From positions 1 to 56,098 of the forward strand of contig CAJWNY010000007.1 in the NCBI GenBank assembly GCA_913043815.1: a stretch of 56,098 nucleotides of DNA, in the 5' to 3' direction. Of the stretch, positions 1 through 56,098 are shown in pieces. This DNA comes from an uncultured Gammaproteobacteria bacterium. GTDB lineage: Bacteria; Pseudomonadota; Gammaproteobacteria; Pseudomonadales; Azotimanducaceae. Made by a program: the position numbers and the translations under genes. A model generated the notes under the pieces. It was not told the DNA's origin and searched no databases. It worked only from the letters and a program-made list of their open reading frames with translations. Each line of letters begins with the position of its first letter. Positions within the stretch are counted from its first letter, which is position 1.

Positions 1-3000
1 TGCAGTTGGGCCAGGATGTTGGCTACGCGGTGCGCTTTTCAGATCAAACCAATGACAATACGTTAGTGAAAGTCATGACCGATGGTCTGCTGCTTACTGA
101 CATAAGACACGACCGTTTTCTCGAAAAATATGACGCAATTATTGTCGACGAGGCGCATGAGCGCAGTCTGAATATTGATTTTCTTTTAGGTTACTTGAAG
201 CGATTAACGCTAAAGCGTAAAGACTTAAAAATAATTATTACTAGTGCGACCATCGATGTAGATCGATTTTCCGAATTTTTCAATGGCGCGCCGGTAGTCA
301 AAGTAGGTGGGCGAACCTTTCCAGTAGATGTTCAGTATCGAAGTGGCGGCGACGGGGAGTTCGGTCCAATGTTGGACGTGCTGCATGAGATCGACCGTAA
401 GCCTATGACGTCGGCCAGTGATGTGTTGATTTTCTTTTCGGGCGAGCGCGAAATCTTTGAAGCCGCCCGACGTTTGCGTATGGCATTTCAAGAACGCTTT
501 GAAATCTTGCCTCTTTACGCGCGGCTGTCTGTTGCTGACCAGCGCCGAGTATTTAATCCTTTCTCGGGCGGTAAGCGTCGCATTATTTTGGCGACAAACG
601 TTGCTGAAACCTCGCTAACCGTACCAAACATTGGGTTTGTCATAGACCCTGGGTTTGCCCGCATCTCTCGGTATAGCTACCGCTCAAAGTTGCAGCGACT
701 GCCTATTGAACCTATCAGCCAGGCTAGTGCGAACCAACGCAAAGGTAGGTGTGGTCGGGTAGCGCCGGGTAGTTGTTACCGGCTATTTGAAGAACACGAT
801 TTTTTGAGCCGGCCGGAGTATACGGATGCAGAGATAAGACGGGTCAATCTTGCTTCCGTCGTCCTGCAGATGGAGGCATTTGCGCTGGGGGAAATCAGCA
901 AGTTTCCATTTATTGATCCACCGGAACCCAGGGCCATCCGGGACGCTTTGCGTCTGTTAGATGAGTTAGGTGCCCTAAAAGCTGGCCGTCTAACAGATAC
1001 AGGTCGCTTAATGGCGCGGCTACCTGTAGACCCGCGTTTGGCGAGAATGTTGATTGGCGCTAAAGAACAGTTCTGCCTTAATGAAATGTTGGTCATAGTT
1101 TCTTGTTTAGCGGTACAAGATCCCCGGGACCGACCCCATGAAAAAACTCAGGCCGCTGATACTGCGCATGAAATGTTTTTACATAAAGACTCTGACTATT
1201 TGACCTTACTTAATATTTGGCGGTGGATCGAAGAACAGCGCGAACAGCTAACCAAGAGTCGCTGGCAAACCACTTTGCGTAAACGTTTTATTAATCCAGT
1301 GCGCGTGCGTGAGTGGCGAGAGTTGCACCGTCAGCTTCGAGTGGTGTGTAAAGAGCTGCGTTTAGGCCTCAACGATACTCCAGCATCTTTTCGCCAAATT
1401 CATGAGTCGGTGTTGGTAGGTTCGTTAGGACTCATAGCTCAGCATGATGAGAAGGGTAAATACATTGGGCCGCGAAACTTACGTCTTGGCATTTTCCCCG
1501 GTTCGGGTCTTGCTAAGCGTTCGCCCAAATGGATTGTTGCAGTGGAAGTGGTCGAGACACAGCGAGTTTTTGCGCGCTGTGTGGCTACTGTGGAAAGTCG
1601 TTGGATTGAGGCTCAAGCCCAACATCTTATTAAGAAACGTTTTAGCGATCCGGTTTGGAGCCTGAAGCGGGGCGAGGTGGTTGCTTACGAGAGCGTGAGT
1701 TTATATGGGTTAACATTAGCTGAGCGCAGGCCCATGAGTTATCACGAAGTGGATCCGCCTTTTTGTCGAGACTTACTCATTCGGGAAGGTCTTGTACATG
1801 GGGCTGTTAACAATCCGCCAGAATTTTTACGCCATAACTTAGAGTTAATTGGCTCTATTCAAGATAATGAAGCAAAAGGGCGCCGCCGGGACCTGCTGAT
1901 CAGCGATGATGAGGTTTACCAACTCTACGCAAAACACGTCACAGAATTTGTATGCAGAGTGGGTGATTTAGGTCGTTGGTGGAAGCGCTTGGATCGCAGT
2001 GCTCAGGAGGAACTGTTTTTTACGCAAGAACAACTGCTGCGCACGGACTCGACTCGTCTTAGTGACACTGATTTCCCCAACACGCTGAATCTGGGTGGCG
2101 TTGATTTGGCGCTGAGTTATAGCTTTGCGCCGGGCGAGGCTTCTGACGGTGTCACTATGACGATACCGGTTGGGATACTATATGGTGTTGGGTCCGAACC
2201 GTTGCAATGGTCTGTGCCTGGCATGTTCCCAGCGGTAGTGGAGCAGTGGCTGCGCACACTGCCCAAGAACAAGCGTAAATTATTGGCTCCATTACCAGAC
2301 AAGCTTGAAGAAATTGTCGCTCGATTGCTTGCCGATAAGGTTTATCGGCAAGGGCGGTTTCTTTTCGCGCTTGGCTCTGTGTTGCAGGACCTATATAGAG
2401 TTACCGTAGATGCTGTTGATTGGGATGCCGAGCGCATTCCGGCGCACTTGATGGTTAATGCGAGAGTGGTGGATGAACAAGGTCGTATTCTTGCCGCTGG
2501 AAGAGACCTTAACGAGATTAAGATGCAGTTGTCTAACGTTAAAACTCATGCCTCAGCAGAAGTATTGCAAGTTTATGAGCGAAATGATTTAAAGCAATTT
2601 CCAGATGCGAAAATCCCTGATCATGTTGTTGTTGAAGAGCGAATGGCGCCAGTAATGGCCTATCCGGGGTTAGCCGACGCCGACGGCACTGTTGAGTTGA
2701 GGCTGTTTGAAACAGCTCATCTTAGAGATCAGGCGAATAGGCTAGGCTATCCTAAGTTGGCTTTGCTACAGATCGGTAAGCCAGCTAATTTTTTCCGCCG
2801 CGAACTTGCGAAAGAAAATCAGCTTGGGTTGTACTTCGCCGGTATTGGCAGCGCTGAAGTTCTGCGCGAACAACTGATGCTTAACGTGGCTTGGTATTGT
2901 TATTTTGAAGGACGAGAGTTGCCAGCCAGCGCCGATGAATTTGCACAACGTTTAGATGAGCATAGGGGGGATCTGAATGACATTTTTCGTGACACGGTTA

Positions 3001-3482
3001 GGTACCTTACGGAGACATTCCAGCTTCGCTTCTCTATAGTAAATAAGCTTGACAGTTTTAGCTCCAGCGCTTTTGTAGAAAGTGTTGCGGATATTCGTCA
3101 GCACATTCAGCGCATAGTGCCCGGCAATGTTTTACAAATTACACCTATGCGATTTTTGCCGTTATTGCCTCGTTTTTTACAAGGTGTAATTTCAAGGATC
3201 GATAATCTTCAAGGTCACGTGCCACGAGACCGTGATTTGGTGAAACAACTTCAGCCCCTCGAGAATCGTTTGGCAGCAATCTCTAACAATGATCTGCATA
3301 ATGCTGAGCATTTGCTTGAACTCAAGTATTACTTGGAGGAGCTGAGGTTGAAGTTTTTTGCTGAGCGAGTATCGCGGCAGAAAGTCGTTTCGCACCCTCT
3401 ACCACCCTCCCTATGGAAGGTCTCTGAGAAACGGGTAGTGGAAAAGTTACTTATAGAGGAGCGCCGAGTTGGCCTGGCTTAG
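1..3482 (+). CDS. hrpA: ATP-dependent RNA helicase HrpA, 5' end cut by window
   Basis: DEAH-box RNA helicase of the HrpA family, implicated in translation-linked mRNA processing in enterobacteria. The open frame enters at the left edge, so the N-terminus with the Walker A loop is missing; about 1,160 residues remain of a protein usually near 1,300. Motif II reads DEAHERSLNIDFLLGYLK near residue 49, followed by SAT (motif III), the helicase C core with QRKGRCGRVAPG (motif VI), an HA2/OB-fold region, and the long HrpA-specific C-terminal domain. The stop is TAG at 3480-3482. Codon use matches its neighbours. Family assignment is secure; cellular role is taken from homologues. Confidence 0.96.
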   Translation, partial: QLGQDVGYAVRFSDQTNDNTLVKVMTDGLLLTDIRHDRFLEKYDAIIVDEAHERSLNIDFLLGYLKRLTLKRKDLKIIITSATIDVDRFSEFFNGAPVVKVGGRTFPVDVQYRSGGDGEFGPMLDVLHEIDRKPMTSASDVLIFFSGEREIFEAARRLRMAFQERFEILPLYARLSVADQRRVFNPFSGGKRRIILATNVAETSLTVPNIGFVIDPGFARISRYSYRSKLQRLPIEPISQASANQRKGRCGRVAPGSCYRLFEEHDFLSRPEYTDAEIRRVNLASVVLQMEAFALGEISKFPFIDPPEPRAIRDALRLLDELGALKAGRLTDTGRLMARLPVDPRLARMLIGAKEQFCLNEMLVIVSCLAVQDPRDRPHEKTQAADTAHEMFLHKDSDYLTLLNIWRWIEEQREQLTKSRWQTTLRKRFINPVRVREWRELHRQLRVVCKELRLGLNDTPASFRQIHESVLVGSLGLIAQHDEKGKYIGPRNLRLGIFPGSGLAKRSPKWIVAVEVVETQRVFARCVATVESRWIEAQAQHLIKKRFSDPVWSLKRGEVVAYESVSLYGLTLAERRPMSYHEVDPPFCRDLLIREGLVHGAVNNPPEFLRHNLELIGSIQDNEAKGRRRDLLISDDEVYQLYAKHVTEFVCRVGDLGRWWKRLDRSAQEELFFTQEQLLRTDSTRLSDTDFPNTLNLGGVDLALSYSFAPGEASDGVTMTIPVGILYGVGSEPLQWSVPGMFPAVVEQWLRTLPKNKRKLLAPLPDKLEEIVARLLADKVYRQGRFLFALGSVLQDLYRVTVDAVDWDAERIPAHLMVNARVVDEQGRILAAGRDLNEIKMQLSNVKTHASAEVLQVYERNDLKQFPDAKIPDHVVVEERMAPVMAYPGLADADGTVELRLFETAHLRDQANRLGYPKLALLQIGKPANFFRRELAKENQLGLYFAGIGSAEVLREQLMLNVAWYCYFEGRELPASADEFAQRLDEHRGDLNDIFRDTVRYLTETFQLRFSIVNKLDSFSSSAFVESVADIRQHIQRIVPGNVLQITPMRFLPLLPRFLQGVISRIDNLQGHVPRDRDLVKQLQPLENRLAAISNNDLHNAEHLLELKYYLEELRLKFFAERVSRQKVVSHPLPPSLWKVSEKRVVEKLLIEERRVGLA

Positions 3483-3523
3483 TTTGGTTCCAATTAGGGG
3501 TGCGATCTGGTGCTTGTGCAATT

Positions 3524-3557
3524 TGAGTAAGAAGAGTATTTTTCTTCAATCTACTCA
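3524..3557 (+). terminator. Bulged stem-loop downstream of hrpA, possible terminator
   Basis: TGAGTA at 3524-3529 pairs with TACTCA at 3552-3557, and GAAGA at 3531-3535 pairs with TCTTC at 3543-3547, with small bulges between the two helices. No T-run follows, so termination is only a suggestion; the structure also lies just upstream of the phosphatase start. Confidence 0.25.
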
Positions 3558-3580
3558 GCAGCGGTAATAGGGCTTTTAAT

Positions 3581-4708
3581 GTGTCAATAAGCCTGGTTGT
3601 TCTGAATACAAATAGCGAACTTGGACGTGCTTTTGTCGAAAAGATGCCGAGTATTGGTCTTGATGTCAGGCAAATAAGTGGTGAGGATCTGACAGGGTCC
3701 AAACGCCTAAGAGATCCGCAAACACTTGAAATTGTTGTCTGCTCGAGCCTTGAAGATGTTCAATTGTGTACCGACGCCAATCTCTTTAATTATAGTGTCT
3801 TGCTCAGCCAAAATCTGCCCTCTGCGGAAACCCTTCATTCTGCTTTTGCGCTGGGCTGCATTGACTGCTGGCTTATGCAGATGGGCAGCGCGGAATTACT
3901 GCAACGCATAACCGTGGTTGAAAACCGCTTTGCGCAGATGGCCCGGCGGTTAGAGGACAGCTCCCACCAGCGTCTTGTCAATATGCAGCTTGAAATCGAG
4001 CAAGACCAGTTGCAGGGTCAACAGATTCAGCGTGGCATGCTGCCAAAACAAGATAAAACCATCGATCGGTTTTTATGTTCACGGTGGTTAGCGCCATCGC
4101 TCATATTGAGTGGCGACTTCGTTGACTACTTTCCTTTGCAGGATAAGTACCTCGCCTGTTTTTTGGCGGATGTCGCGGGCCATGGGGCTTCGTCTGCGTT
4201 ACTAACTGTGCAGTTGAAAAATATTTCTTGGCGGCTCCAGCAGAAATTTGGCAGTCTATCGTTTAATTCACCTGGTGCAATGCTCGGTTGGATCAACACC
4301 ACGCTTATTGATCAATCTATTGAAAAACATGTGGCTATGTTTCTTGGGATTATCGACAAAGAAACAAATGTGCTGCATTACAGTACCGGTGCCCAATTTC
4401 CCCCAGCCATGCTAGTTAATGCTGAAGGTCAAATAAGTGTGTTGGAGCAGAGTGGTAAGCCTTTGGGGTTATTTCCCGATGCCCACTACCACTCTGACTC
4501 TCTTGAAATGCCTATCGGTGCTCAATTGCTAGTTTTTTCTGATGGCGTACTAGATTGTCTAGCCCCAGCCGACTTGGCAGAAAAAGAAAAAGCCTTGCAG
4601 CAGGCTATAAAACAAAGTGATGGCGCACCCGCATTATGGGATTTGTTAAGGGCCCAGTTTGAGGGTTTAGATGATATGAGTTTTATGGCTGTAAAACGCC
4701 TCTCCTGA
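3581..4708 (+). CDS. SpoIIE-type PP2C phosphatase with degenerate N-terminal receiver domain
   Basis: A 375-residue serine/threonine phosphatase expected to dephosphorylate a STAS anti-sigma antagonist, very likely the product of the next gene. Residues 1-115 have receiver-domain size and pattern, but no Asp stands at the expected phosphoacceptor position (IVVCSS near 51-56) and no KP follows the fourth helix (WLMQMG instead). Residues 115-155 form a probable coiled coil. The PP2C domain covers about 165-375 with metal-binding acidic residues visible in GDF (178-180), ADVAGHG (D197), SDGVLD (D321) and DDMSF (D365). GTG start at 3581, because the ATG two bases upstream runs into a stop. The architecture recalls Pseudomonas RssB; that link is inference. 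Confidence 0.85.
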   Translation: MSISLVVLNTNSELGRAFVEKMPSIGLDVRQISGEDLTGSKRLRDPQTLEIVVCSSLEDVQLCTDANLFNYSVLLSQNLPSAETLHSAFALGCIDCWLMQMGSAELLQRITVVENRFAQMARRLEDSSHQRLVNMQLEIEQDQLQGQQIQRGMLPKQDKTIDRFLCSRWLAPSLILSGDFVDYFPLQDKYLACFLADVAGHGASSALLTVQLKNISWRLQQKFGSLSFNSPGAMLGWINTTLIDQSIEKHVAMFLGIIDKETNVLHYSTGAQFPPAMLVNAEGQISVLEQSGKPLGLFPDAHYHSDSLEMPIGAQLLVFSDGVLDCLAPADLAEKEKALQQAIKQSDGAPALWDLLRAQFEGLDDMSFMAVKRLS

Positions 4709-4757
4709 GGAGTATGCTGCCGCCGGTGAATTCGTGCTACTGACAAAGGATTAGCAG

Positions 4758-5270
4758 GTGACGGGTAGGATCAACGTAGGTGATAGTGACGGAACTCATA
4801 TCATTCACTTCGAGGGTGATGTGCGCGTTGGATTGTGCAATGCTTTCGACAACTACTGTCAGGGCATGCTTAAAGATTCGAAGTTTTGTGCAGTGGTGGT
4901 AGACCTAACAGCGGCCAATGTTATCGACAGCACCGCGCTTGGTAGCCTTGCGAAACTGTCCTTGGGTGTGAAAGCACTCAAGGGGCACGTGCCTACTCTT
5001 ATTTGTAATTCTCCAAATATTCAGCGCATTTTACAGAACATGGGTTTTGACGATGTATTTAACATTGTGCCACAGGTAGATAGCAGCTCGGTAACATTGC
5101 AAACTTTACCCGCTCCTTCCGACCTTGCGGTTGACGGTACGCGGGAAAAAGTTATTGGGGCTCATCGCGCACTCATGTCAATGAACGATGCCAACAAAAC
5201 TAAATTCAAGCATTTAGTCGATGCGCTTGAACTTGAGGCAATCGAACAACGTACCAGTTCGGGCGATTAA
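4758..5270 (+). CDS. STAS-domain anti-sigma factor antagonist
   Basis: A 170-residue protein with an N-terminal STAS domain (about 5-105). The conserved loop reads VIDSTALGSL, with Ser58 at the place that is phosphorylated in SpoIIAA and RsbV relatives. The remaining 65 residues are a helical tail without a recognised domain. GTG start at 4758 with a good ribosome site (AAAGGA) about 8 bases upstream. It lies 49 bases after the PP2C gene on the same strand, the usual pairing of phosphatase and its STAS substrate, as in Pseudomonas RssB/RssC and other partner-switching modules. No anti-sigma kinase is present in the window. Confidence 0.88.
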   Translation: MTGRINVGDSDGTHIIHFEGDVRVGLCNAFDNYCQGMLKDSKFCAVVVDLTAANVIDSTALGSLAKLSLGVKALKGHVPTLICNSPNIQRILQNMGFDDVFNIVPQVDSSSVTLQTLPAPSDLAVDGTREKVIGAHRALMSMNDANKTKFKHLVDALELEAIEQRTSSGD

Positions 5271-5305
5271 TGCAGAATTACAACGCTATTAAAGTATCCT
5301 TTTCA

Positions 5306-5344
5306 AAGAGCCTTGATTAAGAAATTCCAATCAAAGTGGTTCTT
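5306..5344. terminator. Imperfect hairpin between convergent genes
   Basis: AAGAGCC (5306-5312) pairs with GGTTCTT (5338-5344, one G-T pair), and an inner TTGATT pairs with AATCAA across a small bulge. It sits between the convergent STAS and TerB-like genes and could stop transcription from either side. No long T-run, so confidence is low. Confidence 0.3.
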
Positions 5345-5360
5345 GTCAAAGACACCAGCG

Positions 5361-5801
5361 TCAAAGTGCTTTGGCTTTAAGCTTTGCTTCAATAAATCTG
5401 GAGTGGGACAAATACAAAAGGTCTGACGCCTTTCTAATTGAATGTTCTTCCATGACGTCTATGCCGTCTTCTGCTAGCGCTATTTGCCAAAGCGCAGTAA
5501 CTACTGAGAATTTTTCCTCTTCACTCATAGATTCATTGAGGAAACTTGTGTAGGCGTGTACGCCGACACTTTCCCTTAATCTTTCTTCCGCATCTGCAAT
5601 AATGCTCCTCAGCGCCTTTTCCTCTACAGCGAACATCTCTTTGAGTAAAACTTTCGCTGTCGCCAGTTCAGATTGAGAAATTTCATGATCAGCCCAAACG
5701 ACCTCAAACATCAGTGCTGCGGCTGCCAAGGCAGGGTCTAGCACCACATCATCCGTTACTTCATCTTCGCGACTAAAGAGCTTGCGTAAACTGCTTAGCA
5801 T
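5361..5801 (-). CDS. TerB-like (DjlA N-terminal type) small protein
   Basis: A 146-residue all-helical protein of the TerB superfamily, recognised from acidic helix pairs such as the VVWADHEISQSE and ALAEDGIDVMEEH segments, which match the metal-binding D/E patches of TerB. Homologues are found beside very varied genes and the function of these stand-alone forms is not established. The start is placed at ATG 5801, preceded by AAAGGA, rather than at an in-frame start 51 bases upstream. The first 29 bases overlap the 3' end of dusA, so the two are co-transcribed and probably translationally coupled. Confidence 0.75.
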   Translation of the reverse strand: MLSSLRKLFSREDEVTDDVVLDPALAAAALMFEVVWADHEISQSELATAKVLLKEMFAVEEKALRSIIADAEERLRESVGVHAYTSFLNESMSEEEKFSVVTALWQIALAEDGIDVMEEHSIRKASDLLYLSHSRFIEAKLKAKAL

Positions 5802-6804
5802 AGTTTTCCTTTGGATTATTTTTTGAATTGACCTGATTAAAAGCCTCAGCAATAAGGCTGCTGTCGTTATCTTTCAGCCTAGCTTGATCGCTGAGTATTT
5901 GTCTAAATCGTCGCGCGCCCGGTCTGCCGTTAAAGCAGTGTAAAAGGTGCTTAGTCAGGCTATGCAGTCGGTCGCCGTTTTGCAAAAATCTTTGGGCGTA
6001 ATTCTGATAACGGTTGACGATCTCTTCTTCACTACAAGTGAAGTCTGGATCATAAATTTTCTGTTCAAGCTGACTAAGAAATGTCGGGTTATGGTACGCG
6101 GCACGGCCAATCATAATGCCGTCAGCCCAACTTAAAAGTTCTTCTGCCTGCTTTAACTCGGTAATGCCGCCATTAACAATGAGCTCCAAGTCTGGATGCA
6201 AATCCTTAATGTTTTGGGCTTTTTCCATGGTCAACGGTGGGATCTCTCGATTTTGAGCAGGGGAGAGGCCGCCCAAAACGGCGACTCTGGCGTGTAAATA
6301 AACTCGCTTACAGCCAGCATCTGCAATATAGCGAATAAACTGCTGCAAAAACGTCATGGTGGCGAACTCGTTATTGTCACCCTTGGTTTGAATACCGGTT
6401 CTGCATTTAACGGTCACGGGGATTGAGCACTGGTCCCGCATGGCTTTGATACAATCGGCCACCAGCTTTGGTTCGCGCATCAGGCATGCGCCAAATGTTC
6501 CCTTCTGCACGCGGTCTGAAGGGCAGCCGACGTTGATGTTCACTTCGCCAAAGCCCCGTTCTTCTGCCATGGCTGCGCATTCGGCAAGAGCTAAGGGGTC
6601 GTTACCACCAAGTTGTATCGCTACGGGGTGCTCACAGTGATCATGGTCTAATAAATGAGTTTGATTGCCGTGAAGTAGGGCGCCGGTAGTCACCATTTCG
6701 GTAAACAATAGCGCAGAGGGCGTATATTGCCGATGAAGAAAGCGACAATGCTTATCCGTCCAGGCCATCATGGGCGCCACACAAACTAACTTATTGTTTT
6801 TCAT
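5773..6804 (-). CDS. dusA: tRNA-dihydrouridine(20/20a) synthase DusA
   Basis: FMN- and NADPH-dependent enzyme that reduces uridine to dihydrouridine in the tRNA D-loop. The 343-residue protein opens with the APMMAWTDKHCRF flavin-binding segment, carries the conserved NVGCPSDRVQKGTFGACLM stretch (Cys94 in GCPS is the expected catalytic acid), and the NGGI and GIMIGRAAYHNP motifs of the TIM barrel, followed by the helical tRNA-binding domain. Length is normal for DusA. It is transcribed away from lpxC and overlaps the downstream TerB-like gene by 29 bases. Confidence 0.95.
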   Translation of the reverse strand: MKNNKLVCVAPMMAWTDKHCRFLHRQYTPSALLFTEMVTTGALLHGNQTHLLDHDHCEHPVAIQLGGNDPLALAECAAMAEERGFGEVNINVGCPSDRVQKGTFGACLMREPKLVADCIKAMRDQCSIPVTVKCRTGIQTKGDNNEFATMTFLQQFIRYIADAGCKRVYLHARVAVLGGLSPAQNREIPPLTMEKAQNIKDLHPDLELIVNGGITELKQAEELLSWADGIMIGRAAYHNPTFLSQLEQKIYDPDFTCSEEEIVNRYQNYAQRFLQNGDRLHSLTKHLLHCFNGRPGARRFRQILSDQARLKDNDSSLIAEAFNQVNSKNNPKENYAKQFTQAL

Positions 6805-7162
6805 AGACTAAACTTCATGACGCTTGCTCAGGTCCTTTGGGTTGTTGCGGCCGACATCTCAATAGTCTAATGCTATGTCGGTAGATCTGCTAATTTTCGC
6901 GAACTGCTCGTCTTGAGCGAGATATTCGCCATTAAACGCTGTTCACAAACACTCTGCTTACATTTTGAAACGTTTGCCCGCCATCTCTGTCTACTTTTGA
7001 TATTCGCGTAACATGTTGTTTCACTTTTTATCCATTTATATCTTCACTTTTCCTTCATATTTTATTAAATCCCTTGTAGCATATACCACTTGTTACAGGC
7101 GAGATTAATCAGGAGCCTGTGTCCTTTTCTGAAAATTAGTTCAGTGAACATTTGGGAAGTAC
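6805..7162. other. Divergent intergenic region between dusA and lpxC
   Basis: About 360 bases without a credible gene. The part from about 6990 to 7090 is strongly AT-rich with runs of T and ATT, a likely place for promoters of the two divergent genes, but I cannot point to convincing -35/-10 pairs. A stem-loop near its right end is listed separately. Confidence 0.4.
7095..7120 (+). promoter_or_regulatory. Stem-loop in the lpxC leader
   Basis: ACAGGC at 7095-7100 is the exact inverted complement of GCCTGT at 7115-7120, enclosing a 14-base loop and followed by GTCCTTTTCT. It ends about 40 bases before the lpxC start. It could be a small attenuator-like hairpin or an operator; the six-pair stem is short and chance is possible. 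Confidence 0.25.
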
Positions 7163-8086
7163 ATGTTGAGACAGAGAACAATAAATAGTCCCGTACATGC
7201 AATTGGCATAGGCGTTCACTCCGGCGCGAAAGTGCGCATGAGTCTTCGCCCAGCTAAAGCAGGGTCAGGAATACAGTTTGTTCGCTCAGATTTAGAAAGT
7301 GTCAACATGATCCGCGCTTGCGCTGAAAACGTATCAGACACTGCGCTCTCGACAACAATTTCTCAAGGCGCTATTAACGTCGCAACCGTGGAGCACTTGA
7401 TGTCCGCGTTGTGGGGGATGGGCATAGACAATTTAGTGATTGAATTGTCCTCAGAAGAGGTGCCGATTATGGACGGCAGCGCAGCGCCATTTGTAGATAT
7501 GATACATAGCGTAGGCATTGCCGAGTTAGACGAGGCCAAGCAATTTATAAGAATTAACCGAGAAATATCGGTAAGCCAAGGTGAGGCGACGGCGTCTTTG
7601 AAACCCTACTCCGGCTTTAAGGCAGGCTATACCTTTGTCGCTAACCATCCTGTATTCAACCGATATCCAAAATATGCAGAGTTAGACTTCGGTAGCACCT
7701 CCTATGAGGCCGCCGTCAGTGGTGCGCGATCTTTTGGATTGCTTAAAGAATTGTCTCAGGCTCAAGCAATTAATAAGTGCTTGGGTTCGAGCTTAGAAAA
7801 CGCCGTCGGTATAGGCGATTATGACGTTGCTAATGAAGGCGGTTTGCGCTACCACGACGAATTCGTGAAACATAAATTACTCGACGTAATTGGTGACCTT
7901 TATCTTTTAGGGCGGCCAATTATGGGAGCTTTTGATGGCTATATGTCCGGCCATGCGCTGAACAATAAGTTGGCTAGAGCATTGCTTCGCTGTGATGATG
8001 CGTGGGACGTAGTGAGTTGCAGCTTGGATGGTCGAGGCAACCCTCAAAAGATATTGGCCAAACAGGCGGCTGCCGAAAAAATGTAA
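7163..8086 (+). CDS. lpxC: UDP-3-O-acyl-N-acetylglucosamine deacetylase LpxC
   Basis: Zn-dependent deacetylase for the committed step of lipid A synthesis, cytoplasmic. The 307-residue length is normal. Zinc and catalytic motifs are complete: TVEHLMSAL (Glu77, His78), HDEFVKHKLLDVIGDL (zinc His and Asp) and SGHALNNKLARAL (catalytic His). IMDGSAAPFV is also typical. A ribosome site (GGGAAG) precedes ATG 7163. The C-terminus (AAAEKM) is unlike the E. coli tail that is read by FtsH, so turnover control may differ. Unusually for a gammaproteobacterium, ftsZ is not upstream: the gene stands alone between dusA and nqrA, so it may be a second copy or a relocated sole copy. Confidence 0.95.
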   Translation: MLRQRTINSPVHAIGIGVHSGAKVRMSLRPAKAGSGIQFVRSDLESVNMIRACAENVSDTALSTTISQGAINVATVEHLMSALWGMGIDNLVIELSSEEVPIMDGSAAPFVDMIHSVGIAELDEAKQFIRINREISVSQGEATASLKPYSGFKAGYTFVANHPVFNRYPKYAELDFGSTSYEAAVSGARSFGLLKELSQAQAINKCLGSSLENAVGIGDYDVANEGGLRYHDEFVKHKLLDVIGDLYLLGRPIMGAFDGYMSGHALNNKLARALLRCDDAWDVVSCSLDGRGNPQKILAKQAAAEKM

Positions 8087-8550
8087 CCTTTTGGTTTCCT
8101 AGACTTCTTGGGTTGCGGTCGAAAATGCTCAGTTGAGTGAGAGGTTAAACGTCTCTCTAACAGCAGACCCCCACACATAACACTTTTTATTTCTAATATT
8201 TTAGGAAATAGTCCTGAAGGTGTTCCCCAACTACCTACTTTGCGTCGGATGAGGGCGACTACCGCAAAAAATCTGTTGAAAAGCTAATAATTGTTCCTTA
8301 AGGGAACAAGAAGATTGGCATTGAAACCCCAGACCCTTATAATTCACGACACCTCGCTTGCGCGCATTTTTGTATGTGGAAATCTTCTTAGGGTAATCTT
8401 CATGCATTTGTGACTTACAGTCCAATCGATGGCCTCTACTGTGTGTAGAAATTAAATAGTTCTCAACACGTTATCTTATCCAATGGGTAGGTTCTTACGT
8501 TGGTGGAAATATAATGGCGAGCGTGAAACGAAGCGTTAAGATAGGTACTA
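8087..8550 (+). other. Long intergenic region and probable nqr leader
   Basis: About 460 bases between lpxC and nqrA with no convincing gene; one 64-codon minus-strand frame here resembles nothing and lacks a ribosome site. It holds several inverted repeats: an imperfect hairpin at about 8138-8157, a perfect 7-base repeat at 8291-8309, and AAGAAGATT/AATCTTCTT arms about 65 bases apart (near 8308 and 8381). The nqr promoter is expected here, and a structured untranslated leader is possible. Confidence 0.4.
8291..8309. promoter_or_regulatory. Perfect inverted repeat upstream of nqrA
   Basis: TTGTTCC and GGAACAA flank a 5-base centre (TTAAG). The symmetry suits a dimeric repressor site or an RNA hairpin; no T-run follows, so it is not a simple terminator. 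It lies about 240 bases before the nqrA start. Its binding protein is unknown. Confidence 0.35.
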
Positions 8551-9894
8551 ATGATTAGGATTAAAAAAGGCTTGGATTTGCCCATTTCGGGTAAACCAAC
8601 TCAAGTGATTGACGAGGGTCGGGGAGTTCGTTCGATAGCGGTACTAGGAGATGATTTCCCGGGTATGAAACCCACTATGAACGTCGTGGTAGGTGATCAG
8701 GTTAGAAAAGGGCAAATGCTTTTTTCCGACAAAAAAATAGATGGTGTAGTTTATACCTCGCCTGTAGCGGGGGCCGTAACTGGTATCAACAGAGGAGCAA
8801 AGCGGGCTTTTATTAGCGTTGTCGTAGAGGCGGGTGAAGGTGGAGAAGAGACCTTTCCTGCGTTCGCCCATGAAGAAATTGAATCTTTGCAGCGCAAAGA
8901 TGTCGTAGATCAGCTGCTGATCAGTGGTAGTTGGCCGGCTTTGAGAACCCGGCCTTATTCTCGAGTGCCTGCACCTAATACCGTGCCTAACTCAATCTTT
9001 GTTACGGCTATTGATACTAACCCGCTAGCAGCAGATCCTAAAGTTGTGATTGCTGAGAGTGAGGCAGCTTTCTCCGCGGGCCTCTCAGTATTGACCAAGC
9101 TCACAGATGGTGCGGTGCACCTTTGCCAAGATGATAGCCAAGCACTGGCAGCTTCAACCGACAGTACAGTTTTGAACCATGTTTTTGCGGGCATCCACCC
9201 AGCAGGGCTGCCTGGCACGCATATTCATTTCATTGACCCGGTAGGCCCGAATAAAACGGTATGGTTTGTCGGTTATCAAGACGTTATTGCTTTTGGTCAT
9301 TTGTTTTTGAGCGGTCGAATTTATACCGATCGCGTGGTATCCATCGCAGGACCCGGTGCGGTGAAGCCGCGCTTGGTCAAAACCGTAATGGGCGCAAACT
9401 TAGACGAGCTTACCGCCGGTGAAGTTATAGACGGTGAGCAGCGCGTCATATCTGGGTCAGTGCTAGCAGGTCGAACTGCTAAGGATCTTGTTAGCTTCCT
9501 AGGCCGGTACCACAACCAAGTATCTATTTTGCCAGAAGACCGTGAGCGCCGGTTGATTGGTTATTTGCGTCCGGGTGCAAATAAGCACTCGGTTTTTCCT
9601 GCATTCCTATCCAAATGGATTGGTGAAAAAAGTGTTGCTTTTAATACAAGTACTAATGGCAGTTCACGAGGCATGGTGCCCATTGGCACTTACGACTCAG
9701 TGATGCCATTAGACATACTCGCTACGCAATTGATGCGTAGTTTGTTGGTAGGGGACATTGAAAAAGCTATTGAGCTGGGCTGCTTAGAGTTAGACGAAGA
9801 CGACATTGCGTTATGTACTTATGCATGCCCCGGAAAATACGAGTTTGGCCCTGTGCTAAGAGGCCTACTTTCACAAATAGAAAAGGAGGGCTAG
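8551..9894 (+). CDS. nqrA: Na+-translocating NADH:quinone reductase subunit A
   Basis: Cytoplasmic, cofactor-free subunit of Na+-NQR, which couples NADH oxidation by ubiquinone to sodium export. The 447-residue protein begins with the family's MIRIKKGLDLPISGKP signature and continues with GVVYTSPVAGAV and VFAGIHPAGLPGTHIHFIDPV, all diagnostic of NqrA; length is normal. First gene of a tight six-gene operon: nqrB starts 4 bases after the stop and its ribosome site (AAAGGAGG) lies inside the nqrA 3' end. It follows a 460-base leader with inverted repeats, so expression is probably controlled there. Confidence 0.98.
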   Translation: MIRIKKGLDLPISGKPTQVIDEGRGVRSIAVLGDDFPGMKPTMNVVVGDQVRKGQMLFSDKKIDGVVYTSPVAGAVTGINRGAKRAFISVVVEAGEGGEETFPAFAHEEIESLQRKDVVDQLLISGSWPALRTRPYSRVPAPNTVPNSIFVTAIDTNPLAADPKVVIAESEAAFSAGLSVLTKLTDGAVHLCQDDSQALAASTDSTVLNHVFAGIHPAGLPGTHIHFIDPVGPNKTVWFVGYQDVIAFGHLFLSGRIYTDRVVSIAGPGAVKPRLVKTVMGANLDELTAGEVIDGEQRVISGSVLAGRTAKDLVSFLGRYHNQVSILPEDRERRLIGYLRPGANKHSVFPAFLSKWIGEKSVAFNTSTNGSSRGMVPIGTYDSVMPLDILATQLMRSLLVGDIEKAIELGCLELDEDDIALCTYACPGKYEFGPVLRGLLSQIEKEG

Positions 9895-9898
9895 CCCT

Positions 9899-11089
9899 AT
9901 GAGTTTAAGGTCTTTTCTAGACGATTTGGCGCCTACTTTTGAAAAAGGTGGGCGTTTAGAGGCGCTATATCCGGCTTATGAAGCCATTGATACGGCTTTG
10001 TATACGCCAGGTAAAATTACCGCAGGTGCATCGCACATTCGCGACTCTCTAGATCTGAAACGCATCATGATTACCGTTTGGTTGTGCGCATTCATTCCAG
10101 TATTCGTGGGTAGTTATTTTGTTGGCTTAAATGCCAATGAAGCCATGCAGGCCTTGGGACAAAGTGAAGTTTCTAATTGGCGAGGCATTTTGCTTAACGG
10201 CCTCGTTAATTTTGACCCGAACAGCGTTTTCGACTGCCTTGTGCATGGTCTTGCATACTTTATCCCTCTTTACGTCACTGTCTTTGTGGCAGGGATTATT
10301 TTTGAAATATGGTTTGCATCAAAGCGCGGTCATGAAGTTAACGAAGGCTACTTTGTTACCTCCATTCTATTTACTTTAACCTTACCGCCTTCAATTCCAC
10401 TTTGGATGGCCGCAATTGGCGTTATTTTTGGCGTTGTCATTGGTAAAGAAGTTTTCGGCGGTACCGGCAAAAATTTCCTAAACCCAGCATTAACAGGCCG
10501 AGCATTCTTATACTTCGCTTACCCAGCACAGATGTCTGGGGACGCGGTATGGGTTGCTGTTGACGGATGGACTCAAGCAACGCCATTAGGAAGCTGGGTT
10601 TTAGATGGCGAAGCTGGTGTTGGCGTAGAGTGGTGGAACGCGTTTATTGGTTATATGCCCGGTTCTATGGGCGAAACCTCAACGTTGGCAATTTTGATTG
10701 CCGGTGTGCTTCTTTGCGCAACTCGCATTGCTTCTTGGAGAGTGATGGCGGGTGTTTTCTTAGGCGCTTTCTTAACCGCGTCTTTGTTCAATTCAATTGA
10801 CTCAACAAATCCAATGTTCAGCATGCCTTTCGAATGGCATTTGGTATTGGGTGGACTGGCATTCGGTGCAGTATTTATGGCGACAGATCCGGTTTCTTCC
10901 TCTATGACCAACGATGGCCGTTGGTTTTATGGAATCTTAATAGGTTTTATGTGCCTACTAATCCGCGTCGTTAATCCCGCATTTCCTGAAGGTATGATGT
11001 TGGCGGTTTTGTTCGGTAATTTATTCGCGCCTCTGATAGACCACATTGTGGTGCAAGCGAATATCAAGAGGAGACTGGCACGTGGCTAA
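9899..11089 (+). CDS. nqrB: Na+-NQR subunit B, covalent FMN membrane subunit
   Basis: Integral membrane subunit (396 residues, about 10 predicted helices) that carries covalently bound FMN and riboflavin and takes part in the Na+ pathway. The flavin-linking segment reads VDGWTQATPLG near residues 221-231; Thr228 is the expected FMN attachment residue. The position usually occupied by Gly in the S/T-G-A-T motif is Gln226 here. GKEVFGGTGKNFLNPALTGRAFL is a strong NqrB/RnfD signature. The 3' end overlaps nqrC by 8 bases. Confidence 0.97.
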   Translation: MSLRSFLDDLAPTFEKGGRLEALYPAYEAIDTALYTPGKITAGASHIRDSLDLKRIMITVWLCAFIPVFVGSYFVGLNANEAMQALGQSEVSNWRGILLNGLVNFDPNSVFDCLVHGLAYFIPLYVTVFVAGIIFEIWFASKRGHEVNEGYFVTSILFTLTLPPSIPLWMAAIGVIFGVVIGKEVFGGTGKNFLNPALTGRAFLYFAYPAQMSGDAVWVAVDGWTQATPLGSWVLDGEAGVGVEWWNAFIGYMPGSMGETSTLAILIAGVLLCATRIASWRVMAGVFLGAFLTASLFNSIDSTNPMFSMPFEWHLVLGGLAFGAVFMATDPVSSSMTNDGRWFYGILIGFMCLLIRVVNPAFPEGMMLAVLFGNLFAPLIDHIVVQANIKRRLARG

Positions 11090-11891
11090 ATTAGATAAAG
11101 ACAGTTTAAGGAATACGTTTTTCATTGCGATATTCCTCTGTTTAGTTTGTTCAATTATTGTTTCGGGCTTGGCGGTTGCGTTAAAGCCAATCCAAAAGCT
11201 CAATAAAGAGTTAGATCAAAAGAAAAACATTCTGCGCGCAGCGGGGTTGTTGGCCTCAAATGCTACAGAGTCCGCGGATGGTAAAACCATTGAGCAGCTG
11301 TTCGCCGAATTTACTGTAAGGGCAGTTAACTTAAAAACAGGCGAATACGTAGATGGCGTCGACCTACAAGCCTACGACCCAATTAAGGCAGCAGGCGACG
11401 CAGCTAACTCTATCTCTTTGAGTTCAGACGAAGACATTGCGACACTGCGACGAAGGGAGAACGTATCTTTGGTTTATATTAAGACCAATGGCGCTGGTAT
11501 AGAGAAACTGGTTATTCCAGTGCGCGGCTATGGCTTGTGGGGCACGTTATATGGATATTTGGCTTTGGACGGCGACTTAAGCACGATCTCGGGCCTCGGT
11601 TTTTATGCACACAAAGAAACGCCAGGACTAGGCGGTGAAGTGGACAATCCTAAGTGGAAGAAACGCTGGCAGGGTGTACGTCTCTATGACGACCTAGGTG
11701 ACCCAAGTGTGCGCTTAGTTAAGCAACGCTCTCCTAGCAATAGCACTGCGGCAAGCTATGAAGTAGACGCTCTCTCTGGTGCGACTTTTACGACGCGCGG
11801 CGTTGAAAACCTAGTCAACTTCTGGAGCGGAGAGTTGGGCTTTGGTCCTTACATTCAGAAACTCAAAATCAACGGTGTGGCGCAGGGATAA
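11082..11891 (+). CDS. nqrC: Na+-NQR subunit C, covalent FMN subunit
   Basis: Membrane-anchored periplasmic flavoprotein of the Na+-NQR complex. One N-terminal helix (about residues 12-34) precedes the FMN domain; the attachment motif is intact, DALSGATFTTRGVENLV, with Thr235 as flavin ligand. I place the start at GTG 11082, behind AAGAGGAGA, giving 269 residues and an 8-base overlap with nqrB; an in-frame GTG at 11046 would add 12 residues unlike any NqrC start. ETPGLGGEV is another family motif. Co-transcribed with nqrB and nqrD. Confidence 0.96.
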   Translation: MAKLDKDSLRNTFFIAIFLCLVCSIIVSGLAVALKPIQKLNKELDQKKNILRAAGLLASNATESADGKTIEQLFAEFTVRAVNLKTGEYVDGVDLQAYDPIKAAGDAANSISLSSDEDIATLRRRENVSLVYIKTNGAGIEKLVIPVRGYGLWGTLYGYLALDGDLSTISGLGFYAHKETPGLGGEVDNPKWKKRWQGVRLYDDLGDPSVRLVKQRSPSNSTAASYEVDALSGATFTTRGVENLVNFWSGELGFGPYIQKLKINGVAQG

Positions 11892-11894
11892 ATC

Positions 11895-12557
11895 ATGGCA
11901 TCGCAAAAAGAAGTCTTAATCGACCCAATTTTTAATAATAACCCCATTGCACTGCAGGTTCTTGGAATTTGTTCTGCTCTGGCGGTGACAATAAACATGT
12001 CCACCACGTTGGTTATGTGCATTGCAGTTATATTTGTTACCACAATGTCTAATTTGGCGGTTTCGCTGGTGCGTAACAGAGTACCCACAAACATTCGTAT
12101 CATCGTGCAGATGACGATTATTTCCTCATTGGTAATTATCGTTGACCAAGTACTCCAAGCCGTTGCTTACGACATCTCCAAGAGTTTGTCAGTCTTCGTT
12201 GGCTTGATAATCACAAACTGCATCGTCATGGGTCGCGCCGAAGCTTTTGCTATGCAAAATGGTCCTTGGCTTTCTGCGCTAGACGGTTTTGGTAATGCAG
12301 TGGGCTATAGCGTGATTTTAATTGGTGTTGCGCTAATTAGAGAACCACTCGGTTCCGGCACCTTGATGGGATTCGAAATTATACCTACCGTTGCTAACGG
12401 TGGCTGGTATGTTCCTAACGGTTTGCTGTTACTCGCGCCAAGTGCTTTCTTTATTATTGGTTTGTTCATTTGGGCTATTCGCGCTTGGAAAACAGATCAA
12501 ATAGAGGCTCCTGAATATGAGATTGCGCCAAATGGGCAATATAAGGAGGCGATCTAG
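11895..12557 (+). CDS. nqrD: Na+-NQR subunit D
   Basis: Six-helix membrane subunit, 220 residues, homologous to NqrE and RnfE. With NqrE it forms the inverted pair that binds an intramembrane iron centre through cysteines; Cys26 (LGICSAL) and the Cys in [14 protein letters not shown] occupy the expected places. Starts 3 bases after nqrC; no sign of damage. Confidence 0.97.
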
Positions 12558-12559
12558 GC

Positions 12560-13168
12560 ATGGAACATTATTTAGGCATATTTGTCCGTGCTGTATTCGT
12601 TGAAAACATGGCCCTCGCGTTCTTTTTAGGCATGTGCACGTTTATTGCCATATCAAAGAAAATTTCTACGGCCTTTGGCCTTGGCGTCGCAGTAGTTGCT
12701 GTGTTGGCCATTACCGTACCGGTGAATAATTTGATCTTCAATCTGCTTTTGCGCGATGGCGCGCTGGCATGGGCTGGATTCCCAGATGTCGATTTAAGCT
12801 TCTTGGGCTTGATTTCATACATTGGTGTTATTGCCGCTATCGTGCAGATTCTAGAAATGGTTTTAGATCGTTATGTCCCAGCTTTGTACAATGCATTAGG
12901 TGTGTTTTTGCCTTTAATAACAGTGAATTGTGCTATTTTGGGCGCCTCTCTGATGATGATTGATCAGGACCAAACCTTTGGCGAAAGCGTAGTATTTGGG
13001 CTTGGTGCAGGGGTTGGTTGGGCTTTGGCTATAACCGCATTGGCAGGTGTTAGAGAGAAGCTGAAGTACAGTGACGTGCCAGATGGTTTGCGCGGACTGG
13101 GAATTACGTTCATTTCCGTTGGATTGATAAGCATGTGCTTTATGTCCTTCGGCGGCATCGACATCTAG
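12560..13168 (+). CDS. nqrE: Na+-NQR subunit E
   Basis: Six-helix membrane subunit, 202 residues, partner of NqrD in the iron-binding membrane core. Cys26 (FLGMCTFIA) and the Cys in [12 protein letters not shown] match the metal ligands of NqrE. Other family marks are [18 protein letters not shown] at the N-terminus and [11 protein letters not shown] near the C-terminus. Starts 2 bases after nqrD, so translation is probably coupled. Confidence 0.97.
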
Positions 13169-13177
13169 GAGCTAGTT

Positions 13178-14410
13178 ATGCTGGATACGACGATCTTACT
13201 TGGTGTCCTAATGTTTACCGCCATGGTCTTAGCATTAGTAGGCATGATTTTGTTCGCTCGCTCGCAGTTAGTGAGTTCAGGCAATGTAACAATTTCAATT
13301 AACGACGACCCGTCTAAGTCGGTAGAAGTACCTGCTGGTGGCAAGTTGCTGAGTACCTTGGCGGCCAAGGGTATTTTCCTTGCTAGCGCTTGCGGCGGTG
13401 GCGGCACTTGTGCCCAATGTCGTTGCAGAGTAACGGAAGGCGGCGGTAGCATCCTTGCGACAGAAGAAGGCCATTTCAATCGCGGCGAAATCAGTAATGA
13501 TTGGCGGTTATCCTGTCAGGTTGCTGTCAAGCAGGATCTCAAAATTGAAGTTCCTGATGATGCATTAGGCGTTCAGCGTTGGGAGTGTGAAGTGACTTCC
13601 AATCCGAACGTTGCTTCGATGATTAAAGAGCTTAACCTAAAGCTACCTGAAGGCGCCGATGTAGCTTTTAGGGCGGGAGGTTACGTACAGCTAGAAGTGC
13701 CTCCTTACAATATGGAGTGGTCCAGTATTGATGTTCAAGAGGAATATCGCGAGGACTGGGATAAGTTTAATTTTTGGGGCCTAAAGTCTGATGTGAAAGA
13801 CACCACTATTCGCGCTTACTCCATGGCTAACTACCCAGAAGAGCGCGGTATATTGAAGTTCAACATTCGTGTGTCTCCGCCGCCTCCAAGAATGGATCAC
13901 TTGCCTCCAGGCGCCATGACCTCTTATGTAGCCAACCTTAAAGAAGGGGACAAACTGACCGTATTTGGACCTTACGGCGATTTCTTTGTAAAAGACACGC
14001 CTGCGGAGAAGATTTGGATTGGTGGTGGGGCAGGCATGGCTCCTCTCAGATCGCACATTTTTGACGAACTGAAGCGCAAGGGCACTACCACAAAGATGAG
14101 TTATTGGTATGGCGCGCGTTCTCTTAAAGAAATGTTCTATAAGGAAGAATTTGACCAACTTGCAGCAGACAACGAGAATTTTAATTGGCAGATCGCTCTC
14201 TCCGATCCTCTCGAAGAGGATAATTGGGATGGGTACACCGGCTTCATTCATAACGTAGTTTTTGAGAACTATTTGAAGAACCACCCGAGCCCCGAAGATT
14301 GTGAATTCTACATGTGTGGACCGCCAATGATGGCGCAAGCAGTGCAAAACATGCTTGAAGACCTTGGTGTTGAGCAAGAGAACATTGCGTTCGATGACTT
14401 TGGCGGCTAA
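13178..14410 (+). CDS. nqrF: Na+-NQR subunit F, NADH-oxidising subunit
   Basis: Entry subunit that accepts hydride from NADH; 410 residues. One N-terminal helix (5-27) is followed by a ferredoxin domain with [2Fe-2S] ligands Cys72, Cys78, Cys81 and Cys113, an FAD domain with [11 protein letters not shown], and an NAD-binding domain with [15 protein letters not shown] and CGPPMM near the C-terminus. It is the last nqr gene. A strong stem-loop follows and neither apbE (FMN transferase) nor nqrM (iron delivery), which often follow nqrF, is in the window, so those maturation factors must be encoded elsewhere. Confidence 0.98.
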
Positions 14411-14429
14411 AAGCTAGAGCAGCGTTTAA

Positions 14430-14457
14430 AGAGTGGTTAGGAATGCCTAGCCACTCT
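14430..14457 (+). terminator. Strong stem-loop ending the nqr operon
   Basis: AGAGTGGTTAGG (14430-14441) pairs with CCTAGCCACTCT (14446-14457) over 12 base pairs with one G-T pair and a 4-base loop. T-rich sequence (CCCTTTTTGTGTTTTTTTG) follows about 17 bases later rather than at once, so this may be a terminator or a protective 3' hairpin. Confidence 0.65.
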
Positions 14458-14680
14458 ACTAAATATCCCTAGCGCCCTTTTTGTGTTTTTTTGTTGGCCT
14501 GGGCTCGTCGGGACCTCATTTTTTTTCGTTCTTTTGAGCAGATGCTCTATGTTTATTAGCGGTTGGAGGCACAGCGCACCGTCTAAGTTTCTCTTCTTCA
14601 GTTAAGTTCGGATGACCTACTATTGGCGCAGAGACGGCTGCAACGAAGGCGCTTTGGAGCTGAACGAGTGAGGGCGTAAG

Positions 14681-15439
14681 GTGGATTTAATAGAACAACA
14701 ACTGGAGCAATACTTATCAGATGGTTATTTGCTGTTGCCCAAACTGATAGATTCAAAATCACTAGATATCTACAACCAACGTTTTCTGTCTATAGTAGAA
14801 GGTCAGACGTCAATGTCTGGCGCCATGAAATTGATGAGCGATGTGATGGTGGTGAAGGGTGCCTTAGAGCCTGAAACTAGGTTACACGGGGTTAATAAGC
14901 TTTTTTGTTTAGAAGATGACCCAGTATTGTTTGATTATGCAAGACATCCAAAATTGGTCAGCGCTATTCAAAGTCTTATCGGACCATCCATCTATACGCT
15001 CACTAGTAACGTGTTCAATAAGCCTCCGCAAGTTGACGGGCGACATCCCCTTCATCAGGACTTACGTTATTTCAAATTACGTCCAGAGAATAAAATTGTT
15101 GCTGCGTGGACTGCAATTTTGCCTGCTACAAGAGCGTCAGGGTGTCTGTGCGTAATACCTGGCTCACATCATAATGGCTTGTTGTCTCACGACACGCCAG
15201 ACTGGAAGTTTCTCAATAGAGGTTTCTTTGGCGTATCGGATGTGGACCTAGACCAGCGCCAGCATGTGGAAATGCAACCAGGAGATACGTTGTTATTTCA
15301 CCCGTTGTTGGTACACGGTTCTGGGCGCAATAAAAGTACCGGATTTAGGCGCTCGATCTCTGTACATTTCGCGTCTGGCGAGTGTGAGTCGCCTCGATCT
15401 GACTGGCAAACAACGGGCCAAACTCGCCGCATCAGCTAA
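14681..15439 (+). CDS. Phytanoyl-CoA dioxygenase (PhyH) family protein
   Basis: Fe(II)/2-oxoglutarate dioxygenase-like protein, 252 residues. The facial triad is present: His125-x-Asp127 (HPLHQDLRYF) and His212 (VHGSGRN), with an Arg pair at 223-224 as the likely 2-oxoglutarate anchor. WTAILPATRASGCLCVIPGSH is a typical PhyH core. GTG start at 14681. Substrates in this family range from acyl-CoA to ectoine and phosphonates, and nothing here fixes it. The gene is 81 bases upstream of an EamA exporter on the same strand, which could be co-transcribed. Confidence 0.85.
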   Translation: MDLIEQQLEQYLSDGYLLLPKLIDSKSLDIYNQRFLSIVEGQTSMSGAMKLMSDVMVVKGALEPETRLHGVNKLFCLEDDPVLFDYARHPKLVSAIQSLIGPSIYTLTSNVFNKPPQVDGRHPLHQDLRYFKLRPENKIVAAWTAILPATRASGCLCVIPGSHHNGLLSHDTPDWKFLNRGFFGVSDVDLDQRQHVEMQPGDTLLFHPLLVHGSGRNKSTGFRRSISVHFASGECESPRSDWQTTGQTRRIS

Positions 15440-15520
15440 TTGTCCTTATTATTTTGAATATCGCAGGGCGCTAAGACCTCTAGGGCTCTGCTATCCACGT
15501 TTTAATTATTGGATTTGGTT

Positions 15521-16432
15521 ATGAGCAAAGCTGTCATCGCAAATTTGTTGCTATTGATAACCGCAGCTATTTGGGGCTTTGGGTTCGTAGCACAAGTGAT
15601 GGGTATGAGCTATCTTGGCCCCTACGCCTTTATTGGTCTGCGATTTTTATTGGGTGCAGTAAGCCTCGTACCCGTGATCTACTTTATGCATAAGCGAACA
15701 CCTTTCGATGTATCTGATAGCCGTTCTCTTTGGTTGGGTTGCGGCGTGCTTGGCGCTATACTTTTTACTGCGGGTTCGCTGCAGCAAGTGGGTCTCTTAT
15801 ACACCACTGCATCTAATGCGGGCTTTATTACCGGTACATATATGGTAATCGTGCCGATTTTGGGTTTGATATTAAAATACCAAACCGGCTTGAACACGTG
15901 GTTAGGTTGTTTTTTGGCCGCAGTAGGGTTGTACCTTCTTAGTGTAAAAGAAGGCCTAAGTATAGGGTACGGCGACGGACTTCAGTTGCTGGGCGCGGTG
16001 TTTTGGGCTGCTCACATATTGGCTATTGATCACTTTATTAAACGGGCTCCAGCGCTGCTACTGGCATTTGGGCAGTTTCTTATTTGCGGCGTTTTGGCGC
16101 TTTGCGTCTCCGTCGTATTAGAAGTCACACCTGTTGATGCTGTAGTAGATGCCGTGGGAGTACTTATTTACGCCGGCATAATTACGGTGGGCGTTGCGTA
16201 TACCTTGCAGATCGTAGCGCAAAAAAATGCTAAACCCTCTCATGCTGCCATTATTCTGAGCTTGGAAGCCGTATTTGGTGCCATTGGTGGGGCGTTGTTG
16301 CTTGACGAAGTGCTCTCTCAAAGAGAACTTTTGGGTTGCGCATTAATGCTCTGCGGCATGGTGATTTCGCAGATTTCTTGGAGCGACTTAACTGGCTCAA
16401 CAAATAGCTTCGGTGAACATAGCGAAACATAG
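15521..16432 (+). CDS. EamA/DMT-superfamily transporter
   Basis: A 303-residue inner-membrane protein with ten predicted helices arranged as two EamA repeats. The N-terminus (TAAIWGFGFVAQ) and SLEAVFGAIGGALLLDE in the second repeat are diagnostic of the drug/metabolite transporter family. The ATG at 15521 is preferred over an in-frame TTG 12 bases upstream. Substrate unknown; many relatives export amino acids or other metabolites. It converges on the selenoprotein gene. Confidence 0.88.
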   Translation: MSKAVIANLLLLITAAIWGFGFVAQVMGMSYLGPYAFIGLRFLLGAVSLVPVIYFMHKRTPFDVSDSRSLWLGCGVLGAILFTAGSLQQVGLLYTTASNAGFITGTYMVIVPILGLILKYQTGLNTWLGCFLAAVGLYLLSVKEGLSIGYGDGLQLLGAVFWAAHILAIDHFIKRAPALLLAFGQFLICGVLALCVSVVLEVTPVDAVVDAVGVLIYAGIITVGVAYTLQIVAQKNAKPSHAAIILSLEAVFGAIGGALLLDEVLSQRELLGCALMLCGMVISQISWSDLTGSTNSFGEHSET

Positions 16433-16499
16433 GTATAAAGCTAGTTACCAACCTAGTTAAAAGCCTAGTTATTGATCAGGTGGAGGCATCTACTTTTTG

Positions 16500-17423
16500 T
16501 TAGCCGTCTGCGCTCAAAAACACGCAGCTAGGACAGTGTGGGTCGGCAACGCTTTCATCTTCAGGTAGCTGATATTGAGGCGTGGGCTTGCGACTCAATC
16601 GGTCATCGCCAGGGTCCGGGTTGCTAGCGGTTTTTGGTCGCATTACGCTGTCTTTCCAGGAATCATCCTCAGACCAGCGCAACGCTAGATCTTTAATCGA
16701 GCCAGGTTCAGTCATTTCTTTTACAGCTGTAAGGGCTTGCTGCATAACGTATTTTTGTTCAACTAAATCGCCTTCACGGCCTGCAGTTTGGCCCAGCGGA
16801 TAATCTAGATAAATTGCACGTGGTGGATTCACAGCTTGGGTGATTGAGCGCGCACTGCTCAGTGTAACCGTTGCGATGCCTAGCGCCTCTAGATGTCTAG
16901 CAATCAGTCCAACGGACTGGTGACAGACGGGTCACACAGGTACTAGCACAACCACATCGACCTCGTCTTTAATGATTCGGTTAGCAAGTTCTGGAGCAAG
17001 CTGGGTGCTGACTTTGCGGCTGGAATAGATTCCGCCCATAAAAGTGTAGGCGTTTTTGGCAAGTTCGCCGATTGCTCCCTCATCAGCTAATGCCTCTAGT
17101 CCCTGAGCAGGGAATACTACATTGGGGTCATTACGCGCCGCCGTCATGTCGTAGGCAAAATGGGTAATTCTCAGATCGCTTGGCACTGTGTCAGATTCAA
17201 TGATGCGAAAACTGATGTCGTCTTCATAGTGAAAGGCAATTTGCCCTTTTTTATAAATACCACCTGAGCAAATTAACGCAACTTTGCACTCTCTTAATGG
17301 TTTCTTTAACGTGCTCCAGGGCGCCACCTTAGTATTTTCAACCCATCGATAAACTGGGTAGTTGAGAGCCGCATATTGAGCTTGAGTGCGCGCTATATAA
17401 TCAATCGGTAGAGTTTTATTCAT
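16500..17423 (-). CDS. GrdB-like selenoprotein with in-frame TGA read as selenocysteine
   Basis: One 307-codon gene that standard calling splits in two, because codon 164 is TGA (16934-16932). Upstream (163 residues) and downstream (143 residues) parts are in the same frame and read through as VVLVPVUPVCHQSVGLIARH, matching the glycine/sarcosine/betaine reductase selenoprotein B family. The Sec forms a UxxC redox motif with Cys167. A SECIS-type hairpin starts just after the TGA. Other marks: SGGIYKKGQIAFHYEDDISFR, THFAYDMTAARNDPNVVFP and GLEALADEGAIG in the first part; PPRAIYLDYPLGQTAGREGD and a C-terminal HCPSC motif in the second. ATG 17423 is preferred to an in-frame TTG at 17462. No grd/prd partner genes and no sel genes are nearby. 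Its reaction in aerobes is not known to me; a thiol/selenol redox role is inferred. Confidence 0.9.
16895..16928 (-). promoter_or_regulatory. Bacterial SECIS-type hairpin for selenocysteine insertion
   Basis: On the minus strand, beginning 3 bases after the TGA: GTCT (16928-16925) pairs with AGAC (16898-16895) as an outer helix, then an internal loop, then a perfect 6-base-pair helix CAGTCC/GGACTG (16919-16914 with 16910-16905) capped by GTT. The apical loop begins with G and lies 18 bases after the TGA, which fits what is known of SelB-binding bacterial SECIS elements (short apical stem, early G in the loop, roughly 16-37 bases from the codon). Confidence 0.82.
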
Positions 17424-17589
17424 AGCATGCACGTTAGTAGATGTGGCTCGTGCGGGCAACAAACAATATCCCCTCAGTGAGGTATTGGATTGGGCAGCAT
17501 CTGGAAATTTAACCTTGGCTTTGTCGCTATAGCTTTAACGGCAGCAAAAGATACGGCAGACTAATGGGTAAATAAAAAGGAGAACGAGT

Positions 17590-18108
17590 GTGGTTGCTAA
17601 AGCGAAACGAGTTGGGGAGCAGCGGTACCGGGAATCATATGGCCGGTACTTAGAGGATTTTGTCGTAGGTGATGTGTATGAGCACCGGCCTGGGCGCAGT
17701 ATTACAGAGTCAGACAACACTTGGTTTACTCTACTCACGATGAATCAGCACCCGCTGCATTTTGATAAAGCCTATGGCGAAAAAACAGAATTTGGCCAAA
17801 TTCTGGTAAATTCATGTCTTACTATTTCCATTGTTACTGGCATGAGTGTTTCTGACGTTTCGCAAAAAACTATCGCAAATTTGGGTTGGGATAAAGTGCG
17901 TTTAACAGGTCCAGTATTTATTGGCGATACCATTTACGCAGAATCTAAGGTTTTGAGTAAGCGCATGTCTGGTAGCAGGCCGCACCAAGGTATTGTCACT
18001 GTAGAAACAATTGGTAAAAACCAACATGGAAATCAGGTCATTAGTTTTGAGCGTTCGATGCTGATTCCTGAAACCGGTCATGCAGTAGATGATCAAATCG
18101 AGTACTGA
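17590..18108 (+). CDS. MaoC-family (hot-dog) dehydratase
   Basis: A 172-residue single hot-dog-fold protein of the MaoC/R-specific enoyl-CoA hydratase group. It contains the hydratase loop NQHPLHFDKAYGEKTEFGQILVN, where Asp/His of the family are replaced in part (NxxPLHFD), and GDTIYAESKVLSKR typical of mesaconyl-/itaconyl-type MaoC proteins. GTG start at 17590 with AAGGAG about 8 bases upstream. Divergent from the selenoprotein gene, separated by about 166 bases, so they may share a control region. Likely hydrates or dehydrates a short acyl-CoA; substrate unknown. Confidence 0.85.
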   Translation: MVAKAKRVGEQRYRESYGRYLEDFVVGDVYEHRPGRSITESDNTWFTLLTMNQHPLHFDKAYGEKTEFGQILVNSCLTISIVTGMSVSDVSQKTIANLGWDKVRLTGPVFIGDTIYAESKVLSKRMSGSRPHQGIVTVETIGKNQHGNQVISFERSMLIPETGHAVDDQIEY

Positions 18109-18231
18109 TGTGGCAGCCTAGGTAGATTTAGACAACCTTATACTTGGAGTGCCATCATCAGGGGTTATCGAGGTGCGACAGCGCTGGCTTTAAATTGGCA
18201 GGCAGCTTGTGGAGATTGAGAATATTAGGCG

Positions 18232-18256
18232 GCGTGCGGCAATGACGCGCTTTTTT
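18232..18256 (+). terminator. Probable terminator downstream of the MaoC gene
   Basis: A short GC-rich hairpin (GCGTG pairing with the distal part of ACGCGC, one G-T pair) runs directly into TTTTTT at 18251-18256. The rest of 18109-18386 holds nothing else I recognise. Confidence 0.45.
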
Positions 18257-18386
18257 ATAAGGCATTGGCATTTCTGCGCCCTAGGATGCTTTGCTCTAAG
18301 GGCACGGCAAGGTCCCGGATAAACGGTTATGTCAGGTTAATAAGTCTGGGAAGCTTGTTCCAAGTTGCTCTAGGCGGCGGGAGTTT

Positions 18387-18617
18387 TTAGGCTGCGTAAA
18401 CTAAGTTTGCAATGTCACTAGCATTAGTCGATCGGCTGCGTCCTGCAGCGGTTTCCAAAAGCGTATCGGCTATTACCGCTTCAGCGGTCGGTCTGCATGT
18501 ACCGCAAGCCGTACTAACCAATAAAATTTCCTGAATGGCTTGAAGATCACATGCTCCAGCTTTAACGGCATCGGCTATTTGTTGATCTGACACTGCGTTG
18601 CAAATGCATACGAACAT
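18387..18617 (-). CDS. bfd: Bacterioferritin-associated ferredoxin Bfd
   Basis: Small [2Fe-2S] protein that reduces the heme of bacterioferritin to release stored iron. Starting at ATG 18617 the cysteines fall at positions 4, 6, 38 and 41 (MFVCICNAVS and STACGTCRP), exactly the Bfd spacing, which decides this start over an in-frame ATG 12 bases upstream. The C-terminal 20 residues extend beyond the usual Bfd core (76 residues here against about 64 in E. coli). Divergent from bfr across about 210 bases. Confidence 0.92.
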   Translation of the reverse strand: MFVCICNAVSDQQIADAVKAGACDLQAIQEILLVSTACGTCRPTAEAVIADTLLETAAGRSRSTNASDIANLVYAA

Positions 18618-18830
18618 AAAGAAATCCATTGGATAAATCCGAAGGTATATTCTAAGTGGTAATCATTCTTGTTTGCAATACGTTTTTTAATAGTGATCTC
18701 ATTACTAGATAAGAAACTTTCGCTAATGCGAGTGATTATCGTTATAAATCAATAGCTTAGGGTTAATTTTGTTGCTTTTATACCTATCCTTCTGCATTCT
18801 GTCGCTACATCCAAATATGAGACTTGAGAC
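18618..18830. promoter_or_regulatory. Divergent bfd-bfr control region with Fur-box-like sequence
   Basis: AT-rich spacer between divergent iron-storage genes. Two stretches resemble half of the Fur consensus: GGTAATCATTCTTG near 18658 and GAGTGATTATCGTT near 18730. Fur control of bfd is common in gammaproteobacteria, so binding here is plausible, but the matches are partial and read by eye. Confidence 0.35.
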
Positions 18831-19307
18831 ATGAAAACTCTTGATCCAAAAACAATAGTTCTGCTCAATAAGGTTCTGAAAAATGAACTTACCGCTATTA
18901 ATCAATACTTTTTGCACTCCAAAATGCTCGACGACTGGGGACTTAAGCGTCTAGCTAAGTATGAGATGGGAGAGTCCATCGATGAAATGAAGCATGCGGA
19001 TATGCTCATGGAGCGGATTTTGTTTTTAGACGGACTGCCGAATTTGCAAGAACTCGGCAAGTTAATGATCGGACAATCAGTGAAAGAGATGCTCGAATGT
19101 GATCTCGCGCTGGAAATGATCGCCCTCCCAGATCTGCGCGATGGCGTCGCCCACTGTGAAAGTTGTGGTGACTATGTTTCTCGTAAGTTGTTTAAAGACA
19201 TCCTGGAATCTGAAGAAGAGCATGTGGATTACCTAGAAACGCAACTTGGATTGATTGAAAAAATCGGCATACAAAACTATATTCAGTCACAAATTGGTAC
19301 AGAATAA
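18831..19307 (+). CDS. bfr: Bacterioferritin
   Basis: Heme-containing iron-storage subunit (158 residues, 24-mer in homologues). All ferroxidase ligands are visible: Glu18 (NELTAINQYF), Glu51 and His54 (DEMKHAD), Glu94 (ALEMIA), and Glu127/His130 (EEEHVD). Met52 in DEMKHAD is the heme axial ligand, so this is the heme-binding form. Divergent partner Bfd supplies electrons for iron release. The next gene begins 9 bases later on the same strand. Confidence 0.97.
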   Translation: MKTLDPKTIVLLNKVLKNELTAINQYFLHSKMLDDWGLKRLAKYEMGESIDEMKHADMLMERILFLDGLPNLQELGKLMIGQSVKEMLECDLALEMIALPDLRDGVAHCESCGDYVSRKLFKDILESEEEHVDYLETQLGLIEKIGIQNYIQSQIGTE

Positions 19308-19316
19308 AATAACAAG

Positions 19317-19697
19317 ATGAAATTACGTATGCTCGGCGACAGTCTTCGACTCCGGCTCACTATGCGTGAGACTTATATGATCGGAGAAGGACAGAGTGTA
19401 ATCGAATCTACGTCCTTTTCTGACAGCTCGGTCATGCGCTACGTTTTATCCGTAGAAGGCGATCGAGTGAGCGCCGGCATGGCCCTGAATCAGGGCCAGC
19501 ATCAGTTGGTGATCAAAGTGCCCGCTCACCTTGCGGCGCAATGGAGTCAGTCAACAGATGTGCGCCTTGGCGGTGACGAACTGCTTGATGTAGATGGCTT
19601 GCAAATTCTTATAGAAAAAGACTTTGACTGTGTTGCGCCTCGCTCTGGGGATGAACACATAGACACGTTTCCTAATCCATCGCACACTAAGTGCTGA
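19317..19697 (+). CDS. DUF7009-like conserved hypothetical protein
   Basis: A 126-residue soluble protein with the opening MKLRMLGDSLRLRLTMRE, which matches a small family of unknown function often seen near molybdenum-cofactor or sulfur genes. It begins 9 bases after bfr without a clear ribosome site and ends 14 bases before the convergent mobA. No catalytic motif is apparent; the C-terminus ends in Cys. Family name is from memory and not checked. Confidence 0.6.
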   Translation: MKLRMLGDSLRLRLTMRETYMIGEGQSVIESTSFSDSSVMRYVLSVEGDRVSAGMALNQGQHQLVIKVPAHLAAQWSQSTDVRLGGDELLDVDGLQILIEKDFDCVAPRSGDEHIDTFPNPSHTKC

Positions 19698-19711
19698 CCT
19701 CGGTGTCTGGC

Positions 19712-20386
19712 TTAGACTTTTTTGTTCCGCAATTCTGCAATGGTATTAATGTTTAAAAATTGCCCAGTGTCTTTATAGCTAACGGTAGCGCAGTGAAGTG
19801 ACTCAAGCCATTTATGCACACTGAATTCTCCAGACTGTAGATAGGCCTGCAAATTATCTGCGCATGACGTGCGTATCAGACACAGCAGGGGTTGCAGTCT
19901 CACTCCACCTTGAATTACAACGCTATCAAGTTCTTTACCTTTCTCTGCCCCTTTTTTTGGACCTAGTTTTGTACCTAGTGCCCCAGTTTGTTCTTCGCTG
20001 GTGCCAGTTGCGCACCCTGTACCTTTTTCCGCAACTTGGCGAATGGCTTCATGCCAGCCTTGCTCTAGGTAGGGCATATCTCCCGGGCAAACTAGAAGCC
20101 AAGCGGTTTGTGCGTTACGCAGACCTGCTAAAATGCCCACCAATGGCCCCGAACCTATCTGTTTCGCGTCGAGTACCACGGGTCCACGCTGGGTGTACAT
20201 ATTGATGTTACGATTTGCACTTATGAGGAAAGTGACGTCAGCGGGGAGAGTTGCTATGACGTGGTCTAGCATGGGTAGCTTAAGACCATCTTTTTGCGTC
20301 ATCTGTAGTGGCTTATCTAAGCCGCCCATGCGTGTGCCGGCACCGCCGCACAAAATTAGAGCAGTAATATTTTTTTCCGCTAACAC
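19712..20386 (-). CDS. mobA: Molybdenum cofactor guanylyltransferase MobA
   Basis: Transfers GMP to molybdopterin to form the MGD cofactor of DMSO-reductase-family enzymes. The nucleotide-binding signature LILCGGAGTRMGGLDKPLQ stands at residues 10-28 and the metal-binding Asp in VCPGDMPYL at the usual distance. The 224-residue protein is longer than E. coli MobA (194) because of a hydrophilic Lys/Gly/Glu-rich insert at about 135-160 (GTKLGPKKGAEKGKELD) before the GGVRLQPL strand. GTG start with GGAG upstream. No molybdoenzyme is encoded in the window. Confidence 0.88.
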   Translation of the reverse strand: MLAEKNITALILCGGAGTRMGGLDKPLQMTQKDGLKLPMLDHVIATLPADVTFLISANRNINMYTQRGPVVLDAKQIGSGPLVGILAGLRNAQTAWLLVCPGDMPYLEQGWHEAIRQVAEKGTGCATGTSEEQTGALGTKLGPKKGAEKGKELDSVVIQGGVRLQPLLCLIRTSCADNLQAYLQSGEFSVHKWLESLHCATVSYKDTGQFLNINTIAELRNKKV

Positions 20387-20520
20387 TAAGATTCTCCAGC
20401 GATAAGCCGCCTAGTTTTACACTTGGTACTGAACTGGATAGTAGCCTAGCATCAGAGGGATCCAGTTGGTGCAATAAATCTGCATGGTTGTATAACGTTT
20501 AGTCTAGGGGAGGCTGTTTA

Positions 20521-22074
20521 GTGGGTTATCGTCAAAAAGTCAGCAATTACGACGTACTGATTATCGGTGCGGGTAGTAGTGGTTGTGCCATTGCGGCACG
20601 GGTTTCAGAAGACCCAAATTTACACGTTGCATTAGTTGAGGCCGGTCCAGACTACGAGCGGCTGCAAGATACGCCCGATGATTTGGTAAATTCTCATAAC
20701 AATTCCTATTCAGATCATGATTGGGGTCTTGTTTATGAACCTACTATCGGCCGTAAAGATCGTTTCCCTCGCGGCCGGGTAGTAGGCGGTTCATCCGCGG
20801 TAAACACGACCATTGCGTTAAGAGGTATGCCTGAAGATTACGATGAGTGGGCCGCCCAAGGTAATCCCGGCTGGACTTGGCAAGATGTACTGCCAGGGTT
20901 TAAGCGCCTAGAACGTGATTTGGATTTTCCTGATGCGGCTTACCATGGCGACAGTGGCCCAATAACTATACGCAGATATCCGCCTGCTGAAATGGTTAAA
21001 CAACAGCAAGCGTTTTTAGATTCAGCTGAAGATTTAGGCTACCCCTATTGCGCCGACGCCAATGATCCTGATGGCTACGGGGCTGGACCACACCCAATGA
21101 ATAAACTGGGGAGGCTGCGTATATCCGCAGCAGTAGGCTACCTAGCCTCCGCAAGGATTCGCCCCAATTTAGATGTGTTGGCAGACACCCTGACGCGCCG
21201 CTTAATTATTGAGAATGGCCGCTGCTGTGGTGTTGAAGTTGAGAGTTCAGCCGGCGATGTAAGGGTAATTAAAGCCAGCCTTGTTGTATTATGTGCAGGT
21301 GCGCTGATGTCTCCAACAATACTTGTGCGCTCAGGTGTCGGCGCTAAAACACTGGTAGAAAGTTTGGGCGTAGAGTCCGTGGCGGATATGCCAGGCGTTG
21401 GCGAGAATCTATCCGATCATCCAGCGCTGGGTGTTATTTGTGAAGTTAACGACGCTTCACTAATTGATTTTGATCAACCGATTATTCAAACCATCTTACG
21501 TTATACCGCTCAAGATGGAAAAAAGCGCAATGATCTACAGATTGAGCAAATCAGTTTTGCTGGACGCCCCGGCGGCGCGCCAATGTTTATGTTAGCGCCG
21601 GTATTAGAATATCAATATGGGCGGGGGCGGCTGACGTTTACTTCGGCAGACTCGAGGCTAGGCCCCGGTATTGAAAATCGTTTTTGTGAAGATCCGCGGG
21701 ATGCCCGCCGACTGGCAGAATGTGCGCGCGACACTTTGGCATTTACGCAAACTGGCTCATTGGCAGAGATGATTAAATCTGTCACTTTTCCTGATCTGAA
21801 GCGTGGTGTTGCTCAAGAAGACTTGGAAAATTTGTGTCGTAAGTTTTCTGGGTCTGGATACCATCCCTGCGGTACCGTAAAGATGGGCCCGGTTGAAGAC
21901 ACTATGGCGGTGGTCGATCATAAAGGTCGATGCCACAAAGTGGCCCAGTTAGTGGTTGCGGATGCTTCAATTATGCCCAGCGTACCCAGGGCCAATACCA
22001 ACCTCACGTGCTTCATGATTGGTGAAAAAATAGGCGAGTTAATCAGAACTAACAAAAGTGAATATGGCCTTTGA
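20521..22074 (+). CDS. GMC-family oxidoreductase (choline dehydrogenase-like)
   Basis: FAD-dependent alcohol oxidase/dehydrogenase of 517 residues. The Rossmann motif YDVLIIGAGSSGCAIAARV lies at the N-terminus, followed by FPRGRVVGGSSAVN (GMC signature 1) and GALMSPTILVRSGVG (signature 2). The active-site His is in GSGYHPCGTVKMG near residue 449. GTG start at 20521 behind GGGGAGG. Substrate cannot be fixed; relatives oxidise choline, polyethylene glycol and long-chain alcohols. It is 56 bases upstream of the amidohydrolase and may share its transcript. Confidence 0.9.
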   Translation: MGYRQKVSNYDVLIIGAGSSGCAIAARVSEDPNLHVALVEAGPDYERLQDTPDDLVNSHNNSYSDHDWGLVYEPTIGRKDRFPRGRVVGGSSAVNTTIALRGMPEDYDEWAAQGNPGWTWQDVLPGFKRLERDLDFPDAAYHGDSGPITIRRYPPAEMVKQQQAFLDSAEDLGYPYCADANDPDGYGAGPHPMNKLGRLRISAAVGYLASARIRPNLDVLADTLTRRLIIENGRCCGVEVESSAGDVRVIKASLVVLCAGALMSPTILVRSGVGAKTLVESLGVESVADMPGVGENLSDHPALGVICEVNDASLIDFDQPIIQTILRYTAQDGKKRNDLQIEQISFAGRPGGAPMFMLAPVLEYQYGRGRLTFTSADSRLGPGIENRFCEDPRDARRLAECARDTLAFTQTGSLAEMIKSVTFPDLKRGVAQEDLENLCRKFSGSGYHPCGTVKMGPVEDTMAVVDHKGRCHKVAQLVVADASIMPSVPRANTNLTCFMIGEKIGELIRTNKSEYGL

Positions 22075-22130
22075 TCAGCGCTGGGCTAGGTTTACATAAG
22101 AACGAATAGAAAAAGTTATAGGTAGAAAAA

Positions 22131-23624
22131 ATGAACGATCTAATTTTCCGCAATGTAAATATTTTGGATGGAACGGGCGCGCCCGCATTTGAGGGTGATG
22201 TCAGTGTTAGCGCGGGGCGCATTAATGAAGTGGGGAATGTCTCGGAAGGATTAGCTCCTAGTGGTCGAGAGATAGATGCGGCTGGTGCGACGCTCGCCCC
22301 AGGGCTTATTGACACCCATGCTCATGATGATGGTGCCTTTTTTCGTTATCCAGGCATGGAGTTTAAACTCGCTCAAGGTGTGACTACAGTCGTTAGTGGT
22401 AATTGCGGCTTTTCCGCTATTCCTGCGGATCCGACACAAGATTCTGTTGCTGCAAGTGGTGGCATTCTTGCTGGCCTTGAAGGGCAGTTTACCGATCTTG
22501 ATGGCTACTTTGCCGCGGCTTTAGAACGCCAGCCAGCCATTAATAACATGATGTTAGTGGGTCACAATACGGTGCGTTCCCTGACGATGGGTGCAGAAAA
22601 ACGCCCGCCAACAGATACTGAAATCGCCTTGATGCAAGAACATGTAAGTCATGCTTTAGAGCAGGGAGCTTGTGGTTTTTCCAGCGGCCTAATTTATCGT
22701 CCAGGTCGTTATAGCGAAACAGCAGAGGTTATTGAGCTCGCCAAAATGGCTGCCCCCTTCGATGCGCTTTATACCACCCACATGCGCAATGAAGGCGACA
22801 AGTTGATAGAAGCCGTAGAGGAAAGCTTAGCCATTGCTAAGGCCAGCAATGTGCATTTGCACATTTCCCATCACAAATCTGCCGGCAAAGCGAACTGGGG
22901 CAAGGTTAAGGCCTCGTTAGCTCGTGTAGATGAGGCTTTGTCTCAAGGGCAGCGCGTGACCTTGGATGTATACCCCTACACCGCGGGCAGCGGTCGAATG
23001 ATTGAGTACTTTGATTTGCAGCGGGTTAATGAAGATTTTGCTGAAGTTGTGCGCATCGCTAATTGTAAAGCGTTTCGACAGTACGAGGGCCGTATGTTGA
23101 TTGACATAGCAAAAGAGGAAGAGACCAGCTTAACCGAGTTGGTGAAGAAGATTTTGACCGCACCTAACGGTGATCGCACTCTGTGTATTCATTTCATTAT
23201 TGACGAGAACGATGTGGAAACCAATCTTGCCCATGCTGACATGATGGTGGGTAGTGACGGCATTCCAGATCTCCGTGGTAAACCTCATCCCAGGTTATTT
23301 GGCACGTTTCCACGTGTGTTAGGCCACTATGTGCGTGAACGCGGCGTGCTTAGTTTGCCCGAAGCAGTGAGACGAATGACCTCATTGTCTGCACGTACAT
23401 TCGGTATGTTGGATAGAGGTGAGATTAAATCTGGTTATCACGCAGATTTGGTTTTATTTCAACCTGACACTGTCATTGATCGCGCCACCTATGATGAGCC
23501 AATGGAAGCGCCGGCAGGTATAGATATGGTGGTAGTGAACGGTCAGGTTGCGCTAAAAGGAGATCAGCACAGTGGTGTGGGCGCAGGACAGATGCTGCGC
23601 TATCGGCGTGGTGCATTTGCTTAG
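22131..23624 (+). CDS. N-acyl-D-amino-acid deacylase-like amidohydrolase
   Basis: A 497-residue metal-dependent amidohydrolase of the D-aminoacylase group, which frees the amino acid from N-acyl-D-amino acids or similar amides. The HxH metal motif is in GLIDTHAHDDGAFF, GNCGFSAIP carries the family Cys, HISHHKS supplies further metal ligands, and MMVGSDGIPD the conserved Asp. The last 60 residues complete the small beta domain (LFQPDTVIDRATY). Starts 56 bases after the GMC gene. Confidence 0.88.
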   Translation: MNDLIFRNVNILDGTGAPAFEGDVSVSAGRINEVGNVSEGLAPSGREIDAAGATLAPGLIDTHAHDDGAFFRYPGMEFKLAQGVTTVVSGNCGFSAIPADPTQDSVAASGGILAGLEGQFTDLDGYFAAALERQPAINNMMLVGHNTVRSLTMGAEKRPPTDTEIALMQEHVSHALEQGACGFSSGLIYRPGRYSETAEVIELAKMAAPFDALYTTHMRNEGDKLIEAVEESLAIAKASNVHLHISHHKSAGKANWGKVKASLARVDEALSQGQRVTLDVYPYTAGSGRMIEYFDLQRVNEDFAEVVRIANCKAFRQYEGRMLIDIAKEEETSLTELVKKILTAPNGDRTLCIHFIIDENDVETNLAHADMMVGSDGIPDLRGKPHPRLFGTFPRVLGHYVRERGVLSLPEAVRRMTSLSARTFGMLDRGEIKSGYHADLVLFQPDTVIDRATYDEPMEAPAGIDMVVVNGQVALKGDQHSGVGAGQMLRYRRGAFA

Positions 23625-23742
23625 CCAAATTTGGCTATAGCTGAGATGTCTTCTGCCTTGCCTTCAACGGTGCAAAAAAGCAGACTTCGCGCTGACAAAT
23701 TTCCGCCAGCATTTTCTGGCCGCTAAGACTAATGGAGTAATT

Positions 23743-24540
23743 ATGACTTTTTTGACAAAAAATCTAAGTAATCACGTATTGACACTTACTATGTCTAGTC
23801 CAGACACGCGCAACGCGCTGACAGGACCGGATCAGTTTGAGGATTTTGAGCGCACCTGTGAGGAGATTAATGACAATAAAGCAATTCGCGCGGTTGTCTT
23901 GACTGGCGAGGGTTCTGCTTTTTGCGCGGGCGGTAATGTTAAAGATATGCGTGATCGCACTGGTCTTTTTAGTGGCGACCCCTTTGATCAAGCAGACTCT
24001 TATAGGCGCGGTATTCAGCGTATTCCTCGCGCTATCTATGCGTTGAATGTGCCAATCATTGCTGCGGTTAACGGTCCTGCGGTAGGCGCGGGCTGTGATT
24101 TGGCGACTATGTGCGACATTCGCATTGCCAGTGAAAAAGCAATGTTTGCTGAAAGCTTCGTTAAACTGGGCATTATTCCTGGTGATGGCGGCGCTTGGTT
24201 TTTGCCAAGAGCAGTGGGCTATTCCAATGCGTGCATGATGGCTTTTTCAGGAGAGCCAGTGAAGGCAGACGCGGCGTTGCGCATGGGGTTGGTCTCTGAA
24301 GTTGTGGCACCCGAAGATTTGCTGGCACGGGCGCAAAGTATTGCTGCCGGCATTGCTGCTAATCCGCCCCACGCGGTACGCCTTACCAAACAGTTAATGC
24401 GCGCCAGCCAAAATGCTACATTGGATGAACTTCTAGACAAGTCTGCAGCGTTCCAAGCTGTTTGCCACGCGGAACCTGATCATATGGAGGCCGTTAATGC
24501 CTTCTTTGAAAAGCGCCCTGGCAACTACCGCGAGCAATAG
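23743..24540 (+). CDS. Crotonase-fold enoyl-CoA hydratase/isomerase with altered active site
   Basis: A 265-residue crotonase. The oxyanion-hole regions are intact (GSAFCAGGNVKDM and NGPAVGAGCDLATMCD). The two catalytic Glu of classical hydratases are not present: Asp119 stands at the first position and Phe139 at the second (FAESFVKLGIIPGDGG). This argues against a standard hydratase and for an isomerase or other crotonase reaction. Stand-alone gene with ribosome site GGAG; the neighbours suggest acyl-CoA catabolism. Confidence 0.85.
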   Translation: MTFLTKNLSNHVLTLTMSSPDTRNALTGPDQFEDFERTCEEINDNKAIRAVVLTGEGSAFCAGGNVKDMRDRTGLFSGDPFDQADSYRRGIQRIPRAIYALNVPIIAAVNGPAVGAGCDLATMCDIRIASEKAMFAESFVKLGIIPGDGGAWFLPRAVGYSNACMMAFSGEPVKADAALRMGLVSEVVAPEDLLARAQSIAAGIAANPPHAVRLTKQLMRASQNATLDELLDKSAAFQAVCHAEPDHMEAVNAFFEKRPGNYREQ

Positions 24541-24559
24541 ATCGCTAAGCCCACGTATT

Positions 24560-24589
24560 CGACCGTTGGAGTATTTAGCCTTGCGGTCG
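24560..24589. terminator. Hairpin between convergent genes
   Basis: CGACCG (24560-24565) pairs with CGGTCG (24584-24589) and TTTTAC follows on the plus strand. It lies between the convergent crotonase and acetyltransferase genes and probably stops the former. Confidence 0.5.
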
Positions 24590-24594
24590 TTTTA

Positions 24595-25065
24595 CTAATC
24601 CAGCCATTTAATGGCGCGAATCAACTCATTATCAAATCCATGGCTGGTATACAGGCTTTTGGCGCGTTGATTCTTGTTGAACACGTGAAGTGAAAGAGAG
24701 TGGGCGCCGCGCTTCTTGACGGCGGCTTCTGTATGTTGAAGCAGTGTTCGACCCAACCCGATACCGCGAGCTTCAGGTGACACGACTATAGCTTCTAAGT
24801 GCGCGCTTGGCATATGGCTAAGCAGCTCTTCGCGCATTGTGATAAGCGCCAACCCTAAAACATAGCCCTCTTCATTTACCGCAACATCTAAAAAAGATTG
24901 ATCGGTATTGCCAGCTAAAACTGCTTTTAGTAGCGGCACATCTCCCAACCAAAGATCTTCCGGCTTGCGCGCTTGGGGAATGTCAAAGTCGGCGAGTAGG
25001 GGCAATAACTCAAGCAGTCTGGCTTGATCCTCTGGGGTTGCTGGGCGGATATTAGGCTCGTTCAT
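24595..25065 (-). CDS. GNAT-family N-acetyltransferase
   Basis: A 156-residue acetyltransferase with the acetyl-CoA-binding motif A clearly present: AIVVSPEARGIGLGRTLLQHTE, followed by LHVFNKNQRAKSLYTSHGF (motif B). Acetyl-acceptor unknown; could modify an amino acid, amine or protein N-terminus. Divergent from the following permease across about 95 bases. Confidence 0.85.
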   Translation of the reverse strand: MNEPNIRPATPEDQARLLELLPLLADFDIPQARKPEDLWLGDVPLLKAVLAGNTDQSFLDVAVNEEGYVLGLALITMREELLSHMPSAHLEAIVVSPEARGIGLGRTLLQHTEAAVKKRGAHSLSLHVFNKNQRAKSLYTSHGFDNELIRAIKWLD

Positions 25066-25159
25066 GTGTGTATCCGAAGTTATGGTGTAAGAAGGCCAAG
25101 TAAGCGACTATTCTAGGCGCCAGAAACATTGTTGTCAGTTCTGTCATAAAGGTTTTTAG

Positions 25160-26467
25160 ATGGCTCAATCCTCGGATTTTTTCTCCTCACGCACCGCTAT
25201 TACCTTGGTTGTTGCCAATATGATTGGCACAGGGGTTTTCACCAGCCTCGGCTTCCAGTTGCTAGACATCCGCTCGGCGCCGATTATTTTAGCGTTGTGG
25301 TTTATTGGCGGAATTGTCGCGCTATGCGGAGCGTTGTGTTACGCCGAGTTGGGTGCAGCACTTCCAAGGTCCGGGGGAGAATACAATTTTCTCAGTCGTA
25401 TTTATCACCCCAGCGCTGGCTTTGTTTCAGGTTGGGTTTCGGTAACAGTGGGTTTTTCTGCGCCCACTGCGGCAGCTGCAATTACGGCCGCTACCTACTT
25501 TAAATCTGTCTTTCCCAGTGCGCCGGTTATGCCCATTGGCTTGTGCTTGGTTGCCATTATCGGCTTTCTACATTTTGGTAGTCGCCGTGGCAGCGCTAAC
25601 TTTCAGCAACTTTTCACTTCAGTTAAGATTTTACTCATTCTTGTGTTTATTGGTGCTGCTTGGTGGCAGGTGGATCAGCTGCAGGCAGTGCTATGGGTGC
25701 CGGTGGTGCAAGATTTTTCTTTGGTGGGGACAGGAGGCTTCGCTGTCGCACTAATTTATGTGAACTATGCTTATACCGGTTGGAATGCAGCTACGTACTT
25801 GAGCGGCGAGGTGGAGAATCCAGCTCAGGCGCTGCCGCGCATTTTGATCATAGGCACTGCGCTGGTGACAGTGCTTTATCTTCTGCTCCACGCCATGTTT
25901 TTATCCGTTGCACCAATGTCTGCAATGGCAGGTAAGGCCGATATCGGTTTCGTGGTGGCAGGTTTTGCTTTTGGTGAAACCGGTGCCAAAGTGGTTGGGG
26001 TGATGCTCAGCATTTTGTTGATCTCAACAGTAAGTGCCATGCTGTTAGCAGGCCCTCGGGCGTTGCAGGTTATGGGGCAGGATTTCCGTCTTTTTTCGTG
26101 GTTGGCCAAAGAGACTAAAAGTGGCGTGCCTGCTAACGCGGTAGGGCTGCAGGTGGCGATAACCTTGCTACTCATTATGACCTCCAGTTTTGAAAGCATT
26201 ATTATTTTTTCGGGCACTGTTTTGGCTCTGAATTCGCTGTTAACGGTACTTGGCTTGTTAGTGCTGCGGCTGCGCGAGCCGCAATTACCCCGGCCTTTTC
26301 GTTTGCCATGGTACCCGCTGCCTTTGGTGGTTTATTCGGTGATAGTTAGTTGGACGCTGGTTTATCTGGTTATTGAGCGACCCATAGAGGTGCTTTGGGC
26401 GGTAGGTATCATTTTGCTGGGTCTGCTGACCTATTTTGTCTCAACCAAACTAGAGCCGTCTAAGTAG
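25160..26467 (+). CDS. APC-superfamily amino acid permease
   Basis: A 435-residue inner-membrane transporter with 12 predicted helices. The first helix carries VVANMIGTGVFTSLG, the unwound glycine-rich substrate site of the amino acid-polyamine-cation family; ALCYAELGAALPRSGGEYNFL and VNYAYTGWNAATYLSGEVENP are further family marks. Substrate probably an amino acid or polyamine. Monocistronic, ribosome site AAGG. Confidence 0.9.
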   Translation: MAQSSDFFSSRTAITLVVANMIGTGVFTSLGFQLLDIRSAPIILALWFIGGIVALCGALCYAELGAALPRSGGEYNFLSRIYHPSAGFVSGWVSVTVGFSAPTAAAAITAATYFKSVFPSAPVMPIGLCLVAIIGFLHFGSRRGSANFQQLFTSVKILLILVFIGAAWWQVDQLQAVLWVPVVQDFSLVGTGGFAVALIYVNYAYTGWNAATYLSGEVENPAQALPRILIIGTALVTVLYLLLHAMFLSVAPMSAMAGKADIGFVVAGFAFGETGAKVVGVMLSILLISTVSAMLLAGPRALQVMGQDFRLFSWLAKETKSGVPANAVGLQVAITLLLIMTSSFESIIIFSGTVLALNSLLTVLGLLVLRLREPQLPRPFRLPWYPLPLVVYSVIVSWTLVYLVIERPIEVLWAVGIILLGLLTYFVSTKLEPSK

Positions 26468-26624
26468 TGAGTTTGTCTTCAGTTTTATTTTAGAATGGAT
26501 TGGAGGGCTATTTTGGTGCCGTTTTATTTGCCTAATTTGACGAAACTTTGCTGCTTTTCAGCTAAGGTTTCGCATTGATTTTAATCGCAGTTCTGACGAT
26601 TTTTTTAGCGAACGAGGAAAAGTA

Positions 26625-27437
26625 ATGAGCAATACACCCCATCTGGCCGAATCTATCGTAGACGGCGTAGCAACATTAACCATGAACCGACCTGAAGCAC
26701 GTAACGCCATGAGCGGCGAAATGATTCAGGGATTAATGGAAGCGCTACCTCGGCTGGCTATGGACGCTAATGTGCGTTGTGTAGTGCTGACCGGCGCGGG
26801 CAGTGCTTTTTGTGCTGGCGGCGATGTGAAAGGTTTTGCTGCAGCCGGCGATGGGTCAGGTTCTTCGGCTCCCACCACGGTAGAGCAACGTGCTCAAGCT
26901 CTGCGTCCTGGCTTTGAAGTGTCTCGCATGTTGCATGAAATGCCTAAGCCTACTTTAGCCGCCATTCCCGGCGCTGCAGCAGGAGCGGGCTGCTCATTAG
27001 CCTTGGCCTGTGACCTTCGCATTGCAGTGGACAGCGCAAAAATCACTACTGCGTTCTCTAAAGTGGGTTTGTCTGGTGACTACGGCATGTCCTACTTCTT
27101 GCCGTTGCTGGTAGGGCATACAAAGGCTCGTGAACTGATGTTCACCGCGCAGGTCATTACGGGTGAACAAGCTCTGGCTCTTGGCTTGATTAACAAGTCG
27201 GTCACTGTTGAAGAGTTCCCTAACGTAGTGAATACCATGGCGGCCCAGTTGGCTGCTCTACCTACCGTCGCGCTGGGTTATATGAAGAAGAATTTGAACG
27301 CGAGCAACACGCAATCTTTGAGTCAGATTTTGGACAGTGAAGCCATGTCCATGGCTCGGTGTTTCACTACTGAGGACCACAAAGGGGCGGCTCAGGCGTT
27401 TGTAGAAAAACGCGCGCCAGAATTTAAGGGGCGATAG
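26625..27437 (+). CDS. PaaG-like crotonase (enoyl-CoA isomerase)
   Basis: A 270-residue crotonase with oxyanion motif GSAFCAGGDVKGF. The hydratase Glu pair is absent: Ser124 (AGAGCSLALACD) and Phe144; instead it has KVGLSGDYGMSYFLP with Asp152, the pattern seen in PaaG-type ring-opened and epoxide-CoA isomerases. It is followed after only 2 bases by a sodium-dependent transporter, an unusual pairing suggesting import and breakdown of one substrate. Ribosome site GAGGAAAA. Confidence 0.85.
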   Translation: MSNTPHLAESIVDGVATLTMNRPEARNAMSGEMIQGLMEALPRLAMDANVRCVVLTGAGSAFCAGGDVKGFAAAGDGSGSSAPTTVEQRAQALRPGFEVSRMLHEMPKPTLAAIPGAAAGAGCSLALACDLRIAVDSAKITTAFSKVGLSGDYGMSYFLPLLVGHTKARELMFTAQVITGEQALALGLINKSVTVEEFPNVVNTMAAQLAALPTVALGYMKKNLNASNTQSLSQILDSEAMSMARCFTTEDHKGAAQAFVEKRAPEFKGR

Positions 27438-27439
27438 CC

Positions 27440-28786
27440 ATGAGCAATAGCGCCGGATCAACGGCTTGGGGGTCAACAGGTGGATTTTTGATGGCCTCTA
27501 TTGGCTTTGCCGTAGGGCTAGGTAATATCTGGCGGTTTCCCTACGTTACCGGCGAAAACGGGGGTTCGGCATTTGTCGTCGTTTACTTGGGGTGCGCCTT
27601 CTTAATCGGTGTGCCCATTTTGATGGCTGAGATCATGCTCGGTCGCAGGGGCGGCTTTAGTCCACCAGCGTCTATAAATAAGATAGCGGGCGATGCAGGT
27701 CTAAGTAGTCACTGGTCATGGGTAGGCAGCCTTAACGTCACAACGGCGTTCCTTATTCAAATGGCTTACGCAGTGGTTGCCGGTTGGGTACTTTACTATT
27801 TCTTTCTGGCTCTAACGGGTCAGATGCCCGGCGCAGATAGCCATAGCGCAAAAACGACGTTTGATAATTTATTACTGGATGTACCTACTTCTATTTTTTG
27901 GACCGTTCTGGCACTGGTTACGGCGGGCACTATTATTTGCGCCGGCGTGCAGCAAGGTATTGAACGCGCTGTAAAAATACTCATGCCTACGTTATTCGCG
28001 CTACTGTTGGTTTTATTTGTTTTTAACCTCTTCGCCGGCGGTGTGCCTGAAACTCTGGCCTATTTATTTTTGCCAGATTTTTCTAAGATCAGCGCAGACA
28101 CTTTCCTTGCTGCCTTAAGCCAAGCATTTTTCTCCATTGGCGTCGCTATGGGCGGCATGATGATGTTTGGCGCCTATTTGCCAAAGTCTATTTCCGTTGC
28201 GAAATGTGCCTTGATCATTGTCGCTGCAGATACAGGCGTGGCATTGCTGGCAGGGTTGGTTATTTTTCCGATGGTGTTCAATAACGGCATGGCCCCGGAT
28301 GCGGGCACTGGACTGATCTTTCTTACGCTGCCTTTGGCATTCCACCAAATGTGGGGCGGTGATGTGGTTGCAGTACTTTTTTTCTTGCTGCTGTCTGTGG
28401 CTGCGGTGACCTCTATGGTCGGTCTTGCGGAACCCATAACGGGTACAGTGATGCAGTGGCTAAAAATTTCTCGCGTCAAAGCTACCTTGTTGGCAACCGG
28501 GGCGTTATTACCATTTAGCATTATGAGTGTGCTCACTTACAATCACTGGGCCGAGGTTGCGGTTTTTGGTAACTCGATAGGTGCGCTCGTTGACTATATT
28601 CCCAATCAAGTTTTCTTGCCTTTAGGTGGTTTGCTCATTGCGCTGCTCGTCGCTTGGTTTTTGCCAAAAAATGTGTCGGCAGACGAGCTGGCTATTGAAA
28701 ATCCGCGCTATTTTAATATTTGGTACCAGTTAATGCGCTTTGTTGTGGTGCCCGCAATATTTGTAATTTTGGTGACCACCATTTGA
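27440..28786 (+). CDS. Neurotransmitter:sodium symporter family transporter
   Basis: A 448-residue Na+-coupled transporter of the NSS (SNF) family with 11-12 helices. Helix 1 shows ASIGFAVGLGNIWRFPYVTGENGGSAFVVVY, which holds the Na+ and substrate carbonyls in LeuT. Bacterial members carry amino acids such as leucine, tryptophan or tyrosine; the substrate here is unknown. Sits 2 bases after the PaaG-like gene; Na+ would come from the Nqr-driven gradient. Confidence 0.93.
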   Translation: MSNSAGSTAWGSTGGFLMASIGFAVGLGNIWRFPYVTGENGGSAFVVVYLGCAFLIGVPILMAEIMLGRRGGFSPPASINKIAGDAGLSSHWSWVGSLNVTTAFLIQMAYAVVAGWVLYYFFLALTGQMPGADSHSAKTTFDNLLLDVPTSIFWTVLALVTAGTIICAGVQQGIERAVKILMPTLFALLLVLFVFNLFAGGVPETLAYLFLPDFSKISADTFLAALSQAFFSIGVAMGGMMMFGAYLPKSISVAKCALIIVAADTGVALLAGLVIFPMVFNNGMAPDAGTGLIFLTLPLAFHQMWGGDVVAVLFFLLLSVAAVTSMVGLAEPITGTVMQWLKISRVKATLLATGALLPFSIMSVLTYNHWAEVAVFGNSIGALVDYIPNQVFLPLGGLLIALLVAWFLPKNVSADELAIENPRYFNIWYQLMRFVVVPAIFVILVTTI

Positions 28787-28874
28787 CCTATTGGCCATTT
28801 TGGTAAGAAGTGGCAGCAGTTTTAGCCTCATGCGCTTTATTGCGGATTTTAATCATAGATTTAAGGATTGAGCA

Positions 28875-29732
28875 ATGGAGTTGAGTTATCGAGGCAGTGT
28901 GAATAGCTGGGAGTGTGATGAAAATAATCACCTCAATGTTCGTTTTTGTGAGCAAAAACTATGGCAAACGCTTTCCGCCGGACTGGTGGGTAGTGGCCTA
29001 TTGCGAGCGGATGAGGTTGACTCGCTGGTCTCCCGGACAATACGCCAGCATTCGCGTTTTCAAAATGAATCACGGTTGGCTGCGCCGTTAAGCGGCTATT
29101 GGGGTTTTTTGCAGCACGACGAATTTAATGTGGTTGCGGAATTACGTAACGACGCAACAGGGGAGGTGGCTTGTTCTGCCTTGTATCAGATAGCAGATTT
29201 TTTCTTAGACGGCAGCATAGCGCTAGACCCTGCACACTCTTTAAGCCACGTGCTTCCGCGTGGTATTGTTGAAGATCTCTCCTTTGCTCAACTACCCATG
29301 TCTCAAGCACTTGCTAGAGGATTTAGGCCAATAGGCCAGGGTATTATTCAAGCGGATGAATGCTCCGGTTCAGGTCAGTTAATGCTGCATAATTATATGG
29401 GACGCATATCGGACTCCATGCCGCATTTGTGGAGCGGCTTTGAAGATAAGGCAGAGCCAGACCCCAATGAAGGCGGTGCGGTCTTAGAGTTTCGCAAACG
29501 TTTTTACAATCCGCTGACGGTGTCGGACCGCTATGTGGTGATTTCTGGCATGATCGACGTTGCGCCTAAGGTCCAGAAATTTGGCCACCTAATGTTCAAT
29601 GTGGCAACAGAGCAATGCTGCCTTTCCGCTCATGCAGTGGCTGTACGCATGGATCTGTTGGCAAGAAAAGCGAAATCTCTGAGCTTAGAAGATCAGAGCC
29701 GGCTAAAAGCGCTGTGCATTGAAAGTCTTTAA
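28875..29732 (+). CDS. Hot-dog-fold acyl-CoA thioesterase-like protein
   Basis: A 285-residue protein whose N-terminus, YRGSVNSWECDENNHLNVRF, carries the D-x3-H-x-N motif of 4-hydroxybenzoyl-CoA-type thioesterases. Length allows two hot-dog domains (about 1-130 and 140-285). It probably releases free acid from an acyl-CoA; it stands 155 bases before an acyl-CoA ligase gene with the opposite activity. Substrate unknown. Confidence 0.7.
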   Translation: MELSYRGSVNSWECDENNHLNVRFCEQKLWQTLSAGLVGSGLLRADEVDSLVSRTIRQHSRFQNESRLAAPLSGYWGFLQHDEFNVVAELRNDATGEVACSALYQIADFFLDGSIALDPAHSLSHVLPRGIVEDLSFAQLPMSQALARGFRPIGQGIIQADECSGSGQLMLHNYMGRISDSMPHLWSGFEDKAEPDPNEGGAVLEFRKRFYNPLTVSDRYVVISGMIDVAPKVQKFGHLMFNVATEQCCLSAHAVAVRMDLLARKAKSLSLEDQSRLKALCIESL

Positions 29733-29886
29733 CTCCTTTAAAGTTTTTAAATGCTCTGGCCTGTCTCATATAATTGGGGAGCGTCAGCGTGCTTGTCTGA
29801 GATAATCAGCTTTTAATGCCTTTCGTGGCAGCAGCTCTCTACTCCTCCAACTGACAATATAATCTGAATACAGAAATCTGGTAACT

Positions 29887-31536
29887 ATGAACATATACGA
29901 CCAAGACCTAGACACTAACTCTGCCAATTTTACGGCGCTATCACCTATTTCAATGATGCGCAGAGCGGCAAGCATTTACCCAGATAAAGCGGCCGTTGTT
30001 TATGGGCAGCGCAGCGTTGCTTGGGGCGAAATTTATGTGCGATGTGCCAGCGTTGCTGCAGCATTAACCCAACGTGGATTGGGCCGTAGCGATACTGTGG
30101 CAATACTCAGCGCAAATCTACCAGAAATGTTTGAGGCGCACTTCGCGGTGCCGATGTGTGGCGCTGTGCTCAATGCCATTAATATGCGCTTAGATGCAGC
30201 TACCGTTGCCTTTATTTTGGAACATGGGGAGGCCAAATTGCTGATGGTAGACAAAGAGTTTGGCCCTCTTGCTGAAGAGGCTTTGTCGCTTATGTCTGCG
30301 CCAACTCCAGTAATATATATAGATGATACAACTTGCACTGAAGGCAAATTGATCGGCGATGAAGGCTATGAGGATCTTGTTCGCCAAGGCGCAGATTCGC
30401 CTTGGACAAATATTTCCGCCGATGCCAGCGACTTCTTACCTAATGATGAGTGGGATGCCATTGCGCTGAATTACACTTCGGGTACTACAGGTAATCCTAA
30501 AGGAGTGGTAACTCATCATCGAGGCGCTTATCTCAACGCGGTGTCTAACGCTTTAACTTGGAATATGGGCGATCACCCAGTCTACTTGTGGACCCTGCCA
30601 ATGTTTCACTGCAACGGTTGGTGTTTTCCTTGGACTTTGGCCGCTAATGCCGGCACCTCGGTATGTCTTCGCCAAGTGCGCGCCGACGCTGTTTATCACG
30701 CCATGGCTGATTACGGCGTGACGCACTTTTGCGGAGCTCCTGTAGTACTAAATACTTTGTTGTCCGCCAGCGATGATCTGAAAAATCTTGTACAACATAA
30801 AGTCAAAGTAATGACTGCTGGCGCGCCACCGCCAGCGGTTATCATTCAAGGTATGCAAGCACAAGGCATTGATGTGACACATGTATATGGCTTAACAGAA
30901 ACTTATGGTCCCGTGACGCTTTGTGCGTGGCGCGAAGATCTTTGGGGTGGCCTTGGGGACGAGGAAAAAGCAGTACTGAAGTCTCGCCAAGGGGTAGGCG
31001 GGCAGATGCTTGAAGGTTTGATGGTTGCTGATCCTGCGACTATGGAACCGGTGCCTAAAGATGGCCAAACCATTGGTGAGATTATGATGCGTGGTAACAA
31101 CGTAATGAAGGGTTATTTGAAAAATCCTGGCGCTACTAAAGAAGCTTTTGCTGGCGGCTGGTTTCATTCGGGAGATTTAGCGGTCTGGGCGAAAGATGGC
31201 TACATACAAATTAAGGATCGCTCCAAAGACATTATTATTTCTGGTGGCGAAAACATATCTAGTGTCGAAATTGAGGATTTGTTGTTTAAGCATCCGGATA
31301 TTTTGGAGGCTGCTGTTGTGGCTAAAAGCGACGAGAAATGGGGCGAGACGCCTTGTGCCTTCGTCACTCTGCGCGACTCTGAAAAGCCGTTGAGCCAAGA
31401 TCAGTTGATCGAATATTGCCGCGATAATTTGGCGCGTTTTAAAGTGCCGAAGAATGTTATCTTTACTGATTTGCCGAAAACTTCCACAGGTAAAGTACAA
31501 AAATTTGCACTGAGAGAATTGGCTGAGGAACTCTAG
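29887..31536 (+). CDS. AMP-dependent acyl-CoA synthetase
   Basis: A 549-residue ATP-dependent acid:CoA ligase. The phosphate loop YTSGTTGNPKGV stands near residue 195, the acyl-pocket motif WTLPMFHCNGWCFPW near 240, VYGLTETYGP and GWFHSGDLAVW follow, and the catalytic Lys is in KTSTGKVQKFAL at the C-terminus. The pattern is closest to medium-chain and DmdB-like ligases, so medium-chain or methylmercaptopropionate-like acids are candidates. Its stop overlaps the next start by one base (TAGTG). Confidence 0.92.
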   Translation: MNIYDQDLDTNSANFTALSPISMMRRAASIYPDKAAVVYGQRSVAWGEIYVRCASVAAALTQRGLGRSDTVAILSANLPEMFEAHFAVPMCGAVLNAINMRLDAATVAFILEHGEAKLLMVDKEFGPLAEEALSLMSAPTPVIYIDDTTCTEGKLIGDEGYEDLVRQGADSPWTNISADASDFLPNDEWDAIALNYTSGTTGNPKGVVTHHRGAYLNAVSNALTWNMGDHPVYLWTLPMFHCNGWCFPWTLAANAGTSVCLRQVRADAVYHAMADYGVTHFCGAPVVLNTLLSASDDLKNLVQHKVKVMTAGAPPPAVIIQGMQAQGIDVTHVYGLTETYGPVTLCAWREDLWGGLGDEEKAVLKSRQGVGGQMLEGLMVADPATMEPVPKDGQTIGEIMMRGNNVMKGYLKNPGATKEAFAGGWFHSGDLAVWAKDGYIQIKDRSKDIIISGGENISSVEIEDLLFKHPDILEAAVVAKSDEKWGETPCAFVTLRDSEKPLSQDQLIEYCRDNLARFKVPKNVIFTDLPKTSTGKVQKFALRELAEEL

Positions 31537-32288
31537 TGAAAAAAGTACTCATATTTATAGTCGCCTTAGTTGTATTGGCTTTGGCCGCAGCAACCTTGCC
31601 CGTCGTTGAATGGTTAACCGAGTTTTTTAATTGGATTGAAAATAATAGACAAATTTCGTGGTTGGTCTTTAGCGTGTTTTATATCGCAGCGGTGGTTTTG
31701 CTTTTGCCTGGCAGTATATTGACGATGGGTGCAGGTTTTTTATTCGGTTTAGGTTACGGGTTTGCCATCGTTTCGTTTTCTAGCACCGTTGGCGCCGCCT
31801 GTGCGTTCTTGGTTGGACGCTTTTTTGCTCGAGATTGGGTTGCAGACAAATTATCAATGATGCCGCGTTTTGCAGCACTAGATAAAGCCATTGAAGGGCG
31901 GGGTGCTCTAGTTGTGTTTTTGTGTCGGTTGTCGCCAGTGTTTCCTTTTAATTTACTCAACTACGCTATGGGTTTAACAGGGGTTAAGTTTAGAACTTAT
32001 TTTTTTGTTTCATGGGTTGGCATGATGCCGGGTACTTTGTTGTTTGTTTACATCGGCTCAATCGCTGAAAATATTACTGGCATCTTGTCGGGTCATATTG
32101 AGGCGCTGCCGGCCAGTAATTGGCTTTTTTATGGCGGCCTGTTTGCTACGCTGATGCTAACTATTGTCATTACTCGTATATCTACAAAAACCTTGAACGA
32201 GCATTTAGAGCAGGCACAGACGAACCCAGTTCAGCCTAATAAAGATCAGAGCGATCAAGTTCAGGCTAAGGAAAAGAACAATTTATGA
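31536..32288 (+). CDS. TVP38/TMEM64 (SNARE-associated/VTT) family membrane protein
   Basis: A 250-residue inner-membrane protein with about five helices. LLPGSILTMGAGFLFGLGYG and GRGALVVFLCRLSPVFPFNLLNYAMGLT are the re-entrant signature of the VTT/DedA-like fold. GTG start overlapping the ligase stop by one base; the last 4 bases overlap the flavoprotein start. Genes of this type are often paired with MerA-like flavoproteins, but the joint role is not known. Confidence 0.88.
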   Translation: MKKVLIFIVALVVLALAAATLPVVEWLTEFFNWIENNRQISWLVFSVFYIAAVVLLLPGSILTMGAGFLFGLGYGFAIVSFSSTVGAACAFLVGRFFARDWVADKLSMMPRFAALDKAIEGRGALVVFLCRLSPVFPFNLLNYAMGLTGVKFRTYFFVSWVGMMPGTLLFVYIGSIAENITGILSGHIEALPASNWLFYGGLFATLMLTIVITRISTKTLNEHLEQAQTNPVQPNKDQSDQVQAKEKNNL

Positions 32289-33745
32289 GTTATCCAGGCG
32301 AACATTTTGACACCAAGAGTTGGCAGTTGCTGTGCCCGAAAGATTACGTTAACCCGACACCAAAGAAGAAATATCATTTGGTTGTGGTTGGCGCAGGGCC
32401 TGCAGGATTAATCAGCGCCATTGGCGCAGCTGGATTGGGCGCAAATGTCGCGCTTATTGAGCGCCATCGGATGGGTGGGGACTGCCTGAATGTTGGCTGC
32501 ATGCCATCCAAAGCTTTGCTTTCTTATACTCAAGAAAATGTCAACCCGGACTTTGATGAGGCCTTCTCTTGGCTTAGGGAAGTGCGTGCGGGCATTGCGC
32601 CGCACGACTCTGTAGAGCGTTACAGCGAAATGGGCGTTGATGTCTTTCAAGGTGAAGCCTGTTTTAATGCTGGTGGCCAGCTTCAGCTTGACGATACCGT
32701 TTTCAATACTCGGCGCATTGCTCTGTGCACGGGTGCTCGGGCTGGATTGCCACCAATACCGGGTCTTGATCCATCTCTTATTTTAACTAATGAGAACGTT
32801 TTTGATTTAACCACTCAGCCAGAATCCATCGCAATTTTGGGCGGCGGGGCAATTGGCTGCGAGTTAGCCCAAGTGTTTTCACGGTTGGGTGTGCGAGTTG
32901 AGTTGTTTGAACAAGCACCCCGACTACTACCATTAGAAATTCCTTTGGCGGGAGAAACGTTGGCGCAAAGTCTAAGGGATATTGGTGTTCAGCTGCATTT
33001 AGGTGCGGCGGTTACCGCAATCGAAGGAGCAGGTAGTATTCACACTCCAAACGTTACCGTAGCCTGCGAAAAAATTATGGTGGCGGCGGGTCGTAAACCC
33101 AACATAGAAAATTTGAATCTCAGTGCTGCGGGAGTTGATTTAGATAGCCGAGGCTTTATTGCGGTTGATGAGAAGCTGCGTACCAGCAAAAAATATATTT
33201 ATGCTGCTGGCGATTGCGCAACACCCCTGCAATTTACTCATCATGCAGACGCACAAGCTCGCGTATTGATACAAAACACACTGTTCTTGCCCACAGCGAA
33301 AGTGTCAGGGCTTGCTGTACCTCATTGTACTTATACGTCTCCAGAGGTTGCTTCAATAGGTCCGTCGTTAGATACACTAGATAGTACGGGTGTCGCTTAT
33401 GATCGCTATGAATTTGATTTAACGGAGTTAGACCGGGTGAAGGCTAAGCCATTTACAAGCGCTGCAAAAGCTAAGGCTCATGGAGGTTATGTATTAGTTG
33501 TTACCGCTAAGGGCACTGATCGAATTTTGGCGGCAACGATTATTGGTACAGATGCAGGGGAGCTATTGGCACCTATATGTTTGATGATGTCTAATAACTT
33601 GGGCCTGTCGGCTGCGCAGAAGACAATATTTAGTTATCCCACGCGAAGTGAGTTTTTGAAGCGTTTGGGCGATGCCTATAACAAGAGTAGGATGACGCCA
33701 ACGATTGCTAGCATTTTTGGCTGGTGGTTGCAGCGTACGCTTTAA
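32285..33745 (+). CDS. MerA-like pyridine nucleotide-disulfide oxidoreductase
   Basis: A 486-residue FAD- and NAD(P)H-dependent enzyme with redox-active disulfide Cys67/Cys72 in GGDCLNVGCMPSKALLS. FAD motif VVVGAGPAGLISAIGAAG (34-51), NAD(P) motif ILGGGAIGCELAQVF near 185, and AAGDCATPLQFTHHAD for the second FAD site. The C-terminal dimer domain has SYPTRSEFLKRL, lacking the His-Pro of true lipoamide dehydrogenases and lacking the C-terminal Cys pair of mercuric reductase, so the physiological disulfide substrate is unknown. It overlaps the TVP38 gene by 4 bases. Confidence 0.9.
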   Translation: MSYPGEHFDTKSWQLLCPKDYVNPTPKKKYHLVVVGAGPAGLISAIGAAGLGANVALIERHRMGGDCLNVGCMPSKALLSYTQENVNPDFDEAFSWLREVRAGIAPHDSVERYSEMGVDVFQGEACFNAGGQLQLDDTVFNTRRIALCTGARAGLPPIPGLDPSLILTNENVFDLTTQPESIAILGGGAIGCELAQVFSRLGVRVELFEQAPRLLPLEIPLAGETLAQSLRDIGVQLHLGAAVTAIEGAGSIHTPNVTVACEKIMVAAGRKPNIENLNLSAAGVDLDSRGFIAVDEKLRTSKKYIYAAGDCATPLQFTHHADAQARVLIQNTLFLPTAKVSGLAVPHCTYTSPEVASIGPSLDTLDSTGVAYDRYEFDLTELDRVKAKPFTSAAKAKAHGGYVLVVTAKGTDRILAATIIGTDAGELLAPICLMMSNNLGLSAAQKTIFSYPTRSEFLKRLGDAYNKSRMTPTIASIFGWWLQRTL

Positions 33746-33797
33746 CAAAATTTGCGCAGTATTCGGCAACTCTAGAATCAAGGATTAGGAATCAAGC

Positions 33798-34265
33798 ATG
33801 AAGTGGCTTAAAGCAAAAATCGAAATATTAGCTTGTCTGTTATTGGTAGCCTGCGGCACTCAATCTGAGCAATCGACTATTGAGCCTGCAGCGACTGGTA
33901 GTACTTATCAAATGATGACCGAATATCTGGAACCTGCTGCGGATAAGATTTGGGATTCAGCCGGCGCAATCATCACAATCGAAGGTGAGCAAGATTTGCA
34001 ACCCACCACAGACGAAGGCTGGGCGGCGGTAGTGCATAGCGCCTCGGTAGTAGCAGAGGGTGGCAATTTGTTAATGCTAAAAGGCTACGCCGCGGATCAA
34101 GCTGATTGGCTAGAATACGCTCAGGGTCTGACTCGTGCCGCTCTTAAGGCGCGACAAGCCGCATTAGATCAGGATGATGAAGCGCTCTTTAATGCTGGCG
34201 GCGAAATTTATAATGTATGTCGGGCATGCCATAACAAATATATTGTTGAAGCTGGAGAGATTTAG
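33798..34265 (+). CDS. Putative lipoprotein with a C-terminal c-type heme motif
   Basis: A 155-residue exported protein. A signal peptide ends in the lipobox LVAC (Cys19), so it is probably lipid-anchored. A single heme-binding motif CRACH (141-145) lies 10 residues from the C-terminus, as in class II cytochromes c (cytochrome c'/c556), and the region before it is helical. No further family evidence. It follows the flavoprotein after 52 bases and precedes a membrane-anchored protein by 1 base, suggesting an electron-transfer role at the envelope. Confidence 0.75.
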   Translation: MKWLKAKIEILACLLLVACGTQSEQSTIEPAATGSTYQMMTEYLEPAADKIWDSAGAIITIEGEQDLQPTTDEGWAAVVHSASVVAEGGNLLMLKGYAADQADWLEYAQGLTRAALKARQAALDQDDEALFNAGGEIYNVCRACHNKYIVEAGEI

Positions 34266-34266
34266 C

Positions 34267-34842
34267 ATGAGTGAGGCTACACCAGGTCGATTAGGTTTGA
34301 TCTCGCTAGGCGCGTTAGTGGCTGCAGCTTTGGCTTTGGTGTTTTTTGTGCTGCCGGCTGAATACGATATTGATCCGACTGGTGCGGGCGAATTAATGGG
34401 CATCAAGGGCATGGCTGGATACAGTGTTGCCGCGCTGTCAAAACAGTCAGCTATCTATAATAAAGACAGCGTGACTTTTCCGCTGGCACCATTTGAATCT
34501 GTGGAATACAAATATGCCCTAGGCCAGGGACAGAGTTTGGTTTTTACTTGGCAAGCAGTCAGCGCCTCAAATGACCCTCTGGTAGAGCTAATATTTGATA
34601 TGCACAGTGAAGAAACGGGCACAGATCCAGAAGATTCAGTGACCTTTGATATTGGTCGAGCAGGCAATGCCCATGGCTCTTTCGTCGCGCCCTTTGACGG
34701 CATCCATGGTTGGTATTGGGAAAATAGAACTGGTGAAGAGATCGTTGTGAAACTTGTTTCCACTGGTTTCTATAGCAAAGCTACCACTTATGGACCTAAT
34801 GGAACGTTTAGTAAAAGTTTTCCTGAGAACGCTGAGCATTAA
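34267..34842 (+). CDS. Membrane-anchored protein of unknown function
   Basis: A 191-residue protein with one N-terminal helix (about 9-29, LGLISLGALVAAALALVFFVLP) and a probably periplasmic beta-rich domain containing HGSFVAPFDGIHGWYWENRT, a motif shared by conserved transmembrane anchor proteins of unknown role. ATG 34267 is used; an in-frame start 93 bases upstream would overlap the previous gene heavily. It begins 1 base after the cytochrome-like gene. Confidence 0.7.
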   Translation: MSEATPGRLGLISLGALVAAALALVFFVLPAEYDIDPTGAGELMGIKGMAGYSVAALSKQSAIYNKDSVTFPLAPFESVEYKYALGQGQSLVFTWQAVSASNDPLVELIFDMHSEETGTDPEDSVTFDIGRAGNAHGSFVAPFDGIHGWYWENRTGEEIVVKLVSTGFYSKATTYGPNGTFSKSFPENAEH

Positions 34843-34999
34843 CTAGAGAGTTGCGGCTTCTGTTATCAAAGCGGTCCGCGCGTAGAAACTGTTAGCAATA
34901 TAAGTGGGCAGGTGCGTTTAGTGTTTCTCGAAACCTCGTCCCGGCTGAAAGGAATCGCCGTGAGATGTGACTAGCCTTTTTACGCGGGTGTTTGGCTGA

Positions 35000-35596
35000 T
35001 TACGTGTCTGAGGCAACCCAACGGCTGTGCACTTCATTCAAAATGACTCTTGGTCGTTCGGGTGGTTTTTCAGCGGCGGACCCTATGTAGATATACCCTG
35101 CTACTCGCTCGTTCTGTTGAAGACCTAAGGCCCGATCTACACCGTTATCATAGGCGTACCACTCTGTGAGCCACTGGGCTACAAAGCCCACTAAGTTTGC
35201 TGCCACTAAAAGGTTTTGACAGGCCGCGCCAGCTGACAGAGTCTGCTCCCATACTGGGATTTTGTGCTCGTGTTGTACCCGACTGATAACCGCGACTACT
35301 CTGGGCGCACGTAAAAACCTGGCTGCTTCATGGGCAACTTGTGTTTCGTTAGCATCCGGTTTTTGCGCTTGGTAGCATTGGGCCAAGACTTCACCAAACG
35401 TGACTCTCGCATCACCGCTAAATTCAATAAACCGCCATGGCGCAAGTTTGCCGTGGTCGGGCACCCGTATGGCCGCGCTGAGTATCTTATGCATCTGCTC
35501 GTCGCTCGGTCCTGGCTCGAGCATGTGTATGACCTTCACAGTTCGCCGCTCAATTAAGCGCTGTACCGCCTCTTCTATGGAATTTTCTGGATACAC
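35000..35596 (-). CDS. Nitroreductase-family flavoprotein
   Basis: FMN-dependent NAD(P)H oxidoreductase of the YdjA-like nitroreductase group. Visible motifs: IERRTVKVIH at the N-terminus (FMN phosphate contact), AAIRVPDHGKLAPWRF, and GAACQNLLVAANLVGF. From GTG 35596 it has 198 residues; a TTG at 35617 is possible but has no spaced ribosome site. Physiological substrate unknown. Stand-alone gene, divergent from the following SDR. Confidence 0.82.
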   Translation of the reverse strand: MYPENSIEEAVQRLIERRTVKVIHMLEPGPSDEQMHKILSAAIRVPDHGKLAPWRFIEFSGDARVTFGEVLAQCYQAQKPDANETQVAHEAARFLRAPRVVAVISRVQHEHKIPVWEQTLSAGAACQNLLVAANLVGFVAQWLTEWYAYDNGVDRALGLQQNERVAGYIYIGSAAEKPPERPRVILNEVHSRWVASDT

Positions 35597-35747
35597 ATCT
35601 GTCGCCTGATAAAACAATCTCTAATTGTAGCGAAGTTGGGCGACGTTGAGGATTAATCCAAGCAGAATATATTAAATACTGGTGTGCAATAGATGACTTC
35701 TGAATGATGGTCTGATGAAATAGCTCCTCAATTATTGGGAGAGCACA

Positions 35748-36449
35748 ATGGACGTCAAAGGTAAAAAAGCACTGGTATTTGGTGGTACCTCAGGAATCGG
35801 TCTTGCGACGGTTATGCAGCTTCAGGCCGCTGGCGCAAATGTTGTGGCTATCAGTCGAGACCCAAGCAAAGCCGGCGATATTCCGGGCGTTACTTTGCGC
35901 GGATGTGATGTGCGAGACGCCGACGCGCTAACCGCATTGTTTCAAGAGGAAGGGCCTTTCGACATTCTCATTTCTGCTGCCACAGGTGGTAGCAGGGCGG
36001 CAGGACCCTTCTTGAAAATGGACATGGCAGGATTTCAAGGGTCTTTTGACAAACTCTGGGGCTACACTAATGTTGTGCGGTTTGGTGCAGAGCACCTTTC
36101 AGAGTATGGCAGTATCGTATTGGTCAGTGGCGCGCCAGCGCGTCGCGCTAAGCCAGGCCAGTCAGCTATCGCCGCTGTTGGCGGTGCGGTTGAGCAGTTC
36201 TCCCGTGCGATAGCTGCAGAGTTAGCGCCTAGGCGTATAAACGTGGTCAGCCCAGGCGTAATTGATACGCCGATGTTTGGTGACGATGCTGAAGCACGAG
36301 GAAAAATGTTGGTCGGGGCAACTGGTAAAAACTTGATCCCCCGAGCCGGTACGCCAGATGAGGTTGCCAAAGCCATTGTCTTTGCGGTTGAAAACGACTT
36401 TGTTACCGGTACCACGATTGAAGTTGATGGTGGTTGGATATTAAGCTAA
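35748..36449 (+). CDS. SDR-family protein lacking the catalytic Tyr-x3-Lys
   Basis: A 233-residue short-chain dehydrogenase/reductase with the cofactor motif ALVFGGTSGIGLA (residues 8-20) and the C-terminal GTTIEVDGGWIL. Where classical members have YxxxK it reads PGQSAIAAVGGAVEQFSRA, so the proton-relay Tyr and Lys are missing, although the preceding Ser (VSGAPARR) is kept. It may bind a nucleotide without standard dehydrogenase chemistry, or use other residues. Ribosome site GGGAGAG. Followed by a strong terminator. Confidence 0.82.
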   Translation: MDVKGKKALVFGGTSGIGLATVMQLQAAGANVVAISRDPSKAGDIPGVTLRGCDVRDADALTALFQEEGPFDILISAATGGSRAAGPFLKMDMAGFQGSFDKLWGYTNVVRFGAEHLSEYGSIVLVSGAPARRAKPGQSAIAAVGGAVEQFSRAIAAELAPRRINVVSPGVIDTPMFGDDAEARGKMLVGATGKNLIPRAGTPDEVAKAIVFAVENDFVTGTTIEVDGGWILS

Positions 36450-36463
36450 ACAGTTGAGTACTT

Positions 36464-36498
36464 GTCTCAAGAGGCCGTGTGCTCTTGGGACTTCTTTT
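36464..36498 (+). terminator. Rho-independent terminator after the SDR gene
   Basis: GTCTCAAGAG (36464-36473) pairs with CTCTTGGGAC (36482-36491) over 10 base pairs with one G-T pair and an 8-base loop, followed at once by TTCTTTT. Confidence 0.75.
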
Positions 36499-36514
36499 AC
36501 TCAAAATCTTTACA

Positions 36515-36551
36515 AAGAAGCGCAGCCCTTAATCAGTATTGAGGATTGCGC
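36515..36551 (-). terminator. Terminator for the minus-strand acyl-CoA dehydrogenase-like gene
   Basis: On the minus strand GCGCAATCCT (36551-36542) pairs with AGGGCTGCGC (36529-36520) with one mismatch, followed by TTCTTTG. It ends the minus-strand block and faces the plus-strand terminator. Confidence 0.6.
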
Positions 36552-36558
36552 TAAAGCC

Positions 36559-37707
36559 TCACAGCATCGCCGTATTGCTTTCCACTCCTAAATACAAACG
36601 CCCGGTCAGCTCAAGTGTGCTTGGCGCTACCATGATGTGTTGAGTGGTCATATGTACGTCACGGAAGTGCTGCTGCAATTTTGAAGTGTGATAAACCGCA
36701 CTGCCTGCGCCCAAGGTGTACATGGCGTCTACCACCTTAACGCTTGATTCGACCGAGTGGGTTGTTGCTAAGCGAATGTCTCGACGCATGTCTAAAGTAA
36801 CCTTCTTACCTTGAACGGCTGCCGACCAAGCGGTATCTACTGCATCATAGAAAAAAGCTCGGGCGCTGCGCAGAGTTGCTTCTGCTCTGGCTACTTCGAT
36901 GTGCGTGTGTGGACGAGAGGCCAGCGTGCTATTGGTACCCGCACGCTTTTTGCTCTCGGCTAAGATAATTAGTTGATCAATTGCAGCTCTGGCAATACCC
37001 ATGGCTACAGCGGCAATGCCTAATGCTAACAGGGTGAAGTGTGGGAATTGAAATAGCGGGCCAGCGGGGGGCGTGTGATTTGCAAGGCCCACCACGTGCT
37101 CTGCACCTATCTGAAGATTGTTAACACTGTAGTCGGTGCTCCCGGTACCCTGCAGGCCGCTGACATGCCAAGTGTCATCAAATTCAATGGTTTTACTGGG
37201 CATTAAGCACATGCTGGTGGGCGCTTTTTCGTTAAGTGTTCCACCGGACGCATCTAAGATACTGCATCCACCTAAAACCCAATCTGCGTTTTGTGTGCCA
37301 GAGCCCCATTGCCATTTACCGGAGACTTTAAACCCATCGCTGTTTTGCGTGGCTTTACCCGTGGGTGCAAATACGCCGGCAATCATAGTTTCAGGGGTTG
37401 TGAATATGGCTTTGGCAGTATCGATGGGGATGCGCGCTAAGGTAGATGCGCTGGTGGCTGCGATGAACGCCACCCACCCGCAGGCGGCATCGCCTTGCGC
37501 CAAGCGCTCAAACACTCTGGCGCTGTCCGCTGGGGAGGTCTCACTACCGCCAATTTCGATTGGTACGTACATGCGGTAAAACCCGGCAGCCGCCATTGCG
37601 TTAGAAACGTCTTCGGGCAAGCGTCTGGCTTTTTCGAATTCTGCGCTACGCGCAGAGAATTTGTTGCCTAATTGCTCTGCAGCATTGAATAAGTTTTGCG
37701 TTTCCAT
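36559..37707 (-). CDS. Acyl-CoA dehydrogenase-like flavoprotein (flavin monooxygenase group)
   Basis: A 382-residue protein of the acyl-CoA dehydrogenase fold, closest in pattern to the HsaA/HpaH-type flavin-dependent monooxygenases rather than to true dehydrogenases: AGFYRMYVPIEIGG at the N-terminus, GDAACGWVAFIAATSA, VSGKWQWGSGTQNADW, and a C-terminal half with ATLRSARAFFYDAVDTAW and LGAGSAVYHTSKLQQHFRDVHMTTQH. The usual ACAD catalytic Glu is not evident. Ribosome site GGAGAG. The HupE-like gene lies 38 bases upstream on the same strand, so they may be co-transcribed. Confidence 0.83.
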   Translation of the reverse strand: METQNLFNAAEQLGNKFSARSAEFEKARRLPEDVSNAMAAAGFYRMYVPIEIGGSETSPADSARVFERLAQGDAACGWVAFIAATSASTLARIPIDTAKAIFTTPETMIAGVFAPTGKATQNSDGFKVSGKWQWGSGTQNADWVLGGCSILDASGGTLNEKAPTSMCLMPSKTIEFDDTWHVSGLQGTGSTDYSVNNLQIGAEHVVGLANHTPPAGPLFQFPHFTLLALGIAAVAMGIARAAIDQLIILAESKKRAGTNSTLASRPHTHIEVARAEATLRSARAFFYDAVDTAWSAAVQGKKVTLDMRRDIRLATTHSVESSVKVVDAMYTLGAGSAVYHTSKLQQHFRDVHMTTQHIMVAPSTLELTGRLYLGVESNTAML

Positions 37708-37745
37708 TTAGGCTCTCCTTTCTCTTGCCGTTAAGTATCGCCTAA

Positions 37746-38447
37746 TTAGCGGGTCAAGAAAAACCCAGACAATTGATAGCCCACCAATAAATAGCCTGCG
37801 AACATAAGGGCAGTATTTGCAACTATTGCTTGGCGAGCAAATGAATTTTGTAGTCGCCAGGCTGACATAAGCACAATGATAGCCATTAGTGCCATTAGTT
37901 GACCAACTTCTACACCCACGTTAAAAGCTATCAAATTGGCCAAAAGGCCTTCTTGAGAAAGGCTGATTTCTTGTAGCTTTGTGGCTAAACCGAAGCCATG
38001 AAATAAGCCGAATATAAGTACTGCCAACCGAGTGTTTGGATTTACGCCTAGGCGTTGGAAACCGCCGAGATTCTCGAAGGCTTTATAAACGACAGAAAAG
38101 CCAATGATTGCATCAATGATATAGGCGTTGGCTGGAATGTCGAACCAAACGCCGACAATAAGTGTCAGACTGTGGCCCATAGCAAAGAGAGTGACGTAAA
38201 TGCCGATGTCTCTCAGTCGGTATAAAAAAAAGATTACGCCGGCTAGAAAGAGTAAGTGGTCGTAACCGGTTACCATGTGTTTAGCCCCCAGATAGAAGTA
38301 GGGCCAAAAGTGAAAACCTTCTTTGTCTTGCAAAAAGGTAGCGTCGCCCTCTGCAACACCGTGAGCAAGTGCCGTGTGAGCGAAAATAACGGCAATGAGC
38401 GCTAGGCTTGCTGCGATACAGCGAGGCTGTCTACTGTGTAGGCGCAA
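37746..38447 (-). CDS. HupE/UreJ-like membrane protein
   Basis: A 233-residue protein with a signal-like first helix and about six more. GAKHMVTGYDHLLFLAGVIFFL and FGLFHGFGLATKL hold the His/Asp pattern of the HupE/UreJ (type 2) family, thought to take up nickel or cobalt, though substrates of type 2 members are not established. TTG is the only plausible start, since an in-frame stop lies just upstream. No hydrogenase or urease gene is nearby. It is 13 bases downstream of the VOC gene. Confidence 0.82.
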   Translation of the reverse strand: MRLHSRQPRCIAASLALIAVIFAHTALAHGVAEGDATFLQDKEGFHFWPYFYLGAKHMVTGYDHLLFLAGVIFFLYRLRDIGIYVTLFAMGHSLTLIVGVWFDIPANAYIIDAIIGFSVVYKAFENLGGFQRLGVNPNTRLAVLIFGLFHGFGLATKLQEISLSQEGLLANLIAFNVGVEVGQLMALMAIIVLMSAWRLQNSFARQAIVANTALMFAGYLLVGYQLSGFFLTR

Positions 38448-38460
38448 ATTTAAAATTACG

Positions 38461-38826
38461 CTACTCGCCGTTTAAACGTTGATTGAATTCGATCATATTG
38501 CCGCTGGGGTCATGAGCAAAAATCTGTCGGCAAACAAAAGGAATGTTTTTCTCATTACTGAACTTAACGCTGTGTTTTTCTAATTGAGCCGTTACTTGAT
38601 CCATATTCTCAACCAAAAAAGCAAAGTGCTGTTCTTTGAGGGGCTGGCCGCTGTCTATGCGCAGTAGGTGAATTTCTTGATTGCCAGCTTTCAGCCATGC
38701 GCCTGGAAAACCTAGTTCAGGTCTTGGCAAATCTTCAAGCTCTAGCACTCCTACATAGAATTGCTTTGCAATATCTAAATCTGTGACGTTGATTGAAACG
38801 TGATGTATGCCTTGGGTAATCATCAT
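38461..38826 (-). CDS. VOC (glyoxalase/bleomycin-resistance/dioxygenase) superfamily protein
   Basis: A 121-residue single-domain VOC protein. The opening GIHHVSINVTDLDIAKQFYVGVLE, the middle EIHLLRID with HFAFLVEN, and the end IFAHDPSGNMIEFNQ give the paired beta-alpha-beta-beta-beta modules and likely metal ligands (His near 8, Glu near 117). Function not predictable from this alone; relatives include lactoylglutathione lyase and methylmalonyl-CoA epimerase. Start at ATG 38826 or 38823, both behind GGGGAG. Confidence 0.82.
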   Translation of the reverse strand: MMITQGIHHVSINVTDLDIAKQFYVGVLELEDLPRPELGFPGAWLKAGNQEIHLLRIDSGQPLKEQHFAFLVENMDQVTAQLEKHSVKFSNEKNIPFVCRQIFAHDPSGNMIEFNQRLNGE

Positions 38827-38863
38827 TTGCTCCCCAAAGTGGATGATTCTAAAAACGTTTTAC

Positions 38864-38894
38864 AAAACCTGTTCTCGCCATGGTTGGCGAGAAC
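38864..38894 (-). terminator. Rho-independent terminator after the FadJ-like gene
   Basis: On the minus strand GTTCTCGCCA and TGGCGAGAAC (outer arms at 38894-38885 and 38880-38871) form a perfect 10-base-pair stem with a 4-base loop, followed by AGGTTTTG and, 10 bases on, GTTTTT. It separates the FadJ-like gene from the VOC gene. Confidence 0.75.
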
Positions 38895-38942
38895 GAATCG
38901 ACCACAATAACCAAGCTATCTCGGCTAGGTTAGTTTTGCCAG

Positions 38943-41051
38943 CTAGCCTTGCAAACTCGCAAAGGATTTGCCTTCGGCAACCAGTCGCTCTAACAACGGT
39001 GCTGGCTCCCAGATTGCGCCGCCATATTCCTCTTGAAAGCCTTTAATATCAGCAAGAATTTTATCTAGGCCAATTTGGTCGGCCCAAAACATTGGCCCGC
39101 CTGTTACTTCAGGGAAGCCATAACCATTAATGTAAACAATGTCTATGTCACATGGGCGAATAGCAATGCCATCTTCGAGGATGCGCGCACCCTCGTTGAT
39201 GAGCGGGTACAAGCAACGTTTAAGTACTTCTTCGTCCTCAATGCTGCGACGTTCTATGCCAAGTTCGGCAGAGGTTTCTTCAACCAGTGCTACAACTTCG
39301 GGATCAGCTTGGCCAGCTCTGCTGCCTTCTGGGTAGATGTAATAGCCGCGATTGTTCTTCTGGCCATAACGATCCATTTCGCAAAGCTTGTCAGCAATAC
39401 GAGCAGTAATTGGCACATCCTCTGGTTTCATGCCGCTGAGCTTGCGAGCACGCCAACCCAGATCTAGTCCAACAAGATCGTTCATTTGGAATGGTCCCAT
39501 TGGCATGCCAAATTGTAAAAGGGCATTGTCCACTTGATAGGGTGTAGCACCTTGCAAAATGATCTCGCCAGCTTGGCGAGTGTAACCTGCAAGCATTCTG
39601 TTACCGATAAAACCTGGCGCATTTCCAGACAGAACGGCGATTTTGTTCAGCTGACGACCAAGCTTCATTGAGCTGGCAATAACCTCTTTGCTGGTCTTGC
39701 CGCCGCGTACAATTTCTAACAGCTTCATGATGTTTGCTGGGCTGAAGAAGTGCAGGCCAATAACAGACTCGGGACGTGAAGTTGCTTCAGCCATTTTGTC
39801 GATGTCTAGGGCTGAGGTATTACTGGCAAGTATTGCGCCCGGCTTAGCAACCGCGTCCATCTTCTTAAACGTATCTACTTTAACATCGATGTTTTCGTAG
39901 ATGGCCTCAAGAATGAGGTCTGCAGAACCAAGATCTTCAAAGTTTGTAGTGCCGGTTAACAGCCCCATGCGCTTGTCCACATCCTCCGCAGTCATGCGTC
40001 CGCGTTGTACCTGAATGTCATAGTTGCGCTTAATTACGCCAATGCCACGATCTAAAGCTTCTTGATTCATCTCAAGTGTGGTGACAGGAATACCCACGTT
40101 CAAAAATGACATGGTGATGCCGCCGCCCATAGTGCCGCAGCCTATGACAGCCGCAGTATCAATTTTCTGCGTCGCTGTATCTTTAGGCACATCTGGAATC
40201 TTTGATACTTCGCGCTCGGAGAAGAACATGTGAATAAGCGACTCACGCTGTGGGTGCTTTAGACACTTACCAAAACATTCTTGCTCAACGGCCATGCCGG
40301 CGTCGAAGTCGCCAAGATTTACCGCAGCTTCAATACACTGCACTATCATCTCTGGTGCAAAGCGCTTACGCATTTTACGCGCTGCATTTTTGCGCGCGGC
40401 GTCGAACATTTCAGCGTTACCACGATCTTTAGCAACAATGTCTTCTTCGTCGCGGATGCGGCGAACTGGGCTGCCTTTGGCGATGATGTCCGCGGCGAAT
40501 GCCATCGCGCTTTCAATCACGTCGCCGTCAGCTAGTGCATCAGCAATACCCATTTCGGTGGCCTGTGGGCCAGGAATAGGATCGCCAGAAAGAATGAAAT
40601 CTAGGGCTTTCTGAGCCCCAATCAGTCTAGGTAATCTTTGTGTGCCGCCTGCGCCGGGCAGTAGGCCCAACTTAACTTCAGGTAGTCCAACTGGTGCACT
40701 GGCGGCAATAACACGGTAGTGACAGCACAGGGCTACTTCTAAACCGCCGCCAAATGCAGTGCCGTTAATGGCAGCAATAATCGGCTTAGGGCTGTTTTCC
40801 ATTGTGGTTAGGCAATCGTGCAGGCTAGGGCCTTCGGCTTTGCCGCCAAACTCTGAAATGTCCGCGCCTGCGATAAATGCACGGCCAGCACCGGTCAATA
40901 CAATCGCTTTTACGTTTGCGTCAGCAAGTGCTGTGTTTACGCCATCTGAAAGACCTTGACGCACTCCCGAGGAAAGCGGATTAACGGGTGGGTTGTCGAT
41001 GGTCATGAGGGCAATATCGCCTCTGAGTTCGTAATGCACGGTACCTTTCAT
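38943..41051 (-). CDS. Bifunctional enoyl-CoA hydratase/3-hydroxyacyl-CoA dehydrogenase (FadJ/FadB-like)
   Basis: A 702-residue beta-oxidation enzyme. Residues 1-190 are an enoyl-CoA hydratase domain with both catalytic Glu (Glu105 in GGGLEVALC and Glu125 in LPEVKLGLLPGAGG). The dehydrogenase domain begins near 290 with AAVIGCGTMGGGITMSF (NAD), and the catalytic His is in IGLHFFSPANIMKLLEIV. The two C-terminal helical domains follow (GFIGNRMLAGY, GYGFPEVTGGPMFWAD). It resembles the peroxisomal-type multifunctional enzyme in length. No thiolase (fadA) is adjacent, so the last step is encoded elsewhere. Confidence 0.94.
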   Translation of the reverse strand: MKGTVHYELRGDIALMTIDNPPVNPLSSGVRQGLSDGVNTALADANVKAIVLTGAGRAFIAGADISEFGGKAEGPSLHDCLTTMENSPKPIIAAINGTAFGGGLEVALCCHYRVIAASAPVGLPEVKLGLLPGAGGTQRLPRLIGAQKALDFILSGDPIPGPQATEMGIADALADGDVIESAMAFAADIIAKGSPVRRIRDEEDIVAKDRGNAEMFDAARKNAARKMRKRFAPEMIVQCIEAAVNLGDFDAGMAVEQECFGKCLKHPQRESLIHMFFSEREVSKIPDVPKDTATQKIDTAAVIGCGTMGGGITMSFLNVGIPVTTLEMNQEALDRGIGVIKRNYDIQVQRGRMTAEDVDKRMGLLTGTTNFEDLGSADLILEAIYENIDVKVDTFKKMDAVAKPGAILASNTSALDIDKMAEATSRPESVIGLHFFSPANIMKLLEIVRGGKTSKEVIASSMKLGRQLNKIAVLSGNAPGFIGNRMLAGYTRQAGEIILQGATPYQVDNALLQFGMPMGPFQMNDLVGLDLGWRARKLSGMKPEDVPITARIADKLCEMDRYGQKNNRGYYIYPEGSRAGQADPEVVALVEETSAELGIERRSIEDEEVLKRCLYPLINEGARILEDGIAIRPCDIDIVYINGYGFPEVTGGPMFWADQIGLDKILADIKGFQEEYGGAIWEPAPLLERLVAEGKSFASLQG

Positions 41052-41483
41052 ATGGAGCCTCTCCAGAGTTACTAAAAATTAGAACGCGAAGTTTGCCGCA
41101 AGTCACTCGTGAAGCCTAGGGTTTCTCTTTCCATTTGGATAAAGAAGGCAAAGCGGGAGCAAAGAATGGACAAAGAATAGATTGCCGAAAGGAATTTTTA
41201 CGTATGTCATCGAAATACTCATTTTTTGGTCGATTAGATAGGTAGAATTGGTTTCCGGAAGTAGGGCGCAGACTTGATAGGCGTGACGTCATAGGAAATT
41301 GAGTATTGGCTGATAAAGTTGAGGCGACTGGCGCTGCTTGATTGCGTTAGTAACTTATATATTTAAGCCTGTAGCGGGTTTGCCTAGTTTTTTTATTGTT
41401 TGTTTTAACTTTTATGAGGTATTTATCAGTAATTTTTTTGGAGTTTCTGCGGCGGTCCTTCGTGCCGCTTGCGGCTTGCGCAA
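41052..41483. other. Divergent intergenic region between FadJ-like and PHP genes
   Basis: About 430 bases without a plausible gene. It contains an AT-rich block with T-runs at about 41360-41440, likely holding the PHP gene promoter, an isolated 8-base palindrome TGACGTCA near 41285, and a GC-rich stretch with GCGGC/GCCGC arms just before the PHP start that could form a short hairpin over the ribosome site. I found no convincing fatty-acid regulator operator. Confidence 0.4.
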
Positions 41484-42338
41484 ATGAGCGAGTCAAAAGC
41501 ATTCGTCAAAGCCGATTTTCACATGCACAGCCTGCACTCCGACGGCAGTCTCAGCCCTCTAGCGTTGATTGATCTTGCTTGCGAGCGCGACGTTACTCAG
41601 ATGGCCATCACAGACCACGACACTGTTTCTGCTTATGCAGAGGTAGCAAAATGCCCTGAAATGGCCAATACATCGGTGCAGCTGATTACTGGCTGTGAAT
41701 TTTCTTGTCTTTGGTCGGGCAGGAATATTCATGTGGTTGGGCTCAATTTAGACCTACAAAATCCCGGGTTGTCTGATGCAATGGCAATTCAAGCCAAAGC
41801 TCGAACTGAACGAGCGCAGACCATTGCGGATATTTTATCTCGTAATGGCTTTGAAAACACTCTTGAGGGTGCTCAGGCCAATGCGGCTGGCGGCACTATT
41901 GGTAGGCCGCATTTTGCTAAGTATTTGATCGATGCGGGTTACGTCAAAAACATGAAGCAGGCCTTTAAGCAGTATCTGGGTGCCGGCAAGCCCGGGGACG
42001 TCAAGGCGAACTGGCCAGGTTTAGCGCTCGCATGTCAGTGGATTCGAAGGGCAGGTGGCGTGCCCCTGCTGGCTCACCCTATGAAATATGGCCTTACGCT
42101 GACTAAACTTCGAAAACTGTGCGATGAATTTAAAGCGGTCGGCGGGCAAGGTTTAGAGGTGATCTCCGGCGCTCAAGATTCGGTGAAAACGGATACCCTT
42201 GCAGCGCTGGCAAAGGATTTTGCATTTCTAGCCTCTACCGGCAGTGATTTTCACCAACCGGGGCAACCCTGGGCCGAGTTGGGTAAGCTGCCTGCGTTAC
42301 CCGTGAGCTGCACGCCCGTTTGGCATAGTTGGCAATAG
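41484..42338 (+). CDS. PHP-domain phosphoesterase (RNase AM/YciV-like)
   Basis: A 284-residue polymerase-and-histidinol-phosphatase-fold enzyme, likely a 3',5'-nucleotide phosphatase or 5'-3' exonuclease as for E. coli RnaAM (YciV). Metal-site motifs: DFHMHSLHSDGSLSP at the N-terminus, ITDHDTVSAY, ITGCEFSC, GRPHFAKYL, LLAHPMKY and GSDFHQPGQPW. ATG 41484 chosen over an in-frame TTG 15 bases upstream. The flavoprotein gene follows after 6 bases. Confidence 0.87.
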   Translation: MSESKAFVKADFHMHSLHSDGSLSPLALIDLACERDVTQMAITDHDTVSAYAEVAKCPEMANTSVQLITGCEFSCLWSGRNIHVVGLNLDLQNPGLSDAMAIQAKARTERAQTIADILSRNGFENTLEGAQANAAGGTIGRPHFAKYLIDAGYVKNMKQAFKQYLGAGKPGDVKANWPGLALACQWIRRAGGVPLLAHPMKYGLTLTKLRKLCDEFKAVGGQGLEVISGAQDSVKTDTLAALAKDFAFLASTGSDFHQPGQPWAELGKLPALPVSCTPVWHSWQ

Positions 42339-42344
42339 CACTCA

Positions 42345-43544
42345 ATGAGCACGCGGGTAGACCAATCCTTGCATGATGTTTTAATAGTTGGCGGCGGCGC
42401 CAGCGGTTTGATGTGTGCAATTCACGCGGGGTATAACGGGCACAAAGTCTTGGTCTTGGAGAAAGGTCCAAAGGTCGGGCTGAAGATCTTAGTGTCTGGA
42501 GGCGGTAGGTGTAACTTCACGAATCAAAGTGTGAATCCAGACCAGCACTTTCTCTCTGATAACCCGCATTTTTGTATCTCTGCGCTGAAGCGCTATCCGC
42601 CCGAACGGTTTATTGAAATGGTTGAAAACCATGGCATTGACTATCACGAAAAAAAGTTAGGCCAGTTATTTTGCGATCATAGCGCCAAAGATATTGTAGC
42701 CATGCTGTTATCCGAGGCTGAGTGGGCTGGGGTAGAGATCCGCACGGGTATGGAGGTGTTGTCCATTAAGAAAAACCAGGACGATACATTCTCTGTTAGT
42801 ACAGCAGGGCAAACCTACCAAGCAGGTAAAGTTGTATTAGCTTCCGGTGGGCTGTCTATGCCGAAAATTGCATCTGATCTGGCTTTTCGTGCAGCCAACG
42901 ATTTTGGTTTAGAGATTGTAGCGCCAAGGGCTGCGTTAGTGCCGTTGACCTGGAATTCTGGTGACAAGGAATCTTTTGCCGATCTTAGTGGAATTTCCTT
43001 AGATGCAGAGGTCAGTTGCGAGGCTGCCAATTTCCGCGAGAATATTTTGTTTACCCATAGAGGTCTTAGTGGCCCCAGCATTTTGCAAATTTCATCTTTT
43101 TGGCGAGAGGGTGGGGTTGTGTTTATTAATCTTTTACCTGATCTGGATGCTGAAAGCTGGCTGATAAAAGAGCGCGCGTCGTCGCCAAAAGTTCATCTTT
43201 CTGCGCTGCTTAAAAAGCACTTTCCTAATCGCTTAGTTGATTATTTGAGTAAGCATTGGTTTTCCGATCAAAAGATCGGCAGCCTAACCCATGCCGAGGT
43301 GGGCGATATAGCTAAACGGCTGAATTCTTGGCCTTTCAAACCAGGCGGCTCCGAGGGCTATCGGACAGCAGAAGTCACTTTGGGCGGTATCTCTACCAAT
43401 GAGGTTTCTTCGAAAACCTTTGCAGTTAGAAAGGTGCCGGGGCTTTATGCCATTGGCGAGGCGTTGGACGTGGCAGGATGGCTAGGGGGCTACAATTTCC
43501 AATGGGCTTGGGCATCGGCGTATAGCTGCGCAATGCACCTTTAG
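42345..43544 (+). CDS. HI0933/YhiN-family flavoprotein
   Basis: A 399-residue FAD-binding protein of unknown reaction. FAD motif LIVGGGASGLMCAIHAG at the N-terminus, then GLKILVSGGGRCNFTN, a hallmark of the HI0933 family, and the C-terminal GLYAIGEALDVAGWLGGYNFQWAWASAY. The family is widespread and possibly involved in RNA or lipid modification, but this is not settled. Probably co-transcribed with the PHP gene. Confidence 0.9.
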   Translation: MSTRVDQSLHDVLIVGGGASGLMCAIHAGYNGHKVLVLEKGPKVGLKILVSGGGRCNFTNQSVNPDQHFLSDNPHFCISALKRYPPERFIEMVENHGIDYHEKKLGQLFCDHSAKDIVAMLLSEAEWAGVEIRTGMEVLSIKKNQDDTFSVSTAGQTYQAGKVVLASGGLSMPKIASDLAFRAANDFGLEIVAPRAALVPLTWNSGDKESFADLSGISLDAEVSCEAANFRENILFTHRGLSGPSILQISSFWREGGVVFINLLPDLDAESWLIKERASSPKVHLSALLKKHFPNRLVDYLSKHWFSDQKIGSLTHAEVGDIAKRLNSWPFKPGGSEGYRTAEVTLGGISTNEVSSKTFAVRKVPGLYAIGEALDVAGWLGGYNFQWAWASAYSCAMHL

Positions 43545-43853
43545 CTAAAAGATTTGCGTGGCGATCTGCGTGATGCATATTTGGCTTCTGCCTAATTAGC
43601 CATTTTCTCGCCCATCTTCGCACGCTATCGTTTGAAGTTTTCCCAGTAATGGTTAAGCTGTTAGCCGGTCTTGGATGGGTATTGCGTGGGCAACCGTTTC
43701 TGTGAAAAACAGAAGTTTGGGCTTGATGTAGTGCGAGGCTATTTGCCGTTCCCTTGAACCAATAAGTAATCGCTTGCCAGCCTAGAGTTGGCGATAAGCG
43801 GGCATACTGGTTTCATCAAACTTTCGAAAAATTTAAAAAAAGAGGAATCTACA
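43545..43853 (+). other. Leader region of the aldehyde dehydrogenase gene
   Basis: About 310 bases without a gene. A hairpin at 43771-43800 is listed separately; a shorter one (TTCTGT/ACAGAA) lies near 43700. The ALDH promoter is expected here. Confidence 0.35.
43771..43800 (+). promoter_or_regulatory. Hairpin upstream of the aldehyde dehydrogenase gene
   Basis: CGCTTGCCA (43771-43779) pairs with TGGC (43789-43792) and AAGCG (43796-43800) around a 3-base bulge, a 9-base-pair stem with a 9-base loop. It ends about 50 bases before the start codon and lacks a T-run. It could be an operator or an RNA control element. Confidence 0.3.
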
Positions 43854-45287
43854 GTGAGTAACAGAACTAAGTTCTATATTAATGGTGAGTGGGTTGAACC
43901 TACTACAAGCGAAACTATCGATGTCATTAATCCAGCAACAGAGCAGCCTATCGGCCAAGTAGCTATGGGTGGCGCAGCTGATATAGATAAAGCTGTGGCA
44001 GCTGCAAAAGCGGCTTTTGAAACATTTTCTCAAACGACCAAAGAAGAGCGTATAGCGCTGTTAGAAGCAATTGTTGCTAAATATGTAGAACGTATGGGTG
44101 ACGTGGCTGCAACTATTAGCGAAGAAATGGGCGCGCCACTTGGGCTAGCCAATAAGGCGCAAGCACCAGCGGGTGCTGGGCATTTTATGACCACTATTAA
44201 GGTCCTTAAAGAATACGAGTTTGAAGAAGACATCGGTACCTCGCACATTATCAAAGAGGCGGCTGGGGTTTGTGGTTTTATTACGCCTTGGAACTGGCCG
44301 ATTAATCAGATTGCTTGCAAGGTTGCGCCGGCTATCGCCGCCGGATGTACCATGGTACTCAAGCCTTCTGAAGTTGCGCCCTATAACGCAATTTTGTTCG
44401 CAGAAATTTTAGATGCTGCTGGCGTGCCAGCCGGAGTATTTAATCTTGTAAACGGCGACGGGCCTGTAGTGGGTGCAACCCTCTCTGCCCACCCTGATGT
44501 AGACATGATGTCGTTTACTGGCTCAACTCGTGCAGGTGTAGAGGTGGCTAAGAACGCTGCGCCCACCGTTAAGCGCGTGGCTCAAGAGTTGGGTGGCAAG
44601 TCTGCAAATATCATTTTAGATGATGCTGACTTTGGTAAAGCGATTTCTCGGGACGTATTCGGCCTCGTTAATAACTCAGGTCAGAGCTGTAACGCGCCTA
44701 CACGGATGCTTGTGCCGATGTCGCGTATGGATGAAGCTGCTGCGGTTGCTAAAACCGCTGCGGAGCAAGTGAAAGTAGGGGACCCCAATGCTGAAGGTAC
44801 GATGATTGGACCGGTTGTATCTGAAGTTCAGTACAACAAAATTCAAGCGTTGATTCAGGCAGGTATAGATGAAGGCGCACGTTTGGAAACGGGCGGTACT
44901 GGCCGTCCAGACGGCTTAAACGCTGGCTTTTATATCAAGCCAACGGTTTTCTCCCACGTAACTAATGACATGACCATTGCTCAAGAAGAAATTTTTGGAC
45001 CAGTGCTGACTATGATCGGATACAAAGATGACGAAGATGCTATTCGTATTGCGAACGACACAGTGTATGGATTGAGTGGATATATCTCCTCGGAAAATAC
45101 AGATCGCGCTAAGAATATTGCACGCAAAATCCGCACAGGCAATATTCACATAAATGGCGCACCGGCTGATCAAAACGCTCCTTTTGGCGGTTACAAGCAG
45201 TCGGGTAATGGTCGTGAGTGGGGTCGCTATGGTTTGGAAGAATTCCTTGAAACCAAAGCGATCATGGGCTATTCCCCTAAAAGTTAG
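43854..45287 (+). CDS. NAD(P)-dependent aldehyde dehydrogenase
   Basis: A 477-residue aldehyde dehydrogenase. From GTG 43854 (behind AGAGGAA) the catalytic Cys279 lies in NNSGQSCNAPT and the general base Glu245 in VAQELGGKSANIIL; TPWNWPINQ and FGGYKQSGNGREWG complete the family. A start 66 bases further upstream would add a tail unlike this family. Substrate not predictable, but relatives act on short and aromatic aldehydes. Followed by a terminator; monocistronic. Confidence 0.94.
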   Translation: MSNRTKFYINGEWVEPTTSETIDVINPATEQPIGQVAMGGAADIDKAVAAAKAAFETFSQTTKEERIALLEAIVAKYVERMGDVAATISEEMGAPLGLANKAQAPAGAGHFMTTIKVLKEYEFEEDIGTSHIIKEAAGVCGFITPWNWPINQIACKVAPAIAAGCTMVLKPSEVAPYNAILFAEILDAAGVPAGVFNLVNGDGPVVGATLSAHPDVDMMSFTGSTRAGVEVAKNAAPTVKRVAQELGGKSANIILDDADFGKAISRDVFGLVNNSGQSCNAPTRMLVPMSRMDEAAAVAKTAAEQVKVGDPNAEGTMIGPVVSEVQYNKIQALIQAGIDEGARLETGGTGRPDGLNAGFYIKPTVFSHVTNDMTIAQEEIFGPVLTMIGYKDDEDAIRIANDTVYGLSGYISSENTDRAKNIARKIRTGNIHINGAPADQNAPFGGYKQSGNGREWGRYGLEEFLETKAIMGYSPKS

Positions 45288-45377
45288 GTAGGTTTTAGTT
45301 ACTGTTCTTTCTAGGTTTTTAGCGAAACCCAGTTAGAGCTTCGCAAGGGGGTAGTCGTACCTTTTTGCATTTGAAGG

Positions 45378-45406
45378 CCCTCGCTTTTAGCGGGGGTTCT
45401 TTGTCT
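45378..45406 (+). terminator. Rho-independent terminator after the ALDH gene
   Basis: CCCTCGC (45378-45384) pairs with GCGGGGG (45390-45396, one G-T pair) around TTTTA and is followed by TTCTTTGTCTTT. Confidence 0.7.
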
Positions 45407-45562
45407 TTGTGAAGCCCAAGATATGTACCTTTAGCTTTGATGCTAACTGCTGTCCTGCCAATGTTTTTATCAGCTTTGTTAGTATGTCGTTTTGTTTAAA
45501 CATTTGTTGCCTGAACGGTTGCTGTCGGGACTAGGCACTCTTCAACCATTTAAGGTGTTGTT

Positions 45563-46690
45563 ATGAATAGCCTGCATAGTCTTCAGGGCCTCAAAGTTGT
45601 TTCATTAGAGCAAGCCGTTGCTGCGCCACTGTGCACCGAGCGATTAGCACAAGCTGGTGCCGAGATAATAAAAATTGAGCGTCCCCAGGGGGACTTTGCC
45701 CGCTATTACGATACTGCTGTTGCCGGTGAAAGCGCCTATTTTGTTTGGCTGAACGCGGGCAAAAAATCGGTAGTTTTGGACCTAAGTAAAGAGCAGGACA
45801 AGTTCTCTTTGTTGCAAATCATTCATGCTTCCGACGTTTTAGTGCAAAACCTAAAACCGGGATCCTTGGCGGGCTTAGGAGTAGATTTAGATCGCCTACA
45901 TGCTCTGCGCCCAGAATTTATTTCCGTTTCTATCTCGGGTTTCAGTCCAGATGGCCCTGGCTATAAACGCAAAGCTTATGACCTTTTGATGCAGGCAGAA
46001 TCTGGCTTAGCACAAATTACGGGTAGTGCTCAGGAGCCCGGTAGGGTTGGCGTCTCGGTCGTAGATATCGCCACCGGACAATTCGCCTACGAATCTATTC
46101 TAGAGGCCTTGTTGCGACGCGCGACGTCTTCAACTGGCGCGAAAATAAATATTTCTATGTTCGATGCAGTGTCACATTGGCTAGCCGTGCCATATTTGTT
46201 AGACCGTTATGGTGGCGCTGCACCCAAAAGGGTTGGGCTTGCCCACCCCGGCATTTGTCCCTACGGCGTATTTACTAGTGCTGATGGGGTGAGCTTTATT
46301 TTATCTATTCAGAATGAGCGAGAGTGGCAACGGTTTTGTGATTTGGGTATTGAAAACCCTGAATTGACCGCGGACCCCCGCTGTTCCAACAATCCAACTC
46401 GTATTGCCAATCGAGTATTTGTGGACGCAACTGTGCAATACGCTTTTGCTCAGTTAGATTATCAAATTATTGGCCGCCGCTTAGATCTTGCAGATGTTGC
46501 TTTTGCGCCGGTGAGCGAAATTTCTGCCCTCAAAGACCATCCAGATTTTCATACCGAGACTGTTCGTGTTGGTGTGCAAGATATTCAATTACCTCGTCTG
46601 CCTGGCTCCAACGGGGCGCAATCTACAGTGTCTAAAGTACCAACGCTTGGCGAGCACACAAAAGAAGTGCTCGATAGTCTAAGTCATTAA
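45563..46690 (+). CDS. Class III (CaiB/BaiF) CoA-transferase
   Basis: A 375-residue family III CoA-transferase, moving CoA between carboxylic acids. The catalytic Asp168 lies in GVSVVDIATGQFAYESILEAL, and KIERPQGDFARYYD, LNAGKKSVVLDL and the small-domain GGYH-like loop region are as expected. Possible substrates include alpha-methylacyl-CoA (racemase-like members), formyl-CoA or carnitine; undetermined. It precedes the HIT gene by 85 bases on the same strand. Confidence 0.88.
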   Translation: MNSLHSLQGLKVVSLEQAVAAPLCTERLAQAGAEIIKIERPQGDFARYYDTAVAGESAYFVWLNAGKKSVVLDLSKEQDKFSLLQIIHASDVLVQNLKPGSLAGLGVDLDRLHALRPEFISVSISGFSPDGPGYKRKAYDLLMQAESGLAQITGSAQEPGRVGVSVVDIATGQFAYESILEALLRRATSSTGAKINISMFDAVSHWLAVPYLLDRYGGAAPKRVGLAHPGICPYGVFTSADGVSFILSIQNEREWQRFCDLGIENPELTADPRCSNNPTRIANRVFVDATVQYAFAQLDYQIIGRRLDLADVAFAPVSEISALKDHPDFHTETVRVGVQDIQLPRLPGSNGAQSTVSKVPTLGEHTKEVLDSLSH

Positions 46691-46775
46691 GAGGCCGCTT
46701 ATCACAGTTTGATGGGTTGGAAGGGGTTTTCTTTTGGCGCAAACTCCGAGGTCATTTTAGGCACTTTGGATAGTT

Positions 46776-47195
46776 ATGGCTTATAGCAAAGAGAACATAT
46801 TCGCTAAGATTTTACGCGGCGAAGCCCCAGCTTTTAAAGTCTATGAAGACGATTACTCATTAGCCTTTATGGATGTGATGCCCCAAGTTGAAGGCCATAC
46901 CTTGGTCATCCCCAAAGATCCCGCGGAAAATTTGCACGATGCCGAGCCTATTATCCTCGGTCACACCATGGCCACCGTGCAGCGCGTTTCGTCGGCCGTC
47001 AAACAAGCGTTTTCTGCACCCGGCATCATGATTGCCCAGCTCAATGGTGTGCCCGCTGGCCAAACCGTATTTCACCTGCATTTCCATATTTTGCCGCGTG
47101 CGGACGGTCTAGATATTGGTATGCACGCCCAAGAGATGGCGGATTTTGCTGTGCTTGAAACCCATGCGCAGCGCATACGTGAAGCCCTTGCTTAA
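46776..47195 (+). CDS. HIT-family (histidine triad) nucleotide hydrolase
   Basis: A 139-residue HIT protein. The triad is complete: His100, His102 and His104 in VFHLHFHILPRA. ENIFAKILRGEAPAFKVYEDD is the common start of Hint/HIT members, which remove AMP from nucleotide adducts. It is 18 bases upstream of aceE on the same strand. Confidence 0.93.
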   Translation: MAYSKENIFAKILRGEAPAFKVYEDDYSLAFMDVMPQVEGHTLVIPKDPAENLHDAEPIILGHTMATVQRVSSAVKQAFSAPGIMIAQLNGVPAGQTVFHLHFHILPRADGLDIGMHAQEMADFAVLETHAQRIREALA

Positions 47196-47213
47196 ACATT
47201 TGGAGCAGATAGT

Positions 47214-49898
47214 GTGAACGGCTTTAAGGACAGGCTTGGAACGGACGTTCAGGCACTTTTGTTGGAAGACAAGGTGGAATGGGCGCAGGCCATAGACGAT
47301 ATTTTAGGCGAGTACGGTGAGGCAGGGGTCCGCGAGATTTTGCGCAGCCTACAAGATCACGTTTTGAGTCTGAATATTCCGCTGGATGATGCTACGTTAA
47401 ACACCCCTTATCGCAATACTATTGGGGCTGAGTCTCAGCCCGCGTATCCCGGCAATTTAGAGCTGGAAGAGCGCATTGAGAAAATCATTCGTTGGAATGC
47501 TATTGCCATGGTTTTGCAGGCTCAAGACAAAGGCATTGGCGTTGGCGGTCACATTGCCACTTATGCGTCTTGCGCCACCATGTTGGAAGTGGGCTTTAAT
47601 CATTTCTTCCGCGGCGCAGGTGCAAACAATAACCGCGGTGCAGTAGATATGTTGCTGCCTCAGCCCCATGCGGCACCCGGTATTTATGCACGTGCATTTC
47701 TAGAGGGAAGATTGAGTGAGACGCAACTTAAAAACTACCGGCAAGAACTAGGCGAGGGCGGGGGATTGTCGTCTTATCCACACCCACGCAGCATGCCAGA
47801 CTTTTGGGAAGTACCTAATGCATCCATGGGGCTTTCAACCCCTGCAGCTATTTATCAGGCACGATTTGCCAAGTACCTAGAAAATCGTGGCCTCAAAGAA
47901 GCGGCCAGCGGTAAGGTCTGGTGTTTCATTGGTGACGGCGAATCCGACGAGCCTGAAGTACTGGGTACCATAAATATCGCTGCGCGGGAAAAATTAGACA
48001 ATCTAGTTTTGGTGGTTAACTGTAACCTACAAAGGCTAGACGGTCCTGTTAGGGGCAATGGAAAAATTATCCAAGAGTTAGAGCGTGTTTTTCGCGGTGC
48101 AGATTGGCAGGTGCTAAAAGTCATTTGGGGCAGCGGTTGGGATGCCTTGCTCAGTCGTGACGGTGAGGGCGTATTACAGCGACGCATGGACGAATGCTTA
48201 GACGGCGATTATCAGATGTATTCAGTGTTGCCCGGTGATGTTCAGCGCGAACATTGGATTGAAGGTAATGCTGCGCTTGAGCAGATGATGAATACCCTAA
48301 CTGATGAGGAAGTCAAAGCTATCAAGCGTGGTGGTCAAGATCAGAAGAAAATATTTGCGGCTTTCGAAAAAGCCAGTGTGCCCAATGGCAAGCCTACAGT
48401 CGTTTTAGTGAAAACTGTGAAGGGCGACGGTATGGGTGCTCAAGGTAAAAATACTGCGCATCAATATAAAAATATCCCAGCCAAAGAGCGCATTACGGTA
48501 GCTAAAGAGTTAGGTATCCCTCTAAATGATAAAGCTGCTATGGCCGCACAGTTGTATCGTCCAAACGAAGGTTCTCCGGAACTTATCTACATGCGTGAGC
48601 GGCGTGAAAAGTTAGACGGGTACTTGCCGAATAGAAATGTCAGTTGCGCGCCACTGCAAATTCCCAACTTAGAGCGTTTTACGGAAATTCTAGCGGGCAG
48701 CGGTAAGCGCAAAGTCTCTACCACTATGATTATGGTGCGACTTTTGTCCTCTTTGTTGCGCATGCCGGAAGTTGCTAAGTATATTGTGCCAATAGTGCCT
48801 GACGAGGCGCGTACGTTTGGTATGGATGGTTTGTTTAAGGCTGCAGGTATTTACTCTCCGGACGGGCAAAAATATCGTTCGGTAGACGCAGACAGCCTAG
48901 TGCCTTATCGCGAATCTAATGACGGCCAGATCTTACAGGAAGGTATTTGTGAGGTGGGTGCTATGGCTTCATTTATGGCAGCTGGCAGCGCTTATTCTGT
49001 GCATGGCCTACCCATGATTCCGTTTTACATATTTTACTCTATGTTTGGCTTTCAACGTGTTGGCGACATGATTTGGAGTTGTGGTGACATGATGTGCAAG
49101 GGCTTTTTGCTTGGTGGCACAGCCGGAAGAACAACGCTCAATGGTGAAGGCCTGCAGCATCAAGACGGGCACTCGCACGTTTTGGCCAGCACAGTGCCAA
49201 GTTTGCTCAGTTATGACCCCGCTTTTGGTTACGAAGTGGCAGTGATAGTCCGTGAGGGCATGCGCCGAATGTACGAAGAGCAAGAGGACATCTTTTACTA
49301 TCTGACCTTGTACAACGAAAACCACCTGATGCCGGATATGGCGAAGGTGCTAACCGCAACGGATCAAAATCAAGATGCTTTTGTGCAGGGTATTTTGCAG
49401 GGTGGCTACTGTTTTAGTCAGCCTGATAAGGGGGTAGCGCAAATTCATTTGCTTGCGAGTGGTAGCATCATGCAGCAGGTACTGGCTGCGGAGTCAAAGT
49501 TAAAAGTTATGGGCTTTAAAGTAGCCATCTGGAGTATGACTAGTTTTATTGAACTGCAGCGTCAAGCAATGGCTGTTGATCGCAATAATCGCGATGCAAA
49601 AGCTAATGATCAACAGGTATCGAATCTAGCGCAAATGTTCGCAGGTCAGGCCGGTGCATTTGTGGCTGTGACTGATTATATGGCTTCGCTCGCATTAGGC
49701 ATTGCCGCGTGGATGCCAGAAAGCTACGAAGTGTTAGGTACCGATGGTTTTGGTTTGTCAGAATCTAGGCCGGTTCTGCGTGCCCATTTTGAAGTAGATG
49801 CTAATGCAATTGTTAGAACATCGTTAACTAATTTGCATAGACAAGCTTTAATATCGAACAAAGAGTTATCAAAACATTTAAGGGCGTCACAGAATTAG
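47214..49898 (+). CDS. aceE: Pyruvate dehydrogenase E1-type subunit (homodimeric)
   Basis: Thiamine-diphosphate 2-oxoacid dehydrogenase E1 of 894 residues, as long as E. coli AceE (887). The ThDP/Mg motif GDGESDEPEVLGTINIAA is near residues 239-256, followed by NCNLQRLDGPVRGNGKI; HIATYASCATMLEVGFNHFF and LLGGTAGRTTLNGEGLQHQDGHSH (active-site His) are also typical. GTG start at 47214 behind TGGAG. No aceF or lpd lies beside it: upstream is a HIT gene and downstream an SDR. It may be the main E1 with its partners elsewhere, or a paralogue for another oxoacid, as with MdeB in Pseudomonas putida. The symbol rests on family resemblance. Confidence 0.85.
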   Translation: MNGFKDRLGTDVQALLLEDKVEWAQAIDDILGEYGEAGVREILRSLQDHVLSLNIPLDDATLNTPYRNTIGAESQPAYPGNLELEERIEKIIRWNAIAMVLQAQDKGIGVGGHIATYASCATMLEVGFNHFFRGAGANNNRGAVDMLLPQPHAAPGIYARAFLEGRLSETQLKNYRQELGEGGGLSSYPHPRSMPDFWEVPNASMGLSTPAAIYQARFAKYLENRGLKEAASGKVWCFIGDGESDEPEVLGTINIAAREKLDNLVLVVNCNLQRLDGPVRGNGKIIQELERVFRGADWQVLKVIWGSGWDALLSRDGEGVLQRRMDECLDGDYQMYSVLPGDVQREHWIEGNAALEQMMNTLTDEEVKAIKRGGQDQKKIFAAFEKASVPNGKPTVVLVKTVKGDGMGAQGKNTAHQYKNIPAKERITVAKELGIPLNDKAAMAAQLYRPNEGSPELIYMRERREKLDGYLPNRNVSCAPLQIPNLERFTEILAGSGKRKVSTTMIMVRLLSSLLRMPEVAKYIVPIVPDEARTFGMDGLFKAAGIYSPDGQKYRSVDADSLVPYRESNDGQILQEGICEVGAMASFMAAGSAYSVHGLPMIPFYIFYSMFGFQRVGDMIWSCGDMMCKGFLLGGTAGRTTLNGEGLQHQDGHSHVLASTVPSLLSYDPAFGYEVAVIVREGMRRMYEEQEDIFYYLTLYNENHLMPDMAKVLTATDQNQDAFVQGILQGGYCFSQPDKGVAQIHLLASGSIMQQVLAAESKLKVMGFKVAIWSMTSFIELQRQAMAVDRNNRDAKANDQQVSNLAQMFAGQAGAFVAVTDYMASLALGIAAWMPESYEVLGTDGFGLSESRPVLRAHFEVDANAIVRTSLTNLHRQALISNKELSKHLRASQN

Positions 49899-49960
49899 TG
49901 TGGTGGCAAAATAAGTATTGAGAATAAAAAATAAAATAGAGATTAATAAGTGAGAGTTTT

Positions 49961-50944
49961 ATGAAAGATTTTGCAGGCAAGATGGCGGTTGTAACGGGTG
50001 GCGGAACTGGCATGGGCAGAGAACTAGTGTGCCAGCTCATTCAAGCGGGCGCGCACGTGGCTATGTGTGACGTGTCCGAAGCTAATATGGCAGAAACCCA
50101 AAAGCTTGCTAACGCGCAGGTTGATCAACGCCTGACCTCACATATATGTGATGTAAGCAGCCAAGCGCAGTTAGATAATTTTCGTGATGAGGTCTTAGCT
50201 CAACATGAGATTGCTCATATTAATTTGCTCTTCAACAACGCCGGCATTGGTGGCGGCGGTGGTTTCGTTGCCGGCGATCAAGACGAATGGGAGCGTACTT
50301 TTGCTGTGTGTTGGTACGGAGTTTATTACGGCTGCCGCTCTTTTATGCCAGCACTATTGGCGAGTAGTGAAGGGCATATTATTAACACAAGCTCAGTGAA
50401 CGGTTTTTGGGCCAGCGTTGGTCAAGGAGTGCCTCATACGGCTTATGCCGCAGCTAAATTTGCGGTGAAAGGATTTACCGAAGCGTTGATTACAGACTTA
50501 GAAGTGAATGCGCCCCATGTTAAATGCTCTGTAGTTATGCCCGGCCACATCGGTACCTCAATTGCGATCAACACATCACAGGTGTTGGGTAAGCATGGCG
50601 CTATGGAGTTGACAGCTGAGGAAGTTGACGTTGTAAGACAGCAGCTATTGACCAGGGGTATACCGGTGGGCAACGTGCCAGACGAGCACATTCGTCAGAT
50701 GATCCGGCAGCGCGGAGAAGACTTCCGTGATAAAGCACCCACTTCAGCCGCTCAAGCCAGCTCGATGATATTGGATGGTGTTAGAGAAGGGCGCTGGCGT
50801 ATTTTAGTGGGTGAAGACGCTCATGTATTAGATCGCCTAGTACGTGAAGCGCCAGAGGATGCTTACAACGGTTCAATGATGACTAAGTTGCAAAGCTTGG
50901 GACACTTTGGGGGCCTTGTTCAACAGGCGCCGGACAAGCCGTAA
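49961..50944 (+). CDS. Short-chain dehydrogenase/reductase
   Basis: A 327-residue classical SDR. Cofactor motif AVVTGGGTGMGREL (9-22), Asp in CDVSEANM suggesting NAD(H) preference, NNAG in LLFNNAGIGGG, and catalytic Tyr/Lys in TAYAAAKFAVKGF. The C-terminus is about 60 residues longer than typical. Substrate unknown. Ribosome site GAGAG; 62 bases after aceE. Confidence 0.88.
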   Translation: MKDFAGKMAVVTGGGTGMGRELVCQLIQAGAHVAMCDVSEANMAETQKLANAQVDQRLTSHICDVSSQAQLDNFRDEVLAQHEIAHINLLFNNAGIGGGGGFVAGDQDEWERTFAVCWYGVYYGCRSFMPALLASSEGHIINTSSVNGFWASVGQGVPHTAYAAAKFAVKGFTEALITDLEVNAPHVKCSVVMPGHIGTSIAINTSQVLGKHGAMELTAEEVDVVRQQLLTRGIPVGNVPDEHIRQMIRQRGEDFRDKAPTSAAQASSMILDGVREGRWRILVGEDAHVLDRLVREAPEDAYNGSMMTKLQSLGHFGGLVQQAPDKP

Positions 50945-51368
50945 TAAGTTGGCTGGACTGATTTTGCTGCCGGCTCTGTTGCCGGCCGTGATTTGTCGTT
51001 AGTGGCTGGTCGATATTGCAATATAAATTAGAGTCGTATAAGAGATTTAGCAAAAAGAGCTGTTCGAAATAGCCTTAGTTGAAAAAGAATAGGGGCTGTT
51101 TCTCGAGGGTTTCGCGACTGGTTTTATTCTCACGGAATCATGTTATCCCCTTTTTTGAATCCACTGAACGGCCCTCTTTTTTTGCCCTCTTGCGTTTGAG
51201 AGTGCTCCAGTTAAGTTGATGGGCTTGCCTCGCGCTGATTTGGGTCAAAGTCCAGTTAGGCCGACTAGGTTGGACAATTTTCCATGCGCTATTTGCCTTT
51301 TGCTGTTTGCCCAGCCAAATCCTCGGGTTAGACTCTTAGTCTTGGAGTTTTTAATAAGGGGAGAAAAC
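50945..51368 (+). other. Intergenic region upstream of the thiolase-like gene
   Basis: About 420 bases without a convincing gene. A GCCGGC/GCCGGC hairpin with a 6-base loop at 50969-50986 may end the SDR transcript, although no T-run follows directly. A T-rich segment near 51150-51185 and a small AGACT/AGTCT repeat near 51331 are the only other features noted. The open frame through 51216-51368 is not treated as coding. Confidence 0.35.
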
Positions 51369-52559
51369 ATGGCGACCCAGAGTAGGGATGCAGCCATCGT
51401 GGGCGTTTACGAATATCCGTCTAGAGATGTGGAAGGCAAGGTTAACCCTTTGCAAATTAAAGCCGCGAGTGCTGCAAAAGCATTGGCTGATGCAGGGCTA
51501 AAGTGGTCTGACGTAGACGCAATTTATGATGCCTCGGAAGGCGCGCCCATGAGTGGTCTGATGATTTCAGAGTACTTTGGCATAAAGCCTTCAGTTATTG
51601 ACACCACGGGTGTTGGCGGCAGCTCCTATGAGTTTCATGCGGCCCATGCCTTAAGAGCCATCAGAGATGGCAAAGCGAAAGTAGCGTTGCTTACCTATGG
51701 CTCTACTGCCCATAGTAGTGCTATGGCTATAGGAGCAGGAGGACGCGGCGGCGGTATTGCGCCCGGCGACAATATGGAAAGCTTTGCAGGGCAAACTCTG
51801 ATTGCCAACTACGCCATGGTTGCGCGTCGTCACATGCACGACTATGGCACTACAAGCGAGCAATTGGCTGAAATTTCAACTGCTACGCGATATCACGCCA
51901 TGCGTAATCCTGAAGCTGTACAAGCCATGAATGATCTAGAGTTTATGAATATTCGTGAAACTACTATTGAAGATGTTGTTGGTTCGCGCATGATCGCAGA
52001 TCCATTGCACTTATTAGAGTGCTGTATGGTTTCAGACGGCGGCGGCGCGGTAGTTATTGCTTCTGCAGAGGTGGCTAAGAACTGTGCTAAAAAGCCAGTT
52101 TGGATTTTGGGCACAGGCGAGGCAACTAAGTATCCGCAAAATGGTGCGGACTTAACGTCCTCTGCCGGGGTTGAATCTGCCCCCGTGGCCTTTGGCGAAG
52201 CAGGCGTAACGCCCGCGGAAATCGACATTGCCATGATTTACGACTCTTTCAGCATCACAGTTTTAACGCTGCTAGAAGACCTAGGTTTTTGTGCCAAAGG
52301 AGAGGGTGGTGCTTGGGTAAAAGGAGGACGCTTGCGTTTTGATGAAAGTGGTGGCCCAGCACTAAATACCGATGGCGGCGGTTTGTCTTCTAATCACCCT
52401 GGTATGCGTGGCATTTTTCTTCTCATTGAAGCAGTGCGACAGCTGCGTGGTGAATCATCCTCTCAAGTAAATGACGCTAAACTTGCAGTAGCACATGGTA
52501 ACGGCGGCATGTTGGGTGGTAGACACTCAGCGGGAACAGTAATTTTGGGGAGGGATTAA
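51369..52559 (+). CDS. Thiolase-fold (SCPx/Ltp2-like) protein without the nucleophilic Cys
   Basis: A 396-residue thiolase-superfamily protein of the lipid-transfer-protein (SCP2-thiolase) type. Where thiolases have the acylated Cys it reads TTGVGGSSYEFHAAHAL, with Ser85/Ser86; the second region is IAMIYDSFSITVLTLLEDLG and the C-terminal loop HGNGGMLGGRHSAGTVILG lacks the second Cys. Such Cys-less members include Ltp2-type retro-aldolases that work with a DUF35 partner. ATG 51369 has GGGGAG upstream and is where family similarity begins. The DUF35 gene follows after 2 bases. Confidence 0.88.
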   Translation: MATQSRDAAIVGVYEYPSRDVEGKVNPLQIKAASAAKALADAGLKWSDVDAIYDASEGAPMSGLMISEYFGIKPSVIDTTGVGGSSYEFHAAHALRAIRDGKAKVALLTYGSTAHSSAMAIGAGGRGGGIAPGDNMESFAGQTLIANYAMVARRHMHDYGTTSEQLAEISTATRYHAMRNPEAVQAMNDLEFMNIRETTIEDVVGSRMIADPLHLLECCMVSDGGGAVVIASAEVAKNCAKKPVWILGTGEATKYPQNGADLTSSAGVESAPVAFGEAGVTPAEIDIAMIYDSFSITVLTLLEDLGFCAKGEGGAWVKGGRLRFDESGGPALNTDGGGLSSNHPGMRGIFLLIEAVRQLRGESSSQVNDAKLAVAHGNGGMLGGRHSAGTVILGRD

Positions 52560-52561
52560 TC

Positions 52562-52990
52562 ATGGCTGAAGAGCAGAAGAAAGTACCCACACGGCCAATG
52601 CCCAAGCTTACTGAGCTAGATACTGCGGATTTTTGGCGCGCCACTAAGAATAAGGAATTTAAATACCAGCAGTGCGCCAATTGTCAGACTATCGTTTGGC
52701 ATCCACGTTCGCATTGTACGGGTTGTGTAGATGGCGACTTGCAGTGGAAGACTTCAAAGGGCGAAGGAACAATTTACTCATTCAGCGTGGTGAGACTCAG
52801 TTACCACCCATTCTTTCGTTCCAAGGTGCCGTATGCGGTGGCCTATGTGGATCTTGATGAAGGCCCACGTTTCTTAACCAATGTTACTGGTGTGGAAGAT
52901 CCACAGACAGATGTACATATTGGTCAAAGAGTGACGTTAGACTGGGAAGAGTACGAGGAGTTGTCTATTCCTTTGGTGACGCCTGTTTAG
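52562..52990 (+). CDS. Zn-ribbon/OB-fold (DUF35) partner protein
   Basis: A 142-residue two-part protein: a rubredoxin-like zinc ribbon with Cys38, Cys41, Cys52 and Cys55 (YQQCANCQT and SHCTGCVDGD), then an OB-fold domain (about 60-142, GEGTIYSFSVVR and VPYAVAYVDLDEGPRF). DUF35 proteins bind thiolase-like partners and guide acyl-CoA between active sites. It lies 2 bases after the thiolase-like gene, so the pair almost certainly forms a complex. A stem-loop follows. Confidence 0.92.
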   Translation: MAEEQKKVPTRPMPKLTELDTADFWRATKNKEFKYQQCANCQTIVWHPRSHCTGCVDGDLQWKTSKGEGTIYSFSVVRLSYHPFFRSKVPYAVAYVDLDEGPRFLTNVTGVEDPQTDVHIGQRVTLDWEEYEELSIPLVTPV

Positions 52991-53002
52991 GCAAGCGCTG
53001 AG

Positions 53003-53042
53003 AACCCCGTTTAGGCTGTTTAGTTTAGGGCAAAGCGGGGTT
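53003..53042 (+). terminator. Stem-loop after the thiolase-like/DUF35 pair
   Basis: AACCCCG and CGGGGTT pair fully, extended by TTT/AAA across a one-base bulge, with a loop of about 19 bases, followed by TATCGTTCTTC. Likely terminator of this two-gene unit. Confidence 0.55.
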
Positions 53043-53134
53043 TATCGTTCTTCAATTTCGCTTTATTTACGCTTTAACAGCGCACTGAGAGTGCATTCAC
53101 GAATCGTATCTTTTGCAAAAGATAAGGGGACAGT

Positions 53135-53773
53135 TTAATCCTCTTTAGCAACAATTTTCATAGCCTCAAAAGCGCCAGATTTCAGCGCCGCGACCAACTC
53201 GGTTTCATTGTCGATATGTTGTTCAAACTTAGTGGCACAACGGCCAATATGGCTGACGATATGCGCATCGCTGCCACCCACCCCTTTATAATTTAGCCGC
53301 TCGGCCATATCGTGAGAGACTTTGTCCTCATCGTCTCGACTACCGCCGTTAAATACCTCAACGATATTTACCCCAGCGGGTACACCAAATTCTTCTAGAT
53401 GCGCAGACATGCCGACGCGTTTACGTCCAGGATGACAAGGTACCGCTACAGCACCGTGTGTTTCGCAAGCGTTAATGACATCAGCCAAATCCAAATGGAT
53501 ATTGGTAAAGTCAAAAGTTTTTTGTAAGGCTGGCGTTACTCCAAAAACCAATACATGACCGTATTGGGTTTCAACTTCGGCGCCTTTCAGGATAGTTAAT
53601 CCAAATTTTCCCGCTAGATCCGAATAGTCAGACTCGTTATCAAATTGGCGATGTTCTGTAAGCACAAAGCCATCAATTGGAATGTGCTTGGCAGTAATCC
53701 ACTGGCAGTAATTTTGTACCTTTGCGCGGCCATCGTCTGACTTAATGGAGTGGGCATGTAAATCTAAAATCAT
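53135..53773 (-). CDS. PHP-domain protein
   Basis: A 212-residue PHP-fold metal-dependent phosphoesterase-like protein, shorter than and unlike the other PHP protein in the window. Motifs: LDLHAHSIKSDDGRAKV at the N-terminus, LTEHRQFDN, KGAEVETQYGH, AVPCHPGRKRVGM, and GGSDAHIVSHIGRCAT. Phosphatase or nuclease activity is likely; substrate unknown. It is 27 bases downstream of coaE and probably shares its transcript. Confidence 0.82.
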   Translation of the reverse strand: MILDLHAHSIKSDDGRAKVQNYCQWITAKHIPIDGFVLTEHRQFDNESDYSDLAGKFGLTILKGAEVETQYGHVLVFGVTPALQKTFDFTNIHLDLADVINACETHGAVAVPCHPGRKRVGMSAHLEEFGVPAGVNIVEVFNGGSRDDEDKVSHDMAERLNYKGVGGSDAHIVSHIGRCATKFEQHIDNETELVAALKSGAFEAMKIVAKED

Positions 53774-53800
53774 ATTTATTCTCTTGTGCCTGCTGTCTGG

Positions 53801-54397
53801 TTAAAAGGTGCTGATAGCCGCCCATAGTGGCCGTATTTGTTCGATTAAATGATCTTGGTCACGGGAGTTATGTATTACCTCATGGGCCTTGGCGATGCGC
53901 TCCTCATTACTTAATTGAGCATCAATACGTGCTTGCACTGCGGTCGCGTCAACACCATCTCGAGCACTAGCACGTTCTATGGCTATACCTGGTTCTACTA
54001 CAGTCACCCAAACCTGATCCACCAGCCCCAGCCATTCAGCTTCAATCAAAACAGCTGCTTCCAAAACCACAGCGCGGCGTGGGTCCTTGGCTTTCGCGTT
54101 GGCAATTTCTATCTCAGCCATACGCATAATTGCTGGCCAGACAATGTCCGTGAGCTTTTTTAGTCCATCAGGATTACCAAACACTTTACCGCCCAGGGAG
54201 CGACGGTCTACTTCGCCATCTGCGCCAATAATGTCGCCACCAAAAGCCGCGACAACATCGGTAAATGCTTGGGTGCCGCTGATATAGGCGCTATGGCCAA
54301 GTTTGTCGGCATCAATTACGTAGGCGCCCCACGTCCCTAAGGTACTGGCAACTGTTGATTTACCCGAGGCAATGCCACCGGTGAGTCCAATGATCAA
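53801..54397 (-). CDS. coaE: Dephospho-CoA kinase
   Basis: Last enzyme of coenzyme A synthesis, phosphorylating dephospho-CoA with ATP. The 198-residue protein has the P-loop LTGGIASGKSTVAS (residues 5-18), DADKLGHSAY, and VWVTVVEP for the CoA domain. A TTG start at 54397 is supported by AGAGGA about 7 bases upstream. The usual pilD/yacG/zapD neighbours are absent. Confidence 0.94.
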   Translation of the reverse strand: MIIGLTGGIASGKSTVASTLGTWGAYVIDADKLGHSAYISGTQAFTDVVAAFGGDIIGADGEVDRRSLGGKVFGNPDGLKKLTDIVWPAIMRMAEIEIANAKAKDPRRAVVLEAAVLIEAEWLGLVDQVWVTVVEPGIAIERASARDGVDATAVQARIDAQLSNEERIAKAHEVIHNSRDQDHLIEQIRPLWAAISTF

Positions 54398-54519
54398 AGC
54401 AAATTCCTCTCAAAAATTGAGCTGCTAATACTAGCTGGGGAGGTTGTGCAAAGCGAGGGGGGAGATATTTCTAAGGTTAATATCTCTCATTGCATGGTTG
54501 ATTTTGATAGCATAGTGCA

Positions 54520-54834
54520 ATGATAAAGATAGTATTTGTACAACCAGACGGCCGCCGAGATGAAGTTGAAGCACCCTTAGGAGACTCTCTCATGGATGCG
54601 GCGGTAGACAATGGAGTGGCCGGCATTATTGGTCAGTGTGGTGGAGGCTGTACGTGTTGTACCTGCCACTGTTGGGTGGAGGCATCTTGGTTTGAAAAGT
54701 TAGCAAAGCCCCATCGCGATGAGGTTGATCTTTTGGAATACGCTATAGGCCTTGAAGACAACAGTCGCCTTGCGTGTCAGATAAGATTGAACGAAGACTT
54801 GGACGGCCTTGTAGTTACAATTCCGTCCGATTAG
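54520..54834 (+). CDS. [2Fe-2S] ferredoxin (adrenodoxin/plant-type)
   Basis: A 104-residue electron carrier. Cluster ligands are Cys40, Cys46, Cys49 and Cys86 (GQCGGGCTCCTCH and RLACQIRL), with two further cysteines (44, 47) and Cys51 inside the same loop. The pattern resembles ferredoxins that serve P450s or Rieske oxygenases, but no such oxygenase is adjacent. Convergent with the following membrane protein gene. Confidence 0.92.
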   Translation: MIKIVFVQPDGRRDEVEAPLGDSLMDAAVDNGVAGIIGQCGGGCTCCTCHCWVEASWFEKLAKPHRDEVDLLEYAIGLEDNSRLACQIRLNEDLDGLVVTIPSD

Positions 54835-54856
54835 CAGCTTAATTTTTAGGGGTTGG

Positions 54857-55249
54857 TCATACCGCGGAATCTTTCGCCGCTGAGGTCTTGTTCATCTGCA
54901 GCGCGCTAAACAGCAAAATCGCTGCCATAACTATCTCTGCAACAATAAATATTGTGGCGAGTTCTGCTCCGTGAATAGCCCATGCAAGGGTGCGAAATAT
55001 GGCCGCGAGAGTTAGTAGCAGCGCTACCGCTTGTAACCAATGACCTTGCTGGCGTATTGCGCCGAGAAAGCACAAAGTGGTTCCTCCTATGAAAAAAGAA
55101 GACATATCGCCAATCTGGGAGCTGCGGCCAATGCCATCCAACAATGGCATACCAAGACTGAGTGCGGCAGTTGTTGGGTCAACGATCCAAGTCACCGCCG
55201 TAGAAGCTAATAGTAAACCCACTAGACCTGCTAAAATTCGTGGCAGCAT
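54857..55249 (-). CDS. Small four-helix membrane protein (possibly DUF4345-like)
   Basis: A 130-residue hydrophobic protein with four predicted helices and short loops. The GMPLLDGIGRSSQIGDMSSFFIG segment between helices 1 and 2 resembles DUF4345-type proteins, though I am not certain of this. A clear ribosome site AAGGAGA precedes ATG 55249. No function known. Confidence 0.65.
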   Translation of the reverse strand: MLPRILAGLVGLLLASTAVTWIVDPTTAALSLGMPLLDGIGRSSQIGDMSSFFIGGTTLCFLGAIRQQGHWLQAVALLLTLAAIFRTLAWAIHGAELATIFIVAEIVMAAILLFSALQMNKTSAAKDSAV

Positions 55250-55489
55250 CGTTTATCTCCTTAATAAGTTGTAGTTCATTAGTTTAGTGCAAAGCCCAGC
55301 GCTTTTCATATTAGATGGTTGGGCGAAGCGTGTGCTAGATAATGTTTGCCAAGTGGTTTTTCAGACCTAGTTAAAGCAGGCACTCGGCGCAAAATCAATA
55401 ACAACGCTAAGCTCATTATCGCTACTTACTATCTGATGAGTGGGCGTTATGATGCTAAAGTCATTAAATCTATTGGTTAAGGAAATTTC

Positions 55490-56098
55490 ATGCCTCTTAC
55501 TGGAAAGAAAATGGTCATTACCGGCGCGGCTGGTGGACTAGGTGCAGGTGTTGCGCGAGTTGCGAAGCGCCAAGGTGCAGAGGTGGTTTTGCTTGATGTG
55601 ATTGAAGATTTTCAGTCAGATCTTGGTCAAACTTATAGCGTGGATTTAACTGACTCGGATAATGTAGAGGCATGTTTTGAAGCCATTGGTCCCTTCGACA
55701 TTGTTGCTAACATTGCTGGCGGCTTTGACATGGGGCCAGAGGTCCATCAAACGGATGATGCCCTTTGGGATGCCCTGTTTGATATTAACGTGACCACTTT
55801 GCGCAGAGTTTTATCTGCTGCCACGCCTCGCTTGCTGGCCAACGGCGGCGGGCGAATCATTAATGTAGGGGCAGTGGGTGCACTGAAAGGCGGGCCGAAT
55901 ATGGGCGCTTATCTGGCGTCTAAGTCTGTTGTCATGCGCTTGACTGAATCGCTCAGTGAAGAAGTAAAGGGCCATGGTATTAATGTTAACGCGGTGTTGC
56001 CCAGTGTGATTAATACCGCGAGAAATAGGCAAGAAATGCCTGATGCGGATTTTAGCTTGTGGGTTGACCCAGAAGATTTGGGGCAGGTGGTTTGTTTT
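55490..56098 (+). CDS. Short-chain dehydrogenase/reductase, 3' end cut by window
   Basis: The first 203 codons of a classical SDR, open to the right edge. Starting at ATG 55490, the cofactor motif is MVITGAAGGLGAGVA (8-22), followed by ANIAGG (in place of NNAG) and catalytic Tyr/Lys in MGAYLASKSVVMRL. Asp at the end of strand 2 (VVLLDVIED) suggests NAD(H). The missing end is expected to be some 40-50 residues. Substrate unknown. Confidence 0.92.
   Translation, partial: MPLTGKKMVITGAAGGLGAGVARVAKRQGAEVVLLDVIEDFQSDLGQTYSVDLTDSDNVEACFEAIGPFDIVANIAGGFDMGPEVHQTDDALWDALFDINVTTLRRVLSAATPRLLANGGGRIINVGAVGALKGGPNMGAYLASKSVVMRLTESLSEEVKGHGINVNAVLPSVINTARNRQEMPDADFSLWVDPEDLGQVVCF

Follow-up and report, generated by a model that had tools for sequence, protein, structure and literature searches.

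A PrdB-like selenoprotein gene with an in-frame TGA in a gammaproteobacterial family, possibly encoding a PrdA-independent reductase

Results

The PrdB-like gene and its in-frame TGA

The window, the whole 56,098-nucleotide stretch of DNA analysed here, belongs to a 2.85 Mb genome (133 contigs, 90% complete) of the gammaproteobacterial family Azotimanducaceae. A PrdB-like selenoprotein gene of 307 codons and a TAA stop, with one internal TGA, occupies positions 16500-17423 of the minus strand, as defined by translation and by profile matches upstream and downstream of the TGA. This TGA (16932-16934, minus strand) is the putative selenocysteine codon 164, the first residue of a UxxC pair. The second residue of the pair, Cys167 (16923-16925, minus strand), is followed by the invariant His168 and is present in 30/30 sequences of the family alignment. 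A CPSC motif (Cys297 and Cys300; 16524-16535, minus strand) is located at the C-terminus. The sequence-only reading had joined the frames 17423-16935 and 16931-16500 into one minus-strand frame split by the TGA at 16934-16932; translation reproduced the coordinates exactly, together with the 307-residue length and the motif VPVUPVCHQSVGLIARH. The upstream half corresponds to positions 14-144 of the PrdB profile TIGR04483 and the downstream half to positions 150-232, in register. According to the six-frame scan of the 56-kb window, the TGA at 16934-16932 is the single one preceded by at least 60 open codons and followed by at least 80.

Genome-wide reassignment of TGA was considered and rejected. 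The codon ends 6 of the 34 other ORFs chosen as main genes of the window, and 7 of the 30 family genes have a terminal TGA besides the internal one, so it serves as an ordinary stop in other genes.

Conservation of the TGA codon and its cysteine counterparts

The window's taxonomic family was surveyed in 200 genomes, and the 30 best-scoring loci (L032-L061, with L032 being the window) formed the family alignment. The window and 29/29 best-scoring relatives (57-88% identity) share the TGA at this codon. The same TGA in independent genomes is not a read error, and sequencing error, which reads with a sense codon at 16934-16932 would have indicated, was rejected. Mean identity of the 29 relatives to the window protein is 62.9% in the upstream half and 62.9% in the downstream half. 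In 29 of the 30 loci the downstream frame runs uninterrupted to the C-terminal motif, and in the remaining one to the contig edge; no frameshifts or random stops were found in this half among the 30 loci; the relatives keep in frame the half whose loss the sequence-only reading had named as counter-evidence. The frame of one locus (L034; G167, contig C249) ends at the contig edge in VSYTHLTLPTN, presumably sequencing-adapter sequence by its look.

Some PrdB-like protein was matched in 175 of the 200 family genomes. Among the matches listed, those with at least 51% identity (one per genome, window included) place the subfamily in at least 83 genomes. By hand count, one TGA lies inside the match in all 83 of them, window included, and a TAG or TAA is also present inside the match in 3. 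Four MAG contigs (L020-L022 and L024, also with TGA) are the same contigs as L033-L036 and were counted once. Gene finders halting at the TGA would lose or split the selenoprotein gene, the carriers being at least 83 of the 200 sampled family genomes.

On contigs C90 and C69, the window genome carries two further PrdB-like genes, each likewise containing a TGA in frame, at 34% identity. One paralogue (L064) is located at 8096-8881 of C90; the other (L065) starts at 2255 of C69 and extends about 178 codons past the matched region as an extra C-terminal part.

Eight distant homologues (L023 and L025-L031; 33-47% identity), from a Desulfobacteraceae MAG, Burkholderiales, Rhizobiaceae and other sources, have TGC or TGT at the selenocysteine position. 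The 12-locus search that gave them was queried with Cys at this position, and its proportion of 8/12 is biased towards Cys forms. Cys is also found there in L105 and L106. The alignment of homologues proposed earlier thus returned both residues, with TGA in close relatives and Cys in distant ones. Outside the family, the protein was detected in 3 of 228 other genomes of the class sample (E 1e-10). G290 has the sole TGA homologue of the three, and its genome has selA; G250 and G389 have Cys homologues in other gammaproteobacteria, with no selA match in either genome. selA is present in 6 of the 8 genomes behind the other Cys homologues, suggesting that the Cys form is not simply forced by a missing pathway. 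In the tree, the window subfamily joins a sister Sec subfamily (the join being only 86/63), apart from operon-encoded PrdB, and the Sec and Cys forms are interleaved: L062 (Sec) stands among Cys rows and L023 (Cys) among Sec rows. Several branches are long, so that the deep joins are unsure.

Selenocysteine machinery

All four sel genes for which the sequence-only reading had proposed a search are present in the window genome. SelA (516 bits), SelB (360 bits) and SelD (257 bits) each score above the curated cut-off, and ARAGORN detected selC as a tRNA-Sec with the TCA anticodon. Contigs C130 (selB and selC) and C58 (selA) share an exact 55-base end inside selB, placing selA, selB and selC in one cluster. 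C58 also bears an sdh operon, identified by eye.

In the family, selA was matched in 173 of the 200 genomes, in 163 of them above the cut-off. The cross-count with the subfamily gave a selA match, a few of them weak fragments, in 71 of the 83 genomes; seven of the genomes without selA were identified by elimination. ARAGORN detected tRNA-Sec in 4 (G087, G104, G163, G168) of the 12 subfamily genomes lacking a selA match. For the remaining 8 the best tRNA-Sec hits are other tRNAs in 7, and G185 has no hit. Thus 8 of the 83 subfamily genomes, 68-96% complete (G187, 96%), are without detected Sec machinery. The RF01852 model scores tRNA-Ser near or above its cut-off in this group, where hits near 45-48 bits need checking: G048:C286:3356-3444 exceeds the cut-off and is tRNA-Ser according to ARAGORN. 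Because RF01852 alone is unreliable here, tRNA-Sec assignment relied on ARAGORN.

SECIS-type hairpin

Folding places a SECIS-type hairpin at 16895-16928 (minus strand), with a conserved core at 16900-16924 and the apical loop GTT at 16911-16913. The prediction that the hairpin begins three bases past the TGA, with the apical GTT beginning after 18 bases, was borne out by this folding (-12.6 to -13.8 kcal/mol and z of -1.9 to -3.3 across three sequence cuts). Over 42 bases, counted from the TGA, the 30 genomes align without gaps. The core helix (columns 11-35, window 16924-16900) has standard pairs in 97.6% of 290 cells, versus 9.7-39.3% in the control with the partner slid by 1-3 columns. One stem pair shows a double compensatory change from G-C to A-U (L044) and another varies from U-A to U-G; 6 of the 10 stem pairs are invariant, and 7 of the 29 distinct sequences, including the window, do not form pair 15-31. 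The covariation measure was equalled by 18 of 500 shuffles, and covariation alone is thin support for the hairpin; synonymous positions are clearer.

The codons of the upper stem are frozen at invariant residues (Gln CAG in 29/30, Ser TCC in 30/30, Gly GGA in 29/30, Leu CTG in 29/30), and the Val codon whose third base is a free loop base uses all four codons. Codons at the stem foot are looser (His 23/30, Ile 21/30). Elsewhere in the gene, 69 invariant degenerate columns average 3.4 codons, the commonest at 54%. The core TCCGTNGGA is found in 29 of the 30 family members and in none of the 8 Cys homologues, three of which (L025, L026 and L030) fold another stable hairpin in the same stretch. 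Rfam at the gathering threshold gave no match in 8000-27000, and the promoter and terminator scans were no better than shuffles.

Family scores, active site and C-terminal tail

Read through the TGA, the protein has PrdB (TIGR04483) as its best named family, at 157 bits (E 5e-46; cut-off 300 bits), and the GrdB match is 63 bits, so that the protein is below the curated cut-offs of both. PF07355 (GRDB) is passed with 51.9 bits versus a gathering cut-off of 22, over positions 212-345 of 347. TIGR01917, TIGR01918, NF040794 and NF040795 give 60-65 bits over only about positions 211-426 of about 431-435, and TIGR01918 is missed (60.1 versus 65.45). Of the "GrdB-like" label given by the sequence-only reading, membership in the GrdB superfamily is retained, and the nearest named family is PrdB, not GrdB.

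The active site U-P-V-C-H-Q runs from U164-P-V-C167-H168 onward. Of the 30 family members, 29 keep a C-terminal CxxC; the other one is truncated at a contig edge. No CxxC was found in the tails of the sister Sec subfamily (L100-L104, 5/5), of L023, L105, L106 and L026, or of the two PrdB-like paralogues of the window genome. Judged from the sequences examined, the C-terminal CxxC is a mark of the window subfamily. The AlphaFold2 model, built from an 11-sequence alignment (mean pLDDT 84.4, pTM 0.88), places residue 164 between the strand 157-161 and the helix 165-180. The CxxC tail lies in the low-confidence part of the model (pLDDT < 50), which makes a redox relay conjectural and leaves room for metal binding. 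Searches of solved structures by sequence gave none at E <= 1 with the single protein and a best E of 0.28 with the profile; no Foldseek hit in the PDB reached E <= 0.001 (best 0.011). With no clearly related solved structure, there is no functional lead from structure.

Gene neighborhood

Both flanking genes of the selenoprotein gene, MaoC-like and EamA-like, are on the opposite strand. A Na+-NQR-type operon (8551-14410) is convergent to it with two genes between; its NqrF-type gene was identified by Pfam and the remainder by eye. The window also has a ferritin-like protein (Pfam) at 18831-19307 and a short ORF at 18387-18629 that resembles bacterioferritin-associated ferredoxin by eye.

We compared 37 stretches of unequal length (the window and 36 others). 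The NqrF-type gene is present in 16 of them, EamA in 12 and MaoC in 12. Members of the genus often retain a block of NQR-type, EamA, MaoC, ferritin-like and GMC oxidoreductase genes; elsewhere the neighbors differ (SufBD, DUF2799, luciferase-like and, by eye, enoyl-CoA hydratase). Both immediate neighbors are on the opposite strand in 15/37 stretches, window included; the other 22 have at least one same-strand neighbor of no constant identity, and no constant neighbor gene was found across the 37. As the gene order is kept mainly within the genus and is lost in many stretches, nearness to NQR-type genes says little on function. Prediction of the function by gene-neighborhood association was rejected as giving no lead, the neighbors changing outside the genus.

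The organism is probably marine and aerobic, judging from its relatives (K189A clade, HTCC2089, North Sea) and from the NQR- and sdh-type genes. The aerobic respiratory setting noted by the sequence-only reading is retained in that NQR-type genes are nearby. It is not unexpected, as marine PrdB-type UxxC selenoproteins were catalogued in 2005 and 2008, going by the available text of those surveys.

PrdA in the family genomes

D-proline reductase requires PrdA, the pyruvoyl group of which binds the substrate; prdA and prdB stand together in the Terrisporobacter and Enterococcus plasmid operons. The PrdA profile found no protein above the cut-off in the 200 family genomes and no match in the window genome (90% complete); the positive control was detected in 2/2 control records, at 857-975 bits. 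The lone weak hit, in G015, is a GrdG-like protein of a GrdG/GrdF-like pair, suggesting that component B alpha subunits are within reach of this search. This pair (L107, 152-2469 of contig C195) was found in 1 of the 200 family genomes. The GrdF-like frame has a TGA in S-T-(TGA)-G-T-C-T-R, the place of selenocysteine in GrdB-type proteins, and the gene probably encodes another selenoprotein.

Discussion

We predict, with near certainty, that selenocysteine is inserted at the TGA of 16934-16932, on the basis of the sel genes, the same TGA in relatives, Cys in distant homologues and the SECIS-type hairpin. The core claim of the sequence-only reading, that an in-frame TGA conceals a GrdB-superfamily protein with selenocysteine, is supported by the sel genes, the homologues and the TGA in relatives.

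That the TGA is a genuine stop, in a pseudogene or between two separate genes, would agree with the end of standard translation at 16932 and with the downstream half having its own GTG at 16832. The chance of this is minimal, given the TGA in 30/30 family loci with equally conserved halves, the uninterrupted downstream frame that reaches the C-terminal motif in 29/30, the stem codons frozen in the hairpin and the presence of the sel genes. Readthrough of the TGA by other means, such as Trp or Cys misreading, a suppressor tRNA or a recoded genome, is possible in principle with nothing specific in its favor, and we give it next to no weight: Cys is aligned in 8 distant homologues with a sense codon, the genome has tRNA-Sec and the full pathway and uses TGA as a normal stop in other genes, and the SECIS-like hairpin is at the expected distance.

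The identity of the protein is a separate matter. An ordinary D-proline reductase subunit PrdB, acting in Stickland-type proline reduction, would explain the best named match (TIGR04483, E 5e-46) and the UxxC motif, and marine surveys label such proteins PrdB in their available text. We consider it very unlikely that the window protein is a D-proline reductase, judging by the profile searches: it scores 157 bits versus a cut-off of 300, and PrdA above the cut-off was found in 0/200 family genomes (control 2/2) though 175/200 have a PrdB-like protein. The two operon-encoded PrdB examined, moreover, are 241 aa proteins with UGTCHR or CGTCHR in a prdC-prdA-x-prdB arrangement; the window gene has oppositely oriented flanking genes and its protein is extended at both termini. 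Membership in a glycine/sarcosine/betaine reductase-like complex, as its GrdB/GrdF-type substrate-binding subunit, is improbable too. The passing of PF07355 (51.9 versus 22) and the GrdG/GrdF-like pair in 1/200 family genomes are consistent with it; against it, the match covers only about the last 200 of about 431 profile positions, TIGR01918 is missed, and the PrdA profile, an indirect probe for component B alpha, has no match in 199/200 genomes, the window's included.

With PrdA missing, the pyruvoyl group needed for holding an amino-acid substrate would be missing too, and the window protein is therefore most likely a PrdA-independent reductase. SelB with Sec-tRNA would bind the hairpin just past the TGA and insert Sec164, giving the 307-residue PrdB-like protein, whose predicted active site U164-P-V-C167-H168 would lie at the helix start. 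The selenolate of Sec164 may attack an electrophilic or oxidised small molecule, Cys167 would resolve the selenenyl-sulfide, and a thioredoxin- or glutaredoxin-type donor may supply electrons through the C-terminal CxxC tail. This selenol/thiol scheme, involving Sec164, Cys167 and the CxxC tail, is tentative, and we put it at slightly under even odds. The three paralogues of the window genome suggest several substrates or substrate specialisation. A GrdB/GrdE-like pair has been proposed, in the available text of the source, to cleave the C-F bond of fluoroacetate, suggesting that the superfamily takes other substrates (PMC10838667).

PrdB-type UxxC selenoproteins in sea water have been known since 2005, and the kind is not new: the available text of the surveys places PrdB among the leading selenoproteins of sea water, with 42 PrdB sequences in the Sargasso Sea set of 2005 (PMC1088965), 235 PrdB sequences with the motif UxxC in the GOS set of 2008 (PMC2398784), and proline reductase at 6.4% in 2021 (PMC9402790). 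In the accessible portions of other sources, Sec users are about equally often aerobic (40.4%) and anaerobic (35.8%) (PMC5029168), and proline reductase is among the selenoproteins of several anaerobes (PMC1794560). The reviews, as far as their available text goes, give D-proline reductase with UxxC and do not discuss a PrdA-free form (PMC13188914, PMC9312934). Among the titles and abstract openings listed by searches of an open-access library, none describes a PrdA-free form, which is no proof of absence.

The remaining interest is in a common ocean selenoprotein named against the genome evidence and in a subfamily marked by a second, distinctive motif of redox type. There is, in our estimate, an even chance that this selenoprotein has been misfiled, being a PrdA-free, CxxC-armed Sec-x-x-Cys reductase of (probably aerobic, marine) gammaproteobacteria with another substrate. 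If the surveyed marine PrdB are mostly PrdA-free, a sizeable share of marine selenium use would serve a reaction other than D-proline reduction, and the automatic PrdB label would direct readers to anaerobic amino-acid metabolism, of which the genomes examined give no sign by the PrdA profile.

Comparison with known systems

PrdB of the Terrisporobacter and Enterococcus plasmids has 30-31% identity to the window protein and shares the U/C-x-x-C-H site, and both PrdB and window-type proteins have Sec or Cys at the same place. The site is UGTCHR in the Terrisporobacter plasmid PrdB and CGTCHR in the Enterococcus one, whereas it is UPVCHQ in the window protein. These two operon-encoded PrdB are 241 aa long and lack the C-terminal CxxC, while the window protein of 307 aa is longer by about 13 residues at the N-terminus and about 55 at the C-terminus, and carries CPSC. 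They are encoded in prdC-prdA-x-prdB, unlike the window gene with both flanking genes on the opposite strand. Relative to the PrdB profile TIGR04483, the window protein reaches half the cut-off, and PrdA was not found in its genome.

GrdB, GrdF and GrdH have in common with the window protein the C-terminal portion of the same superfamily and the UxxC, but the window protein is without the N-terminal approximately 200 profile positions and is below every NCBIfam cut-off tried. Cys homologues such as that of a Roseomonas plasmid (L110) and the Burkholderiales-type ones (L025-L031) have 33-36% identity to it. The Roseomonas plasmid copy is named 'glycine/sarcosine/betaine reductase selenoprotein B family protein' and has no annotated prd genes adjoining. 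L025-L031 have CPVCHQ in place of UPVCHQ, and the tail of L026, unlike that of the window protein, is without the C-terminal CxxC.

The marine 'proline reductase PrdB' selenoproteins, of the UxxC and PF07355/PrdB type, probably belong to the same broad group as the window protein, the likeness being by description only. In the available text of the surveys these sets are counted and labelled with no word on a missing PrdA or a C-terminal CxxC.
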